Assembly: GCF_900473965.1 (NCBI RefSeq)
Contig: NZ_UCNJ01000018.1
Coordinates: 124,001-188,000, forward strand
Reading direction: 5' to 3'
Source: Synechococcus sp. UW179A
Lineage (GTDB): Bacteria > Cyanobacteriota > Cyanobacteriia > PCC-6307 > Cyanobiaceae
Length of the DNA stretch: 64,000 nt
The translations under genes were made by a program, and so were the position numbers. Positions 1-64,000 of the stretch are shown piece after piece. The notes beneath the pieces are model-generated. The model was not told the DNA's origin, did not search any database, and saw only the letters and a program-made list of their open reading frames with translations. The stretch's first letter is position 1; every line of letters begins with the position of its first letter.

Positions 1-33
1 AATGAAATTGATTGATCGAAAAGATTGTTAGAC

Positions 34-801
34 CTACCAAGTTTGATAGACGAGACGCCCAAGCAATTCACGTAAAGCCCGGGAGCTGCTATCAAAAGCG
101 CCAGCGCTCGGAAGCCACTGGGTGGGATCTCGCCAGATTGAACCCGCCCATTGGCCACGGGCCTGGAAATCCACCGGGAATGGCACGACCTTCAGACCCT
201 GCCGTTCAAACAATCGTTGAGCTCGGCGCATATGAAATGCACTGGTCACCAGAAGAATGCGCGGACTTATGGTTGAGCGATCAGATGGCTGCAACAGCTG
301 GCGAATCGCGACGGCTTCCTCGGCTGTATTGACCACAGGCGGCGTGCTCTGCATCGCCGCAGCAGGGATGCCCAGCTGTTGCGCTTCCTCTATGTAACGC
401 TGCCCCTCCGGAGGCTGGCCCGGCCTGAACGGACTGGAACCGCCTGTAAAAAGCAATCGCTGTGCTTTGCCATGACGATAGAGATCAAGCCCAGCGAAGA
501 AGCGATCAGGGTCATACCACTCGCTAACGCGCGCTGCTCCTGGCGCGGGGTGACGTCCGCCACTGAGCACAACGATCGCATCAACCGAGGGAACCTTGGC
601 TGCGGATTGGCGACGCCAAGGATTCTCCAACCACCGCCAAAGGATTTGGCTCACCAAACCCAGAGAAAAAACCCAAAGCAGCACCACTGCAGTGATAACC
701 GGCCAGCGCCAGCGACCGATCAAACCCACCAGCAGCAGAATCAGACTGAGGCCAAGGGGCAACACAGCCAGGGGCAGAATTTTGCTCAGCCAGTAGGCCA
801 T
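34..801 (-). CDS. YdcF/ElyC family (DUF218) membrane protein
   Basis: This 255-residue protein has two hydrophobic segments in its first ~55 residues (a PLGLSLILLLVGLIG stretch, then VVLLWVFSLGLVSQIL), followed by a soluble DUF218 domain. Conserved DUF218 signatures are visible: VDAIVVLSGG near residue 73, LLFTGGSS near 116, a TAEEA segment and LLVTSAFHMRRA near 185. Proteins of this family (ElyC, SanA, YdcF) are inner-membrane proteins linked to cell-envelope integrity, with no firmly assigned reaction. It starts at an ATG 30 bases downstream of the epimerase stop and is read in the same direction as that gene and ugd, so it may share their transcript. The family call is solid; the role is inferred only from the envelope-sugar context. 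Confidence 0.85.
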   Translation of the reverse strand: MAYWLSKILPLAVLPLGLSLILLLVGLIGRWRWPVITAVVLLWVFSLGLVSQILWRWLENPWRRQSAAKVPSVDAIVVLSGGRHPAPGAARVSEWYDPDRFFAGLDLYRHGKAQRLLFTGGSSPFRPGQPPEGQRYIEEAQQLGIPAAAMQSTPPVVNTAEEAVAIRQLLQPSDRSTISPRILLVTSAFHMRRAQRLFERQGLKVVPFPVDFQARGQWAGSIWRDPTQWLPSAGAFDSSSRALRELLGRLVYQTW

Positions 802-831
802 AGGGAAGATTCAGCCCAGTGGCTGTAACAC

Positions 832-1854
832 TCAGACGCCGTAAAACTCGCGATACCAACTAGCAAAGCGATCGACACCCTCCTCTATCGGCATGCTGGG
901 ACGGAATCCAACCCACTCCTCAAGAGCGTGGGTATCCGCAGCAGTCGCCACCACATCACCAGGCTGCATTGGCTGGAAATCCTTGATCGCGTCTTTGCCG
1001 AGCGCCTGCTCCATCACTGCAATGAAGCGCAGCAGTTCAGTGGGCTGGCTGTTGCCAATATTGAACACTCGATGCGGAGCGGCGGCCGTTGCTGGATCGG
1101 GCTGCAGAGGATCAAATTCCGTATTAGCCGTCGCAGGTTTATCGCAGCAGCGAAGCACCCCTTCAACAATGTCATCGATGTAGGTGAAATCACGCTGCAT
1201 CTTGCCGTGGTTGAACACCTTGATCGGATCACCGGCCAGAATCGCTTTGGCAAACAGCATCGGCGCCATATCCGGCCGACCCCAGGGGCCATAGACGGTA
1301 AAAAACCGCAAACCGGTTGCAGGCAATCCATAGAGGTGGCTGTAGGTGTGGGCCATCAGCTCGTTGGCTTTCTTGCTGGCGGCGTAGAGGCTCACCGGAT
1401 GATTGACAGGTTGCTGCTCGTGGAACGGCAGGTTGCGATTGCCGCCATACACCGAACTACTGGAGGCATAGACAAGGTTCTCAACGCCGTGATGGCGACA
1501 GCCCTGAAGGATGTGCCCAAAACCCACCAGATTGCTCTGGATGTAAGCCGCTGGATTCTCCAGTGAGTAGCGAACACCGGCTTGCGCCGCCAGGTTCACC
1601 ACCACCCGCGGTTGCTCTGCAGCAAAAAGAGACATCAAATCTTCCCCATCCTCCAGCGCTAGCTGTTCAAACCGCCAAGCTCCGGCTTGAGCAGCAGCTT
1701 CAATGCGTTGGAGTCGGGCACGCTTGAGAGCCGGGTCGTAATAGTTGTTGAGGTTGTCGATACCGACTACCCGCCCACCACGTTCCAACAAACGCAGGCT
1801 CAGAGCTGCACCAATAAAACCAGCAGCACCGGTAACTAAAACAGGGTGTGTCAT
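832..1854 (-). CDS. NAD-dependent UDP-glucuronate 4-epimerase-like protein
   Basis: An extended SDR of 340 residues. The nucleotide-binding GAAGFIG motif sits at residues 9-15, the SSSSVYG segment follows, and the catalytic Tyr/Lys pair is in YAASK near residue 157. The NNYYD segment after the first strand and the [15 protein letters not shown] stretch are typical of CapI/LspL-type UDP-glucuronate 4-epimerases, which interconvert UDP-GlcA and UDP-GalA in the cytoplasm. Its ATG overlaps the ugd stop by 4 bases, so it is translationally coupled to the enzyme that makes UDP-GlcA, which strongly supports this substrate. The two genes flank the surface-polysaccharide island and probably feed it with uronic acids. 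Exact epimer specificity cannot be read from sequence. Confidence 0.88.
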
Positions 1855-3293
1855 GGCTGCCCCTCACCCACACGCCAGAGGTTTAGACAGGCGGCCTGAA
1901 CTTCAGCCGGCGTGACCACCGATCGGGCATCAAACACCCAGGCGGGCTGACGCATCAACGGAGCCAGTGCCGACCAATCGAGCTCTCGATAGTGGTTCCA
2001 CTCCGTGAGGATGAGCACGGCATCCGCTCCCTTCAAAGCCGAGGCGATGTCGTCACTCGGCCACCAAGTGCCCTCGCCGCTGAGTGCAGCCCGAGTAGGA
2101 CCTGACTCGGCATCGGGTGCGGTGCTGGCTGGCAAGTTCAGATCACGGGCAATTTGATCCGAATCCACCTTGGGATCATGGATGGCGAGCTGAGCGCCCT
2201 CTTCCAAGAGATCCTTGGCAATGCGAATAGCCGGAGCTTCACGGGTGTCGTTGGTGTCGGCCTTGAAGGCAAAACCAAGAATGGCCAAGCGTTTGCCTGT
2301 GACGGTGCCGAACAGTTTCTGCACCACCGTGCGAGCAATGCGGTGTTGCTGCCAACTGTTCAGCTGCACCACCGATTCCCAATAGTTGGCCACATCGGGA
2401 AGCCCAAAATGCCTACAGAGGTAGACAAGGTTGAGGATGTCTTTCTGGAAGCAACTGCCCCCGAAGCCTGGACCGACCTGGAGAAATTTCGAACCAATAC
2501 GGCTGTCAGTGCCGATTGCGCGGGCCACCTCGCGCACATCAGCGCCTGTGGCTTCACAGAGAGCCGCAACAGAATTGATTGAGCTAATCCGCTGTGCGAG
2601 AAAAGCATTCGCCGTGAGCTTGGACAGTTCGCTGCTCCAAAGGTTGGTGCGCAAAATTCGCTCCTGAGGAACCCAATGGCCATACACCGATGCCAAAGCA
2701 TCGATGGCCTGAGGATGTTCACCACCAATGAGCACCCTGTCCGGCGATTCAAGATCCGGTATCGCGGTGCCTTCCGCCAAAAATTCTGGATTAGACAAAA
2801 CCGCAAAGGTTTTCTGTGGTTCTTCGCTGGACTGTTCAGCAGCAGAAAGGATGGCTTTGACCGCTTCTGCCGTGCGTACTGGGAGTGTGCTCTTCTCCAC
2901 GACGATCGTGTGACCTCTTGCCGACTTGGCCACCTGGCGAGCACAAGCCTCTACCCAGCGAAGGTCGCTGGCCTGACCAGCTCCAAGGCCCTTGGTCTTT
3001 GTGGGTGTGTTCACAGAGATGAACACCATGTCAGCAGCTGCGATCGCATCATCCACCGCAGTTGAGAAATGCAAGTTGCGGCCGCGCGCTCGTCCCACCA
3101 CAGAATCAAGCCCTGGTTCGTACACCGGCAGCTGGCTCAAATCATTGTCATTCCAAGCATCGATGCGGGTCTGATTGATGTCGACAACGGTGACTTGAAC
3201 TTCAGGACAACGGTCGGCTATGACAGCCATGGTCGGCCCGCCCACGTAACCAGCACCAATGCAACAGATAGAACGAATTGAAGCAACAGGCAT
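1851..3293 (-). CDS. ugd: UDP-glucose 6-dehydrogenase
   Basis: This 480-residue protein oxidises UDP-glucose twice to UDP-glucuronate using NAD. Seen directly: an N-terminal Rossmann motif (GAGYVGGPT, residues 13-21), an SVNTPT segment, [20 protein letters not shown] with the catalytic-loop glutamate, the active-site cysteine in [10 protein letters not shown] near residue 275, and the C-terminal UDP-binding region with [14 protein letters not shown]. Length and architecture are close to the animal/plant-like UGDH class (~460-490 residues) rather than the shorter enterobacterial Ugd. It overlaps the downstream epimerase by 4 bases. It is the last GC-rich gene before the AT-rich island and supplies the precursor for uronic acids in surface polysaccharide. 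Confidence 0.95.
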
Positions 3294-3525
3294 CCAGTAG
3301 TGCGGTCTACGCGATCAAACGCACGAAGGCTATCGCTGATTGGCTACTTTTAGATGGAACTTCGTGGTGGTCTCTGAGACGGACACAAATGCAGCGCAGG
3401 AATTTAAATCAAACCATTGCTCGACGCCTGCAGCCAGAAAAGGTTTAAGAAGCACTAGGCGACCTTCAATTTCCTCCTATCCGATCATCGCAACATAACT
3501 ACGCCGCTTCGAGCAAGGGTTAGAA

Positions 3526-3542
3526 CTGCTTTTCGAAAGCAG
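3526..3542. repeat. Perfect short inverted repeat
   Basis: CTGCTTT-TCG-AAAGCAG forms a 7-bp stem with a 3-base loop. It lies about 230 bases upstream of ugd in the gene-free border and is not followed by a T-run on either strand, so a classical intrinsic terminator is not supported. A regulatory or mobile-element-end role is only speculation. Confidence 0.3.
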
Positions 3543-4548
3543 AAGAGGAAAAGTCCAATTCGACAAACATTGACCCCGCAACTACCTAACAAGAACTGAA
3601 GCTGTGAATTACAGCTGCACCACGGTTGACTAAATACAAGGCCGAACTAAAGGTTGCCGTCAACCTATGTGCCGCTCAAAGAAGAAACAAAGGTTAACAG
3701 TGTTTCAACAAGCAGGAACGACAACTTCATCCCGACTGCCAGCGCAGTGCAACACTAGATGGATCTCCCTATCGAAGATACGAGCAGAAAACAAGATAAA
3801 CAAAGCTGCAAGTTGATCACTGATGGTTGCAAATTCGGAATAAACGAAAGAATCAAAGTCATGCAAAAATTAGAATCAAGCCGGAAAGCATTCACCCATA
3901 TACTAAATAAAATCTGGAACAATACAAAAAGACCAGAGGCCTACTCATCAAAAGGCAACAACTATGGAGCAAACGCGCAACGCAACATGATAGATAAGTG
4001 GTTACTATCGAGAACACGAAGAAGTTTGGTGATGAAACGCCACTTAGAATTTATGTCTAACTGATGCACTGCCGGCACAAGGCAGCTCACAAAGCCGAAA
4101 AGGACACGCCAGTGAGTAGGAGCAGGGTATTAAGTAGCAATAAATACCATCAACAACAAGTGCTTATATATAAACACAAGCCAAGGCAATCACCTCGACA
4201 TCGCTGAAAAAAGAACTCACAACAGGAAGTTAAACTCCAAAGCCAAGGCCGTGAAAAGGGGAAGAAAGCATCCAAAGCGGAAGAAGAAAAATCACTAACA
4301 TCTGAGTAGCTACTGAATAACTCATAGATGTAGCCTATTAAGGATGCAAGAGGATATACTTTTGCGAAAGGGTGAAAACACCGAAGAAAGCAAACCAATA
4401 TACAAATTTTAATCGATTACAATTAATTCGTATGCAAAAGGCACAAAAAAATAACCACAGAAACCAATAGATGGAAATCGAACAATCAGGATGCCGTAAA
4501 AAGTAGGGATGAGCCAAAAAACGAGTAATCCGCAAAAGCCAAACAGAC

Positions 4549-4562
4549 AGCTATTAATAGCT
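4549..4562. repeat. 14-base perfect palindrome after the last island gene
   Basis: AGCTATTAATAGCT reads the same on both strands and lies about 35 bases beyond the stop codon of the WbpM-like gene, the last gene of the minus-strand run. It has no loop and no T-run, so it is at best a weak terminator element; a protein-binding site or chance are alternatives. Confidence 0.25.
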
Positions 4563-4597
4563 AGTGAATTTAGCCAGTGGAATTCAATCCGAAAGAA

Positions 4598-6502
4598 TTA
4601 TGAAACCGGAAGCTTATAACGCTCCCATTCAGGTACTAACTCTGAAAGTATAGCCAAAGCTTCGTCAGAGCGCTGATTTTGCACGGATGATTCCAGACTA
4701 TCGAGACTTGACCATAGTGCATTAGGTGAAATTGACTTTTCATTGGCTCGAAAGATAAGTGGATGCTCAGTAACCTCAGACTTTGCATCAATCAAAAGTT
4801 CTTCATACAGCTTTTCACCGGGTCGCAAGCCAGTAAAAATGATTTCTATGTCGCCATCTGGATTAGATCCATCACGTACTGACAAACCACTAAGAAGAAT
4901 CATTTGTACAGCAAGATCTGTGATCCTTACTGGCTCTCCCATATCTAACAAAAAGAGATCGCCACCCTTTGCAAGAGCTGAAGCCTGTATAACCAATTGA
5001 GCAGCTTCAGGAATAGTCATAAAATAACGAATTATCTCAGGATGAGTAACAGTGATGGGACCACCAGAAGCAATTTGACTGCGAAAGAGTGGGACAACAG
5101 AGCCTGAGGACGCAAGAACATTACCGAACCGAACAATTGCAAAACGTGTTGAAGAAAGCTCAAAGTCATCTATACAGGAAGCCTCTTGGGCAAAGGCCTG
5201 AACAATGAGCTCTGCAACCCTTTTTGTAGCTCCCATTACATTTGTAGGGCGAACAGCCTTGTCAGAGGAAATAAGGACAAATCTACGAACACTAAATTTG
5301 GCACAAACATTGCAGAGCGAAAGTGTAGAAAAAACATTATTGGAAATGCCTGAAACAGGGTTCGACTCAACCAAGGGGACATGCTTGTAAGCTGCAGCAT
5401 GAAAAACTACATCAATTGAAAAATCTGCGAACAACTTATTAAGCATAATAATATCACAAGCCGACCCAAGTACTGGTACTAAATTAACTTTTTTGCAGCC
5501 AAGTGAAAGTAATTTTTGTTCAATAGCATAAAGAGAGGGCTCACTTCTTTCGAGAAGTAAGAGACATTTTGGATTAAATTTGACAAGTTGAACACATAGT
5601 TCGGATCCAATTGAACCACCAGCACCAGTTACGCAAACAACAGAATCAGTAATTTCGTAAGAAAGAAGCGAAAGATTAGGTGAGACAACATCTCTGCCAA
5701 GGAGATCTTCAATAGAAACAGGATGAAGAGAATCAATACGAGCTCGCCCAGAGGTCAAATCGTCAACAGAAGGGATGCTAAGAACTGGTAAAGATTGTTG
5801 CTGAAATTGAGCAATGATGGAGCGACGTTCACGCTTACCTAATGAGGGAATGGCCAATAAAATTTGGTCAATACTAGACTTAATCTCGGTAATAGTTTGC
5901 GGAGCCTGGATAGGAATGCCATTGATTGATCTACCCCAAAGATTAGAATCATCATCGAGAAAAGCTACGATTTGATGATTACCAGCAAGATGAAGGGCAG
6001 CTGCAAGCTGTGCACCAGCCTCACCTGCACCGTATATAACAACACGAAGCTGAAGTTTACTAGGTGATGAACGGATACTCAAAAGAATATCGCGTAAAAC
6101 AAACCTTATTGACCCAGTAAAAACAGTAAGAAGCAGCCAAAGCAAAATCCAACTACTTCTTGGAGGTAATGGTAAATTAAATATATTACCGACTGAGAAC
6201 AGACAAAGTACTAACAAGCCATTACGAAATGCGAGTTGATAGAATACAAAACTGCCGACGTATCTAGTGAGGCTTAAATATTGGCCAGTATAAGAGTAAA
6301 GAGGTATACCAATTAAAACAGAAAATATAAGAACCCATATTCCTGAGGTGAGAAAAAGAGGATGGAACGGTTCGGCAAGGCGCAACCAGAAACTAAACCA
6401 AACAGCTAAAAGTAATAAAAAAATATCTAAAGAGATCAAAACGAATCTACGACTACGATAAGACAGTGCAAAAAACCAAGAAATATCGAGGTGCAAATTC
6501 AT
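4598..6502 (-). CDS. WbpM/CapD-like UDP-GlcNAc 4,6-dehydratase (membrane-bound)
   Basis: A 634-residue protein from the ATG at 6502 (a TTG one codon upstream is possible). The first ~130 residues carry four hydrophobic segments. A first Rossmann region follows (YGAGEAGAQ near residue 157), then the catalytic SDR domain with TGAGGSIGSE near residue 292, AAAYKHVPLVE, and SSDKAVRPTNVMGATKR near 410-425, in which the usual Tyr is replaced by Met as in the large WbpM-type enzymes. Family members convert UDP-GlcNAc to UDP-4-keto-6-deoxy-GlcNAc at the inner membrane. The nearby WbpV-like reductase and WbpL-like transferase match the UDP-QuiNAc route of Pseudomonas O-antigen. It is the last gene of the minus-strand run. 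Confidence 0.88.
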   Translation of the reverse strand: MNLHLDISWFFALSYRSRRFVLISLDIFLLLLAVWFSFWLRLAEPFHPLFLTSGIWVLIFSVLIGIPLYSYTGQYLSLTRYVGSFVFYQLAFRNGLLVLCLFSVGNIFNLPLPPRSSWILLWLLLTVFTGSIRFVLRDILLSIRSSPSKLQLRVVIYGAGEAGAQLAAALHLAGNHQIVAFLDDDSNLWGRSINGIPIQAPQTITEIKSSIDQILLAIPSLGKRERRSIIAQFQQQSLPVLSIPSVDDLTSGRARIDSLHPVSIEDLLGRDVVSPNLSLLSYEITDSVVCVTGAGGSIGSELCVQLVKFNPKCLLLLERSEPSLYAIEQKLLSLGCKKVNLVPVLGSACDIIMLNKLFADFSIDVVFHAAAYKHVPLVESNPVSGISNNVFSTLSLCNVCAKFSVRRFVLISSDKAVRPTNVMGATKRVAELIVQAFAQEASCIDDFELSSTRFAIVRFGNVLASSGSVVPLFRSQIASGGPITVTHPEIIRYFMTIPEAAQLVIQASALAKGGDLFLLDMGEPVRITDLAVQMILLSGLSVRDGSNPDGDIEIIFTGLRPGEKLYEELLIDAKSEVTEHPLIFRANEKSISPNALWSSLDSLESSVQNQRSDEALAILSELVPEWERYKLPVS

Positions 6503-6710
6503 CAATAAATGAAATTATATACAATCATCCTACATCAAAGAACAGAAGAAAAACAAGGCATGCAAGACGACGAATATACTTAAAAATTATATGGAGGAGT
6601 CATAGAGGGTGATAGAGATGAAAGATGAATCCTGTCAAAATGATGAATCAATAGTAACAATGTGAATTCACAGAATAATACAAAGTAAGATGCCTAATCT
6701 AATTAAGAGA

Positions 6711-7748
6711 CTATCGGATGAATGGCTGCGCTGCTTTATTAAAAGGAACAGCAATCCAGAAATCTAGATAAACCATACCGAACAAAACAAAAACAGAACA
6801 ACAAGCGACCGAAAACAATCCACCTAGTAAATAAGAAATCGAAAGTAATAATGTAAAGGATACATAAATACACGATACATAAGAATGACTCTTGCCAGAT
6901 TGATGGAGTCGTTGATAAAGGTGAAGGTTATGAGGAGGAAGTAAAGGAACACCTGCTAAAAAGCGTCTTAACAAGCAGAAAAAAGGATCTACAAGTAAGG
7001 GAGTAGATACTAATATGAGAGCTAAAAAGTGATGCCAGTCTGGAGTAAAGGCTAAAACACCACAAAATACAGCACCTAAATAATTAGAACCAACGTCTCC
7101 CATAAATATACTTGCTGGACTCCAATTAAAGGCAAGAAAACCAATGAGTGAACCCAAAAGACACCAATAAGGCCATGACCCATTGAGAGAGATAAAGGCG
7201 GTACCCAAAATTACTAACATGCAGCCTGCAAGAAGACCATCCAATCCATCCATAAAATTAGAGAAATTTGTAATACCAACGAAGAAAATAGATAATAAAA
7301 AAAAGGAAGATAAAGACAATAAAAGCGAGGACGAGAAAAGTTGTTGAGAAAATATATACTTGAAAAACAATGGACTAAGATAAACAATAGCAAAACAAGT
7401 AATAAATTGAAAAATAAACCTAGGAAACATTGCCAGCTCTATATAGTCATCTAAAAAACCGACAAGTCCAAGCGGAAGACATATTATTAGCAAAAAGGGT
7501 GAAAGGAAAGAAGAAGATGAGAGTTGATAATACAGAGAATCAGTCAAAATTAAATGTAAAAGCGAAGAAACAAAACTTATAGTTACAAAAACCAATCCGC
7601 CGCCTCTAGGGATTGCGAAAGTGTGAGCACTACGTTTATTGGGATGCGCAATGATCTTTCCAGAAAAAAATGGAAGAAATAATTTAAGAGCGAAATACGA
7701 AATGAAAAATGATGCTGTAAAAGCAAAAAACAATGAAAAGTCAAACAT
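6711..7748 (-). CDS. WbpL/WecA-family undecaprenyl-phosphate aminosugar-1-P transferase
   Basis: A polytopic protein of 345 residues, almost entirely transmembrane segments, belonging to the MraY/WecA/WbpL superfamily (GT4-type polyprenyl-phosphate transferases). Diagnostic loops are visible: HPNKRSAHTFAIPRGGG near residue 36, LVGFLDDYIE with the acidic pair, NFSNFMDGLDGLLAG (the Asn/Asp active-site loop), SIFMGDVGSNYLG, and LLRRFLAGVPLLPPHNLHLYQR near the end. It would transfer a UDP-activated sugar phosphate, probably QuiNAc or FucNAc given the flanking WbpM- and WbpV-like genes, onto undecaprenyl phosphate and so start the repeat unit. The ATG at 7748 is 42 bases after the stop of the upstream reductase. 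Confidence 0.88.
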   Translation of the reverse strand: MFDFSLFFAFTASFFISYFALKLFLPFFSGKIIAHPNKRSAHTFAIPRGGGLVFVTISFVSSLLHLILTDSLYYQLSSSSFLSPFLLIICLPLGLVGFLDDYIELAMFPRFIFQFITCFAIVYLSPLFFKYIFSQQLFSSSLLLSLSSFFLLSIFFVGITNFSNFMDGLDGLLAGCMLVILGTAFISLNGSWPYWCLLGSLIGFLAFNWSPASIFMGDVGSNYLGAVFCGVLAFTPDWHHFLALILVSTPLLVDPFFCLLRRFLAGVPLLPPHNLHLYQRLHQSGKSHSYVSCIYVSFTLLLSISYLLGGLFSVACCSVFVLFGMVYLDFWIAVPFNKAAQPFIR

Positions 7749-7790
7749 AAGAAGCCAAACTAAAATAAAAAAACATCTGGCAGGAAGAAA

Positions 7791-8729
7791 TCAGAGGTCA
7801 GATAAAGATTTTTGCAAACCCAGACGAAGGGAAAACCTTGGATTCCAACCAAGTAAAGTAGTTGCCAAACTTGAATCTACTACAAGTGAATTACATAAAC
7901 GATCAAATAAATAATACTTACCAAACAGAATGCACATATACTTCAAAAAGCGACGTGGAACGGGGAAAAGAAATGCAGAATAATTACAGCTAAGACCGAC
8001 AAGATTTAAAAAGTCAAATGTAGAAACATCGTCTTGGTCACTAGCTAAAAAGACACGATTAGCGGCTGAGGGATGTTGAATACAAATAATAATGAGGTCA
8101 ATAAGATTTTCTAAAAAAATGAAACTTCTAAGATTGTCAGTAACGGCACCAAAAGGAAGAGGAACTCGTAAAGACAATAGTTTTAGCACGGTGTTAAGAT
8201 TGCCTTTAACCTTTGGCCCATAAATTAGTGGGGGTCTAATAATAACAATTTCCATACCAGTTTGAGCTGAAAGTGCAAAAAGAGCATTTTCGGCTTCGAG
8301 CTTCGACAGAGCGTAATCATCAACAGGGTGAGGTATGTCCAGCTCTGTAAAAGGTGAATCACGAGAAGTTGATTGTCCATTAACCTTAATTGAGCTGAGA
8401 TAAACAAATCGCTTCACGCCAGAGAAAGCTGCATGTTTAGCAAGTAAAAGAGTATCATCAACATTTGATGCTCTATATGAAGCTAACGGATCTGAAGAGT
8501 ATTCATTTAAAACATGGGCGCGACCAGCTAAGTGCACAACACAGTCATATCGACTAAGAGATTTGACTCGACAAAAAGATTTTAGTGAAGAGTGAACAGC
8601 AGGAACGATATCTGACTGCCAAGCATATTCGGACCGAGAAAAAGCAGTAACAGAAAAACCCTGAGAAGCTAAGCGTGGACAGAATTTCTGACCAATAAAA
8701 CCATTAGAACCAGAAACAAAAATATTCAA
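7791..8729 (-). CDS. WbpV/WreQ-like UDP-4-keto-6-deoxy-GlcNAc reductase (SDR)
   Basis: A 312-residue extended SDR. It has GSNGFIG near the N-terminus, VVHLAGRAHV with the NEYSSDPL stretch, SSIKVNGQ, the catalytic pair in YALSK near residue 150, IIRPPLIYGPKVKGN, and a late SDQDDVST segment. This combination is characteristic of WbpV-type enzymes that reduce the 4-keto intermediate to UDP-QuiNAc. The predicted start is TTG with an AAGG six bases upstream. It sits between a GT4 transferase and the WbpL-like initiator and close to the WbpM-like dehydratase, completing a three-gene initiating-sugar module. A 4-epimerase producing UDP-FucNAc is the main alternative. Confidence 0.82.
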   Translation of the reverse strand: MNIFVSGSNGFIGQKFCPRLASQGFSVTAFSRSEYAWQSDIVPAVHSSLKSFCRVKSLSRYDCVVHLAGRAHVLNEYSSDPLASYRASNVDDTLLLAKHAAFSGVKRFVYLSSIKVNGQSTSRDSPFTELDIPHPVDDYALSKLEAENALFALSAQTGMEIVIIRPPLIYGPKVKGNLNTVLKLLSLRVPLPFGAVTDNLRSFIFLENLIDLIIICIQHPSAANRVFLASDQDDVSTFDFLNLVGLSCNYSAFLFPVPRRFLKYMCILFGKYYLFDRLCNSLVVDSSLATTLLGWNPRFSLRLGLQKSLSDL

Positions 8730-8738
8730 TTGAAAACC

Positions 8739-9866
8739 TTATGCAGAAAGTGTTGAGTAAATGAAAAGATGATGTTCGACTATAATATCAATGTCAAAAT
8801 ATGATTCAGCATGTTTTCTAGCAGCAATGCCCATATTGGACATCAACAACCTATTAGAAAGCAAAGTATTAATTGCCTCGGCTAATGCATGTGAGTCTCG
8901 TATAGGGATTAATATACCGGTGGAATCAGGCACGATAGCATCTCTACAACCAGGATGATCAGTTGTTACTATAGGTCTTCCGCAAGAAGATGCTTCACAA
9001 AGAACCTTTGGTAGACCCTCAGGATAATAAGAGGGCAGGCAAACAACAGAAGCTTGACGCATTAGAGTTTCTAGATCATCTCGATGGCCTAAGAATTGAA
9101 CGTTGGAAGAAAGAGAAAGAGCTTGAAGATCAGAGGATATTAAAGAAGTAGGATTAGAATAATCAGGACAACCAGCCAATTGGAAAATGCATTTTACGTT
9201 ACTTTCACGAAGAAGTTTTTCAGCGAATATAAATTCTCGAACTCCTTTAGTTGCAAGCAAACGAGAAGCCATAAATACTATAGGAATTCCATAAGGAATA
9301 GGAGAGAAAGCAAATTTGGCAATATCCACTCCAGATCCGTGAATTAAATGGCATTCATGATCTTGCAAGGTACATAATGATTTAAGTTTATACATATCAT
9401 CGGGGTTTTGAAACATAACAACGCGACATGGAGCTTTTAATGAAATTTTATAGAATAATTGAATTAAAACCAGACGTAATCTGCTGTAGAGGGAAGTAAT
9501 AATTTGAGAATGACCAAAGCCAGAAATTGCGAAAACTACATTTTTTACCCCTGTCAAACGTGCGGCCAACCCTCCTAGCAGAACTGGCTGGATAGTAACT
9601 AAATGAGCAATATGAGGCGAAACAGATTTAAAGAGCACGAAAAGCCTAAAAAAGGTGGCTATGATGGAAAAAAAGTTTGAGCCTTTCCGATCTATGTAAA
9701 GGTCATGAACTATGAAACCACGATCAAGAAGATATGACTTATATTTAAAATCAGTGAATGTTGTAGCTATGTGAACATCATAACCAGCACGTAAGGCAGC
9801 CTCAACAACAGGCAAACGATGTGAGAACAAAAACCAATCAACATTAACAACAAAGAAGAGTTTCAT
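8739..9866 (-). CDS. GT4 family glycosyltransferase (PglA-like)
   Basis: A 375-residue GT-B fold transferase. The N-terminal half has DWFLFSHRLP (a typical PglA-like opening) and HLVTIQPVLLGGLAARL. The C-terminal half has a donor-binding MASRLLATKGVREF segment near residue 200 and the E-x7-E motif in YPEGLPKVLCEASSCG near residue 285, followed by GRPIVTTDHPGCRD. Homologous PglA enzymes add a hexosamine as the second sugar on undecaprenyl-linked units. Its position next to the initiating-sugar genes suits an early step. Donor and linkage cannot be inferred. Confidence 0.85.
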   Translation of the reverse strand: MKLFFVVNVDWFLFSHRLPVVEAALRAGYDVHIATTFTDFKYKSYLLDRGFIVHDLYIDRKGSNFFSIIATFFRLFVLFKSVSPHIAHLVTIQPVLLGGLAARLTGVKNVVFAISGFGHSQIITSLYSRLRLVLIQLFYKISLKAPCRVVMFQNPDDMYKLKSLCTLQDHECHLIHGSGVDIAKFAFSPIPYGIPIVFMASRLLATKGVREFIFAEKLLRESNVKCIFQLAGCPDYSNPTSLISSDLQALSLSSNVQFLGHRDDLETLMRQASVVCLPSYYPEGLPKVLCEASSCGRPIVTTDHPGCRDAIVPDSTGILIPIRDSHALAEAINTLLSNRLLMSNMGIAARKHAESYFDIDIIVEHHLFIYSTLSA

Positions 9867-9909
9867 ATTTTAAGAACTAAAAAACGAAGCTTTATTAAGT
9901 TCTAAGATA

Positions 9910-10584
9910 TTAAAGAATATTATGCATTCTAATAATGTGAAAAGCTTCAGCGTATGCAAAGCCATGTTGAGATCCCCTGAACAGGGCAAGAGACCGCAGA
10001 GCCTCAACAGATCGAGGTCCTGGGTAAAGACTAACCTGCGATTGATAACAAAGCATTGCATTACATTTAGAATCAATGTGAGCAGTAATATCTAAGAACC
10101 AATTTGGAGTAAATTGAGGCTCAATTCCAGGCGCATTCCAAAAACTTTCAGAAATAGTTTCATAGCATGCAAGAAGTTGAAGATTAGCATTAGGCCTAAT
10201 AGGACGAGATGCAACAAGACAGGAGTCAAATATTAAGCGGTGATCTATATGGCGATCATAGAAAGGAATAAACAGTATTTGAGGGTCTACTTTGACAACA
10301 ACATCACAAATAGATTTATTGAATGATGCAATGTCAATTTGAGACAACATAACTGCTGGAAAATCCAAGAAAATAGAGTTTTCAACACCCAACAGCTGAT
10401 GCGCCTTTTGTGCTTCTGAAACTGTTATCTCATGAACCTCTTTAGAATAAAGAGGGGGCATATGAGCAGCAACAGTAAGCACGGTAATTTCATAGTTTTT
10501 TTGACTAAAATATGATATCGCACCACCACATCCAAGAACCTCATCATCAGGATGTGGTGCAACTATAAGAACGGACTTAACCAT
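9910..10584 (-). CDS. PIG-L family N-deacetylase
   Basis: A 224-residue protein with the zinc-binding APHPDDE motif at residues 9-15 and the partner HIDH motif near residue 115, the hallmark pair of the PIG-L/LmbE family. Members remove acetyl groups from N-acetylated sugars or sugar conjugates. Its ATG overlaps the stop of the NodU-like gene by 8 bases, so the two are probably coupled. In this context it may deacetylate an amino sugar before another modification, for instance carbamoylation. The target is inference. The protein length is normal for the family and both metal motifs are intact. Confidence 0.88.
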   Translation of the reverse strand: MVKSVLIVAPHPDDEVLGCGGAISYFSQKNYEITVLTVAAHMPPLYSKEVHEITVSEAQKAHQLLGVENSIFLDFPAVMLSQIDIASFNKSICDVVVKVDPQILFIPFYDRHIDHRLIFDSCLVASRPIRPNANLQLLACYETISESFWNAPGIEPQFTPNWFLDITAHIDSKCNAMLCYQSQVSLYPGPRSVEALRSLALFRGSQHGFAYAEAFHIIRMHNIL

Positions 10585-12322
10585 TTTGAGAGATATTGTG
10601 ATTTTTAAGAAGAAAATAATTACCTATACAGAGACAATCCATGCCTGATGCAGAAAAGGTTCTTAAAGCATCTACAGGAGACATCACAATGGGCTCACCT
10701 TTAACATTAAATGAAGTGTTGAGGAGAATAGGCAAATCAGCAATTGAATTCATCGACATAAGTAAGGAATGATACAAGGGATTGTGAATCTTACTAACAG
10801 CTTGAATTCGGGATGTACCATCAACATGAACGATTGCAGGAGCAATTTCTTTTAACTTCTGTGTTGCAAAAAAAGAATTATTCATAAAAGGACTATTGTA
10901 GTAATTATCGAAATATTCATCAAGAAATTCTTCAGCAATAGACGGGCAAAATGGTCGCCAATCCTCACGAAACTTGATGACAGCATTAACCTTATCGCGT
11001 GAGCTGACACAACGTGGATCAGCAAGGATACTTCTTTGACCAAGAGCCCTTGGACCAGCTTCCATACGCCCTTGAAACCAACCCACGACCATACCACCGG
11101 ATATGAATTGAGCTGCAGTTAGGGAGATATTATTAGATAATTGATAAGGTAATTTGCAGATATCAAGTGCTTTACGGATTGATTCATCGGAATACTCAGG
11201 GCCTAAAGCAAGCGTAGATAAGCGTTCAACTTCATTACCGTTATCACGATGTCCAAGAACCAGAGCAGCTGCTTGTGCGGCGCCTCCATCACTACAAAGA
11301 GGATGGGCGAAAAAATCAGATACTAAAGTTGAACGATGGAGTGCTGAGTTCATTTTTATATTAAGTCCAACTCCACCACCTATACACAAGTTGTCAATAC
11401 CGGTAAGTTGAATTGCATAATCTGAAATATGAGTGACAACACTTTCAAGCAGATATTGAACCTCATATGCAATATCTTTGTGAATTTGAGACAAAGATTG
11501 ATCGGGTGTTCTGGGTTGTATACCCATCAATTCAACAAGATGATCGGTGAACCGTTTTGAATATGTGTGAGGGCCATAATGAATATACTTCGGATCTAAA
11601 GAATAAAGATTTGAGTCGCATGGAGACAAAATAGCATTAAGTTTAGAGCGAACATTTTCATTGCAATTCCCGTAAGAAGCCAAACCCATAACTTTGTATT
11701 CTCCGTCATAAGCTTCAAAACCTAAAAACTCTGTAAAAGCTGCATAGAACCAACCGAGAGAGTGCGGAATTTTTCTAGAAAAAAGTTTAGTTATTGCATT
11801 ATTTTCATATTTCCAAATACTGGTGCAATCAACATCTCCAGAACCATCCATTACAATACAGGTTGCAGAAGAGAAGGGAGATTGGAAACATGCCTGAAAA
11901 GCATGCGCATAGTGATGAGGAATACCCACTATTGGAGGGAAATCAATGGATCCAAAGTGCTTAGTCCAATGAAAGTGATGTCTATTGAAAACTGCCTTGG
12001 AGGTAAATGATGACAACATGGATTGTTGCCATCTTGAAGTACCTTCATCAACATCAAATAAAGAATTTAATTCATCAAAATAGGAAGCGATAGTACCGTT
12101 GTCAAAAGAAGCTATATCCCAGTGAATACCAACAGCAGAGATGTCAGATAAAGAAATATCAACACAATTTAGACAATATTTAATCGCGTTAATAGGGTAA
12201 AGACCAAAGGCATGTTTATTACGTAAGAAACGCTCTTCTTCAGCGTAGGCAATGACTTTTCCATCTCTAACAAGACAAGCTGCTGGATCTGCATGGCCCT
12301 CAAATAAACCTAGGAAGAACAC
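10577..12322 (-). CDS. NodU/CmcH-family carbamoyltransferase
   Basis: About 581 residues from the GTG at 12322, which places LGLFEGHADPA at the N-terminus as in other NodU proteins; a TTG at 12370 would add 16 residues without family similarity. Seen motifs: EEERFLRNKH, the HHYAHAFQA histidines near residue 135, VMDGSGD, GGGVGLNIKMN near 315, and the C-terminal RMEAGPRALGQRS, DPR and LNTSFNVKGEPIV segments. Family members make carbamoyl-adenylate from carbamoyl phosphate and ATP and transfer the carbamoyl to a hydroxyl of a sugar or antibiotic. Both the Kae1-like and C-terminal domains are complete. It probably O-carbamoylates a residue of the island's glycan and is coupled to the PIG-L gene. 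Confidence 0.88.
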   Translation of the reverse strand: MFFLGLFEGHADPAACLVRDGKVIAYAEEERFLRNKHAFGLYPINAIKYCLNCVDISLSDISAVGIHWDIASFDNGTIASYFDELNSLFDVDEGTSRWQQSMLSSFTSKAVFNRHHFHWTKHFGSIDFPPIVGIPHHYAHAFQACFQSPFSSATCIVMDGSGDVDCTSIWKYENNAITKLFSRKIPHSLGWFYAAFTEFLGFEAYDGEYKVMGLASYGNCNENVRSKLNAILSPCDSNLYSLDPKYIHYGPHTYSKRFTDHLVELMGIQPRTPDQSLSQIHKDIAYEVQYLLESVVTHISDYAIQLTGIDNLCIGGGVGLNIKMNSALHRSTLVSDFFAHPLCSDGGAAQAAALVLGHRDNGNEVERLSTLALGPEYSDESIRKALDICKLPYQLSNNISLTAAQFISGGMVVGWFQGRMEAGPRALGQRSILADPRCVSSRDKVNAVIKFREDWRPFCPSIAEEFLDEYFDNYYNSPFMNNSFFATQKLKEIAPAIVHVDGTSRIQAVSKIHNPLYHSLLMSMNSIADLPILLNTSFNVKGEPIVMSPVDALRTFSASGMDCLCIGNYFLLKNHNISQNG

Positions 12323-12413
12323 AAGAATAGATAATCTTGGATAATGATAGCATGGAAGCGAAAGGTTCAATTAGTATGCTAAAAACCAATGTTGAATAAT
12401 ACGCAGAGAAAAA

Positions 12414-14393
12414 TTACAACCATATATCAGCCCAAGCTTGCCACATCAAAACGGTCCATAGCTGGGATGAATTATCACGACCACCTAAATGCTGCCTCCA
12501 TAATTGATCGATGTAGTAAGAGTTTAGTATTCCTTGTGATTCTATGCGAGATGGTGAAAGAAGATCTTCAGCCCATTGACGCAATGGTCCACGAAGCCAA
12601 TAACAAATAGGTGTAGAAAACCCTGACTTTGGACGATCAATTAAGGAAGGAGGAACAAACTGATAAAGTATTTGACGTAGAGCCCACTTAGTACAATCTC
12701 TGTCAGACAAATCGGGGATTTTATAATGTAGTGGAGAAGAAAACATGAAATCAGCTACAGAAATATCTAGAAATGGTGCACGTGTTTCCAAGCCTACATA
12801 CATTGAAGCGCGATCTACCTTAACAAGGATATCATTAGGTAAATAACCAATAGTATCCGCAGCCATAACAGACTCAACAGGAGAAACAGAGGTGCTGAAT
12901 GGATTAAAGCTCAGAAAGTCTGTTGTAGAAAAATCAGTGATGATGGATTCCAAAAAGATTGAATCAAAAAGACAACTGGAATCGGTAAATACTGATAACA
13001 ATGAATCATAAATCGAAGAAAGACTGGAACTAGATCTAACTGCTGAGGATAGTTTATATTGTTTGTTTCTGGATAAACCACGAGAGGCAATCGGTAGAAT
13101 GTTAATCAAAAAGGAAATAAAGTTCTTGCAGTATTGAGGGTAAAAATGAAAATACTTGTAAATCAAGGGAGCTAGACGATGACGGTTATAACCGCCAAAG
13201 AGCTCGTCACCCCCATCACCAGTGAGTGCGACAGACAAACCGTTTTGACGTGCAGATAGACACACCAAATGAGTTGGGATTTGTGAGGCGTCAGAAAAGG
13301 GCTCAGAATAAATGTATGGTAAGGCTGGGATTAAACTAAGAGCATCCTGTGATGAAAGACTGACTTCAGTGTGTTTGGTACCTAAATAGGAAGCAATATC
13401 ATGAGCATATGGAGCTTCATTGAATTCAAGATTACCAACAGAATTTCCAGGAAAAGATACGGTTAATGTGCTAATGGACGAACTACTGTTAGCTTGAAGA
13501 ATTGCAGTAATTAAAGAAGAGTCGATACCCCCAGAAAGAAAAGTGCCTAAGGGAACATCAGAAGAAGATTGCATAACAACTGAACGGGTAAGACATGCCT
13601 TCAACTGTGAAAGGTAGACGTCCTTGGGAATATATTCAAGCTTAGATTGTGAGGACAAAGATGAACTAGAAATATCCCACCATGAAGTAGAATGAAAATT
13701 ATTATGGGCATGACGAGATAAATCAAAGTCAATCTGATGACCCGGCATAAGCTGATGAAAACCCTCATATATACATAAAGGTGCAGGAATAAAGCCGAGA
13801 TTAAAATAAGCAGTAAGTGCTACTTTATTGATGGAATATGGAGATGTACGAGTAATAGACCGAAGAGCCGCAACATCAGAGCAAAACAGTAGAGTGCGAA
13901 TATCATCAACACAGTGCCAACCCCAATAAAGAGGTTTCTCTCCAAACCGATCCCTAATCAAAGTTAAACGTTGGTACGACGTATCCCATAAGGCAATAGC
14001 AAACATTCCAGAACATCTTTTTAATGTACTAGATATACCCCACGCTTCGATTGCACAGAGCAAAGTTTCAGTATCACAGGAACTGGACCATGGCTTATCA
14101 ATAAGATTAGAAGTTTCAAGTTCACGACGTATCGATAGATGATTATAAATCTCGCCATTGAAAGATATAACATAGCGTCCAGATGAACTGACCATGGGTT
14201 GATGACCAGCTTTTGATAAATCTAAAATTGAAAGACGCCTATGTACTAAAGCAAGAGGAACAAAAGGATCAATCCATACACCAGAATCATCAGGCCCTCG
14301 AAAGGAAATTGAATCCCCCATTAACTGGGCATTACAGCGCAAAAAATCTTGGTCAATATCAGATATGCTCCAAAGACCAGCAATACCACACAT
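12414..14393 (-). CDS. asnB: Glutamine-hydrolysing asparagine synthase family amidotransferase
   Basis: A 659-residue protein with both AsnB halves. The N-terminal class II glutaminase begins MCGIAG, so the nucleophile Cys2 is intact, with SFNGEIYN and GMFAIALWD following. The synthetase half has the PP-loop LSGGIDSS near residue 286 and GDGGDELFGGY near 415. In O-antigen clusters such proteins amidate uronic acids to uronamides rather than making asparagine. The nearby ugd and uronate epimerase make that plausible, but free Asn synthesis cannot be excluded. Serine is very frequent, about 96 of 659 by hand count, as in several neighbours. Confidence 0.85.
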   Translation of the reverse strand: MCGIAGLWSISDIDQDFLRCNAQLMGDSISFRGPDDSGVWIDPFVPLALVHRRLSILDLSKAGHQPMVSSSGRYVISFNGEIYNHLSIRRELETSNLIDKPWSSSCDTETLLCAIEAWGISSTLKRCSGMFAIALWDTSYQRLTLIRDRFGEKPLYWGWHCVDDIRTLLFCSDVAALRSITRTSPYSINKVALTAYFNLGFIPAPLCIYEGFHQLMPGHQIDFDLSRHAHNNFHSTSWWDISSSSLSSQSKLEYIPKDVYLSQLKACLTRSVVMQSSSDVPLGTFLSGGIDSSLITAILQANSSSSISTLTVSFPGNSVGNLEFNEAPYAHDIASYLGTKHTEVSLSSQDALSLIPALPYIYSEPFSDASQIPTHLVCLSARQNGLSVALTGDGGDELFGGYNRHRLAPLIYKYFHFYPQYCKNFISFLINILPIASRGLSRNKQYKLSSAVRSSSSLSSIYDSLLSVFTDSSCLFDSIFLESIITDFSTTDFLSFNPFSTSVSPVESVMAADTIGYLPNDILVKVDRASMYVGLETRAPFLDISVADFMFSSPLHYKIPDLSDRDCTKWALRQILYQFVPPSLIDRPKSGFSTPICYWLRGPLRQWAEDLLSPSRIESQGILNSYYIDQLWRQHLGGRDNSSQLWTVLMWQAWADIWL

Positions 14394-14394
14394 A

Positions 14395-15507
14395 TTAAAT
14401 AGATGAAGTAGTTAGAGGAGTAAGTAAAGTTTCCCAATGATTAGCTATATCACAAAGCGATGAATATTGGTGAGTTGCCTTTCTAGAAGCTGATCCATAC
14501 TCATATCTCAAAGTAGAATCACACATCAATTGAGACAGGCTTTTGGCTAAAGATTGTGAACGGTTGTAAGAACTTTCGACCAAGAGACCGTTTTTACGAT
14601 TGATAACAAGTTCATTAACACCAGGACAATTTTCAAAGGCCACGACAGGAAGCCCGTGGGATTGAGCCTCAACCACGACAAGTGGATAAGCCTCGTATAA
14701 AGATGAAAGGCAAAAGATATCTGCTTTTGCATATTCCTCAGAAATCAAGGATGTATTACCTAATAAAAACACCTGATCTACTAGACCAAGATGTATAATA
14801 AGTCCCTCTAGTGAATCCCTGAGAGTACCATCACCATAGATCCTTAAGATCCAGTTAGGAAAAGAATGGGCTATAAGTGCAAATGCATTAATGAGAGTCT
14901 TTTGATCTTTCTGATTATCAAGTCGACCAATATTAAGAAGTATATATGAATCTTTTAAACGACCAGGATTAGCGTAATTATCAACAGGAAGAACGGGGTT
15001 TCTTAAAACATGCATACGATCTCTAAGCAATTTTGGGTAACTACGCTTAATATTTTCAGATAAAACGGTGATTCTTTGGATATTGAAAGCGGATATCCAT
15101 AATAAAGCAAATTGCAAAGGGCGGGATCTGTAATGATCGGGCACTATATGCTCACTAGCAACTAATGGAATGTTAGCTCCAACCAAGGCAAAGGATAAGG
15201 GTATAAATATAGAGTGCATAAATCCAACGACTACATCGGGATTAATGCGTATAATTGCTCGACGTAAAGCAATAATACGAGTAAGTGTTACAACAAACCT
15301 ACCAGGTTCAGCTGTTTCACCAACAGAAAGGTTGATAATCCTTATGCCATCATGGATAGGATAAAACGGAGTAGATTGATTGGAATCACAAGTAACAACC
15401 GTAATATCATGGCCACGTCGAGAGAGTTCGGATGCAACCATGCATAAAACTCTTTCTGCACCACCTACGGCACGATCTAATCTTTTGATAGCAAAAACTA
15501 TTTTCAT
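14395..15507 (-). CDS. GT4 family glycosyltransferase
   Basis: From the ATG at 15507 the protein starts MKIVFAIKRLDRAVGGAER, with the normal GT4 N-terminus; an upstream TTG would add nine residues. About 370 residues. The donor domain has NIGRLDNQKDQKTLI near residue 180, YGDGTLRDSLE, and the acidic motif region SSLYEAYPLVVVEAQSHG near residue 270 with GLPVVAFENCPG. It ends two bases before the asnB start. It is a retaining GT-B enzyme adding one sugar of the repeat unit; donor and acceptor are unknown. EAYPL replaces the usual EG(F/L)P, a common GT4 variant. Confidence 0.85.
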   Translation of the reverse strand: MKIVFAIKRLDRAVGGAERVLCMVASELSRRGHDITVVTCDSNQSTPFYPIHDGIRIINLSVGETAEPGRFVVTLTRIIALRRAIIRINPDVVVGFMHSIFIPLSFALVGANIPLVASEHIVPDHYRSRPLQFALLWISAFNIQRITVLSENIKRSYPKLLRDRMHVLRNPVLPVDNYANPGRLKDSYILLNIGRLDNQKDQKTLINAFALIAHSFPNWILRIYGDGTLRDSLEGLIIHLGLVDQVFLLGNTSLISEEYAKADIFCLSSLYEAYPLVVVEAQSHGLPVVAFENCPGVNELVINRKNGLLVESSYNRSQSLAKSLSQLMCDSTLRYEYGSASRKATHQYSSLCDIANHWETLLTPLTTSSI

Positions 15508-15574
15508 ACCAATAAAATAATTAGTTAGATGCAAATCTTAAAATAATTATAGGAACCATGATAAGATTATAAAC

Positions 15575-16843
15575 TCATAAAAGCCAGGAAAAGCCGCCGT
15601 AGATAGAATTACGCTGTGCGGCAGAGTAAAACTGATTACGAGACAAGGCAAGAAGAGAAACTAAGATTGAAAGCAAATCAGGAAAAAGTAAATCACTAGA
15701 GAGAACATCTCGTACAGTAAGTCGTGAGGAGGAGATCGCTGACTCAAAAAGATCGATCGTGGATTTATAGTAATAAGTTGTAAGATATACATTGGAAGTA
15801 TTAGCACTTATCTCTTTATAATCAGATAAAATATAGTCAATAGCACAACCTAGTGTTTTGAGTTTAAAATGCTGCATGTTAATTAGCAAATCATGTGGGG
15901 ACCCAAGATCGAGACGTTGTTCTCCAAAAATACAATAGCCGGCAGATAATGATTGCCTATAACCAAAATCTGCAATTAAACAAGGTATACCTCTTGAAGC
16001 AAATTCTAAAAGAGAAAGACCCATTGCAAAGCCAATATCTGTACTGACAAGCAAATCATCAAGTTCATCAAAGGATAAGGTACCGTGGAACGTAATATTA
16101 ATTGGGATACATGAAAATTTTCTCTTCAGTGACGAAAAGTCGATTCCATCGCCAACTATATGCAATTTGATATTATCTAATGAACAGTTTGAATTTACCA
16201 AATCTTGAACGAAAGAAAGTAGAGATTGTGATTTAAAATCTTCTAAACGACCAATCCAAGTAATAGTAAGAAAATTTTTACTAAATACAGAAGATCTAGC
16301 AGGACAAATAGTATGCATTGGGTTATGAACCAGCCTAAGGATAGGACAATTATATGAAGGATTTGTAGTAGATAAACTTAGCGTAGTAAGAAGACCATAA
16401 TAACATGCATGATCCATAAAATATAGTGATTGAAATTCAAGCATGAGGCTATATTGGGAAATGAGTTTAAAGTTACGCTTTCGAAAAAAATAATTGAATT
16501 TACTAAAAAATTGACGATACTTAGGGATAATTTCGAAATTATCAGGATGCAAAAACCAAAAAAAAAGTTTTGTAGAAGAGTTTATGATATTTATATTAGG
16601 TAAGCGCCAAAGGGGCAGTGCTTGGGTAACAATAACTAGGTCAATGTTGTAAGACAAATCTACTAACTCATCAGGGGAGATGCAAGTAACTTGAGTTGTC
16701 TTAGATAAATTTGCTAGAGCACCATTCGGAAAGTCTACAATATATACGGTATATTTTTGTGAAATTATACTAGAAATAAAAGCAAAAAGAGACGACACTC
16801 CGCCAGTCTTAATGAATGGAAAATAAAAACAGATAGTTCTCAT
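15575..16843 (-). CDS. Divergent GT4-like glycosyltransferase
   Basis: A 422-residue protein. The N-terminus YFPFIKTGGVSSLFAFI resembles the acceptor domain of GT4 enzymes. The middle has ITWIGRLEDFKSQSL (donor domain start, near residue 200), KLHIVGDGIDFSSLK, and FAMGLSLLEFASRGIPCLI near residue 275, which corresponds to the E-x7-E region although only one glutamate is clear. A C-terminal ~60-residue hydrophobic extension follows. Its start overlaps the preceding GT2 stop by one base. It is likely a retaining glycosyltransferase, but the motifs are weaker than in its neighbours, so activity and donor are uncertain. Confidence 0.7.
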   Translation of the reverse strand: MRTICFYFPFIKTGGVSSLFAFISSIISQKYTVYIVDFPNGALANLSKTTQVTCISPDELVDLSYNIDLVIVTQALPLWRLPNINIINSSTKLFFWFLHPDNFEIIPKYRQFFSKFNYFFRKRNFKLISQYSLMLEFQSLYFMDHACYYGLLTTLSLSTTNPSYNCPILRLVHNPMHTICPARSSVFSKNFLTITWIGRLEDFKSQSLLSFVQDLVNSNCSLDNIKLHIVGDGIDFSSLKRKFSCIPINITFHGTLSFDELDDLLVSTDIGFAMGLSLLEFASRGIPCLIADFGYRQSLSAGYCIFGEQRLDLGSPHDLLINMQHFKLKTLGCAIDYILSDYKEISANTSNVYLTTYYYKSTIDLFESAISSSRLTVRDVLSSDLLFPDLLSILVSLLALSRNQFYSAAQRNSIYGGFSWLL

Positions 16844-17721
16844 TAAGCTTTAAGTAAAAGAATAGTGCTAACAAGTAAAAACCGGAATGAAAGAAGGGGA
16901 AACTTGTATTTAATAAACAATCGAATCATAAGGAAGAAAGCTAGTCGATAAGAAGGCTTGGACAAAAAATATGATTGATACAATTTATAGATTGAGTTAC
17001 TAAAAAGATACTTATAAATTTTTCGGTTGTTTATATAGTCGAAGGAGAGAGAATAAAGCTCACGGGAAAATTGATGAGGATATTTTACCGAGGTTGAGTT
17101 ATCATCCTGGAGTACTGTGCACGTGCGCCGAAGAACAACAAGTGCACGCTTTTGATAAAACATGCGAAGTATATATTCAAATTCACCAATAATTAGATAT
17201 TTTGGGTTGAACAAGCCATTTGCAAAGGATTTACGAGATATAACAAGACTGGACATTGCTATATTGTATGCTTTAAAAACATCATCATTTAAAACAATTA
17301 AGGAGTTTTTGTATTTAAATTCTTGCTTACGAGTAATATTAGCTCTATGCTTTATTACATTATATGAACCGAAGGCTATATCGTATTTCTCATTACAGAG
17401 TAAAGCATAATAACTAGAAAGCTTGTCAAAAGACCACAAATCATCAACATCGTGAAAAGCAATGTATTTGCCAGAGGCTAGTTGAACGGCAATATTACGA
17501 GCACTATACAAAGGAACAGTAGAAGTAGTTCTATGAATAGTAAATAAGGGAAATTTAGAACTGTAAGATTTGACAATTGATTCAGTAGCATCAGAACTAC
17601 AATTATCAATTAAGATTATCTCGTAATCGTAAAAATTTTGTGAAGCAATAGAAGAGAATAACCTTGCTAAATAATTTTCACCATCGAGAACATTAATGAC
17701 AATAGAATAAAATGGGCTCAT
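16843..17721 (-). CDS. GT2 family glycosyltransferase
   Basis: A 292-residue GT-A transferase. SIVINVLDGENYLARLFSSI opens the fold, IILIDNCSSDATESI follows near residue 37, and the metal-binding acidic motif HDVDDLW lies near residue 95. The C-terminal ~80 residues are basic and hydrophobic (YKLYQSYFLSKP, FFLMIRLFIKYKF), which may bind the membrane. It overlaps the upstream aminotransferase stop by 4 bases and the downstream transferase start by 1 base, so it is tightly coupled in the run. Inverting transfer of one repeat-unit sugar is expected; donor unknown. Serine is about 12% by hand count. Confidence 0.83.
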   Translation of the reverse strand: MSPFYSIVINVLDGENYLARLFSSIASQNFYDYEIILIDNCSSDATESIVKSYSSKFPLFTIHRTTSTVPLYSARNIAVQLASGKYIAFHDVDDLWSFDKLSSYYALLCNEKYDIAFGSYNVIKHRANITRKQEFKYKNSLIVLNDDVFKAYNIAMSSLVISRKSFANGLFNPKYLIIGEFEYILRMFYQKRALVVLRRTCTVLQDDNSTSVKYPHQFSRELYSLSFDYINNRKIYKYLFSNSIYKLYQSYFLSKPSYRLAFFLMIRLFIKYKFPLLSFRFLLVSTILLLKA

Positions 17722-18854
17722 AATTTAAAATAAGTATCAATAGTTTCTACAATTCGATCGATATCATTGTAATTCAAGTCAAGATGCAAAGGAAGAGTAA
17801 CCATTTGGGGATAGATTGCCATTGTGTTAGGCAGTGGTTCTTTTACACTTGATAAATAGTAACTCAACAAATGATTGGGATAATAGTGTAAGCCGGTCTG
17901 TATATTATTGTCCAACATAAAATTACGAAAAGAATTCGTATCAAAACCTTGAGATGCAGCTAAAACAGGATAGATATGCGGGATTGTCAACGTATCATTA
18001 TTCAAAAGAGGTAAGAGAGGAGTGAAATATTGTGAGGCAAGCAGAGCTTGATAGTAATAGTTAGATAATGTTCTACGCTTATCACGAATGGAATCAATCC
18101 GTTGAAGCTGAGATAACCCAAGAGCAGCGTTAATGTTACTCATATGATACCTCCAACCTTGGGACTTAACATCAAAATTCCAACTACGAGCATTTTTGTA
18201 TCGTTGAACAGAGTCATTCGAAACGGCTAAAAGTCTCAAGTCAGAAATAGTATCTGCTATATGCTTATTCGTAGTACACACGACTCCGCCCTCCCCACAG
18301 GTAATGTTTTTAATCCCATCAAAGGAGTGGCATATAGTATCATAATTACCATGATTAATAGACCAATCTCCAAAACTATGAGCAGCATCTTCTATAAGAG
18401 GAATTGAATGATGACGAAGTAAAGATCGTACTTCATGTAATGACCCCAATAAACTAGCGAAGTGGACATGAATAACAGCCTTCGTTTTATTAGAAATTAA
18501 GGACAATAAAGAATCAGGGCAAAGAGATAAGTCAGATAACCTTACATCACATGAAATAGGAGTTGCGCCTGTTGCCGAGACGGCCTGATAGGTAGCTACA
18601 TATGTAAGAGACGGTAGAACCACTTCATCTCCAGGACCAACTCCGTGAGCTTGCAAGGCTAATTGAAGAGAGGAAGTGCCTGAAGATGTAGCGATAGCGT
18701 ACTGATAGCCATAGGAACAGATCTTAGTTTCAAATTCCTGAACGTAGGAACCAATACCTAAAAACTCCTCACGAAGACATTGAGAAACTGAATTAATATC
18801 ACTAGTAGTTACTGTACTTTTTGACAAACGAATCAGAGGTAGATTAAGAGCCAT
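17718..18854 (-). CDS. DegT/DnrJ/EryC1 family PLP-dependent sugar aminotransferase
   Basis: A 378-residue fold-type I aminotransferase. SSGTSSLQLALQA near residue 57, DEVVLPSLTYVAT near 80, IEDAAHSFG near 155 and the PLP lysine in SFDGIKNITCGEGG near 188 are all present. The lysine shows it is an aminotransferase or acts with PLP as such, not a lysine-less RfbH-type dehydratase. It would place an amino group on a keto sugar nucleotide. Possible substrates in this window are a 4-keto-6-deoxy sugar from the RfbG-like or WbpM-like enzymes. It overlaps the GT2 gene by 4 bases. Confidence 0.87.
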   Translation of the reverse strand: MALNLPLIRLSKSTVTTSDINSVSQCLREEFLGIGSYVQEFETKICSYGYQYAIATSSGTSSLQLALQAHGVGPGDEVVLPSLTYVATYQAVSATGATPISCDVRLSDLSLCPDSLLSLISNKTKAVIHVHFASLLGSLHEVRSLLRHHSIPLIEDAAHSFGDWSINHGNYDTICHSFDGIKNITCGEGGVVCTTNKHIADTISDLRLLAVSNDSVQRYKNARSWNFDVKSQGWRYHMSNINAALGLSQLQRIDSIRDKRRTLSNYYYQALLASQYFTPLLPLLNNDTLTIPHIYPVLAASQGFDTNSFRNFMLDNNIQTGLHYYPNHLLSYYLSSVKEPLPNTMAIYPQMVTLPLHLDLNYNDIDRIVETIDTYFKL

Positions 18855-18920
18855 TGGTGAGGAAAAGGAGGAATTGATAAATTTGCTTCACTGTAGAACA
18901 AACAGGGAAAAGACGAGAGA

Positions 18921-20183
18921 TTAATGTTTACGACAAGTTAATCGAGAGGATGAGTGTGCATCGAAAAAGAAAGAAGAGGCAAGAAGAAGAAAAAAGAAAA
19001 GGTCTGAAGCTTGTCTGACAAATATAACATCAACCTTGAAATTAAAAACAACAAAGACAAAGAAAAGGAAAATTTTTGAATACAAGGATGGAACTTGGGC
19101 TATCAAAAAAAGATAAAAAATTATGCATAACGTCAAGATGAAAATTCCTTGTGAAGCCAGAACAATAAAAAAGCCATTATCGATATTATTTAAATCGGTG
19201 GAAAGCATCCAAAGATGATTACCAAAAACAAAATGACTAGTGCTTAAATAGTTTTGATAGGAAGCCAAAAGAGCATCCAGGCTTTGGGAGGATGAAACAT
19301 CACCGGAGAAAAGAATTGTAAATGGCTCTAGAAAATATGTAGAATTACTCAATATACGAGTGCCTGAATTAAAAAATAGACCTAACAATAGGAAAATAAT
19401 TGTCAGGGATACGATGAAACGAACAAAAGTTGAAATTCGAAATCTATAAGAAACTCTGTGAATGTTGTAGAGCTGACAATAAAAATAATACAAGACTAAT
19501 GGTATTGACATAACGAGGCCAGTTCTACTTGCTAGCGAAGCTAGCGTACTGAATATCAATACAACCCATAACTTAGGCTTACAGTGAACATGATAGTGAC
19601 AAATAAAATAATAAGAATATAAACCTAATATCAAAAGCAACGATGAGTTAGGATAACCAGCCATTAAACCAGGCTGGCGAAACGGAGAACTCAGGAGGAT
19701 GTCAAATGAAGGATTAAAAATATAAGGCATGATACTTTTAAAGTCAAATATAAAAACCAAGTATTGAACCAAAGAGAACAATGTGTTAATGACACTGGCA
19801 AGGACTGCAGATTTAAATATATCCAAAGGGGAAAGAAAGGATCGCGAAAGCGAAAATAAAGAGATAAATGTAATTAGAGAGTAGCGAAAAAATTTTAAGG
19901 GGAAGTTAAGAGCGGAATCATATACAAATAGAGCACCAAATAAAGAATAGAGAAGGCAAACACCAAGCAATGATAGTAGTACTATATAATATGACTTTAA
20001 TTTATAGCTATATGCTTGACAAGAAGGAGCAAATATAGAAGAAATGAATATACACAGCAATGGAATGATTGATAAATCAATAATGCCATAGACTTTAGGC
20101 AAAAGGAAAAAAGCTGTGAGCAAAAAGACAGGTGAGCGGTAAAATGTAAGAAAAGAAGTGAGTGTCAAATTAATGAAAGTCAA
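18921..20183 (-). CDS. Wzy-like O-antigen/oligosaccharide polymerase
   Basis: A 420-residue polytopic membrane protein with roughly ten or more hydrophobic segments and a larger loop around residues 280-330 (a serine-rich stretch with FGNHLWML). This topology, length and location inside a glycan cluster match Wzy polymerases, which share little sequence identity. The predicted start is TTG, since no ATG lies close by. It would polymerise lipid-linked repeat units on the periplasmic side of the inner membrane. A ligase-type (WaaL) function is possible, but another ligase-like protein lies at 61.5 kb. Confidence 0.72.
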   Translation of the reverse strand: MTFINLTLTSFLTFYRSPVFLLTAFFLLPKVYGIIDLSIIPLLCIFISSIFAPSCQAYSYKLKSYYIVLLSLLGVCLLYSLFGALFVYDSALNFPLKFFRYSLITFISLFSLSRSFLSPLDIFKSAVLASVINTLFSLVQYLVFIFDFKSIMPYIFNPSFDILLSSPFRQPGLMAGYPNSSLLLILGLYSYYFICHYHVHCKPKLWVVLIFSTLASLASRTGLVMSIPLVLYYFYCQLYNIHRVSYRFRISTFVRFIVSLTIIFLLLGLFFNSGTRILSNSTYFLEPFTILFSGDVSSSQSLDALLASYQNYLSTSHFVFGNHLWMLSTDLNNIDNGFFIVLASQGIFILTLCIIFYLFLIAQVPSLYSKIFLFFVFVVFNFKVDVIFVRQASDLFFFLLLASSFFFDAHSSSRLTCRKH

Positions 20184-20237
20184 TAATTTAAAGGGAAAAT
20201 AAGAAGATTATTTCGACTATTTCAAAAATATGGAAAA

Positions 20238-21173
20238 CTATCTATAGTAAGATTCTGAAGTAAGAGCTTCAACCATAGTTTGAATACCGCGGCGAATGGT
20301 AGTACTTGCTTTAAGAGAAGTAATATTGAAAAGTTTAGAAGTATCCCCAAGCATATGAGGAATATCGCCTGGGGTCGATCCAGCCACGGTTATATCAAGT
20401 TGTTTATTCAGGACAAATTCTATATCATTTAAAATAGAACCAACAGTTGTTGAAATGCCCGAACAAATATTGACTGATTGATTAAAGGCTAATTCATTGA
20501 ACTCGATCTTACGAAGAAATTTTAAGACATCATAAATATGAACAAAATCACGTGATCTGTCTAAAGAACCTTTTACAAGAACACTAGGAGAATTAAGAGC
20601 TTGTGCTAAATAAATAGAAAGCATCCCTTGGGATAAGTTAACGAGATTTTGACCAGGCCCATAAATATTAAATAAACGAACAGCAGTACTTGATATGCCA
20701 AATTTATTATAGAGTTGAAGGTATTTTTCACTAGTCATCTTACCCAACGCGTATGGATTTGAACCTAAAAGTACGGAATCTTCAGAACGAGCTGATGTAT
20801 CCTCTCCGCCATAAACGGACATAGAACTGGCATAAATTAAATGCCTTGGCTTAACTTTTCTCGCAAACTCAAGAATATTAACCGTTGATGCCAAGTTTGA
20901 ATTAAAATCATACATAATATCTCTATACGAAATCTCCACAGAACTTTGCCCTGCAAAATGATATATAATATCGTAAGATTGATTCAAAATTCGAAATATA
21001 TCAGAGTTAGCAGAATCAATATAAAAAAAGTTTGCAGAGTCGGGTATATTTAAAATATTTCCTGTTTTTAGGTTATCAATAATATCAACGATAAAACCAC
21101 GAGAGATGAGATCTCTAGCAATGTGGCCACCAATAAATCCAGCACCACCAGTGACCAAAGCTCTAAGATTCAT
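20238..21173 (-). CDS. GalE-like NAD-dependent sugar-nucleotide epimerase/dehydratase
   Basis: A 311-residue extended SDR with GGAGFIGGH at residues 9-17, HFAGQSSVEIS, YASSMSVYG, and the catalytic Tyr/Lys in YALGK near residue 143, followed by AVRLFNIYGPGQ and SRDFVHIYDV. Its closest general class is the UDP-glucose/UDP-GlcNAc 4-epimerase-like group, but substrate and reaction cannot be set from sequence. The ATG overlaps the stop of the sulfotransferase-like gene by 11 bases. In the island it would make one of the activated sugars; a second, canonical galE lies at 55.9 kb. Confidence 0.82.
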   Translation of the reverse strand: MNLRALVTGGAGFIGGHIARDLISRGFIVDIIDNLKTGNILNIPDSANFFYIDSANSDIFRILNQSYDIIYHFAGQSSVEISYRDIMYDFNSNLASTVNILEFARKVKPRHLIYASSMSVYGGEDTSARSEDSVLLGSNPYALGKMTSEKYLQLYNKFGISSTAVRLFNIYGPGQNLVNLSQGMLSIYLAQALNSPSVLVKGSLDRSRDFVHIYDVLKFLRKIEFNELAFNQSVNICSGISTTVGSILNDIEFVLNKQLDITVAGSTPGDIPHMLGDTSKLFNITSLKASTTIRRGIQTMVEALTSESYYR

Positions 21174-22215
21174 AACGTGTATAGAAAGATGAGATGGAAT
21201 TGTAAGAGCTTGAACGTGAATAAGTCAAATATTGAGAATAGAGTGGATGACTGCAATCTTCAAGTATTGGCGAAGATAGTGGCTTTATTGACAATTGAGA
21301 GAGGGCGTTAATGGGAATACCAGAATATTCTGCAATAAGCGACAATTGAGTGGAGGGTGAATTCACAAGATCCTCAAATCGCAAAATGAGAGAATTACCA
21401 GAAGAAATAACAGATCCTAAAGCTAACTCAAAGTAATCCAAATAAGAGCGAAAAGAATTGACAGAGAAGAAAGCATTTGACTGATTCCTATACCACGCAA
21501 AAGACGACCTGTCTAATATGTCAATGTAAGTGGCAATGGGGTCTCTAATAAGAAGTATATTATTTATTTTGGGACATAATTTATTAAGCAGCTTTTCCTG
21601 GCCAGGGAAACAAACATTGTTCAATATTAAAGCATCATAAGGAACATGAGCATTAGGGGGTGAACAACATAACATGTAAGTGAATAGTGAATCAAGATAA
21701 TTTTGCGTATATTGAACAAAATCATTTTCCGAAATGCTTAAGAGTAAAGACTTAGGGAAGCTTGTATTAAAAAACTTGTTAAAAAGACGATAAACAGGAA
21801 GTAGAGGGAAGGTTTCGGTTAAAAGTGAAAATGGGTGAAAGGTTGTTCGTGTATGCTTCAGTAACTTGCTCAAATAAATACTCGTTTGATGATGAAAGCC
21901 AGGTAAAAACAATGAAAAATCACGCCTATAAAATAAAAATGCATCTAATTTATTCTTAGGAGCAATACAATTATAAGAGACTAGATGTGAAAAACGCGAA
22001 AGCCTGTGTCCTGCTATTAGAGGATCTAACGTGAGAATCGAAAGATATAATTCAAAGAGTCCGTTCGGATACCTTAGAAGATCAAAATCTTCTTCACGAT
22101 GAAACGTCTTGAAGGAAGGAGATGAAGTAAAAGCGTCATACAAAAGACTTTTTCCAGATTGATAAAGGCCGTAAATATTTAAGATTGGCTTAGAGTCAAA
22201 ATCACATGAAGACAT
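21163..22215 (-). CDS. Sulfotransferase-like P-loop protein
   Basis: A 350-residue protein with a P-loop-like YGLYQSGKSLL near residue 15, LLIRDPIATYIDIL near residue 225 (resembling the 3'-phosphate-binding segment of PAPS sulfotransferases) and ILRFEDLVNSPSTQL near residue 285 (the LRYEDLV-type element). These three together suggest a sulfotransferase fold. The first motif is closer to a plain Walker A than to the classic PSB loop, so PAPS use is inference. It overlaps the dioxygenase gene upstream by 14 bases and the epimerase downstream by 11. A role sulfating the polysaccharide is plausible. Confidence 0.65.
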   Translation of the reverse strand: MSSCDFDSKPILNIYGLYQSGKSLLYDAFTSSPSFKTFHREEDFDLLRYPNGLFELYLSILTLDPLIAGHRLSRFSHLVSYNCIAPKNKLDAFLFYRRDFSLFLPGFHHQTSIYLSKLLKHTRTTFHPFSLLTETFPLLPVYRLFNKFFNTSFPKSLLLSISENDFVQYTQNYLDSLFTYMLCCSPPNAHVPYDALILNNVCFPGQEKLLNKLCPKINNILLIRDPIATYIDILDRSSFAWYRNQSNAFFSVNSFRSYLDYFELALGSVISSGNSLILRFEDLVNSPSTQLSLIAEYSGIPINALSQLSIKPLSSPILEDCSHPLYSQYLTYSRSSSYNSISSFYTRYES

Positions 22216-22930
22216 AGCGTTTGCGAAAATTAATCACAGTAACAGTTCTTGTACCAAATTCAAGTCTACTACTTGAGTGAAATAAGCGCATATCACAAAG
22301 AAAGAAGGAATAAGGGTTTTCGGACAGAAGTGTGCTAGCTTTGTTAATATCTACTTGGGGAAAATAAGTGAGCCTAAGCGAACGAAATAACGACCATAAT
22401 GCGCGCTTAAAGATATTTTTGGGCCAGCGATGAGATCCCTTAATGTAAAGCATTGGGCCATTTAGTGCATTCACAGGTCCATTATATATAAACAACTTAA
22501 GGGAAGGATAAAAAGCATCTACATGAAAGCCCTGACCTGGTAGAGAGTTAGGACTTGGAAAAGATATTTGCCATTGGGTCTGATCAACTATCCAAGGAGA
22601 ATAATCAAAATAAACATTTAGTATTTTGGAAAGGTGCTTCAAAGGCAATAAAGGAACGGGGTGTTCTAAATGAACATTATAGTGCCGAACGGTTTTACCA
22701 TTGGTATTACGACTATATGAAAATGAGAGCTCATCAGCCCAGCTTTCTAAATCATGTCTAGCTGAAGACGGTAAAATATCAGAGAGATTTAAAACACCAT
22801 CAATAAACAAGTCGTGCAGGTCCGGATTATCTTTGACCTGCCTAGTAAAAAGAAATTTCTCACGGAAAGTCGCTATCGGAAGTAGAGAAAACGTTAGAAA
22901 TCTGTCAACAATAGCACCTAGAGATAGCAT
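22202..22930 (-). CDS. Phytanoyl-CoA-dioxygenase-like Fe(II)/2-oxoglutarate enzyme
   Basis: A 242-residue protein with the Fe(II)-binding H-x-D in GFHVDAFYPS near residue 137 and a distal His followed by Arg in DMRLFHSSSRLEFGTR near residue 215, spaced as in PhyH-type non-haem dioxygenases. A PMLYIKGSHRWP segment between them is also typical. It would hydroxylate or oxidise a small molecule or sugar using 2-oxoglutarate and oxygen. Such enzymes occur in O-antigen and natural-product loci. The ATG at 22930 follows a short gap after the FkbM gene, and its 3' end overlaps the sulfotransferase-like gene. Confidence 0.75.
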   Translation of the reverse strand: MLSLGAIVDRFLTFSLLPIATFREKFLFTRQVKDNPDLHDLFIDGVLNLSDILPSSARHDLESWADELSFSYSRNTNGKTVRHYNVHLEHPVPLLPLKHLSKILNVYFDYSPWIVDQTQWQISFPSPNSLPGQGFHVDAFYPSLKLFIYNGPVNALNGPMLYIKGSHRWPKNIFKRALWSLFRSLRLTYFPQVDINKASTLLSENPYSFFLCDMRLFHSSSRLEFGTRTVTVINFRKRYVFM

Positions 22931-22988
22931 AGCAATAATTAAATAACGTGGTCAAAGTAATAGATTAAATGGGCAGTAAGGAAATAAT

Positions 22989-23840
22989 TTATATCTCGAA
23001 ATGACAGTTATTCTTAAAATAATCTATGACATCATTGCTGGAATCACTTTTTAGAAATACGCAATTGTAAATACTACCTTCACTCAATTGCTGACACCAT
23101 TTAGAGCGAGCAACAAGACAATAGCCAAAAGTTGTGAGAAGGTCAGTAACATCAGCTTCGGAATAAGCAAACGAGTTAATTTCTAAAATTATTGCCAAAA
23201 TCTTGCCAGAACGAAGTAAATCCTTAGAACCCAACAATATATCTAGTTCATGACCATCGGTATCAATTTTCAATACAGATTCGCCAGGAAAAGGATGAAT
23301 AGAATTAAAAACATCAAGGGAAAGAGAAGGGGTAAGAGTTTGTAAGCACTCATTACTGCTTTTCACTGAGGCATATATCTTGTTTAAACCACCTGCTCCA
23401 GCACCAGCTTCAAAAATTTGATAGAAAGTAGGCAAAAGAGAAAAATTCTTAGAAGAATCTAGAGCTGCAAGTACAGGGGTAATATTTTTAAAGTTATTGA
23501 GAGAAAGGTTCTTTATCAAAGAAACTTGAGACGAAGGGTCGAATTCAAATGCATAAACGGGTGAGTTAGATTTGGAAGCAAATGCCAATGAATAAATGCC
23601 AATATTTGCACCAATGTCAATTAGACTCACATCATGTATGTTTCCAAAGTAACTAATAAAGGACAATGTATCGGGTTCTTTCGTTTCAAATGTTCGTGCA
23701 CGAAAGCGCTCGTGACGAGTATTAATATAGATTCTAAAATTAAAGTCATTGGTTCTAATACTATAAACAAAAGAGTTAAGAAGTCGGGAGCATAGCTTGG
23801 AAGATAGCAAAGAAAAAGAATTTTTAATTTTGCCAAGCAT
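22989..23840 (-). CDS. FkbM family methyltransferase
   Basis: About 283 residues from the ATG at 23840; a GTG at 23897 would add 19 basic residues. The SAM-binding motif is clear in VSLIDIGANIGIYSLAFAS near residue 77, followed by YAFEFDPSSQVSLIKNL, and later VLKIDTDGHELDILLG near residue 190, all standard FkbM features. These enzymes O-methylate sugars or polyketides. Together with the neighbouring PhyH- and sulfotransferase-like genes it forms a three-gene decoration block. The methylated position is unknown. Confidence 0.87.
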   Translation of the reverse strand: MLGKIKNSFSLLSSKLCSRLLNSFVYSIRTNDFNFRIYINTRHERFRARTFETKEPDTLSFISYFGNIHDVSLIDIGANIGIYSLAFASKSNSPVYAFEFDPSSQVSLIKNLSLNNFKNITPVLAALDSSKNFSLLPTFYQIFEAGAGAGGLNKIYASVKSSNECLQTLTPSLSLDVFNSIHPFPGESVLKIDTDGHELDILLGSKDLLRSGKILAIILEINSFAYSEADVTDLLTTFGYCLVARSKWCQQLSEGSIYNCVFLKSDSSNDVIDYFKNNCHFEI

Positions 23841-24011
23841 AGTGAAATTATTTTTTTTAATCTTAGCACAATACCGTTTTACCTCATTACAAAACACATA
23901 TTCTACTAGATCTATTATAGCGCTTATTCTTCAAAGGAACATGCAAGTCAAATCGGACAAGGAAAACCGTAAGTGAGGGATGATTTTGATTGAAATAGAA
24001 TAATAGCTTGA

Positions 24012-25709
24012 TTAAATGATATGGATAAGGGTATTGTTCTTGATTTCATACTTTTTATTTGAATATTTCATGGCAGAAGCGTGATGCGCGATTGTTACGG
24101 TTGCAAGATCGTCCCTATGCGAAAATAAGTTGGAAAGTATTGAAGCTTCACTAAAACTATCCAAAGCAGAAGTTGCCTCATCAAGGATTAATAAATCAGG
24201 TAACATACATAAGGATCGTGCTATGGCAACTCGTTGTTTCTGGCCACCACTAAGTTTATTGCCAAATTCTCCAACAGACATATCTACACTAAGAGAATCT
24301 GATGAACAAATTGTGTAAATACTGCACATATCTAATATAAATTCTAAATAATCAGACGTCAAATCTGGAGATTTGAAAACAAGTATATTCTCAATCAGTG
24401 AAGAGTCAAATATAAAAGGTGATTGCGCCACGAGAGCAATAGTAGGACTACAACGCAATTGGTTCGATTTTGGTAGAGAAAAAAGAGTGCGCTGACCCGT
24501 AGAAAGAGGAAGTAATCCTAATATTAAGTCTATGAATGTGGTCTTACCAGAACCGGATGCACCAGATAATGAAACATGCTCGCCCTGGCAAATAGAAAAA
24601 TCAAAGGTGTCAATAAGATTATGACTAGAATCATTGTAAGAAAAAGAAGCATTTGTAAATGACATAATCAAATTCTTACCACCAGAATTTAAGGCTGTAC
24701 TGACACTTTCAGTGTATTCATAAGTGAAACATTCAGAACTTGATCGATGAAAAAGATGTAAAACTGATACTGCAGACTGACGCAACGACTTTAAGTTTAA
24801 ATAGGCCATATACACATTTTGAAATAAAGAAAAGAGTTTCAAAGCTGCAAAATATAATATTGCTAATCCAGGGAGAATTTGAGGGGAAAAAACAACTGCA
24901 ATCGATGTTCTTATGATTACATAAGCATAAACAGCATATTCAATATAAAACCTAGGTAAACTAATAAAAAAGAGGCTTTTAGTTTTATTAATTCTAAGGT
25001 CATAGTCTAAAGGTTGAAAATGTTCAAGAAAGTAGTTATCGGCATTGGCATATTTGATTTCTCGAAAACTTCCCAACATTTCTTGAATAGCAATAGAGTG
25101 TTTATCCAAGCCGATTCGAACGTCAAGACTAAGCTTATTAATGCGTTTGGAGATATAACGACTCATCATTAGATAAGAACAAAAAAGAAAGGAAAACAGA
25201 AACAATGCTTCAAAAAATTGAATATAGAGAACGTATATAAAAAGAAGAACAGCTATTAAAGACGCCGATACTGCTTGCATGCAAAAATAAAAAATATCTA
25301 CCGTGTCAAATAATTTTGTTATTAACGTAGAACGCAAAACAGACGTTTGTAATTTTTTAAAATCAATATATTGAAGATTTAGTATTTTTCGAAGCAATTC
25401 GATCGACAAATAATTACCAATATTTGCCACAATTTTTGCTTGGAAGGAAGTTGTAAAAGTTTTCAGTATTAAACTTAAAGCAATAGAAAAAATGATCAAC
25501 GAAAGTGTTGCAGAGAGGTATTCACTTGTGACTGATTGATTTTTTGAAAGGGTATTAATAGCTCGATAGAGAAGAAAGAGCAATAAGAAATCAAAAAATC
25601 CTATAAAAGAACTCAGAATGCTTAAAAAACCGATTTTTTGTTTAATTTTTTTTGGCAAAATTGAAAACAAATCCAATATTAGTCGATAACTATTTGTAGA
25701 AACTGTCAT
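24012..25709 (-). CDS. PglK/MsbA-type ABC flippase (fused membrane and ATPase domains)
   Basis: A 565-residue half-transporter. The N-terminal ~310 residues hold about six membrane segments (exporter fold). The C-terminal ATPase has Walker A LSGASGSGKTT near residue 383, the signature LSGGQKQR near 488, Walker B LLILDEATSALDS near 510 and an H-loop in VTIAHH. It resembles PglK/WlaB proteins, which flip undecaprenyl-linked oligosaccharides. No Wzx-like protein was found in the window, so this is the likely flippase, paired with the Wzy-like polymerase at 18.9 kb. An MsbA-like lipid exporter is the alternative. All ATPase motifs appear intact. Confidence 0.85.
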   Translation of the reverse strand: MTVSTNSYRLILDLFSILPKKIKQKIGFLSILSSFIGFFDFLLLFLLYRAINTLSKNQSVTSEYLSATLSLIIFSIALSLILKTFTTSFQAKIVANIGNYLSIELLRKILNLQYIDFKKLQTSVLRSTLITKLFDTVDIFYFCMQAVSASLIAVLLFIYVLYIQFFEALFLFSFLFCSYLMMSRYISKRINKLSLDVRIGLDKHSIAIQEMLGSFREIKYANADNYFLEHFQPLDYDLRINKTKSLFFISLPRFYIEYAVYAYVIIRTSIAVVFSPQILPGLAILYFAALKLFSLFQNVYMAYLNLKSLRQSAVSVLHLFHRSSSECFTYEYTESVSTALNSGGKNLIMSFTNASFSYNDSSHNLIDTFDFSICQGEHVSLSGASGSGKTTFIDLILGLLPLSTGQRTLFSLPKSNQLRCSPTIALVAQSPFIFDSSLIENILVFKSPDLTSDYLEFILDMCSIYTICSSDSLSVDMSVGEFGNKLSGGQKQRVAIARSLCMLPDLLILDEATSALDSFSEASILSNLFSHRDDLATVTIAHHASAMKYSNKKYEIKNNTLIHII

Positions 25710-25765
25710 TTCAAGTCTGAGTGCTAGGAGTGTTAAACGATAATGATGAGAAAGAATTACATGAA

Positions 25766-26212
25766 TTATTCGACATCGTGGAAAGGGAATGTAGATAGGG
25801 GCAAATTTTCCGCCTCCTCGGGATTATGAAGCTCTGGAATAGAGTTGATTAAAATATTAAAATCATGAAGTCCTGTAAACGAAACCCAAATCAATGGGGG
25901 GATTGTAATCCGAGAATGATTTTCAGATGGTGATAACAGCAGATTAGAATATGAGGTAGCAACATCCTTATTGCGATTATCAGCAAAGGAAAAGTTTATC
26001 TTTCCAGCAATAACAACAATGTTGAGAGGGAGTTGAAGATGACGCTTCCAGCCTTTGGTCTCATTTTTATGGATATGAGATGCATAAACTTCCTTTATGA
26101 GCGAAGTACCAGGCGATCCGATTTGGATAATATGTAAAATATCTCCCTGCGGATGGGAAATACGTTTTAAAGGAGTGACTAAGATATCACTAGGGAGAGA
26201 GGAACTTTTCAT
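25766..26212 (-). CDS. RmlC-like cupin, probable sugar-nucleotide isomerase/epimerase
   Basis: A 148-residue single-domain cupin. The segment VYASHIHKNETKGWKRH near residues 42-58 aligns with the RmlC core (RG-x-H), but the position of RmlC's catalytic base His is Lys here, with His two residues later. The protein is shorter than RmlC (about 180 residues). Its ATG overlaps the rfbG-like stop by 23 bases, so it probably acts on the CDP-4-keto-6-deoxyhexose made by that enzyme. A 3,5-epimerase or a ketoisomerase are both possible; the reaction is not known. Confidence 0.65.
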   Translation of the reverse strand: MKSSSLPSDILVTPLKRISHPQGDILHIIQIGSPGTSLIKEVYASHIHKNETKGWKRHLQLPLNIVVIAGKINFSFADNRNKDVATSYSNLLLSPSENHSRITIPPLIWVSFTGLHDFNILINSIPELHNPEEAENLPLSTFPFHDVE

Positions 26213-27275
26213 TTATCAAAGATGTGTAATTTGAGATTTGCTTATCAACAAGATATGCACAACCTGAGGGATCATTCATATAGCAATCATACCACTCTTG
26301 CACATACTTCAAAGTCATCGAATAGGACAAGACCGCGTTCCATTTAAGGAACATTTGGGCTTTATCGCAATTCAACTTTAATAATGATGATTCGTCAAAC
26401 GGTATATTATCACTGATTAAATAAGGATCTCCTGGCGGGGACACGTCGCTCAAGTTCGCTAAATCAGTGATAAGGTTTAGTACTGTTTTGTTTTCTTGGA
26501 AGGAGGGCCCAAAATTAAATGCCTCACCATGCAAACAAGTATTAGATCTCAATAAGTAAGCGAGTTTAAGATAACCACCGATAGGCTCTAAAACGTGCTG
26601 CCATGGCCGCGTAGATTGAGGGCATCTAATCTCAACTGGCAAGTTGGACGCCCAAGATCTATAAATATCTGGAATAAGGCGGTCAGAGGCCCAATCACCA
26701 CCTCCTATAACATTCCCTGCTCGAGCTACTGCTATCGAATGCGGTTTTGGATTCTTAAAATAAGACTCTAGATAAGATTGAATAATAATTTCAGCGGCAC
26801 CTTTTGATCCACTATAAATATCCTTGCCTCCGATTCTATCTGTTTCTCGATAACCCCATGGCCATTCAGCATTGAAATAAGATTTATCACTTGTTATTAA
26901 TACCGTTTGTGTGCTTTTTTTGATTTTTCTTATGCAGTCCAATAAATTTGCTGTACCAATAACATTCGTGCTTATGGTTTCAATAGGCTTTAAGTATGAA
27001 GTAGAAACAATAGCCTGAGCTGCCAAATGAAAAATGACGTCTGGTTGAGATTTAGTAATTGCTTGAGATAGACACTCATAATCACGTATGTCTCCTTCAG
27101 TGTGATGCAATTTTTTTTCTAAATCTAAAGTCTCAAACAGCGAGTTCTCGTAACACGGAGGTAGTGCATAACCATCAACGTTTGCACCAAGCCTTAAGAG
27201 CCAACTAGCAAGCCAAGCACCTTTAAAACCAGTATGCCCGGTAACGAAAACTTTTAAGCCGCTGAATGATGACAT
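26190..27275 (-). CDS. rfbG: CDP-glucose 4,6-dehydratase
   Basis: About 361 residues from the ATG at 27275, giving MSSFSGLKVFVTGHTGFKG, which matches the family's N-terminus; an upstream ATG at 27305 overlaps the cytidylyltransferase gene. Seen: TGHTGFKGAWLASWL, FHLAAQAIVSTSY, TSDKSYFN, the catalytic YSGSK near residue 142, ARAGNVIGGGDWASDRLIPD and CPQSTRPWQHVLEPIGGYL, all signature segments of CDP-glucose dehydratases. It makes CDP-4-keto-6-deoxyglucose from CDP-glucose. It follows rfbF by five bases. The usual next enzymes of the 3,6-dideoxyhexose route (RfbH/RfbI-type) were not found in the window. Confidence 0.92.
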   Translation of the reverse strand: MSSFSGLKVFVTGHTGFKGAWLASWLLRLGANVDGYALPPCYENSLFETLDLEKKLHHTEGDIRDYECLSQAITKSQPDVIFHLAAQAIVSTSYLKPIETISTNVIGTANLLDCIRKIKKSTQTVLITSDKSYFNAEWPWGYRETDRIGGKDIYSGSKGAAEIIIQSYLESYFKNPKPHSIAVARAGNVIGGGDWASDRLIPDIYRSWASNLPVEIRCPQSTRPWQHVLEPIGGYLKLAYLLRSNTCLHGEAFNFGPSFQENKTVLNLITDLANLSDVSPPGDPYLISDNIPFDESSLLKLNCDKAQMFLKWNAVLSYSMTLKYVQEWYDCYMNDPSGCAYLVDKQISNYTSLINEKFLSP

Positions 27276-27280
27276 ATTAT

Positions 27281-28060
27281 TTAAACAACATTGTTTAGCC
27301 AACATGGTGAAGACATAGCCAGCTCATTGAGTTCATTTTTATCTCGTAAAGTATCCATACACTTCCAAAAACCATTGTGATAAAAGCTATAAAGCTTGCC
27401 AAGTTTTGCGATGTTTTGAAGAGGAAAATCCTCGAAAGCAACATTTTTATCTGCAGGTATATGGTTGAGTATAGAGGGCTCACATATAAAAAATCCACCA
27501 TTTATCCAAGATCCATCGCCGGCTGGCTTTTCAACAAAATCTGATACTTGTGAAGTTGTCTCATCTGCTCGAAATGAACCAAATCTACCAGCTGGTTGGA
27601 CAGCTGTCATAGTGACAAGCGCATTTTTAGAGTGATGAAATTCAAGCTGCTTATTCATATCAATATCTGATAAGCCATCTCCATATGTAAGAAGGAAAGG
27701 CTCATTTTCAATATACTTTTGAGCCTTAAGTAGTCTAGTACCTGTTTGAGAATCAGATCCTGTATCAAGCAAAGTTACTCGCCAAGGTTCTGAGGTGTTG
27801 GATATGTAACTAACGTTGTTTGTCGCCAAATCGATAGTAACATCACTTTGATGCAAGAAATAATTAACAAAATACTCCTTGATAAAATATGACTTATAGC
27901 CAACGAGTATGACAAAATCAGTATGATTATATTTTTCATAGATTTTCATAATATGCCACAGTATTGGTTTACCATTAATTTCTATCATCGGTTTAGGAAT
28001 CAAATTCGTTTCTTCTGATAAACGTGTCCCAAGCCCACCTGCGAATATTACTACTTTCAT
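27281..28060 (-). CDS. rfbF: Glucose-1-phosphate cytidylyltransferase
   Basis: A 259-residue nucleotidyltransferase that makes CDP-glucose from glucose-1-phosphate and CTP. The N-terminal AGGLGTRLSEET, IPKPMIEINGKPILWHIM, LTYGDGLSDID near residue 113, MTAVQPAGRFG and FVEKPAGDGSWINGGFF match RfbF/DdhA closely. The ATG at 28060 begins the protein at the conserved MKVVIFAGG. It sits directly upstream of the dehydratase with a five-base gap, so the two form one functional pair feeding a CDP-6-deoxysugar branch. Length is typical. Confidence 0.94.
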   Translation of the reverse strand: MKVVIFAGGLGTRLSEETNLIPKPMIEINGKPILWHIMKIYEKYNHTDFVILVGYKSYFIKEYFVNYFLHQSDVTIDLATNNVSYISNTSEPWRVTLLDTGSDSQTGTRLLKAQKYIENEPFLLTYGDGLSDIDMNKQLEFHHSKNALVTMTAVQPAGRFGSFRADETTSQVSDFVEKPAGDGSWINGGFFICEPSILNHIPADKNVAFEDFPLQNIAKLGKLYSFYHNGFWKCMDTLRDKNELNELAMSSPCWLNNVV

Positions 28061-28242
28061 GATTTTACGATGTGGATAAAGTAGGACATACTAAACCGAT
28101 CTGATTGAGCAACTTCCTACCCATGCTACCAAATTGACGCGAAGTGAAAATAGACTTTTTAAAAATACAAGTACCAAAAGCGTTGAATGGAACTGACGAA
28201 AAAGTTAAATGACAAATAAATATCAGTTTAGCTTATAAAAAT

Positions 28243-29361
28243 CTAATTAAGAACCACATCAAAAGCTTCAGACAATAACTCATCCTCAACATCTGAAAGT
28301 ATATGAGGACGGCCTATATCCTCGAGCAAAACAAATCTATTCCCTGTTGATACCCTTTTTTTATCATTTTTCAGCAATGGGGTAAGCTGACTTATTAATG
28401 GAAGACTGGGTAATGATAGCTCCGAAATGCGACAAGGTAAACCATACATACTCAATAGTTTTGCTTGAAGATTATTGAGTTGACTGTTATCAAAAACTTT
28501 GTCTGTTAAGTAACCTGCACAACATATTCCTAGAGATACAGCCTCACCATGTCTCAAATAATCTTGATATAAGCCATAGAAACTCTCAAATGCTTGTCCA
28601 AAGGTATGTCCATAATTGAGAAGAAGGCGTGTTGAAGATTCTTTGAAATCAGAACTTACGAAAAATAATTTTTGCTTAATGCTCCAGCAGATCATTTTAT
28701 GTAAGGCATCAGGATCCAACGCTAATATCTTATTTGAATTAGAACTAAAGAAGTCAACCGCAGAATAATCAGATATAAGCGACTTTTTTATCGACTCACA
28801 AATACCAGCTATAAGATCACGCTGGGGCAAAGTTCGCAAAAATCTGCTATCACAAAATAAAGCATCAGGATTATGATATGTTCCTAAAAGATTTACTTGC
28901 CCTTTATGATTAACTCCTGTCTTGCCTCCTATAGAGCTGTCAAGCATACTAGTAGTCGTTGTCGGTATATGAATTAATTTCATACCTCGTTGATAAATTG
29001 ATGAGGCCATTGCAGCAAGATCGCCCACAACTCCACCCCCAAGCGCAACAATGACTCCGTCACGAGGAATTGAGCTTTCGAAAAGTTGGTCACAAATCAA
29101 CTCTAAAGATTTAAGTGATTTCATCTCAACGCCTCCATCAACATAATAAGTGCAATGATCGGAGAGGAGATCACAGAAACTCCGACTTGGCAAGACAGAT
29201 GAATTTTTAAAATAAGAATCAGCTATAATAAATATAGACTTCGGCGAAAATGCAGAGAGGTATGAATGTACAGCTTCATCTGATCTATTGGAAACTATTA
29301 CTTCATATCGATCGGAACCAATAGTAGCTTCAAATGAAGTACAAATTAAATCATCAGACAT
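28243..29361 (-). CDS. Divergent 3-dehydroquinate synthase (AroB)-like cyclase
   Basis: A 372-residue member of the dehydroquinate-synthase/sugar-phosphate-cyclase superfamily. NAD-binding GGGVVGDLAAM and TTTTSMLDSSIGGKTG are present, and the metal ligands look intact: Glu in CESIKK (near residue 188), His in LNYGHTFG (near 250) and His in RHGEAV (near 270). Against classical AroB two active-site positions differ: the His four residues after the metal His is Gln (GHTFGQ), and a Lys nine residues after the GGK lysine is Val. Its ATG overlaps the KdsB-like stop by one base. Location in a glycan island next to an activating cytidylyltransferase suggests a dedicated carbasugar or cyclised ketose route, not shikimate synthesis. 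Product unknown. Confidence 0.78.
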   Translation of the reverse strand: MSDDLICTSFEATIGSDRYEVIVSNRSDEAVHSYLSAFSPKSIFIIADSYFKNSSVLPSRSFCDLLSDHCTYYVDGGVEMKSLKSLELICDQLFESSIPRDGVIVALGGGVVGDLAAMASSIYQRGMKLIHIPTTTTSMLDSSIGGKTGVNHKGQVNLLGTYHNPDALFCDSRFLRTLPQRDLIAGICESIKKSLISDYSAVDFFSSNSNKILALDPDALHKMICWSIKQKLFFVSSDFKESSTRLLLNYGHTFGQAFESFYGLYQDYLRHGEAVSLGICCAGYLTDKVFDNSQLNNLQAKLLSMYGLPCRISELSLPSLPLISQLTPLLKNDKKRVSTGNRFVLLEDIGRPHILSDVEDELLSEAFDVVLN

Positions 29362-30107
29362 TACTGGTACTCTAAGAGGATTGGATCGTTAACCATTGCA
29401 AGTTTTACACGAGCTACATCATCATGAATATCTACTGAAAATGAATTAGCAACTAAAGGAAGGGAGTAGACATTCATGTCATTTTCAATAGCTCTCAATA
29501 ATTCAACATCTTCAAAAGACTCTAATTTTGAAACTGGCAAAGCTGAAAACTTTTCTAATATTGTTGGCCTAAAACAAATGACTGACAAGTGTTTTTGGAT
29601 AAATTGAGGCCTGTTTCTAAATGGGTGTGGAGTCATAGCGCGTGTAAGGTACATCACACGATTACTAGTCGAAGAAATAACTCTGACCACCGAATCACCA
29701 GAAGAATATTGCTCTTGGATCGTAGGAATTACGATATCAGGCTTCTTGCTACTAGATTTAGCAAATTCAACTACTTCGTCGATATTGTCCGGATTAATTA
29801 AGGGCTCATCTCCTTGAACGTCGACAATAAAACTGTCAGGAAATTCTTTAGCAACATCTGCAATTCTCTCTGTACCATTATTATAACTTCCCCGCGTAAT
29901 TTTGACAGATATGTTAAATTTTGAGCATACTTCAGCAATTTCAGTACTGTCAGTACAAACATAAACTTTATCAATAGACTTAGATAATTGAGCTCTCTTT
30001 GCCACGTGCACAATCATAGGCATTCCACAAATCTCTAATAACGGTTTTCCTGGCAATCTCCTTGAAGCTAGTCGTGAAGGAATCAAAGCTAATGTTGATT
30101 TATTCAT
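29361..30107 (-). CDS. KdsB-like CMP-sugar (3-deoxy-ulosonate) cytidylyltransferase
   Basis: About 248 residues from the ATG at 30107, whose ATGA overlaps the SDR stop; a longer frame starts at 30119. IPSRLASRRLPGKPL near the N-terminus, TRGSYNNGTERIADV, VDVQGDEPLINP near residue 97-108 and FEDVELLRAIEN match KdsB. KdsB activates Kdo by transferring CMP from CTP. Here it is coupled to an SDR upstream and an AroB-like cyclase downstream, and the core Kdo genes kdsD/kdsC lie far away at 63 kb, so this copy may activate a different ulosonic acid or cyclitol-like compound. Its true substrate is unknown. Confidence 0.8.
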   Translation of the reverse strand: MNKSTLALIPSRLASRRLPGKPLLEICGMPMIVHVAKRAQLSKSIDKVYVCTDSTEIAEVCSKFNISVKITRGSYNNGTERIADVAKEFPDSFIVDVQGDEPLINPDNIDEVVEFAKSSSKKPDIVIPTIQEQYSSGDSVVRVISSTSNRVMYLTRAMTPHPFRNRPQFIQKHLSVICFRPTILEKFSALPVSKLESFEDVELLRAIENDMNVYSLPLVANSFSVDIHDDVARVKLAMVNDPILLEYQ

Positions 30108-30856
30108 GAAGCTGTCCATCCACCATCACAATATACAGTAGATCCAGTCATATATGAATTATCAGAAGACACTAAAAATTGTACACATTTTGCAATTTCT
30201 TCCGAAGTAGCCCACCGATTCATAGGTGTGCGGCTCAGGGTCCATTCATAAAGATCGGGCTTATTTTTTACAAAATTTTCATAGTAACTTGTTTTAACAA
30301 AACCTGGTGCAATTGAATTTGCTCTAATGTTAAAAGGCGCCATCTCAACGGCAAAAGATCTCATAAATCCATCTAATGCACTTTTGGAAGTGGCATAGGT
30401 TGACAGCTCTGAAAATCCCAAATTTCCAACAATTGAGCTGACAAATAAAACGTTTAGGCCCTTATTTTTACTTATATTTATTTGAGCTAACTGATTTGCC
30501 ATTAGAAGCGGTGATAGCGAGTTAACATCTATAACACGCTGATATGTTTCATTAGTAGCTTCAACTATAGGAACTCTAGATCTGATGCCTGCATTTAACA
30601 CGCAATAATTGAAAGAGGGTTTATCAACTCCATTAAGGAAAAACGAAGGACTTGAAATAAGAGCTTGACATAAATCATATTGTTTAAAAATAAAAGTATC
30701 TGGATATGCATCTCTGAGCTCCTTTATTTCCATTGTTTCAGATCTACTTATTCCAATTATAATTTGGCCGAGTCTTAATTGATTTGACAAAACAGCAAGA
30801 CCGATCCCCTTGGAACAGCCAGTAATCAATCCATCATAGTGACTTCTATCTAACAT
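30104..30856 (-). CDS. Classical short-chain dehydrogenase/reductase
   Basis: A 250-residue classical SDR: TGCSKGIG cofactor motif near residue 12, LNAGIR near 87, a catalytic Ser in FVSSIVG near 140, YATSK near 153, and NSIAPGFVKTSYY then GSTVYCDGGW at the C-terminus. All catalytic residues are present, so it is probably an active NAD(P)-dependent oxidoreductase. It overlaps the KdsB-like gene by 4 bases (ATGA) and is first of the SDR/KdsB-like/AroB-like trio. It likely reduces or oxidises the carbonyl of the compound handled by that trio. Substrate unknown. Confidence 0.82.
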   Translation of the reverse strand: MLDRSHYDGLITGCSKGIGLAVLSNQLRLGQIIIGISRSETMEIKELRDAYPDTFIFKQYDLCQALISSPSFFLNGVDKPSFNYCVLNAGIRSRVPIVEATNETYQRVIDVNSLSPLLMANQLAQINISKNKGLNVLFVSSIVGNLGFSELSTYATSKSALDGFMRSFAVEMAPFNIRANSIAPGFVKTSYYENFVKNKPDLYEWTLSRTPMNRWATSEEIAKCVQFLVSSDNSYMTGSTVYCDGGWTAS

Positions 30857-31120
30857 TTTAATGGGACAGGGCAGATATTATTCTAGCTAGTCATTACCAT
30901 TTAGCAATTAATACGAAAATCAAGAAAGGACAGTAAGTATCTATCACGCATAACCACAAAAATCATCTAGCAATAAGTGAGATTAGAAGGCCGAGATCTG
31001 AACTCAAGTGCTAAAAATACACCAAAGGCAATTACTGAAGTCAAAGCAGATCTCCGCAACAAAAACTCTTAGTAGAGGTTAATTTGCTCTTGAAAAGTGT
31101 CTTACTTGAAGACTAGAGTT

Positions 31121-32233
31121 CTAATTGGTGTTTAGTACTAGATTCCGGCATATGTCTGAAACTTGAGAATTAGTTAGATGAGGCCCAATAGGTAAACTTA
31201 AAATCTCATTAGAAAGACACTCCGCAATGGGATAGCTTTTTAACGAATAGTTAGCTTTATAACATTCCTGCAAGTGAGGAGGTATTGGATAATGAATTAA
31301 CGAGCCAATACCGGCTTGACTAAGTTTGTCTTGAATAGCATTACGATTAGGATGGCGAATCACAAATAAATGCCACGCAGATTTTGAGCATGAGGAAATT
31401 AATGGTGTTATGAATTCAGTATTATCAAGAAGCTTTATGTACTGCTTGGCAATTAGATGTCGTCGTGAATTCCAATCATCTAAAACACGAAGCTTTACTC
31501 GCAAAATTGCCGCTTGAATGGGATCTAAACGAGAATTGAAACCTAAAATCTCATTTTTATACTTTTCACGGCTTCCGTAGTTTCTAAGTACTCTAATTCG
31601 ATCCGCATATTTTATATTGTTAGTAGTAATAGCACCTGCGTCACCGAAAGCACCAAGATTTTTACCTGGATAAAAACTCCAACAAATGATATCACCATGA
31701 GTACCAATTCTCTTGCCTTTATATAAAGCGCCGTGTGCTTGAGCTGCATCTTCAATAACATATAAATTATTTTTTTTGGCAATAGTTATGATCGGATCAA
31801 GATCAGCTGGTTGACCGTACAAGTGAACTGGTAAAATCGCCTTAGTACGAGAAGAAATTGCAGCTTCAATTTTTTCAGTATCAATATTATATGTTTTAGG
31901 ATTAGGCTCAACTGGAACGGGTATTGCACCATTAGAGCTGACAGCGAGCCAAGTTGCAATATAAGTATTTGATGGGACTATTACTTCATCTCCGGCTCCA
32001 ATTCCAAGAGCAGAGATTGCTAGATGTAAGGCGTCTAATCCAGAAGATAGTCCAACTGAGTATTTAGAGCCACAGTAATGAGCCCATTCCAGCTCAAATG
32101 CTTCAACTTCTGGACCAAGAACATACCAACCACTATCCAGCACACGTTGAATAGCAGAATCAATCTCAGATCTAAGTTCTTCATATGAAGATTTTAAGTT
32201 TAAAAAAGGAACGAAGGATGATGAGTTGCTCAT
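31121..32233 (-). CDS. FdtB/QdtB-like sugar-nucleotide 3-aminotransferase (DegT family)
   Basis: About 370 residues from the ATG at 32233 (a TTG lies five codons upstream). Features: [57 protein letters not shown], the PLP lysine in [15 protein letters not shown] near residue 185, and HYPIPPHLQ. These match aminotransferases that aminate C3 of 3-keto-6-deoxyhexose nucleotides (FdtB/QdtB). The gene directly upstream encodes a FdtA/QdtA-type ketoisomerase, which makes that substrate, supporting the assignment. The nucleotide (dTDP or CDP) is not set by the sequence. Confidence 0.87.
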
Positions 32234-32277
32234 ACAAGATAGAATCAAGACGGATTAATTAATTGTTGCAGTAGAAT

Positions 32278-33060
32278 TTAATGTCTCAATAAATGGTTGT
32301 TTTTTAATGCAACAAATTCGTTATAGGATCTAATATAATCATCAGAATTGTATGCCATAGATGCAAAAACAAGTAATACTGCATTTTCACTGTAACGATA
32401 CTGTGTGCCCCATATCATAGCTGGCATATAAACTCCCATATCTGGCCTATCTAAGATAACTTCACAACGATCTTTCCCGTTATCGAGAAGTACACGACAA
32501 GAACCATGTAAACAAATAAGAAATTGCTCACATTCTCTATGCGCATGCTCGCCTCGTAACTCTCTTGACGGTACATCATAAACTATAAAATATCGTTGTG
32601 GGAAAAAAGGTACTTCAGTAGGGACTTCTCCAACAGACAAAGAACCCCGCGAATCTTTAATCTTTCTCATTAAATATAATGCACATAATTCAACACCTAA
32701 ATTAACCACTAATGGTCGAGTGTCATCATTAATCGAAAAAATGTCAACCAATTTTGTTTGAGTTAAACTTCCCTCATGTACTGAAGCCTGATATCCCACA
32801 ATCTGTGCGGGGTTCCCCTCGACAATTGCATTTGCAGGAACTGATTCGTGTACAACGGAACCAGCACGAACCCAGGCTCCAGTGCCGATGCTTAAGTCAC
32901 CGCTTACGATGGAACCAGCATCAATCCTTGCCAAAGATTGAATTATAATATTTTCACCATCAATTATCACACGATCACATATAATTGCCCCATGCTCAAT
33001 TATGACCTTATCTGAAATAAGGCAATCAGTACCTACTGAATAACTCGACTCTTGACTCAT
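32278..33060 (-). CDS. WxcM/FdtD-like bifunctional protein: short hexapeptide domain plus 3,4-ketoisomerase cupin
   Basis: 260 residues from the ATG at 33060 (a TTG six codons earlier is possible). Residues ~1-105 are a left-handed beta-helix of hexapeptide repeats ending in the usual NAIVEGNPAQIVGY. Residues ~130-255 are a FdtA/QdtA-type cupin with FPQRYFIVYDVP, RGEHAHRECEQFL (metal/active-site His near 176) and DRPDMGVYMPAMIWG. The cupin isomerises dTDP-4-keto-6-deoxyglucose to the 3-keto sugar. The hexapeptide half is shorter than in known acetyltransferase partners (QdtC-type ~150 residues) and lacks the recognisable central FTND-like loop, so its acyltransferase activity is doubtful. It lies 44 bases upstream of the aminotransferase start. 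Confidence 0.82.
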   Translation of the reverse strand: MSQESSYSVGTDCLISDKVIIEHGAIICDRVIIDGENIIIQSLARIDAGSIVSGDLSIGTGAWVRAGSVVHESVPANAIVEGNPAQIVGYQASVHEGSLTQTKLVDIFSINDDTRPLVVNLGVELCALYLMRKIKDSRGSLSVGEVPTEVPFFPQRYFIVYDVPSRELRGEHAHRECEQFLICLHGSCRVLLDNGKDRCEVILDRPDMGVYMPAMIWGTQYRYSENAVLLVFASMAYNSDDYIRSYNEFVALKNNHLLRH

Positions 33061-33342
33061 AATTTTTTGGGGACTCAATGACTATTTAGGTTAACGGGAA
33101 TGGGCTTAATTGTGAGAAAGCAATTGGATTTCGCATAGTCCATCGAGAAGCCCACAAACATAAAGTTCATTATATACGTGAGAGAATAGTTCTAGTTTAA
33201 TCAGAAATGCCAATTAACAGCCCTTTTAGACAATAAACATTTATTAATGGTTTTAAGCACTAGACGGCTAAGATTAATCTCTTAATAAACAATCAAAGAG
33301 AACCATAGGCTGCAAGCGCACACGCAAATTATTTATATTTAC

Positions 33343-34536
33343 TCAAGAATTATTATTTATACTGTTTAGACAGGATTCGGCAAAATGGAATGCGGCTGGG
33401 TCGTAATCACGCAGGGCTTTGTTAAATTTGTCTTGTTCGTTGATTTTAGCTCCATGAGCAATTAACAATTGCGAGGTCTTTTCGGCAGCGCTTCTATTAT
33501 TACATGCAAATGAATACATTAGCGGAGTTGTACCATTCAAGTTTGTTACATTGGGATCAGCCCCGCATCTTAAAAGAAGTTTGCACAAAGATATATCGCC
33601 CTTGTAAACTGCACGAATTAATGGTGACCAACCCATTTTATCTAGAATGTTAATTGAAGATGGATCGCAATCTCGTGTATTGAAATCTACAAGATTAAAC
33701 CAGTCCCAATCTGTAAACCTCAATACTTTAAGATCATAGTCTATTGTTGATAAAATACAATTATTATCTGATTTTTCTAAGATAGTTCCAGGATATTCAG
33801 AACTCTTGGAAGGAAGTATACTCCACGCGCCAACAGACATACCTTCAATTTTAGGAACTTGATACTCACGAAATGAGAATGCTTTTAACTGCCGAACAAT
33901 TCCGAATGCGGTATCTTTAGTGTCAATAACAATATCTCGATAATTAATAGAATTTTTTGAAAAATATGTCGAGCCTATAGATGGCTGTGGTATTGATGCT
34001 ACTGGATGGTTTGCCACTAACTTATCGAAATTCCCGCAGAAAAGAGTAAAGCCATGACTCATATATGCGAAATAAAGCTCCCTACAATTCCAATTATTGT
34101 TGATATCGAATTTTTTCTGGGCAACAATATTTCCAGTGTCAATACCCGGATCTATTTCATGTAGCGTAACACCAGAGCGCTCGCAGCCATGAAGTAAAGG
34201 AAGAGCTGATGTATACATACCCTTATAAGCGGGCAATTCTGAAAAATGTATATTGTAAAGTCTTTGAGATGCAAACTGTGCAGGTCTTATTATTCGATCA
34301 AATTCAAGTGAAATAAACACTAAATTATTAATTTTCTGAGCCTCTTCAAGAGTAACAATAGGTATGGAAAATTCACCGGCGAATCGTGCTAGCGATGGTT
34401 GCCAATTTGAATTTCCCGTATCATTCTTATTAGGACAAACCATTAATCGTTCACCCCATCCTTTACTAATCAGATAAAGCAATGCATCAACTGCAATTTG
34501 GTTTTTACCTGCAATACATATGTGATATTTTGGCAT
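33343..34536 (-). CDS. FdtF/QdtF-like sugar N-formyltransferase with ankyrin repeats
   Basis: About 397 residues. The N-terminal formyltransferase fold has the catalytic Asn in YNIHFSELPAYKG near residue 95, and His and Asp in VTLHEIDPGIDTG near residues 121-133, the N-H-D triad of 10-formyl-THF-dependent enzymes. Residues ~300-372 show ankyrin repeats (GWSPLIRAVYKGD, LLLRCGADPN, GTTPLMYSF, LLIAHGAKINEQD). This architecture is known for QdtF of Providencia alcalifaciens, which formylates dTDP-3-amino-3,6-dideoxyglucose. With the downstream ketoisomerase and aminotransferase genes it predicts a 3-formamido-3,6-dideoxyhexose. It is the first island gene in transcription order. Confidence 0.88.
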   Translation of the reverse strand: MPKYHICIAGKNQIAVDALLYLISKGWGERLMVCPNKNDTGNSNWQPSLARFAGEFSIPIVTLEEAQKINNLVFISLEFDRIIRPAQFASQRLYNIHFSELPAYKGMYTSALPLLHGCERSGVTLHEIDPGIDTGNIVAQKKFDINNNWNCRELYFAYMSHGFTLFCGNFDKLVANHPVASIPQPSIGSTYFSKNSINYRDIVIDTKDTAFGIVRQLKAFSFREYQVPKIEGMSVGAWSILPSKSSEYPGTILEKSDNNCILSTIDYDLKVLRFTDWDWFNLVDFNTRDCDPSSINILDKMGWSPLIRAVYKGDISLCKLLLRCGADPNVTNLNGTTPLMYSFACNNRSAAEKTSQLLIAHGAKINEQDKFNKALRDYDPAAFHFAESCLNSINNNS

Positions 34537-35477
34537 CATTCTACTGATTTGAGTTGGATTATAATTAGCATAGACCTTGAAGCAAACTCACAACTGCATA
34601 CATTTTTAACAATACAACAAGGCTATGTAATATCCATGAAATAAAGAACTGATTTAAATGGTTCGGCAACTTTTTAGCCGGCCAAAAATCACACACTTAG
34701 TATCAAAAGAGAGCATTCATTATCCTGTAATTTAGACGTTTCATATGAAGAATATGGTGGTAGTACATGCAAATAGTGCTATCAATAAGCACAAAATAAA
34801 GAGCGATTGGAGCCTAGTCAACGAACATTCATGAGCAAAAAATTTAGACCAACATTAATAAGTTCTGCATTAAGATGCATAGTTGCAACCAGTTAAAAGC
34901 ACTCAACAATATTAAATTGAAGAAGAAGCTTCAATATTTATTTTAGCTGACGCGCCCCCCCTTTTTTTTACCCAGATTCCCTGAATGTCCTACCAAAAAT
35001 GAGGTTCTCATATTGATACTTAGTGGTGCATGTCAAGAAGAAATCGCTTAAGAATTTCCATTTAGCACCATGCTAGGCATAGACTTATGTTCAGTTTTTG
35101 AAAAGTCATAACACACTCGTCACGCCTGTCGACATATCAAAATTTCTATATGGCAGATTCTCCTCAACCAAAATGCGACGGACGTTCTTGAAGTACGGGA
35201 TAGTGCATGCCTGAACTTAGTTAGTCACATCAACTTTTAGCGACGGTCTGTATTATGCAAAACTAGAGATCAAATGAGGGACCAGGTCAACCATTAACTA
35301 TAATCACTGAGAGATCTTCAACAGCTTGATTGATTTAATCAAAAGCAAACACATTACACACGATTGCCTTCTCAGCAAAGCGACCTCACTAAAATCACTC
35401 AAACCAAAAAACATTCAAGGAACAAGTCTCTATATATGGTCTGTGCTATAGAAACAACTGTTCATTAACCTACCAAG

Positions 35478-35648
35478 TCAGCGAGAGAGGCTTGAAATAA
35501 AGACATCTAGATCACCAATGCCATCGATGGAGGTTGCCACCTGCACTCTTGCAACAAGCTCATACTCTGAGAGATCCCTGAAATCTGCTGATAGCAAGAA
35601 TTTCTGGATGGGTAAAAGCTTTAACTCCCCAATTACTGTTAAACCGAC
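35478..35648 (-). pseudogene. Possible gene remnant without a start codon
   Basis: A minus-strand frame of 56 codons, open from a TAA at 35651 to a TGA at 35480, reads like a soluble protein fragment (contains SADFRDLSEYELVARVQ, then SIDGIGDLDVF). It has no in-frame ATG; an ATG at 35668 is in another frame and runs into a stop after nine codons. It could be a decayed gene with a frameshift, or chance. No family was recognised. Confidence 0.2.
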
Positions 35649-35744
35649 TTAAAATAGTCAATCTGCATAGAATTAAAAGCGATTGTCTAAAAATATTTAT
35701 AGCACACCAGATCAAAACACTTAACTCCCTTAATCTTGCGTCTA

Positions 35745-35760
35745 ATTGACAAATGTCAAT
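35745..35760. repeat. Inverted repeat downstream of hisS
   Basis: ATTGACA-AA-TGTCAAT gives a 7-bp stem about 41 bases beyond the hisS stop. On the minus strand it is not followed by a U-run, so it is only a weak candidate for ending hisS transcription. Confidence 0.3.
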
Positions 35761-35800
35761 AATTGTTTTCTTTTGACAAAGATTGCAAAACTAACAATTC

Positions 35801-37096
35801 TCAAATCGCGGCTTGCAAGATAACCAAAACTGCCGCCAGATCATTCAAAGCAACACGGTGTTCCTTAGCCTGGCTTAGCAAGGGCTTAAGGCTCATTTGA
35901 CCTGATTCAACCTCTTCTTCACCGATTACTGCTGCCCATGCAGCACCACTTCGGTCCGCACGTTTGAATTGCTTCACGAAAGCAGCACCTGAAGTATCAA
36001 GCTCAACTGAGACCCCTGCAGCTCGCAATTCCCTAGCCAACCTCAAAGCAAAAGTCTCAGCTTGTTTGCCGCGATTCACGAGGTAAAGGTCCGGAGCGAT
36101 ATAAGACGTGAGTCTCGCAGCAATCCCATCAGCGTCCGCTAATGCCGCGGCCCCCAACACCAGCATCAACCTCTCCATTCCCAACGCCCAACCCACCGCA
36201 GGCGTGGGAGGGCCGCCCAGCTGCTGAACCAAACCGTCGTATCGACCACCGCCGCAAACCGTTGACTGAGCGCCGAGCTGATCGCTAGTGATCTCGAAAG
36301 CAGTATGACAGTAATAATCAAGTCCACGAACAAGTCGAGGGTTGAGCTGGAACGGAATCGACAGCTTATTCAGAAGAAGCTGCACAGCTTCAAAGCGCTC
36401 TGAACTTTCCTCGCTCAAGGCCTCTTGCAATGTGGGTGCATCTGAGAGCAAGTCCTGAGTCTTGAGATTCTTGCTGTCAAGTATGCGCATAGGGTTAGTA
36501 GACAGTCGCTGCTGGGAATCAGCATCCAATTGGTCCACTCGTGCACCTAGCCAGTTCACTAACTGGTGCCTATAGCGCTGACGATCTTCCAGAGTGCCAA
36601 GGCTGTTGATCTGGAGTTCCAAACCGGATACACCCAGTTCACCAAGAAAATCCCAAGCCAAGGCGATCACCTCTACATCACTACGGGCACTAGTCACACC
36701 AAGAAATTCAACACCGATCTGATGAAACTGGCGCTGGCGGCCGGCCTGAGGACGCTCATAGCGAAACATGGGCCCTGAATACCAAAGCTTCTGAGCTCCC
36801 TGACTCAGTAAGCCATGTTGTATGGCAGCACGAACAACCGAGGCGGTTCCCTCAGGGCGAAGGGTGCAGGAGCGATCGCCACGGTCAAGAAAGGAATACA
36901 TCTCCTTGCCCACCACGTCAGTGGCTTGACCAATCCCGCGTGCAAAGAGATCAGTCAGCTCAAGCAAAGGCGTCCGAATCTCCTCGACCCCAGAGCGCTG
37001 GAAAAGGGCACGAGCTACAGCCTCTACCGCTTGCCAACGGTGAGTCTGTTCGGGCAAGAGGTCGACCATGCCACGAAGGGGCTGCAACTGACTCAC
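35801..37096 (-). CDS. hisS: Histidyl-tRNA synthetase
   Basis: A 431-residue class II aminoacyl-tRNA synthetase that charges tRNA-His. Seen: [11 protein letters not shown] at the N-terminus, motif 2 region in [14 protein letters not shown] near residue 80, [21 protein letters not shown] near 110-130, [13 protein letters not shown] (histidine-specific motif) near 260, GGGRYDGL near 282 and motif 3 in [11 protein letters not shown] near 302, then an anticodon-binding domain. The start is a GTG; the conserved MSQLQPLRG follows it. It is a housekeeping gene marking the return to the GC-rich backbone and separates the island from the export operon. Confidence 0.96.
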
Positions 37097-37233
37097 ACAT
37101 TTGTCTCTTTGGTGGAACCATTTTGCCTGGCTGCATCACCTCCTTCACTCAACCCAATTCCAACCCTGGCTACAACCCGCTTACATCAGGGAGCGGAATG
37201 ACATAAGTTCCCACCAACCTGATTGGTTCAGCA
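37097..37233. promoter_or_regulatory. Divergent intergenic region between hisS and the Wza-like gene
   Basis: 137 bases between two gene starts on opposite strands, so promoters for both must lie here or overlap the coding ends. No clear -10/-35 pair could be fixed by eye. Confidence 0.4.
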
Positions 37234-38418
37234 TTGCTGAATATCCGTTACCTGACCGTCATCGCTTCGGGAGCCCTGCTAGTCCTGCAACCTGTCGCAG
37301 TGAATACTCAGCAGATTATTGAAATAGAAGAGTCAACGACTAGGCAAAAACCTCTCCCTTTAGAACAGCGAGCTCAGATCTCCTACGACACCTACATTCT
37401 TGGCCCAGGCGACGGGCTTCAGATCGAGTTGCTTGATCTGCCAGAGCTCAGCGGAACGTTTTCGATCGGTCCCGACGGGACCCTCTATCTGCCCCGCTTA
37501 CGCGCATTATACGTGGAGGGACTCACCATTGAGGAACTTCGGTACTTCCTCACTCAGCAGTTCAAAACCTATGTGCGTAACCCTCAGGTGTATGTGCGTC
37601 CCGTTACGTACCGGCCGATCCGCGTCTTCGTAGGAGGAGAAGTAAGACGACCTGGGTACTACACCCTCAGTGGTGTACAGAATATCGTCGAAGATGTGAC
37701 TTCAAATAATTTAACTGATGTCGACACTGGAATAAATGCTCTAGGACAAGGCGTAACCTCAAAAAGATCGACACTTACTAGTGGAAGTAGTAGCGGGAAT
37801 CTCTTCCCAACTGTATTTGACGCCATCCGCACTGCTCAGGGCGTAACGCCCTACTCCAAACTTTCAGAAGTACAGGTCACTCGAAGACAAGCCTATGGAC
37901 TTGGCGGAGGCCGCATAAGAACAAATCTAGACTTTCTTTCTCTAATTACAGAAGGTAACGAGTCACAGAATATCAGACTTTTTGATGGCGATGTAATCAG
38001 CGTAGCCAAAAGTCCCGTAGTACTTCGCAACCAGCTACTCATGGCTGGAAAATCAAATTTAAGCCCACAATTCATGGAGGTCTTTGTTACCGGTAGGGTC
38101 AATAATCCAGGAGGTGTAACTATTCCTCAAGGCAGCTCACTCAATCAAGCGATTTCGTTGGCTGGCGGGGTCAAATTACTAAAAGGTAAAGTCGAATTTG
38201 TGCGATTCAACCGAGAAGGCACTATCGACAGAAGAATATTTGCCTATCAACCCGGTGCAGCTGCAGATGCAGCCAATAATCCAGTTTTGGCAGCTGGTGA
38301 TTTAATTCGAGTCCAGGATTCCATCTTGAGCGGGAGCATAAGTGTATTTAATGAGTTAACCGGTCCCTTCGTTGGCCTTTATTCCGTTTATTCACTTTTC
38401 AATGAGGCTGGGCAATGA
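37234..38418 (+). CDS. Wza-like polysaccharide export protein (Poly_export/SLBB)
   Basis: A 394-residue protein starting at TTG; a TAA ten codons upstream and the absence of an ATG support this start. Residues 1-24 form a signal peptide with no lipobox cysteine. A Poly_export domain follows (LGPGDGLQIELLDLPEL near residue 57, then FSIGPDGTLYLPRL), then VFVGGEVRRPGYYTL starting the first SLBB-like region, and a second SLBB-type motif FVTGRVNNPGGVTIPQGSS near residue 288. The family forms outer-membrane or periplasmic channels for capsule/O-polysaccharide export. E. coli Wza is a lipoprotein; this one appears not to be. It overlaps the following Wzc-like gene by 4 bases. Confidence 0.88.
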   Translation: MLNIRYLTVIASGALLVLQPVAVNTQQIIEIEESTTRQKPLPLEQRAQISYDTYILGPGDGLQIELLDLPELSGTFSIGPDGTLYLPRLRALYVEGLTIEELRYFLTQQFKTYVRNPQVYVRPVTYRPIRVFVGGEVRRPGYYTLSGVQNIVEDVTSNNLTDVDTGINALGQGVTSKRSTLTSGSSSGNLFPTVFDAIRTAQGVTPYSKLSEVQVTRRQAYGLGGGRIRTNLDFLSLITEGNESQNIRLFDGDVISVAKSPVVLRNQLLMAGKSNLSPQFMEVFVTGRVNNPGGVTIPQGSSLNQAISLAGGVKLLKGKVEFVRFNREGTIDRRIFAYQPGAAADAANNPVLAAGDLIRVQDSILSGSISVFNELTGPFVGLYSVYSLFNEAGQ

Positions 38419-40139
38419 CAAAGAACCTTCCTTCGAATCAAACAAGTCTTGCCATAAACGCCCAGGCTGACAATGAAATTGATTTGAGGCAAGTTGCAGG
38501 AGCTCTATTACGCAACAAATTTTTAATCGCTAAAATTAGTGCGGCCACTCTTATTCTTTCTGGGCTTTATGCGTTTATACGAAAACCAGTTTGGGAAGGT
38601 CAATTTCAGATCGTGCTTCAAAACCAAACCGAGGCATCGAATAGGGCTATGTCTCTGGCTCAGTCAAATCCAGGATTAGCAGAAATGATTGGAGTTGGAC
38701 CAAATACGAGCAACCTGAAGACAGAAGTGCAGATTCTTGAAAGTCCTTCAGTTTTAAAACCTATTTTTGATTTCGTCAAAAACCGAAAAGAAAAACTAGG
38801 TGAAAACGTAAGCAGGTGGAGATATGCAGACTGGGTTAAAGATAATTTATCAATCGAGCTAAAGAAAGGCACCTCAGTTCTTAGCCTTGAATACCGCGAC
38901 ACTGACAAAGATCTAATTTTGCCAGTAATCGATCGTATTTCCAAGGCTTATCAGAGTTACTCGGGACGGGATCGGGCAAAAGGGATTAGTAATTCCATCA
39001 GTTATCTCGACGAGCAGATCGGGATTTATCAAAAAAAAAGCGTTACCTCTTTGAGAACAGCTCAGAATTTTGCAATCGAGCAAGACCTAACTGCTTTGAC
39101 AGGCGATGGTGAGAACGACAATGAAATCAAGAATGCAATCAACATTGAAGCGATCCGAGTACAAGCCGCTAATCAAATCCGCAACATTAACGAGCAGCTC
39201 AAGCAACTGAATCAACTTGATGACAATCCCGAAACTTTGATGTACCTCGGGCGTAATATCCCCGAGCTCGCCTCCCAGGGCCTTCCTCAAACTCTTGATC
39301 AACTCGATACTCAATTAGCCCTTCTCAGGGCTAAATACACCGACAAGGATGATTCGATTCGACGGCTTTTAGAGCGGCGACGACTGCTAATTGAAGTGTT
39401 CAAACGTCAGACCTACGGCTACCTCTACGCCCAGCGAACAGCAGCCAAGGCTCGACTTGCTGCAGCAGAGAGACCCAAGGGAGTGTTAATCAAATATCGA
39501 GAACTCCTGCGTACTGCAGCCAGAGATGAGGCCACCCTCACCCGGTTAGAAGCCGAACGGCAGGTTTTTGCTCTTGAGCAAGCACGCAACGAAGAACCCT
39601 GGGAGCTGATCTCAACACCAACGCTTCTCGACAACCCTGTAGCCCCTAGTAAAAAGAGAATTATGGCTCTTGGTTTGTTGGCTGGAATCGTTCTTGGCGG
39701 CGGCGCTTCTCTTGTTGTGGATCGCCGCAAAGGCTTGGTGTTCAGCATTGATGAACTGCAAAATCTGCTGCCATGTCCGCTGCTCAAGCACTTACCTGCC
39801 CTGGCCCAGGACACATGGACCGATGCAGTAGACCTGCTCGCCTCGGGCCCCTTGGCAGAAACCGGGGGAAACAAAGCCATCGCCCTAATCCCTGTGGGCA
39901 ACGTACCAAACGACCAGGTTGAAGCTTTTAGCGCAGAACTACGTCGCGCTCTCAAAGGCCGTGAGCTGGTTGTGAATGCCGACCTGCGAAAAACAAGCGA
40001 GTGCGCCACCCAGCTTTTACTCGCTGCTCCCGGAGTTGCCACTCGCACCCAGCTCTCACAATTCAGCCAAAAACTTGCGCTGCAGGGAGCTCCCCTTGCC
40101 GGTTGGGTGCTGCTTGATCCTGAACTGGATCTGGGGTGA
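38415..40139 (+). CDS. Wzc-like chain-length/co-polymerase protein lacking a kinase domain
   Basis: A 574-residue inner-membrane protein. A Wzz domain begins near residue 20, the first membrane helix is about residues 35-55 (ISAATLILSGLYAFI), a long periplasmic coiled-coil region follows, then a proline-rich TLLDNPVAPSKK with the second helix (LGLLAGIVLGGGASLVV) near residues 418-434. The last ~140 residues are cytoplasmic. In BY-kinases this part carries Walker A/B motifs and a Tyr cluster; here none is visible, only a weak helical remnant. It should regulate polysaccharide length and pair with the Wza-like protein. The stop overlaps the GTG of the next gene. Confidence 0.85.
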   Translation: MTKNLPSNQTSLAINAQADNEIDLRQVAGALLRNKFLIAKISAATLILSGLYAFIRKPVWEGQFQIVLQNQTEASNRAMSLAQSNPGLAEMIGVGPNTSNLKTEVQILESPSVLKPIFDFVKNRKEKLGENVSRWRYADWVKDNLSIELKKGTSVLSLEYRDTDKDLILPVIDRISKAYQSYSGRDRAKGISNSISYLDEQIGIYQKKSVTSLRTAQNFAIEQDLTALTGDGENDNEIKNAINIEAIRVQAANQIRNINEQLKQLNQLDDNPETLMYLGRNIPELASQGLPQTLDQLDTQLALLRAKYTDKDDSIRRLLERRRLLIEVFKRQTYGYLYAQRTAAKARLAAAERPKGVLIKYRELLRTAARDEATLTRLEAERQVFALEQARNEEPWELISTPTLLDNPVAPSKKRIMALGLLAGIVLGGGASLVVDRRKGLVFSIDELQNLLPCPLLKHLPALAQDTWTDAVDLLASGPLAETGGNKAIALIPVGNVPNDQVEAFSAELRRALKGRELVVNADLRKTSECATQLLLAAPGVATRTQLSQFSQKLALQGAPLAGWVLLDPELDLG

Positions 40140-42103
40140 AGTACACACCACCATCTCAAAGCAGAGTGCGCAGGCTTCTGATTTCCAGTTCCTTTTTGAC
40201 AATCGGAGTGGGAGGTGGGCTGCCTCAAGCAACACAGGCACAGATCGTGTGGGAGGTCATCGACTCGCCTGTCGTAACCTCTCCTCCCGTGATCTGGGAA
40301 CCCGTCTCTGACTCAGACGAGCGAGTTCCATCAATGAAGGCTGTTTCTTGGCAGGTTGTGCCGGGATCGGAGCAACCAGATCAACCATCGACGGTTGTGG
40401 CTTGGGAATTGCTGGACGCTGAGGAGGTGACTAATCTCCCAACCCCAGAGACTGCGTCGACAACTGAGGTGAATCCACCCGCCAGCGTGGAACAAGCCGA
40501 AGCGCTGCTCAGCACCATCCCTCTGAAACCCAGCGATTACCTACCCCTGCTGCGACTTTCACCTTCAGTCCCCACTGCAGAAACCTTGCCCGCTGATCAG
40601 TGGCGCATCTCGTTTGGGACCATTTCGCCCTTCAAAAGCGCTGCAGGCACTGGCAATCAAAATTATTCGATCAATCTCGACGTTGGTTTCAACGACAGCC
40701 TGATGCTGTCATTTTTTATTAGTCAGGCCGATGACCCGCTCAACGCACCACTCACCGGTTTCGCAGTACAACCGGCCAATTTTTGGCAAAGCTACGGTGC
40801 CGCGGCCAGCTGGCAAGTGCTCGACCAAAACAACTGGAAGCTGGCCATCAGTGGCTCACTAGAAGCCTGGGAAGTAGGAAGTGGCGGAGACGACTCATTC
40901 TCCGCGTCAGGAGACAGTGCCAGCCCCAATATTTTTAATGACTCCGGCAGCCGAGTCTTCACACGTAATTTCGTCGGATCCATAAGCCTTCCTGCGAGCT
41001 GGCAAGCCAGCGAAAATTGGCAATTCAGCTTTGCTCCGGGTGTGAGCTTCCTGCCTTCAACGCAAGGCTCGGACCAGGGTGGAGCTGGAACGTTCTATGG
41101 AACCAACCCCTACGTCAGTGGCGGAGTTCTGTTCCAACCGTTCCCGGAGCTGGGCTTCACCGCCAGCATCGCCCAACCGATCGGCAGCGGCACTAACAGC
41201 TTCGATGCAGATCTGGTGTTTTCTCGCGTTCCCATTCTGTCCGCCGGGATCAACTGGGATCTCAATCCACGAATCGGGCTGAAAGGCTTGATCACCAATG
41301 GCTTCGGAGCAACGCCTGCCACGGCACTGCTCGCTTTACCCTCAGATAACCGGATTGGCTATTCCGCAAGCTTCGTGTTCACGCCTGGCACTGCAGATAC
41401 ACCACAGGTGCCGCTCACACCAAGGCAGCAATCGTTGGCCAAAGGGGGACTCACGGTCAACACCGCCCTGGTGCCACCGGACACCAACACAGAGGCGTGG
41501 ATCAATGCTGATAGCGGAGGGAACGTCAACGGATTCGTTGGCTATTCCCTCTCCAACATCTTCCAGCTGACTCTTTTCAGCGGTGGACTTTACAACAACG
41601 TGCCCCAAACCACGCCCCAGGCGCGCCTGTACGCCAACGATGGTGCTTGGAACTGGCGCATCGGCGGCAAAGCCGTTGCCTTTAGCCCTCTTCGTGGCGC
41701 TCCCTTCTGGGGAGGGGGGCGTATCACCCTTGGGAGAAGTAATCAAGAGAGCAGCAGCGGCCAGGGCTATGTGTTCGCAGAAACCATGGCCACCTGGGAA
41801 GCAACCAAGGGATTGGCGATCAACTTCAACCCGAAAGTGGCCTTGAGCGGTGCAGGCGACCTCTGGGGATTAGGGATCAGTTCCAATCTGCAACTCTTCC
41901 CAGGCTGGGAGCTCGTACCCGAAGGCAATGTCGTGATCAATCAACTATCCCAAAGCAACGGCACCCTGGGGCTTCGTTGGCACGCCACGGACAGCGTGGC
42001 GCTTGAGGCCTACGGAAGCACTGCTGCCTCGCTGCTCGACATTGGTCAGTTAATCAACGCCGAACAGGTGCGCTGGGGCGGACGATTACTCATCGGCTTC
42101 TAG
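40136..42103 (+). CDS. Predicted outer-membrane beta-barrel protein of the export operon
   Basis: 655 residues from a GTG overlapping the previous stop codon. A signal peptide (basic start, hydrophobic core, A-Q-A cleavage site near residue 35) is followed by four short tryptophan motifs (VWEVID, IWEPVS, SWQVVP, AWELLD) at about residues 37-93. From residue ~155 the sequence alternates like a beta-barrel with many Gly/Asn/Trp/Phe residues, and it ends in GGRLLIGF with the terminal Phe typical of outer-membrane proteins. Not a recognised family. Its place after wza- and wzc-like genes suggests a Wzi-like role in holding or exporting polysaccharide. Its end overlaps the convergent P450 gene by 14 bases. 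Confidence 0.65.
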   Translation: MKYTPPSQSRVRRLLISSSFLTIGVGGGLPQATQAQIVWEVIDSPVVTSPPVIWEPVSDSDERVPSMKAVSWQVVPGSEQPDQPSTVVAWELLDAEEVTNLPTPETASTTEVNPPASVEQAEALLSTIPLKPSDYLPLLRLSPSVPTAETLPADQWRISFGTISPFKSAAGTGNQNYSINLDVGFNDSLMLSFFISQADDPLNAPLTGFAVQPANFWQSYGAAASWQVLDQNNWKLAISGSLEAWEVGSGGDDSFSASGDSASPNIFNDSGSRVFTRNFVGSISLPASWQASENWQFSFAPGVSFLPSTQGSDQGGAGTFYGTNPYVSGGVLFQPFPELGFTASIAQPIGSGTNSFDADLVFSRVPILSAGINWDLNPRIGLKGLITNGFGATPATALLALPSDNRIGYSASFVFTPGTADTPQVPLTPRQQSLAKGGLTVNTALVPPDTNTEAWINADSGGNVNGFVGYSLSNIFQLTLFSGGLYNNVPQTTPQARLYANDGAWNWRIGGKAVAFSPLRGAPFWGGGRITLGRSNQESSSGQGYVFAETMATWEATKGLAINFNPKVALSGAGDLWGLGISSNLQLFPGWELVPEGNVVINQLSQSNGTLGLRWHATDSVALEAYGSTAASLLDIGQLINAEQVRWGGRLLIGF

Positions 42104-43532
42104 TAAACGATCTCGGAACAAGCCTCAACAGAACACCCGATGCACTGCGCAACGTGAGACGCCCGGTCCATTCAGGGCTTGAGCTGTCATCACCAGGGAA
42201 AAGCTGAAAGTGCTTGATGAGTTCAGCCAGCACCAATAAGGCTTCCTGTTGGGCAAACGCAGCTCCTGGGCATTTGCGCGGTCCTAAGCCATAGGGAAGC
42301 CAAGCTTCTTTGCGACAGAGGATCTCCTGATCCGTTGCTGTGCCATCTACAAATCGCTCCGGGCGGAATTGGTGTGGTTCCGGCCAATAGTTGTCATGGC
42401 GATGAATCACCCAAGGAGAGAAAGTCAACAACGATCCCACCGGACATCGGCTGATCGCTGGTGCTTGCTGCGGGCAATCCATCGATGGAACCGACAGGTC
42501 GGTGTCTTGATGAACCCGTTCACGAATAAAGAAACTCACCGGCGGATAGAGGCGCAAGGTTTCCTGAAACACTGCTGCCCCGAAACGAAGCTGCCTCAAG
42601 CTTTGATGCGTCACCACCTCAGGCAGAGATGCCACCTCTGCATGCAACTGGCCCTGAGCCTCTTGATCCAGAGCCAACAGCCAACAGGCACTGCTCAAGG
42701 CACTGGCTGAGGTTTCATGACCGGCCAGAAACAGAAAGCAAATCTGATCAACCAATTCCTCGGCCGTGAAGGAAGTACCGGTTTGTGGATCCACGGCGGC
42801 AAGCAGGGCACCCAGCAGATCCTTCCCACCAGCCTCAGGCTGCGCGAGTCGCTCCTCAATCACGCCTTGGATCCACTGGCGAATCACCAGCGCATCGCGC
42901 GTGAGCGAGCGCTGCACCCAACGCCGTGGCAAGCGAGCAAAACGCAAGATCAGTGCCCGGGCGGCCTTGCGTTGATAGCGCCCAAATGCCTCAAACACCT
43001 CACGCGCTTCTCCCTCCTGCACCGGTCTGCTGAGGATCGTGCGCACGATCACATCAGCGGTGACCCAGGTCATCGCAGCCTCGATATCGATTTCAACTCC
43101 TTGCTGGCTGCAATCGCCTTGCTCGGAGAGCTGCTGCACAAGCCGCTCCAACATGGAGTCTTTTGCAGCCTCCATCGCAGGAAACACCTGCTCCAACTGA
43201 GCCACCTGAAACGCCTGATCAACCAAGCGCCTCTGGCGTGCCCATTCGTCTCCATTGACAGAAAAAATCGCTCGGCCAATCAGAGGTTCAAGAATCCAAA
43301 GCGTGTAGGGGTGCTTTGGAAAGGCCTCCACCTCCTGTACGAGCACTCGCCTCAGCAGTGTTCGATCATTCACCAAAAACACCCTCAGGCCCAGCAGATT
43401 GAGCTCACCGAGAGCGATGCGGAAATCCCATTCATTGAGCAAACCAAACCAACTGCTCCATCCCCGCTTCAAGCGACGCAGCACGTTGGCGGTGTAAGGC
43501 AAGGGTTTTGGCCAAGGGGGTGTGATGGCCAT
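42090..43532 (-). CDS. Cytochrome P450
   Basis: A 480-residue soluble P450 with all hallmarks: the I-helix LAGHETSAS near residue 270, the K-helix ExxR in QETLRLYPP near 328, FRPERFVDG, and the heme loop YGLGPRKCPG with the axial Cys near residue 419. It would hydroxylate a substrate using electrons from an unseen ferredoxin partner. P450 genes are few in small picocyanobacterial genomes. Its ATG shares one base with the stop of the lipase-like gene upstream (TGATG), so the two are co-translated. The adjacent polyketide synthase and glycosyltransferases make a lipid chain a plausible substrate. Its 3' end overlaps the barrel gene by 14 bases. Confidence 0.92.
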   Translation of the reverse strand: MAITPPWPKPLPYTANVLRRLKRGWSSWFGLLNEWDFRIALGELNLLGLRVFLVNDRTLLRRVLVQEVEAFPKHPYTLWILEPLIGRAIFSVNGDEWARQRRLVDQAFQVAQLEQVFPAMEAAKDSMLERLVQQLSEQGDCSQQGVEIDIEAAMTWVTADVIVRTILSRPVQEGEAREVFEAFGRYQRKAARALILRFARLPRRWVQRSLTRDALVIRQWIQGVIEERLAQPEAGGKDLLGALLAAVDPQTGTSFTAEELVDQICFLFLAGHETSASALSSACWLLALDQEAQGQLHAEVASLPEVVTHQSLRQLRFGAAVFQETLRLYPPVSFFIRERVHQDTDLSVPSMDCPQQAPAISRCPVGSLLTFSPWVIHRHDNYWPEPHQFRPERFVDGTATDQEILCRKEAWLPYGLGPRKCPGAAFAQQEALLVLAELIKHFQLFPGDDSSSPEWTGRLTLRSASGVLLRLVPRSFTRSR

Positions 43533-44650
43533 CAGATCGTGCTCTCTCCAGTCATCAGCCCGCAGAGATCCAAACCCGCAGCGGGATTGGTCAAATAGTC
43601 GAAATGGAGGTCAAACAGCTGGGCCAGCCATTGCCGCTTGCGCTGTAAACCGTTGGCTTGACGCAGGTTCAACAGCTGCATTCGCGGATAGTCACAGCTG
43701 TCTCTCCTTGGCACAGGCAAACCGCAGGCTTGATAAGGATTCACGCCGGCAAAACACATCAAATCATCGAAGGAGGTGACATCCAGCCAGGGCAAACAGG
43801 GTTCGATCGCCAGCGTCTTGAGATCATCTAGAAAAGCCTCCGCACCTGGATACAAGCCCAGATTGGCCAGGTTCTGCCCCAGGCTCAGCAAACGCACCTT
43901 GGACGTAATAGCGATCGAATTGGGATGGCGTCGCAATTCAGCCGCCACCATCGCCAACACAAACGATCCGGAACTGTGACCCACTAACAGGATTTCATCA
44001 GCAGGAATTTTGTCTTCCAAAGACAACAATGCCCCCACCAACTCCTGCACCCGCTGGCGCAGCATCGTATCTCTCAGGCTGCCCAGGCGATGGGTGAACA
44101 AAATGGAGCGACAGAGCCACACCACACCCAAACGATCCGCCAGCCGCCAGCCCTGCCAGAGCACAACAGCCACCACCAACGGTGCCAACGGAAGCCAGAG
44201 CAAGGAAGCCAAGACCCCAGCGGCAATCGCTGCAAGCGTGACCAAAATCAAAACCATGACGGGGTAAAGCCCGCAAAGCGCCACACCAGGGCATAACCGC
44301 GCCGTACGCAGGACTCCCCCCTGCAGCAGATAGGCCCGCGCAAATCCAAGCAACTGGGTCAGCAACGGCCAGGGATGCTTTGGCCAGTTCGCACGGGCAA
44401 TGTCATCCCAATGCAAAAAAGCAAGCTCATAGTGTTGATCAACCTCAGGATCCAACAAAGGCCAGCGGGTGATCCTTTCACCTTCCTGGCGAGACCCCAA
44501 ACGCCAACCACGCTGTTTCATCAGCCGCGCAAACAAGCGCTGATAATGCGCCACACCACGGGGGTCAAACCCGCTGAGGAAGTACGTGCGTCGTCTGCAC
44601 GATGATCCGGTCTTCTTCAACTCGTCTGCTCGATTCACAGCCATGTCCAT
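43532..44650 (-). CDS. Lipase-like alpha/beta-hydrolase with central membrane segments
   Basis: 372 residues. The N-terminus has YFLSGFDPRGVAHYQR; two hydrophobic segments lie at about residues 125-165; then a nucleophile-elbow GHSSGSFVLAM near residue 223, as in lipases. A His in HFDYL near the C-terminus could complete a triad. No exact family is recognised. It is translationally coupled to the P450. The ATG at 44650 overlaps the start of the divergent START-like gene by 8 bases, so one of the two starts may be internal (a second ATG lies at 44644). Confidence 0.68.
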   Translation of the reverse strand: MDMAVNRADELKKTGSSCRRRTYFLSGFDPRGVAHYQRLFARLMKQRGWRLGSRQEGERITRWPLLDPEVDQHYELAFLHWDDIARANWPKHPWPLLTQLLGFARAYLLQGGVLRTARLCPGVALCGLYPVMVLILVTLAAIAAGVLASLLWLPLAPLVVAVVLWQGWRLADRLGVVWLCRSILFTHRLGSLRDTMLRQRVQELVGALLSLEDKIPADEILLVGHSSGSFVLAMVAAELRRHPNSIAITSKVRLLSLGQNLANLGLYPGAEAFLDDLKTLAIEPCLPWLDVTSFDDLMCFAGVNPYQACGLPVPRRDSCDYPRMQLLNLRQANGLQRKRQWLAQLFDLHFDYLTNPAAGLDLCGLMTGESTI

Positions 44651-45200
44651 CCAGCTTCACCTGCGATCTGCATTGCTCGGGCTGGGGATCGTGCTGACAC
44701 ATCTACCAGCAACGCCAGCGGACGCTGCGCAAGCAACGTCGATCCAGATCCAACAATCAGGCAACACCCGTACGGCAGTCATGACACTGCCCGTGTCACA
44801 AGCACATGCCTGGAGAGTGCTCACGAACTATGTCGCCACGGGAGAGGCGATGCCTGACATCAGCAAGGTCCAGCTGCTGAGCCGTGAAGGCAACCTGATT
44901 CGCATGCGCCAGACCTATCAAGCGCCGTACACCTTTGGATTGAAGATCAGCGCAACCCTGGCCGTACAAGAAAGCCCAAAAACGGCGATCAGCTTTCAGA
45001 TGCTTCAAGGCGATCGCATTCGCAAGCTCAATGGCAGCTGGACGCTCACGCCAACACCAACGGGAACTCGTCTGCGCCACACCATCACCCTGGTTCCCGA
45101 GCTGCCAGGCATGCTGCAACCGGTCTTCGCTGAACTCACCCGCAACAGTTTGCGTGAATCAATGCAACGACTCAGTGGGCTGATGCAGGCCAACAACTAA
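44643..45200 (+). CDS. Secreted START/SRPBCC-like lipid-binding protein
   Basis: From the ATG at 44643 this is 185 residues; a longer frame from 44586 would overlap the divergent hydrolase gene. A signal peptide (hydrophobic LLGLGIVLTHLPATPADA) ends near residue 27. The rest matches the SRPBCC/polyketide-cyclase fold, with SQAHAWRVLTNY, RMRQTYQAPYTFGL, a SGSWTL-like NGSWTLTPT and LVPELPGML. These domains bind hydrophobic ligands. It is the only plus-strand gene between the hydrolase and the GT2 gene; its stop overlaps the GT2 stop. A role as periplasmic lipid carrier or cyclase is inferred only. Confidence 0.65.
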   Translation: MSIQLHLRSALLGLGIVLTHLPATPADAAQATSIQIQQSGNTRTAVMTLPVSQAHAWRVLTNYVATGEAMPDISKVQLLSREGNLIRMRQTYQAPYTFGLKISATLAVQESPKTAISFQMLQGDRIRKLNGSWTLTPTPTGTRLRHTITLVPELPGMLQPVFAELTRNSLRESMQRLSGLMQANN

Positions 45201-46375
45201 ACCTCAACACCCCGATCCCTGCAGAGCACCACGCGCGAGGGCCTTAGCTGCACGGCGTAGTCGACACCACGCCATGAAACATGGCGCGTTAACAAGGCCG
45301 ACAAGGTGGCCAGTCCATCCACCAATTGGCCAGGGAGAAGTCCTACGAGCCAGCCCCAAACCCGAACAGGGTCCTGTGGGCGCAGCAAAACTTGGATCCA
45401 GCAGAGCAGGCCAACACATCCCAGCTCATAGATCAGCACTGCCAACCAGGCACCTTGAAACAGCGCGAACAGCAACAGCAGCACACTGCCCAGGCCGTGG
45501 AAGGCCACAAGTGGCCAAGCGGGGTGGTGCAGGCGAGCTGTGAGCAATTGACGAGTAATCCAACGGCCCAACGGCAGCATGGGCTGGGCTGGATCAGGAT
45601 CCACCATGAGCAGGTTGGGTTCGAAGCGATAGCTCAATCCCAACTGCCGCAATGGGCCGAGCAAACCCGTGTCTTCACACAAACCACGCCTTAACAGCTC
45701 GCTCCAATCACCGGCCTCCACCAGCTCACGGCGAACGCAAAGGGTGCCGCCCCAGGGAATCTGCAACAACGTCATCAGCACCACAGCCCCTGCATTCCAG
45801 ACGGCTCGTGTCCAGCTGCTCCAACCCAAAGCTCCAAAGGTGGGGGCATGGGGGCGAAACCAACGATTTCCAGAGATGGCACCCACCCCTGGTTGGAGGC
45901 AAGAGCGCGCACAATGTTCCAAGCCGTTCGCTGGGAAACGAATATCGGCATCCAGCAGCACAACCAATGCGCTGCTGGGGTGAAGCTGAGACAACGCCTG
46001 GTTCAGTGCTGCACATTTCAAAGACCCCTGGTCAGGGCGCTGAAGAAGGCTGCAGCAGCGCAACTCAGTCCAGGCCACATCCTCACGAGCTCGCCAAGGC
46101 TTAAGCAAGTCCCAGGCTGGATCCTGATCACTGTCCACCACCACCTGCAACCGCCAGGGAGCGGGATAGCTCTGATCAGCCAACGCCTCCAGCAACCGCG
46201 GCAAACAGGCATCGACACCGCGCAAACACAACACCACTTCCAAGGAAGGCCAAGCACCTTCAGGAAGAGATGCTGGATCGGACGAACGACGCAAAACCCG
46301 CAAACGCTGGCTGAAGGCAAAAACAAGCAGGGCTTGCCCAAGCCATAGGGCCAAGAGCAACACCGAGGCTGGCAT
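45197..46375 (-). CDS. Membrane GT2 family glycosyltransferase
   Basis: 392 residues from the ATG at 46375, which shares a base with the PKS stop (TGATG); a longer upstream frame overlapping the PKS is not needed. It has an N-terminal membrane helix, GT-A motif VVLCLRGVDAC, a metal-binding VLLDADIRFP near residue 139, GLCEDTGLLGP near 245 and an R-W pair in LGRWITRQL, then several C-terminal membrane helices. This is the processive-like/HpnB-like architecture that glycosylates lipids at the inner membrane. Direct coupling to the PKS suggests it glycosylates the PKS-derived lipid. Confidence 0.8.
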   Translation of the reverse strand: MPASVLLLALWLGQALLVFAFSQRLRVLRRSSDPASLPEGAWPSLEVVLCLRGVDACLPRLLEALADQSYPAPWRLQVVVDSDQDPAWDLLKPWRAREDVAWTELRCCSLLQRPDQGSLKCAALNQALSQLHPSSALVVLLDADIRFPANGLEHCARSCLQPGVGAISGNRWFRPHAPTFGALGWSSWTRAVWNAGAVVLMTLLQIPWGGTLCVRRELVEAGDWSELLRRGLCEDTGLLGPLRQLGLSYRFEPNLLMVDPDPAQPMLPLGRWITRQLLTARLHHPAWPLVAFHGLGSVLLLLFALFQGAWLAVLIYELGCVGLLCWIQVLLRPQDPVRVWGWLVGLLPGQLVDGLATLSALLTRHVSWRGVDYAVQLRPSRVVLCRDRGVEV

Positions 46376-49300
46376 CAGCGAGCCAGTTGTTCCTGCTGAA
46401 GCAGCACTGAGGCCCAGGGCCCAATCAACTGATGCCAGGGGGGGCAGCGCACACCATGGGTCTCCAAAACCTGAGCCGTGTAGGCACAGCTGGGGCGAGC
46501 CCGCTGACCCACGCAATTGCGCTCGGGATAGGTCAGCCCATCTTCACCCCAACTCTGCTGCAGGAAGGGCAGCAAAGGCTGGAGAGGATTTCCTGGGCTC
46601 CGCTCAATCTCAACAATCCACTCCTGCATCGGCAAAACGCGCCAACCGTCCATGCCATCGGTGAGTTGCCTCAACAGAGTGGTGAGCAGGAGCGGTTCAG
46701 GATGCTGGAGATGGAAAGCATGCCCTTGTGCCTCGTCACTCCAGGCCAGAGCCGACACGGCATCAGCAACGTAATCAACAGGCACCACATCCAATTCCCA
46801 GGCCAAATCAGGCGAAGCACCCAACACCAAACAGCCCTGGAGCAGGCGCTGAAGCAAGTCGCCTTGGTGCCAAGCACTTCCGCAGGATGGACCTGCAATC
46901 AACGGGGGCCGGTAGATCGAAACAGGCAGTCCGGCTGCTGAAGCGCGGCGCACCATCCGGTCCGTGACCCATTTGGTTTGGGAGTAGCCGAGCTGGATGC
47001 CTCGCCAATCCTCGAGCGGATCGTCTTCCTGAATCAACTGATCCCGGCAGGCATCGGCCTCAAACACCGCCACGCTGGAGATCAAGGCGAATCGTTTTGG
47101 TGTGTCCGCAGCTGCTAGACGCAGAAGCTCGCGCGTTCCGCCCACATTGGTGGCCGCCAATTGGGCATAGCTCGCCATCTGGCTCAACTGGGCACCGTTG
47201 TGGAGGATGCCGCCAATGCCCTTGCCAAGTGCAGCAAACTGGCCGGCATCCAAGCCCAACCGAGGCTGGGCGAGATCGCCAAGAACCACCTCCAATCGCT
47301 CCTGCCAGGCCTGCTGCCAAAGCCCATAACGGCGGAGGTTCTGCTCCAACCGCTCCATGCCTTGCTGCTCAGAGGCCGCTCGCACCAAACAGCGAATCCG
47401 CAAATCCGGCCATTGGCTGAGTTGTCCCGCCAGGAGATAGGCACCGAGGAAGCCACTCGCGCCAGTCAGCAGAAGCTGTTCTCCAGGCGCCTCCACGGAC
47501 GGGCCCTCCGGCAATGACCAACGGTCGTCCAGCTGAGCCTCCTGACCAAGATCCAATCCCTCCTGTGCCGCTGCAGACCCATCGGGCAACAAGCGCTCGA
47601 GAGCCATGCTGGCCAGATCATCCAGGCAGGGGGCGTCGCTGAACGCAGCCAGATCAAGGCGCCAGCCCAATGCTTGCTGCACTTCGGCAGCAAACTCTGC
47701 CGCCATCAGCGAATCGAGCCCTAAATCAAACAGGCTGGCGTGAGCATCGAGCTGAGCTTCCGGTTCTTCCATCACTGCGGCCAGAAGCTGTTGAAGCGTC
47801 GACAGCAGCCAGGGCCTGCGCTGATCCGCTGTCAAAGCCTCCAACTGAGCGCGAACCTGGGCTTCTGATCGGCCCGGAAGTTCATGAATCAAGGACCGGA
47901 ACCAAGCCGCCTGGCGGGGCAGGGCCTGACTGACGAACTGCGGCCAATCGACTGCCATCACCGCGACCACTCCGCTGCGGCCTCGCTGCAGCAATGACTC
48001 CAGAGCCGACAACGCTTCGTCTTCCGCCAGAAGATGAAGACCTACGGATTCAAAGCGCCGCTCCAACCCTGCAGCCATGCCCGAACCAGCCCAAGGCCCC
48101 CACTGAATCGCCAGCTGGACTGGCCCATCAGAGTCCGCATGGCGGCAGCTGGATTGAACAGCCCCATTGGCAGCGGCATAGACCAACTGGCCAGGCGAAC
48201 CCAGTGCCGCGGCGATGGACGAGAACACCACCTGGAAGTCGAGGTGTTCAAAATCTGCTGGCTGCAGCCTTTGAAGCTTGTCCAGTTGCTGCTGGGGACC
48301 AAGTTTTGCCTCAAACACGGCATCGAGACTGGAACGTTCAATCCCACCAACGCGCTGATCTTTCAGCACTCCAGCAGCATGGAAGACGCCACGCAGCGGC
48401 ATGTCCTGAGGCAATTCAGCGAGTGCTTGCGGAAGGTCGTCCCAGCAGAGCGCCTCAACCTGCACACCCTGAGAACGGATGCGGTCCAACCACTCGGCCG
48501 TTTCCGAGCTTGGTGCTGGCAGACGTCGACCCACCAACAACAACGAGCGCGCCCCCCGATCCACCAACCAGGACTGCAAACGTTGCCCGATCCCTCCAAA
48601 AGCACCCACCACCAGATAAGTGCCGTCGGTGCGAATGGCACAAGGAGGGGCTTGGCTGGGCAGGGTGATCACCAACTTGCCCACATGCTTGCCCTGCGCC
48701 ATCCGCCGAAAAGCGTCCTTGCACTTCTCCAAAGCAAAGGCTGAGACCGGCAACGCGGGCAGGGTTTGGTCCTGGGAACCCGCCACCAATCGCAGCAATC
48801 GCTGCCTCAAGGGTTGTGGGTCGCGAGCTGCCACTTCCAGCAGGTCAAAGCGGAAATAGCCCACGTCAGGCCGTCGTTCGCTCACCTGCTGGTCGCTCCA
48901 GATCTCCAACTTGCCAAGCTCCACAAAGCGCCCGCTAGAAGCCAGCGCCTGGAAACTGGCATCCACCCACTCACCTTTCAGGCTGTTCAGAACCACATCA
49001 ACGCCGCGGCCTTCGGTGTGCTTGAGCACCTGTTCAGCGAAATCAGTAGAGCGGGAATCGAAGACCGCCTCCACACCTTGCTCCAACAATCCAGCCTGTT
49101 TGGCCTCACTGGCGGTGGCCAGGATGCGAGCACCACAGCGCAAGGCCACCTGCACAGCTGCCTGCCCCACACCACCGGCAGCCGCATGAATCAAAACCGT
49201 TTCTCCAGCTTGAAGCCGGGCCAGCTGCTCGAGCCCATGCTCCGCCGTGAGATAGGCCGTTGAAAGGCTCGCCCCCAGCACGGGATCCAACTCGTCTGGC

Positions 49301-52300
49301 CAGGGCACGCAGAGGACGGCTCTGCAAGTTACGTGGCTTGCCAGGGTTCCAAGGGTGAGCGCGGCAAGCATTCGCTGGCCCAGCAACGAGGAATCCACCC
49401 CGGGACCAACAGCGACCACCCTCCCGACGGCTTCGCCACCGAAAGGCAATTGAGCATTGGCTCTCAGCCCGAGGGATTGATTGTGACTTTGCAGAAGCCC
49501 CAAAGCGTTGAGAACATCGCGAAAGTTCAGCCCCGTGGCCTCCACCGCCAACTCCAGCTCTCCTGGCAGAAGACGCGCCAGCGGCAAGGGCGCCTTCAGC
49601 AACCCCTCAAGTCGACCAGTTCCATCGGAAAGCATGCGAAACCGTTCTTGATCAATGGTCTGAAAACTGCGGGTTTCAATTCGATCAGAACCACACCAGC
49701 GAATCTCCGCATCACCGGCAGTGGCAGCCAAAAGCTGTTGCCACTCAGCGGATGACAGCCCTGCAGCAAGGGCAGAAGGGGACGCTGTGATCGTGCTGCA
49801 ACGCCATGCGGAACAGTCCTGGGCCAGGGAACGTACTGCCGCCTGGACCGCCTCAGCAGCAGGGGTGGAGAAAGCCGACATCCACAACAGCAGCTGGCGC
49901 GGCTGAGTGAGAGGAAGCGCCTGGAGTTGTTGCACCAGCGCTGAAGTCACCGATTGTGGATCCGCTTGTGGATCCAGTTCAAAAGGCGTGATCGCCTGCT
50001 GCTCGCTCCATTCCCTCACGGCATCTGGCAATGGCCCAATCGCAATCAGGCTGATGGGCTCAGCCGCTCCTGGGCTCCAGTCGCTGAGTGCGTGTGCCGC
50101 AAGGGGTTGCCAGATCTCCTCCAGCAATTGCGCAGCAGGTCTGGAAGGGCCCTCAGGCAGCATCAACTCCAGCAACGTCCGCGTCAGACGCCGGAACTGC
50201 AGGCCACGGATCGCTCCGAGGAAGTCCCCGGAGAGATCAAGAACATCCAAGTCAGCAGTCACATGGGCGCGACTGACCTCATCTCCCTGGCTGTGATCGT
50301 CTCGTCGAAGTTGCAAGCGACAACGCAGCTGGTCGGGCAAGGGCCATCGCAACATCTGCATCTGCTCCACGCCCACAGGGAGTAGCAAGTGGCCATCGGC
50401 GTGCGTTTGGGCAAGGACCGCAGCCACCAGTTGAAAACAACCATCGATCAGGCTGCGATCAGGCGCCGCCTCCGGACGCTGCAGCAGTGCTTCGGCGCCT
50501 ATGGCGTTGGCTTGCAAAGCAACAAGCGGCCGGTAGCAGTTGCCGTAATCCAGCCCAAGACGCTTCAGGGAACGGTAGAAATTGGCAACATCAAGGCCAG
50601 CAGCAGGGTCAAACGCCAATGCCGGCAGGGGCTGAATGGGTTGTTCAGCAGCTGTGGTGAGCCGAAGCTGCCCATGGAGCTGCCAGCTGCCGCCGTCTTC
50701 GAGCTGGGGAGCGCGGGAATGGAAGCTGAACGCATCACCGTTTCGTACAGCCTGGAGCTGTACCGATCCGGCGTTGAGCCACAGCGGACGATCGAGATTG
50801 AGATCAGCACATTGAAGTGGCTGTTGTTGATCGTTCAACCAATCCAGCAGCAGGGCGAGATAACCCGCTGCCGCAAACAGGGGATAGCCGCACAACGCAT
50901 GGTCAGGGAGGTCGCGAGCATCAGCCGGATCCAACACGGTCTGCCAATGCTCTGACGCTCCTGGGAGGTCCAACTTCTGCAAAGCCAGACCTGACTGCTC
51001 AGCGGTAACACTGCTGCCAAAGCCGACGTGATCCAACCAAAGACTGGCTTTGCCTTGGTCCAGACCCTGATCCCGTGGCGTCCACCAAAAACGTGAACGC
51101 AGAAAGGGATGACCTGGAGGCCGCAGCTGATGCCATGAGGCACCTTGATGCCATGCCAACCAATCCATCGGAGCTCCTTGAGCCAAAGCCTGAACAAGCT
51201 TCTGGAGCTGCTCAAAACCAACGGCACCCTCAGACAGAGTTTGCTGTTTCAGATCTCCCAACGTCTCTGGCAGTCCACCAGGTCCACGCGCAGCAACGAC
51301 ACCGGTCCACGCCGCAGGGGCTTGCCCGCGCAACTGGCGTACCAGGTCTTGAACACTGCTCGCAATTAACCCCAGCGCATGGGGACATGGGGAGCGTCGC
51401 AGATGAATGCTGGCGCAGAGGTCCTGCAAGCGGAAAGCAGCATGATCCTCAAGCCAATCCGCTGTTTGAGCACGAAGCAAATCAAGAGCTTCCTCGTTGC
51501 GCGCGCTCAACCAGAGCAGGTGCCATGAAGGAGCTGATAACGACGTTGACGCGGGTTGAGAAAGTTCAAGAGGTGGACTGCTCAGAACGGCATGAGCGTT
51601 GGTGCCACCGAATCCAAACGAGCTGACACTGACCACCAGTTCCTGCTCAGGTCTTGGGAAAGGTTGCAGCGTTGTCGCAACCTTCAAGCCCAGAGCAGCC
51701 AGATCCACACTGGGATTAGGCCGCGAATAATGGAGGCTCGCAGGCACCATGCGCTGCCTGAGGCACAACACGGCTTTGATGAAACCCGTAATGCCTGCAG
51801 CGGTTTCTGAATGACCCACATTGGTTTTCACCGAGCCAACCAAACAGGGGTCAGTGCTTGGCCGCTCCTCCCCCAACACCGCTCCAAGGGCCCTGAGTTC
51901 AATGGGATCCCCCTGGCGCGTCCCTGTGCCGTGGGCTTCAACCAATTGCGCTGAAGCCGGGGACAAGCCAGAGCCCTGATAGGCGGCTTGCACACAAGCG
52001 ATCTGGGCTTTTTTGCTGGGTGCGGCCAGGCCCTTACTGCGCCCATCGGAATTGACCGCCGTGCCCCGAATCACTGCTTCAATCGGATCACCATCACGCA
52101 ACGCCGTCGCCAAGGGCTTAAGCAGCACAGCCCCCGCCCCTTCAGAACGCACATAACCATCAGCAGCAGCATCAAAGCTGCGGCAACGCCCCTCGGGCGA
52201 CAGCAAGCCTGCTTTGCAGAAACTCATCTGAATGGCGGGGTGAATCAAAGCCTGAGCACCGCCAGCCAAGGCCAGTTCCGATTCACCACGCCTCAAGCTC

Positions 52301-52902
52301 TCGCAAGCCAGATGCAAAGCCACCAACGACGAAGAACAAGCCGTGTCCACCGTGAAGCTGGGTCCTTTCAGATCAAAGGCGTAAGAAATCCTGTTGGCGG
52401 CAATGGAACCGGTGTTGCCGGTGAGAATGAAGGGTTCGTTGTCCGGCGTGAGGTATTGCTCTTCAGAGGCCCAAAGCAGAGCTCGGTAATCCGCGCTGGA
52501 AATGCCCATGAACACTCCCACTGGGCGTCCACGCAACTGGTCAAGGGGCTGGGCAGCCGCCTCCATGGCCCTCCAGCACACCTCAAGCAACAGGCGCTGC
52601 TGAGGGTCCATGCATTGGGCTTCCCTGCCGCTAATGCCAAACAAGGCTGGATCGAACAGGTCGATCCCATCCACCAAGCCCGCCCGGCGCACATGCTGGT
52701 GCAACGGCGTGCGCGGATCAGGATGATGGTGAAGCTGAAGATCCCAACGATCTGAGGGAATTTCGGCGATCGCCTCCCGTCCTTCAGCCAGAAGTTGCCA
52801 GAACTGTTCAGGACTCTCGACCCCGCCAGGGAGACGGCAGCCCATCCCCAAAACAGCGATGGGCTCGTGCACTGAGGAAACCGGACGGATCTGTTGATTC
52901 AT
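46375..52902 (-). CDS. Type I reducing polyketide synthase, KS-DH-ER-KR-ACP-TR, acyltransferase domain missing
   Basis: 2175 residues. KS: Cys near 186 in DTACSSS, His in EAHGTGT near 322 and NVGHSETAAG, all intact. After the KS comes a KS-AT linker (LSARNEEALDLL, LRRSPCPHALGLI), but no GHSxG acyltransferase; the post-AT linker with GAPMDWLAW and PGHPFLRSRFWW then follows directly (to ~640). DH: His near 668 in LPDHALCGYPLF, Asp near 817 in SLIDGCFQ. ER: AAAGGVGQAA near 1244. KR: VVGAFGGIGQ near 1434, YAAAN Tyr near 1572. ACP Ser in GLDSLMAAE near 1729. Thioester reductase from ~1803 with LTGASGFLGA and YSQTKW. It would build a saturated chain and release it reductively as an aldehyde or alcohol, taking malonyl from an AT in trans. 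Confidence 0.93.
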   Translation of the reverse strand: MNQQIRPVSSVHEPIAVLGMGCRLPGGVESPEQFWQLLAEGREAIAEIPSDRWDLQLHHHPDPRTPLHQHVRRAGLVDGIDLFDPALFGISGREAQCMDPQQRLLLEVCWRAMEAAAQPLDQLRGRPVGVFMGISSADYRALLWASEEQYLTPDNEPFILTGNTGSIAANRISYAFDLKGPSFTVDTACSSSLVALHLACESLRRGESELALAGGAQALIHPAIQMSFCKAGLLSPEGRCRSFDAAADGYVRSEGAGAVLLKPLATALRDGDPIEAVIRGTAVNSDGRSKGLAAPSKKAQIACVQAAYQGSGLSPASAQLVEAHGTGTRQGDPIELRALGAVLGEERPSTDPCLVGSVKTNVGHSETAAGITGFIKAVLCLRQRMVPASLHYSRPNPSVDLAALGLKVATTLQPFPRPEQELVVSVSSFGFGGTNAHAVLSSPPLELSQPASTSLSAPSWHLLWLSARNEEALDLLRAQTADWLEDHAAFRLQDLCASIHLRRSPCPHALGLIASSVQDLVRQLRGQAPAAWTGVVAARGPGGLPETLGDLKQQTLSEGAVGFEQLQKLVQALAQGAPMDWLAWHQGASWHQLRPPGHPFLRSRFWWTPRDQGLDQGKASLWLDHVGFGSSVTAEQSGLALQKLDLPGASEHWQTVLDPADARDLPDHALCGYPLFAAAGYLALLLDWLNDQQQPLQCADLNLDRPLWLNAGSVQLQAVRNGDAFSFHSRAPQLEDGGSWQLHGQLRLTTAAEQPIQPLPALAFDPAAGLDVANFYRSLKRLGLDYGNCYRPLVALQANAIGAEALLQRPEAAPDRSLIDGCFQLVAAVLAQTHADGHLLLPVGVEQMQMLRWPLPDQLRCRLQLRRDDHSQGDEVSRAHVTADLDVLDLSGDFLGAIRGLQFRRLTRTLLELMLPEGPSRPAAQLLEEIWQPLAAHALSDWSPGAAEPISLIAIGPLPDAVREWSEQQAITPFELDPQADPQSVTSALVQQLQALPLTQPRQLLLWMSAFSTPAAEAVQAAVRSLAQDCSAWRCSTITASPSALAAGLSSAEWQQLLAATAGDAEIRWCGSDRIETRSFQTIDQERFRMLSDGTGRLEGLLKAPLPLARLLPGELELAVEATGLNFRDVLNALGLLQSHNQSLGLRANAQLPFGGEAVGRVVAVGPGVDSSLLGQRMLAALTLGTLASHVTCRAVLCVPWPDELDPVLGASLSTAYLTAEHGLEQLARLQAGETVLIHAAAGGVGQAAVQVALRCGARILATASEAKQAGLLEQGVEAVFDSRSTDFAEQVLKHTEGRGVDVVLNSLKGEWVDASFQALASSGRFVELGKLEIWSDQQVSERRPDVGYFRFDLLEVAARDPQPLRQRLLRLVAGSQDQTLPALPVSAFALEKCKDAFRRMAQGKHVGKLVITLPSQAPPCAIRTDGTYLVVGAFGGIGQRLQSWLVDRGARSLLLVGRRLPAPSSETAEWLDRIRSQGVQVEALCWDDLPQALAELPQDMPLRGVFHAAGVLKDQRVGGIERSSLDAVFEAKLGPQQQLDKLQRLQPADFEHLDFQVVFSSIAAALGSPGQLVYAAANGAVQSSCRHADSDGPVQLAIQWGPWAGSGMAAGLERRFESVGLHLLAEDEALSALESLLQRGRSGVVAVMAVDWPQFVSQALPRQAAWFRSLIHELPGRSEAQVRAQLEALTADQRRPWLLSTLQQLLAAVMEEPEAQLDAHASLFDLGLDSLMAAEFAAEVQQALGWRLDLAAFSDAPCLDDLASMALERLLPDGSAAAQEGLDLGQEAQLDDRWSLPEGPSVEAPGEQLLLTGASGFLGAYLLAGQLSQWPDLRIRCLVRAASEQQGMERLEQNLRRYGLWQQAWQERLEVVLGDLAQPRLGLDAGQFAALGKGIGGILHNGAQLSQMASYAQLAATNVGGTRELLRLAAADTPKRFALISSVAVFEADACRDQLIQEDDPLEDWRGIQLGYSQTKWVTDRMVRRASAAGLPVSIYRPPLIAGPSCGSAWHQGDLLQRLLQGCLVLGASPDLAWELDVVPVDYVADAVSALAWSDEAQGHAFHLQHPEPLLLTTLLRQLTDGMDGWRVLPMQEWIVEIERSPGNPLQPLLPFLQQSWGEDGLTYPERNCVGQRARPSCAYTAQVLETHGVRCPPWHQLIGPWASVLLQQEQLAR

Positions 52903-53241
52903 GCGCCAGGGACGTGCTGTCCGTTCAGGTGCATGGAACGAACATCCTCACGCAAACCATTCAGTGGGTCGAGCCAGCGAGGCGAGACCAGAATGAGTTC
53001 TTCGACATTGCCAATGCAGCAAACGATCCCACTGACTGACAAAGACTGAAGAGCCAACGTTCCTTGGGCCTGTTAGATCCGAACCCATTGAAAACCAGCA
53101 CGCCCCCCGCAGCCCCTGCTTTGGTCACTGCGCTTGGTCGAGGAAACTTCAGCAACAACCAAAACAGACGATCCAGAGAGCGATTTGGGAGATCTAAAAC
53201 CTTGAGCCATTACACAGGCTGATGCAGATGCTGCATCAACT
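52903..53241. other. Gene-free stretch upstream of the PKS
   Basis: 339 bases with no frame showing recognisable motifs (the short minus frames at 52961-53158 and 53073-53315 look accidental). It must hold the PKS promoter, unless transcription runs on from the MFS gene. An inverted repeat lies at its right end. Confidence 0.45.
53220..53238 (-). terminator. Hairpin just after the MFS gene
   Basis: TGATGCAG-ATG-CTGCATCA forms a perfect 8-bp stem with a 3-base loop, beginning four bases beyond the MFS stop codon on the minus strand. There is no U-run after it, so it may end transcription only partly, stabilise the 3' end, or attenuate read-through into the PKS. Confidence 0.35.
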
Positions 53242-54564
53242 TCAAAGACCTTCCGCCTGGACATTGGATGGGTTTGCCCCCAAACAAAGGTGTTTCCAAG
53301 ACAGGCCGGCGGCAATCACCCAGCCCGTAGCACCGATGGCAATCGCCATCACACGACCCTCCCCGGTGCCAAGACTCTCTGTTAACCAAGCTGGCCACAC
53401 GGGCCATGCGAGTGCCGGGCGCAAACCGTAGTCAACCAGCAGTGGTACGCCCAGAAAGGCAAACAACCGGGTTGACCATTCGCAGCCGTAGCGCAGTGAA
53501 AAGTAGCGAGGCAGTGCTTCCCGGGGAGCCAGGGTCACCCAGGCTTGGTGAATTGATGCCATCACAACGGGCAAGGCTGCACTGAACACCAAGACAGCTC
53601 CAAACCAAACCACGGGTCGATGCGCAAAGGCTTGCAAGCCAGTACCCATCAAGATCAGCGCCTGGATGATCAGGCTCAAAGGCAGGACAGTTCGCCAGTG
53701 CTGCCCCAATCGCCATCGCCAGCCAGCAAACCCGATCAAATACCCCAAGCAGCCTGTGATCAGGACCCAACCCATCCGCTCAGGCGCATAGGCCAGCGCC
53801 ACCCAAGCAGGAAACAGCACTTCTAAAGAGGCGTAGACAAATGCCGTGAGTGCAGTGATCACTAGAGCTGAGCGCGCTGGAAATGAGCGCTTCCAGAGCG
53901 CAAGCAAACGATTCCACGTGCGAGGAGCCATGAGCTGATTCGACGCCGTCGGTGCAACCCAATCGAACTGCTGCGCAGCCTGAAACCAGGGAGCCACCAC
54001 AACGCTCAACAGGGCAAACAAAAAACTGATGCCATCGAGCAGCAGCACACCTCCCAGGCCCTGACTGGCGACAAGCCAGCTCCCCAGGAAGGGAGCCATG
54101 GTGATCACTAAGCCATCCACGGTGGCGAACAATCCATTGGCTCGCTGTAAACGCTCTTGATCGGAGATCAGCAGCGGAATCAGGCTGGAGAGACGCACCA
54201 CCAACAAGGCTTCAGCCACAGCGGCCAAAGCTTGAATCGCTAAAACGCCGAGCAACCAAGGTGGCTCATCAGCGGAAGAGCCGAGCAACACACCAGCCGA
54301 CAAAGCAGTGCACACTGCTCCCGTGGCATGGCAGAGCACCATCAAACGCCCTGGACGCCATGCCGGGAAAACGCGCAAAAACAGCGGCAACGCCAGCAAA
54401 CGTGCCGCCTGCACCACCATGGCCACCAAACCAAAATCGAGGAGTTGGCCCGACTGAGCAAACAACCAAAGCCCGATTCCATAGAGACTCGTCTGAGTTC
54501 CCAGATTGGAAATCAGCTGGCCGCCCCAGAGATAGCGAAACAGGCGACTGGATCTCTTGGCCAC
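53242..54564 (-). CDS. MFS transporter
   Basis: A 440-residue polytopic protein with about twelve hydrophobic segments. The opening RLFRYLWGGQLISNLGTQTSLYGIG and the loops PLFLRVFPAWRPGRLMVL and ISDQERLQRANGLFATVD, plus the LAPREALPRYFSL element late in the protein, match the MFS_3 (EntS/enterobactin-exporter-like) subgroup of efflux permeases. The predicted start is GTG. It is upstream of the PKS on the same strand and downstream of an MGDG-synthase-like transferase, so export of the polyketide lipid is a reasonable but unproven role. Confidence 0.85.
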   Translation of the reverse strand: MAKRSSRLFRYLWGGQLISNLGTQTSLYGIGLWLFAQSGQLLDFGLVAMVVQAARLLALPLFLRVFPAWRPGRLMVLCHATGAVCTALSAGVLLGSSADEPPWLLGVLAIQALAAVAEALLVVRLSSLIPLLISDQERLQRANGLFATVDGLVITMAPFLGSWLVASQGLGGVLLLDGISFLFALLSVVVAPWFQAAQQFDWVAPTASNQLMAPRTWNRLLALWKRSFPARSALVITALTAFVYASLEVLFPAWVALAYAPERMGWVLITGCLGYLIGFAGWRWRLGQHWRTVLPLSLIIQALILMGTGLQAFAHRPVVWFGAVLVFSAALPVVMASIHQAWVTLAPREALPRYFSLRYGCEWSTRLFAFLGVPLLVDYGLRPALAWPVWPAWLTESLGTGEGRVMAIAIGATGWVIAAGLSWKHLCLGANPSNVQAEGL

Positions 54565-54668
54565 TGGACAGATCTAGGAACAGTTAAGGGAGAAATTCAC
54601 ACCTCTTAGGCGCGAATAAATCAACTTCACTAACTCATCCAACTCTTGGCGAAAAAACTGAACCCACA

Positions 54669-55796
54669 TCAGACCAGTGCCTTTGGACCATGGAAGAGAA
54701 GCTGACGTATCGCGTCTCTGTCGGCGCTGAGTCGGTGACGCTGCATGCGTGCCTTCAGCTGTTGATACTGGTGCGGCTGCTCAAGCCAGCTCCGACACAG
54801 TGCGACAAGATCCTTTGGCTGACGGATACAGCGATCAATCTCGCGGGCCTGGAAATAGCGGCGAGCCAATAATTCCTGAGGCATGGTTGTGCCAAAGCCA
54901 TTGAAAATCAGCACACAGCCAGAGGCCAGAGCTTCAGTGGATGTTCTTGCACCAGGCCGCGCCACCATGGCCCAGGCTGTTCTGTAAAGCGATGCCATCG
55001 CTGCTGGGCCTTGAAAAGCCAACGGCTCAACCTTCAGCTGAGAATGCTGCGCCGCCCATTCCTGCACCTGCCGAAATGCCGCCTGACGACGGCCGCAGAG
55101 GGCGACAACCCTGATCATCCCCGCCAAGGGCAGCAGCGTCTCCAGCAAACGAATGTGGTTGTTGGCCCCGTTGGCCCCAGCCCCCAGCACCAGGAGTGGT
55201 AGAGGCTCGACATCACTCTCTGAAATCTCGCGCTCCAGTTCCTCTTCAAAGGCGGGATCAAACAACGGCCCCAGAGCCGGCGTCGGCAAGGCGCGATAAC
55301 CACGCCTGCGTACATCATCGCTGACTTCCTGGGAGAGGGTCCAGAACGCTTCGGCCCTTCGCGTCAGCCAGTTGCGACTGAAACCAAAACCGCCTTCCAA
55401 CTCAGTACAGCAGGTGATGCAGCGCAAACCGGGCACGACCCGCTTCGCCAGATCGAAGTGACCGCGGTTGATATGGGGGTGGGTGGAGATCAACAGATCA
55501 GGCTGCAAACGCCGCAACAGACGAATCACATAAAAGCGCCCGGCGAGCAAGGTTCCTGGCTTGGTGACGTCTTCCCATTCCACAACACGCCAATAGATCT
55601 GATGCATCCAGGGCCCATGGCGCTGAATCCAGTTGTAGAGAGCAACTCCCGCGCGGGTAAAAACGCTGGCATTTTCCAGCACATGCTCAACCCACACCTC
55701 ACCGGTTGGATCCCATTGCTTAAGCCAGGCCTCCAACGCATAAGCAGCGGCGTCATGGGCTGTGCCACCACTCGACGTGAAAATCAAAACCCTCAT
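54669..55796 (-). CDS. GT28 MGDG-synthase-like glycosyltransferase
   Basis: 375 residues with the MGDG synthase/GT28 layout: FTSSGGTAHDAAAYALEAWL at the start, LLISTHPHINRGH near residue 103, CCTELEGGFGFSR, a donor-domain LLVLGAGANGANNHI near residue 202, and RPGARTSTEALASGCVLIFNGFG near residue 290, the nucleotide-sugar-binding segment of this family. Such enzymes transfer sugar (often galactose) from UDP-sugar to a lipid. The divergent galE 126 bases away provides UDP-Gal, which favours galactose. In this locus the acceptor may be a PKS-made alcohol rather than diacylglycerol. It is the second glycosyltransferase of the cluster. Confidence 0.8.
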   Translation of the reverse strand: MRVLIFTSSGGTAHDAAAYALEAWLKQWDPTGEVWVEHVLENASVFTRAGVALYNWIQRHGPWMHQIYWRVVEWEDVTKPGTLLAGRFYVIRLLRRLQPDLLISTHPHINRGHFDLAKRVVPGLRCITCCTELEGGFGFSRNWLTRRAEAFWTLSQEVSDDVRRRGYRALPTPALGPLFDPAFEEELEREISESDVEPLPLLVLGAGANGANNHIRLLETLLPLAGMIRVVALCGRRQAAFRQVQEWAAQHSQLKVEPLAFQGPAAMASLYRTAWAMVARPGARTSTEALASGCVLIFNGFGTTMPQELLARRYFQAREIDRCIRQPKDLVALCRSWLEQPHQYQQLKARMQRHRLSADRDAIRQLLFHGPKALV

Positions 55797-55922
55797 TCGA
55801 TCAGGGTCTCATGCTTGTTGTCTGTGGCTGATGAACCACCGCCAGAGTCAAATCCAGTGCCTTATACGCGCAGTGCACTTGATCCATGGCCAATAGATTC
55901 GACTGGTTGAGGGGCGTGATCC

Positions 55923-56983
<1,061 letters not shown>

Positions 56984-56987
<4 letters not shown>

Positions 56988-59122
56988 GTGGTCTTATGCT
57001 GGCCGGTGGCGGACATAGCCACGCGCTGGTGTTGCGCCGCTGGGCCATGCAACCCAGCAAGCGCCCCAAGGAACTGATCACGCTGGTGAGCCGAACCAGC
57101 ACCGCCCTTTATTCAGGCATGGTGCCTGGCCTGATCGCAGGGATCTATCAACGCTCGCAGGTAGCCATCGACCTGCGCGACTTGGCCGATCAAGCCGGCG
57201 TGGCACTGGTAGTGGCCAAGATCACCGGACTAGACCTTCAGAACCAGCAGCTGCAGCTGGATCAGCGGCCAGCACTGTCCTACGAGCGCCTCAGCCTCAA
57301 CCTGGGTGCTGAAACTTCAATAAGCCCAGCGCCAACTTCCGGACTAGTGCCAATCAAGCCGCTGGAGCCAGCACTGGCCTTCCTGACCGACCAGGACCAG
57401 CTGATTGTCGACACAGGTTTTGCATCCTCAAGTTTTCAGGTGGTGGGCAGCGGCCTGGCCGCAGTGGAGACGGTCTTGGCTCTCAGGCAGCGCTGGCCCA
57501 GGCGTCCTCTTCTGCTGCGGGTCCGCCCTAGGCATCTGAAACCCGCTTTGATCAGAGCTCTACGGGAAGCCTCCATCCAGATCCTTGAAACAAGCAAGCT
57601 GGATCCAACAGAAGAGCTCAAGACAACTCCAGGACTTGTTTGCACCGGCAGCCGAGCACCCCACTGGCTGGCCTCCAGTGGCCTGCCTTGCTGCCCAAGC
57701 AGCGGCCGGATCCGCACCGAGGCGAGCCTGCAGGTGATTGGACACCCCAAGCTCTTCGCTGCAGGCGACTGCGCTGTGATCGATGCGCAGCCGCGTGCCC
57801 CGTCAGGAGTCTGGGCCGTGAGGGCCGCCGCGCCATTGGCCCGCAACCTGGAAGCAGCTTGCGAAGGTCGACCTTTGCGACGCTGGCGCCCTCAACGCCA
57901 GGCGCTGCAACTGCTGGGCGGGTTCAACAAAGGGCAACCTACTGCCTGGGGACTACGGGGATCACGCCTGATCGGCCCTCACCCCCTGCTATGGCGCCTC
58001 AAATCGGCCATTGATGCGCGCTTCATGGCGATGTTTCGGCGCAGCAGATCCATGGACAGCACCGAAGCAATGGCCTGCAGGGGCTGCGCAGCAAAGCTTC
58101 CCGCTGGGCCCCTGGAAAGTGCCCTGCAGCACGCCGGCATCGCAACGCTGGGAATGCAACCCGAAGATGCCGCAGTACTGCCGTTGAACACCGCCGTGGG
58201 GATGGCTCCAGTGCTGCAAAGCGTGGATGGCTTTCCAGCCCTGGTCAGTGACCCTTGGCTCAACGGACGACTCACTGCCCTGCATGCCTGCTCCGACCTC
58301 TGGGCCTGCGGTTCGCGCGTGCTGGCTGCCCAGGTCGTGGTCACCCTGCCCCAAACCACAGAATCCACCCAAGAGACCCTGCTGGCCCAGACCCTGGCGG
58401 GCATCCGCTCCGCCCTTGATCCCCAGGGCGCCCAACTGATCGGTGGTCACACGCTGGAGACCCGCGATGGCTTCGCCCAACCACCTCTCAGCCGGGCTGT
58501 CCAGGTGACACTAAGTGTCAGCGGCCAAGCCGTTGATCTGTTCTGGCCCAAGGCAGGGCTTCGGGCCGGAGACCGACTGTTGCTCAGTCGTCCGCTGGGA
58601 ACAGGAGTGCTGTTTGCCGCGGCCATGACCGGTGCTGCTCCAGCTCCAGCTCTGGATTTAGCTCTCGAACAAATGGGCACGAGCCAGCACGTCTTGCTGG
58701 AGGAGCTTCTGGAGCTGCAAAGCGAGCATCCAAATGCCATCCATGCGGCGACCGACATCACCGGCTTCGGACTGCTGGGCCATCTGGGCGAAATGTTGCG
58801 CAATCCGGGCCTGAAAGTGGTGCTCAATGGCTCCCAGATCCCTGCAGTTCCTGAAGCTCTCTCATTACTGGCCAAGGGCTACGCAAGCAGCCTGGCCCCC
58901 GCCAACCGACGAGCCTGGAGCTTGCTGGACAACGGAGATGTGGATCTGCAGCTGGCAAGCATCGAGCCAAGGAGCATGGAGCATCAAGCCTTGCTCGAGC
59001 TGCTGGTGGATCCGCAAACCTGCGGGCCATTGCTGATCAGCGTGAACGCCCATATCGCCCAGCAGCTGATGTCTCACCCCAACACGGCTTGGACCGAAAT
59101 CGGCAGCGTGCAACAACGCTGA
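56984..59122 (+). CDS. selD: Fusion of NADH-dehydrogenase-like flavoprotein and selenide,water dikinase
   Basis: 712 residues. The N-terminal ~345 residues are a pyridine-nucleotide/FAD oxidoreductase (LAGGGHSHALVL near residue 6, VVGSGLAAVE near 152, FAAGDCAVID near 258). The C-terminal part is SelD: the catalytic ACRGCAAKLP (Cys/Lys) near residue 365, ATDITGFGLLGHLGEM near 587 and DPQTCGPLLIS near 675. SelD makes selenophosphate from selenide and ATP, used for selenouridine in tRNA or selenoproteins. This two-domain fusion is known in cyanobacteria and marine bacteria; the redox half may supply reducing power. Residues needed for phosphotransfer appear retained. It follows galE with a 4-base overlap. 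Confidence 0.9.
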
Positions 59123-59134
59123 TCCAGACCGACT

Positions 59135-61528
59135 TCATTGATCAAGGGCTTCAATCGGCGCCAGGCGAGGATCGAGGATCTTGGGGCCCATCCCGGCAAA
59201 TTTCACCGCGATCGAAACCTTCTCGCCGCTCCCGAAGGTGTGTGTGACTTCGCCTTCCCCGAAGCTGCTGTGCATCACTCGATCGCCCACACTCCAGCTC
59301 TTTCCAGGCGCAGGGCCCGCCTGACGACGGCGCACGGCGTTGGCGGGCGCACTGCTGCCATTGGGCTTGTCCCGATCCACGCGAGTGAGGCGATCCAAGC
59401 GCTGTTCCCGGCGGATGGCTGCTCCGCCGGAGCGAGGAATTTCACCCTGTACCAGCCCTTCCGGCAGTTCGGACAGAAAAACACTCGGCACTGCCGGTTC
59501 ACGCATCCCTCCCCAGAGACGGCGCTCACTGGCATGGGAAAGGAACAGCCGTTCTTTGGCCCGGGTAATGCCTACATAACAAAGGCGGCGCTCTTCCTCC
59601 AAGGAGGCTGGGTCGTCCAAGGATCGGTAGCTGGGAAAGAGTCCCTGCTCCATGCCCACCAGGCAAACCACAGGAAACTCCAGACCCTTGCTGCTGTGCA
59701 GCGTCATCAAGGTCACCCGGTCAGCGGCCGTGTCCTTGCTGTCGGCATCACTGGCCAGGGCAGCCGATGCCAGAAAGCCCTCAAGATCGCCTTCATCATT
59801 CTCTTCCTGATACTGCAGACCGGCATTGACCAGTTCCTGCAGGTTGCGACGACGCTCCTCCGCTTCATCGGTGCCCTCAGTGATCAGCTCGCTCACGTAG
59901 CCGCTCTGCTCCATCACCTGCTGGATCAGTTCCGAAGGCGCCGTGTTGTGAACGCTTTCTCGCAGACCATTGATCAATTCACAGAACTGCAACAGCCCTC
60001 TGGCCGATCGCCCTCCCAAGGAGCGCACCGCTTCAGGGTCACTCACCACATCCCAGAGCGGGATGCCCAACTGGTTGGCTGCATCCGTGAGCCGCTGGAT
60101 GGTGGTTTTACCGATGCCCCTCTTCGGGACATTGATCACTCGCAACAGGCTGACGGTGTCAGCCGGGTTGATCATCAAGCGCAGATAACCGAGCACATCC
60201 TTGATCTCACGCCGGTCATAGAAGCGCAGACCGCCCACCACCACGTAGGGGATACGCCAGCGCACCAGAGATTCCTCAAGAGCCCGCGACTGGGCGTTGG
60301 TGCGATACAGACAGGCCATATCCCCCCAGCTGAGCTCGGGGTTGGCCGCTTCCATCATGCGCAACCGATGCACCACAGCTTCAGCCTCGGCAATCTCGTC
60401 ATCGCAGCGGGTGAGTGAAATCAGCTCGCCTTCGCCACGCGTGGGCCGCAGCACCTTGTCGATGCGCTCGCTGTTGTTGGCAATCAGCGCGTTGGCCGCC
60501 TCCAAAATCGTGGCGGTGGAACGGTAGTTCTCCTCCAGCTTCACCATCGTGCGGGTGGCGTCGTCAGGCGCCTGGTCGCCGAAGTCGTCCTGAAAGCCCA
60601 TCAAGATCGTGAAATCGGCGGCACGGAAGCTGTAAATGCTCTGGTCGGCATCCCCCACTACGAACACCGAACGACCCGACCAGTTCTCGTAACCCTGGGG
60701 ATCCTTGCCATCGGTCACCAGCAGCTTGATCAGGTCGTACTGGGTGCGGTTGGTGTCTTGATATTCATCCACCAGCACGTGCGCGAAGCGGCGATGCCAG
60801 TAGCTACGCACCTGCTCGTTCTGCTGCAGCAGCTGCACGGGAAGCAGCAGCAGATCGTCGAAATCGAGAGCGTTGTTAGCAGCCAGTGCCTTGCGGTAGC
60901 GCCGGTAAACATCCGCTGCAAGCTTGCCCCGCTGCCCTTCGGAATTAGCTTCCATCTGGTCCGGCAGCCAGCCCTGATTTTTGGCGTTGCTAATCGCCCA
61001 ACGCACTTTCTTAGGCTCAAAGCGCTTCGGATCGAGCTGCAGCTCCTGGGTCACGATCTCCTTAACGAGGCTCTGGGCATCGGCCTCGTCGTAGATCGAA
61101 AACTGCTTCGTCCAGGTGAGCCCATCCTTGTCTTTGAACTTGTCGATGTCGTAGCGCAGCATGCGCGCAAACAACGCATGAAAGGTGCCGATCCATAGCT
61201 CCTTGGTGACCTCGCGGTAGATGCGCGATCGCAGCTGTCGCTGCTCCACCGGCGGCAACGTGCTCCAGGGCTGCCCGAACTGACTCTGCGCCAGCCGCTG
61301 AGCCAGCAACAGCTCCAGCCGCTCCTTCATCTCTCGGGCCGCCTTGTTGGTGAACGTCACCGCAAGGATCTGGGATGGGTCGGCTCCGTGTTCACCGATC
61401 AGATGGGCGATGCGATGGGTGAGGGCGCGGGTCTTGCCGCTGCCTGCTCCGGCAACCACCAGCAAGGGCCCTTCATGGTGATCCACCGCCCGGCGCTGGG
61501 CGTCGTTGAGGCCGGCAAGAAAACTCAT
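59135..61528 (-). CDS. pcrA: UvrD/PcrA-type superfamily 1 DNA helicase
   Basis: 797 residues. Motif I GAGSGKTRALTHRI near residue 27, motif Ia TFTNKAAREMKER, motif II VDEYQDTNRTQY near 252, motif III VFVVGDADQSIYSFRAA, motif IV region LEENYRST, motif V TLMTLHSSKGLEFPVV and motif VI CYVGITRAKERLFLSHA are all visible. It unwinds DNA with 3'-5' polarity in repair and replication. A C-terminal Tudor-like tail (VGDRVMHSSFGEGEVTHTFG) matches PcrA. Convergent to selD with a 12-base gap; its ATG overlaps the ligase-like gene stop by four bases. Confidence 0.95.
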   Translation of the reverse strand: MSFLAGLNDAQRRAVDHHEGPLLVVAGAGSGKTRALTHRIAHLIGEHGADPSQILAVTFTNKAAREMKERLELLLAQRLAQSQFGQPWSTLPPVEQRQLRSRIYREVTKELWIGTFHALFARMLRYDIDKFKDKDGLTWTKQFSIYDEADAQSLVKEIVTQELQLDPKRFEPKKVRWAISNAKNQGWLPDQMEANSEGQRGKLAADVYRRYRKALAANNALDFDDLLLLPVQLLQQNEQVRSYWHRRFAHVLVDEYQDTNRTQYDLIKLLVTDGKDPQGYENWSGRSVFVVGDADQSIYSFRAADFTILMGFQDDFGDQAPDDATRTMVKLEENYRSTATILEAANALIANNSERIDKVLRPTRGEGELISLTRCDDEIAEAEAVVHRLRMMEAANPELSWGDMACLYRTNAQSRALEESLVRWRIPYVVVGGLRFYDRREIKDVLGYLRLMINPADTVSLLRVINVPKRGIGKTTIQRLTDAANQLGIPLWDVVSDPEAVRSLGGRSARGLLQFCELINGLRESVHNTAPSELIQQVMEQSGYVSELITEGTDEAEERRRNLQELVNAGLQYQEENDEGDLEGFLASAALASDADSKDTAADRVTLMTLHSSKGLEFPVVCLVGMEQGLFPSYRSLDDPASLEEERRLCYVGITRAKERLFLSHASERRLWGGMREPAVPSVFLSELPEGLVQGEIPRSGGAAIRREQRLDRLTRVDRDKPNGSSAPANAVRRRQAGPAPGKSWSVGDRVMHSSFGEGEVTHTFGSGEKVSIAVKFAGMGPKILDPRLAPIEALDQ

Positions 61529-62739
61529 GAGCCGATGGTACGGAAGTTCTCCTGTTTCAACGGCAATGGAGCCACCCAGGCAATGGCTAGCAAATAACCG
61601 CTAATCACCTGCTGCAGCGATGTTTTGAGCAGCGTGGACTCCACCAATGAGGAGGCCAGAATGAACAAAGCACAGGCCAGGCCTGTCCTGCAGAGTGATC
61701 CGGCATCACCGGCGAGACCCGAGAACAGACGCTGAAAGACCAAGCTCAGTGCAACGAGCATCAGAATCAGCGTGATCACACCCTGGTCGGCCAGCGCATG
61801 CAAGAACACATTGTGAGCATGGGGAATACCGCTGGTGCGATCAGGAAGAAACACCTTGCTTGCGCAGTGATCCGAGACTCGGTCATAACCCTGTCCTATC
61901 AACAAATCAGGCAGAGAACGCAGTGATTGGCTCACAAAGCACTGCGCCACCTGTGCGCGCCCAACATCGCTTGGCTCCTCAGCGACCATTGGACTGCCAG
62001 GCGCATACAGAGCCAGGTTGAACAGCAAAGACAACACCAAGATGGTTCCTGCCAATGACTTCGCTCGCCTAGCCACCCACTGTCGATTCCACCAGCACAA
62101 CTCAGTGAAGATCTGGGCTGCGATAGGAAACAGAAGTGCCGCACGCGATGCCGCCCCCAGGGCCAAAACGAAACTGAATACCCCGACAACTACGGCCAAC
62201 CGAGACAGCCAGGGGCGTACTTCGGACCGATAAAGCCCGTAGCCAACCAGAGCGAACAGTCCGTAGAGATAACCTGAGCGATTGATCGTGATCCTCTGGA
62301 TGCGGACAGCCTCCTGTGGCAAAGCATCACGCAAAACCGACCAGGGAATGGCGTCGAGATTGCTATTGAACCGATCGAATTCCACGAAGGGCAGCGAGAC
62401 GATCACCGTGGCCAGAACAAACCAAAGCCCTCCCCTCCATTGCGCTTTTGACTGCTGCAGACCAGCCGCGAAGGCCAGCAACACCAGGATGAGATCCGTG
62501 GGGGCCGACCCGCTGATGGGATGAATAACGGCACTGAGGCTCACAACCAAAACGCCGATCAACACGCCATACACCGGTTCTGAAGGCAACCAGCGCAGAA
62601 ATTTGAGACCACACCAGATCGCCAGGATCAAAACCATCCCGGCTGGATTTCCGCTTCGCTCCCACAACAGACCGGAAAGCGAAAGTGGAAGCAGCAGATC
62701 AACCCAGGGGGATGCCAGACGAGGAGTCAATCCTGCCAA
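61525..62739 (-). CDS. O-antigen ligase/polymerase-like membrane protein
   Basis: 404 residues, polytopic with about ten membrane helices. A large loop near residues 235-325 contains GQGYDRVSDH and SGIPHAHNVFLHALADQG, resembling the Wzy_C/WaaL signature H-N-x-x-L. It starts at TTG. WaaL-like proteins attach O-polysaccharide to lipid A-core; a Wzy-like polymerase is an alternative. It overlaps pcrA by 4 bases. Together with the kds genes on the other strand it may form part of an envelope-polysaccharide region. Confidence 0.75.
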   Translation of the reverse strand: MAGLTPRLASPWVDLLLPLSLSGLLWERSGNPAGMVLILAIWCGLKFLRWLPSEPVYGVLIGVLVVSLSAVIHPISGSAPTDLILVLLAFAAGLQQSKAQWRGGLWFVLATVIVSLPFVEFDRFNSNLDAIPWSVLRDALPQEAVRIQRITINRSGYLYGLFALVGYGLYRSEVRPWLSRLAVVVGVFSFVLALGAASRAALLFPIAAQIFTELCWWNRQWVARRAKSLAGTILVLSLLFNLALYAPGSPMVAEEPSDVGRAQVAQCFVSQSLRSLPDLLIGQGYDRVSDHCASKVFLPDRTSGIPHAHNVFLHALADQGVITLILMLVALSLVFQRLFSGLAGDAGSLCRTGLACALFILASSLVESTLLKTSLQQVISGYLLAIAWVAPLPLKQENFRTIGS

Positions 62740-62826
62740 GAGAGACGGGTCGTGAGATTACTCAGATTGCCAGAACTGAAATGAGCAAAGCCCTTTCGTG
62801 ATTGAGAATGCCTCAAGTTTTACGGT

Positions 62827-63819
62827 TTGAGCGTGTCCGCCCTTACCCGCTGCCTGCAGGAAGAAGCGGCTGCAATCGCAGCGGCTGCAGAGCGTCTGAG
62901 TGCTGTTCAGGTGGAGGGAGCTTTAAGCCTGCTGGCGCGTTGCGCCGACCGCAAAGCAAAGCTGGTGATCACCGGTGTTGGCAAGAGCGGGATCGTGGCA
63001 CGAAAGATCGCCGCTACGTTTTCGTCGATCGGGCTCATGGCCCTTTACCTCAACCCCCTGGATGCGCTCCATGGCGACCTGGGAGTTGTGGCTCCGGATG
63101 ATGTCTGTTTACTGCTTTCAAACAGTGGCGAAACCGCTGAGTTGCTGGAACTGATGCCACATCTGAGGCGACGCGGCTCTGCGCGCATTGCCCTGGTGGG
63201 CAGTGCTCACTCTTCTCTGGCCCATGGCAGCGATGTGGTGCTGGAGGCATCCGTGGATCGTGAGGTGTGTCCTCTAAACCTGGCTCCAACCGCCAGTACG
63301 GCAGTTGCCATGGCCATCGGCGATGCCCTGGCAGCCGTTTGGATGCAAAGGCGAGGCATCTCACCAGCCGATTTCGCCATCAATCATCCAGCCGGATCAC
63401 TCGGCAAGCAGCTCACCATGACCGTCGCCGATCTGATGGTGCCGGTGTCGAACCTGCAACCGATCACCCCAGACACTCCTCTACCTGAAGTGATCAGCCG
63501 ACTCACCCAGGGAGCCATCGGCAGCAGTTGGGTGGAGGATCCGCAAACTCCCAGACGCCTTTTAGGCCTGATCACCGATGGCGATCTGCGTCGGGCTCTG
63601 CGCGACCACGGCCCTGAACGCTGGCCGAATCTCAACGCTCAAGATCTGATGACGTCTGACCCGATCACCGTCTCCACCGACCTGCTAGCGGTTGATGCCA
63701 TCCAACGAATGGAGCACAACAGGCGTAAACCGATCTCGGTGCTGCCGGTGGTGGATCAGCATCACGTGCTGCTTGGCCTGCTACGTCTGCATGACCTGGT
63801 GCAGGCGGGGCTCGCCTGA
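62827..63819 (+). CDS. kdsD: Arabinose-5-phosphate isomerase (SIS plus two CBS domains)
   Basis: 330 residues with an N-terminal SIS domain ([21 protein letters not shown] near residue 50, [17 protein letters not shown] near 98, [16 protein letters not shown] near 155) and two CBS domains (TVADLMVP near residue 200, [12 protein letters not shown] near 275). This is the KpsF/GutQ/KdsD architecture, converting ribulose-5-P to arabinose-5-P for Kdo synthesis. The start is TTG or the GTG at 62833. The next gene, kdsC, begins 15 bases downstream, strongly supporting a Kdo role. Confidence 0.92.
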
Positions 63820-63833
63820 ACAGAGACCATCCG

Positions 63834-64000
63834 ATGCGACGACTACTGCGTGAGTGGAACTGGTACAGGCATCGCAGGCCACTTGCTGCACTCGAACTGC
63901 TGGTAATGGATGTGGATGGTGTGCTCACCGATGGTGGGCTCTGGTTCGATGCTCAAGGAAAGCTGCAGAAACGGTTTGATGTGCGCGACGGACTCGGTCT
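63834..64000 (+). CDS. kdsC: 3-deoxy-manno-octulosonate 8-phosphatase (HAD family), cut by the window end
   Basis: The first 55 codons are visible, starting [20 protein letters not shown], and contain the HAD motif [13 protein letters not shown] and RFDVRDGLG typical of KdsC. It hydrolyses Kdo-8-phosphate to Kdo. Its position 15 bases after kdsD in the same direction fits an operon. The rest lies beyond 64,000, so the domain and length cannot be checked. The nucleophile Asp and the +2 Asp of the HAD motif are present. Confidence 0.9.

Follow-up and report, generated by a model that had tools for sequence, protein, structure and literature searches.

A picocyanobacterial polyketide synthase without an acyltransferase domain, probably converted from a cis-AT synthase and fed by FabD

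The origin of acyltransferase-less (trans-AT) polyketide synthases has mostly been argued from deep ketosynthase (KS) trees. The window analysed here, a stretch of 64,000 nucleotides from Synechococcus sp. UW179A, contains an open frame for a 2175-residue polyketide synthase (PKS; Table 1) in which an earlier note had seen a clean deletion of the acyltransferase (AT) from a canonical module. Is the AT truly missing, was it lost, and what loads the acyl carrier protein (ACP) in its place? We consider it probable that a cis-AT synthase was converted once to an AT-less form, which FabD would probably feed.

Pfam searches of the protein at E up to 1 matched KS, KAsynt_C_assoc, CurL-like_PKS_C (residues 461–524), PS-DH, ER, KR, PP-binding and NAD_binding_4, and found no Acyl_transf_1. 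The motifs on which the earlier note relied are present, LSARNEEALDLL at residues 465–476, GAPMDWLAW at 576–584 and PFLRSRFWW at 599–607, and the GHSxG motif that it reported missing is indeed absent from the entire protein. A local AT HMM trained on 17 cis ATs and 31 FabDs matched all 19 cis homologues (17 of these being training sequences) and none of the 18 AT-less proteins at E ≤ 10; neither Pfam nor this HMM found an AT in residues 440–640, where it had been proposed that one be sought. From the linker domain to the post-AT element there are 50 residues in the window PKS and 28–50 in the 18 AT-less proteins, compared with 300–362 in the 19 cis homologues; the AT of these homologues is itself about 300 residues long and shows GHSxG in 17 of the 19. 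The spacer retains a short stub, AAWTG, that aligns with the first AT strand of cis relatives, and in the predicted structure it forms a strand (532–535) and two helices (547–555 and 560–574). In Foldseek the best two-sided fit of the model (pLDDT 83.6) was to trans-AT KS units (4na1, TM 0.84/0.89; also 4zdn and 4qyr), the best E-values were those of cis-AT didomains, and the most similar sequences (43–44%) were cis-AT. An assembly artefact is ruled out by the same AT-less structure in 17 further genomes, at 44–94% identity.

Table 1. Features of the PKS and its neighbouring genes (window coordinates; residue numbers are those of the PKS).
Feature	Coordinates	Strand	Basis
Cytochrome P450	42090..43532	−	PF00067; synteny
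Conserved protein, weak alpha/beta-hydrolase similarity	43532..44650	−	sub-threshold PF01764; synteny
START-like 'Polyketide_cyc' protein	44586..45200	+	PF03364; synteny
GT2 glycosyltransferase, HpnI-like; overlaps PKS 3' end as listed	45197..46516	−	PF00535; TIGR03472 below cut-off; synteny
AT-less PKS, KS-LD-(AT missing)-DH-(911-1100 unassigned)-ER-KR-ACP-TR	46375..52902	−	ORF; Pfam; TIGR01746 above cut-off
Thioester reductase (TR), residues 1810-2170; YxxxK retained	46393..47475	−	TIGR01746 above cut-off
Acyl carrier protein, residues 1702-1766; Ser1731	47605..47799	−	PF00550
Ketoreductase (KR), residues 1425-1620; Ser1562, Tyr1575, Asn1579 retained	48043..48630	−	PF08659
Enoyl reductase (ER), residues 1105-1413	48664..49590	−	PF13602/PF00107
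Dehydratase (DH), residues 640-910; His668 and Asp820 retained	50173..50985	−	PF14765/PF21089
Post-AT linker, residues 576-610	51073..51177	−	alignment with cis relatives and trans-AT-type references
50-residue spacer, residues 526-575, at AT position of cis relatives	51178..51327	−	alignment
KS-to-AT linker domain (LD), residues 461-525, contains LSARNEEALDLL	51328..51522	−	PF22621 CurL-like_PKS_C; high pLDDT
Ketosynthase, residues 13-440; Cys189, His324, His364 retained	51583..52866	−	Pfam
MFS transporter of conserved locus	53242..54564	−	PF07690; synteny
GT28 / diacylglycerol-glycosyltransferase-like protein	54669..55796	−	PF06925; NF010135 below cut-off; synteny

At least 18 of the 400 genomes of the family share the AT-less form, which is not private to the window strain. 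Matches occurred in 60 genomes, and the 18 AT-less and 16 cis-bearing ones were aligned full length; 18 is a minimum because the remaining 26 (fragments, other PKSs and one stump) were left unaligned. AT-bearing relatives (G158, G018 and others) have the same domain order and a KS stretch that is 57–66% identical, and seven alignment columns separate the AT-less from the cis group, none of them in the linker domain or ACP. A plasmid search (717 records, all below 60% identity) returned no closer relative. The locus is held in common as well. The GT28 gene, second upstream of the PKS here and adjoining it in most relatives, lies at most two genes from the PKS at every one of the 18 AT-less loci and at 13 of the 19 cis ones, where the MFS, GT2, START and P450 genes usually accompany it. 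Since 13 of the 19 AT-bearing genes have the neighbourhood of the AT-less form, the loss of the AT probably happened at this very locus. Keeping both linkers does not prove that a deletion was recent, because ordinary trans-AT PKSs normally keep both too; that evidence comes from the homologues that occupy this locus and still have an AT. The deletion proposed in the earlier note is supported: neither the search for an AT in the protein nor the placement of the KS refutes it.

Our search for AT-family (PF00698) proteins covered 33 genomes, namely the 18 AT-less ones, the stump-bearing G101 and 14 cis genomes, with the cis genomes G163 and G280 outside it. Exactly one protein matched in 17 of the 18 AT-less genomes, several of which are a single contig; MAG G087, whose AT-less PKS is cut by a contig end, gave no PF00698 match. 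A second search of ten genomes at E ≤ 10 added only two fragments of 30 residues. In the window genome (99.97% complete) the one match adjoins FabH and is FabD by TIGR00128 (287 bits, cut-off 261). The standalone AT for which the note had suggested looking is thus FabD, and no dedicated discrete AT was found in the cluster or the genome. HAFH is a malonyl motif, and since it is carried by 15 of the 19 cis ATs (three have HGFH or LGFH and one has lost it), the unit coming from FabD would in most cases match theirs. Loading of malonyl onto the ACP in trans by FabD is the most likely arrangement, judging from these sequences and from analogous systems. It is unlikely that the PKS relies instead on an acyltransferase from outside PF00698, or on a second AT that escaped the assembly. 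PF00698 does not cover all acyltransferases and even FabD was not found in G087, yet seventeen genomes concur on one protein, and the window genes that recur beside AT-less forms recur beside cis forms too. The alpha/beta-hydrolase-like gene was rejected as a gained replacement AT for this reason, as it adjoins both.

The ACP is on average more acidic in the AT-less forms. Its mean net charge per 100 residues is −17.3 in AT-less (n=17) versus −11.4 in cis proteins (n=18), with ranges that overlap (−21.9 to −13.8 and −15.2 to −9.1), in a comparison of one clade with the rest that omits G068, whose ACP is masked by N. AcpP lies at −20 to −22 in six of seven matches. A clear acid shift is absent in the KS, DH, KR, ER and TR, and the linker domain is shifted too. 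The ACP ranks first of 148 overlapping segments in a scan for excess divergence (1.42, median 1.02), which is a hint only because the segments overlap and represent one clade. The ACP might also malonylate itself from malonyl-CoA with no loading enzyme, which we regard as quite unlikely. According to the available text of one report, the PipC ACP does self-acylate at 25 uM or more, but FabD-catalysed loading of PipC was measured above this background (PMC12828459); the acid shift toward AcpP, moreover, weakly hints at a protein partner.

A synthase that no longer elongates, or that decays, could have lost its AT as unneeded. The presence of the gene is patchy, in six of 31 genomes of the genus with a KS stump alone in one more, and in G295 part of the post-AT linker is missing as well. 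The AT-less PKSs are nevertheless under purifying selection (dN/dS 0.145, 0.173 and 0.143; 0.07–0.11 in the KS alone), and every AT-less copy reaching them retains the checked KS Cys-His-His, DH His/Asp, ER GGVG, KR, ACP and TR residues, which makes this reading very improbable. In the alignment none of the 18 AT-less or 19 cis proteins lacks the KS catalytic residues; the Gly of the DH HxxxG motif varies in both groups. A pseudogene is rejected because the frame is open in all 18 genomes, although a contig end truncates one of them, and because of the catalytic residues and dN/dS. We do not claim genome streamlining as the cause, since the AT-less genomes span 1.1–3.3 Mb and the cis genomes searched, 14 in number, 1.8–4.1 Mb.

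The AT-less proteins form a single clade in a tree without AT columns (support 100/100), in an outgroup-rooted KS tree (94/91) and in a KS tree including trans-AT-type references (88). The placement of the KS, which the earlier note had singled out for checking, is with cis-AT cyanobacterial KSs and apart from 12 of the 13 trans-AT-type references; the other one, L125, falls among cis KSs. These references were labelled by locus, and 8 of the 13 are unbroken from KS to post-AT element; the large KS tree leaves out 17 of 99 rows (Streptomyces loci near a kept one, some cyanobacterial KSs and rows that were short). Horizontal acquisition of an ordinary trans-AT PKS would account for the KS-LD-stub-post-AT anatomy, but this origin is rejected as barely credible on the KS tree and the locus common to cis homologues, and the host FabD tree also groups the 17 AT-less genomes together (100/99).

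We infer that the AT was lost and not gained. Of the seven nearest outgroup KSs, five have an AT behind them that shows GHSxG and HAFHS; the other two, in ORFs of 483 and 474 residues, have none. One clade of all 19 cis copies was not rejected (AU p 0.149), so that nesting of the AT-less clade inside the cis forms is favoured and not proven, and the case for loss then depends on the outgroups that have an AT and on the AT relics. The trees disagree on the sister of the AT-less clade: it is genus g19 (93/95) in the tree without AT columns, which was rooted on G076 by choice and gave composition warnings, and the G076/G347/G262b group in the outgroup-rooted KS tree. Genus g19 shows AT decay, with Ser→Gly in two genomes, G118 and G068, and an additional 68-residue AT deletion in G118. 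Relatives with intact, damaged and missing ATs suggest the route of such a switch in nature. We give roughly even chances to the fuller proposal of a graded conversion in living picocyanobacteria, from a working AT through a dead (Ser to Gly) and an internally deleted AT to full excision with the linkers kept, together with an ACP retuned toward the acidic AcpP surface for FabD, giving a trans-AT architecture by AT loss alone with no new AT gene.

The proposed conversion would have started from a single-module, fully reducing cis-AT synthase ending in a thioester reductase. Its AT, about 300 residues long, would have been lost whole and only once, in an ancestor of the 18 genomes found, while the linkers on both sides (the KS-AT linker domain and the post-AT linker) stayed, together with a stub of the first AT strand. 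FabD, which in 17 of these genomes is the only enzyme of the AT family found, would put malonyl units on the ACP in trans; the KS would condense them, the KR, DH and ER would reduce, and the thioester reductase would free an aldehyde or alcohol, which the neighbouring P450 and glycosyltransferases may convert to a glycolipid.

Our best reading is that the PKS acts like a trans-AT PKS from outside the trans-AT KS lineage. Like bacillaene PksJ/PksL and isomigrastatin MgsE/MgsF, it lacks an AT and keeps the linker domain, stub and post-AT linker; unlike them, its KS stands apart from nearly all trans-AT-type references and it has no dedicated AT gene that we could find. It resembles the cis KS-AT-DH-ER-KR-ACP-TR synthases of its own family in domain order and locus, and differs from them in missing the integrated AT with GHSxG. 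In the published text available, FabD loads PipC in the pseudotetraivprolide pathway of Pseudomonas entomophila (PMC12828459) and is indicated as the supplier for BrnF in that of barnesin A (PMC13096860). As in those systems, the AT is absent from the PKS, no dedicated trans-AT was found and FabD of primary metabolism, the sole AT found in the window genome, would be the supplier; PipC and BrnF belong to NRPS-PKS hybrid pathways, whereas the PKS here is reducing, stands alone and ends in a reductase; it has a cis-AT-type KS, and homologues that still carry an AT survive at its locus. The malonyl-CoA:ACP transacylase of S. coelicolor is described as restoring an AT-inactivated module of DEBS (PMC6164871). 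AT-null DEBS module 6 is likewise a cis-AT-type module without a working AT, which a malonyl transacylase feeds as FabD would here; that module was made in the laboratory, whereas here nature seems to have made the switch. The present locus may be CF-20, a PKS cluster widespread in picocyanobacteria with conserved gene order, whose available description makes no mention of a missing AT (PMC4247773).

At a single locus, one bacterial family thus has both AT-bearing and AT-less forms, and a related genus carries damaged ATs; this makes it possible to use small proteins (ACP and FabD) for direct tests of the transition and of which supplier was chosen. The natural boundaries used for AT removal without breaking the module may be useful for PKS engineering. 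If our explanation is correct, a lipid-type pathway of picocyanobacteria would be linked to the housekeeping supply of malonyl units.

Family matches in the PKS cover a ketosynthase (KS), a KS-AT linker domain, DH, ER, KR, ACP and a thioester reductase (TR), while no family matched the stretch between DH and ER (residues 911–1100), which, judged from its position, may be a structural pseudo-KR. The earlier note had claimed from sequence that the acyltransferase (AT) is excised with both linkers kept, and this was borne out: PF00698 gave no match in the PKS at E-values up to 1, an AT profile built locally gave none at E ≤ 10, GHSxG is absent throughout the protein, and the linker motifs lie at residues 465–476, 576–584 and 599–607. 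In alignment with homologous AT-bearing PKSs (KS-AT-DH-ER-KR-ACP-TR; here “cis”) the stretch retained in AT-less proteins (…AAWTG…) matches the start of the cis AT (…LAWLFTGQGSQ…), and beyond it the post-AT helix and DW motif. Residues 1–640 were modelled with AlphaFold2 (17 rows, pLDDT 83.6); in the model, residues 532–535 form a strand, and 547–555 and 560–574 form helices. In Foldseek, cis-AT KS-AT didomains had the lowest E-values (CurL at 43% identity and a target TM of 0.56), whereas the two-sided fit was to the bacillaene/isomigrastatin trans-AT KS units, which are more distant in sequence but alike in shape (4na1, 32% identity, TM 0.84/0.89). As modelled, the KS unit is cis by sequence and trans by shape.

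Features of the window and of compared loci
Feature	Position	Strand	Remark
AT-less PKS ORF	46375–52902	−	2175 aa
Gly for catalytic Ser, PKS AT of two g19 genomes	L060:4801-4821, L059:7506-7526
PKS stump, G101	L080:10001-10423		141 aa of KS, 80% identical; adjoins GT28 gene with 368-aa match
Poly_export gene, Wzz gene, 655-aa protein without Pfam match	window 37234-42103		flank PKS locus; 655-aa gene also at 14/17 other AT-less loci
Oxidoreductase/SelD-related fusion protein	window 56984-59122		TIGR04369 above cut-off
START-like gene overlap	window 44586-44650		with opposite-strand gene at 43532 (as listed)
GT2 ORF overlap	window 46375-46516		with PKS 3' end (as listed)

A search of 400 genomes from the window's family gave 60 that matched at E ≤ 1e-50; 18 of these, the window's included, carry an AT-less homologue with 28–50 residues between the linker-domain end and the post-AT element, against 300–362 residues in cis (19 genes in 16 other genomes). 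Since the alignment covered these 34 of the 60 matching genomes, 18 is a lower bound. It includes a MAG (G087) whose PKS is truncated at a contig end. The copy in G295 has the shorter spacer of 28 residues and the DW part of its post-AT linker is gone. In the window's genus 10 of 31 genomes matched: six with AT-less PKSs, three with other PKSs (34–38% identity) and G101 with a KS stump, where the synthase was probably lost recently. Eleven AT-less loci have a G+C of 32–45% in genomes of 1.1–2.0 Mb, suggesting Prochlorococcus-like hosts.

A KS tree of 82 rows placed the AT-less proteins in a single clade (88) nested among AT-bearing cyanobacterial KSs, as expected from the clean deletion in a canonical module proposed earlier, and away from 12 of 13 references from trans-AT-type loci (labelled by locus; 8/13 unbroken from KS to post-AT element). 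The thirteenth, L125 from genome G644, also lacks an AT (its KS unit is contiguous over residues 13-606); it groups with the cis KSs and may represent an independent AT loss. The AT-less clade was recovered in a whole-protein tree minus AT columns (100/100, simple model with composition warnings) and in a KS tree rooted on seven outgroup KSs (94/91), with a different sister group in each. In the rooted tree the cis copies were monophyletic in 0% of 200 bootstrap trees; their arrangement as one clade was not rejected by an AU test (p 0.149). An AT with GHSxG and HAFHS follows five of the seven outgroup KSs (the other two, whose ORFs are 483 and 474 aa long, have no AT match), so that by parsimony the AT-less state would be derived under either arrangement.

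A GT28-type glycosyltransferase gene lies at most two genes from the PKS at all 18 AT-less loci and at 13 of 19 cis loci; in the sequence fetched for the remaining six, none is present. Around most GT28-bearing loci MFS, GT2, START-like and P450 genes and two conserved genes keep a near-constant order, with MFS and GT28 swapped in the window, G289 and Synechococcus sp. AG-673-A03 (L002), the MFS gene relocated in G222, and no P450 gene seen at G222 and G295 within the fetched stretch; contigs of some compared loci end early. Since both forms occupy a common locus, the AT was most likely lost in place. A FabD tree of the hosts (rooted by choice on G076) grouped 17 AT-less genomes (100/99), the pattern that vertical descent would give.

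To identify a supplier we searched 33 genomes (18 AT-less, G101 and 14 cis) with PF00698. G101 and 17 AT-less genomes each gave exactly one match, covering about 280 positions, and the eighteenth AT-less genome, MAG G087, gave none; raising the limit to E = 10 in ten AT-less genomes added two fragments of about 30 residues (E 0.11 and 0.44). Thirteen of the 14 cis genomes have a standalone match besides the PKS AT, which is the only match in G227. The standalone AT that the earlier note had said to look for was thus present in the window genome and was assigned to FabD with the NCBIfam model TIGR00128 (287 bits against a cut-off of 261; the NCBIfam scan covered this one of 31 proteins); a FabH gene adjoins its gene. 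GHSLG and GAFHS are kept in 31/31 extracted FabD-type proteins. Such supply has precedents: the ACP of PipC, an AT-less PKS of Pseudomonas entomophila, is loaded by FabD (PMC12828459), FabD is indicated as supplier for BrnF of Sulfurospirillum barnesii (PMC13096860), and an AT-inactivated DEBS module was restored by the S. coelicolor malonyl transacylase (PMC6164871).

The remaining catalytic residues are kept in every AT-less protein reaching the positions (KS Cys-His-His, DH His and Asp, ER GGVG, KR Ser-Tyr-Asn, ACP Ser, TR Tyr-Lys); the Gly of DH HxxxG varies in AT-less and cis groups alike. For the window PKS dN/dS was 0.145 against G289, 0.173 against AG-673-A03, 0.143 against G034 and, with synonymous sites near saturation, 0.118 against G222. 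Net charge per 100 residues of the ACP averages −17.3 in AT-less proteins (n=17, −21.9 to −13.8) and −11.4 in cis (n=18, −15.2 to −9.1), housekeeping AcpP having −20 to −22 in six genomes probed (a seventh match, L164, left out). KS, DH, KR, ER and TR showed no clear acid shift between the groups, the stretch between DH and ER a slight one, and the linker domain went from +4.6 in cis to −1.0. Of 148 overlapping windows the ACP has the largest AT-less/cis excess divergence. An acidic, diverged ACP would fit a need for recognition by FabD, a hint only, as this is a single contrast of one clade with its relatives.

In the related genus g19 the AT stretch is present in four of six genomes. GHSAG is kept in G018 and both G137 copies and reads GHGAG in G068 and G118 (serine codon AGC to GGC); the G118 AT has lost a further 68 residues in frame, the HxFH motif included. 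Other checked catalytic residues are kept in both, except that in G068 a run of N covers or adjoins the ACP and the start of the TR. In both genomes, then, the synthase seems to have been retained despite a dead AT, alongside a standalone FabD-type protein. Across 19 cis ATs the HxFH position reads HAFH in 15 and HGFH or LGFH in three (all g19), and is lost in one. By local HMM, AT fragments without GHSxG occur at three other cyanobacterial KS loci (L119, L133, L135), possibly further cases of decay.

What can be read from sequence is the domain content, the lack of an AT, the sole FabD and the conservation. We propose that FabD would put malonyl on the PKS ACP, the KS would elongate an acyl starter, the reductive domains would saturate the chain and the TR would set free an aldehyde or alcohol, which P450, GT28 and GT2 could decorate; the product may be a glycolipid, with the MFS protein as its putative exporter. 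The locus may correspond to CF-20, a PKS cluster family reported in 2014 to keep its gene order and to be widespread among picocyanobacteria (PMC4247773), whose main text contains neither “trans-AT” nor “AT-less”. Among the open-licence papers listed, titles and abstract openings describe no AT-less or FabD-fed picocyanobacterial PKS. AT-less synthases are known already; this one is most likely of cis-AT descent.
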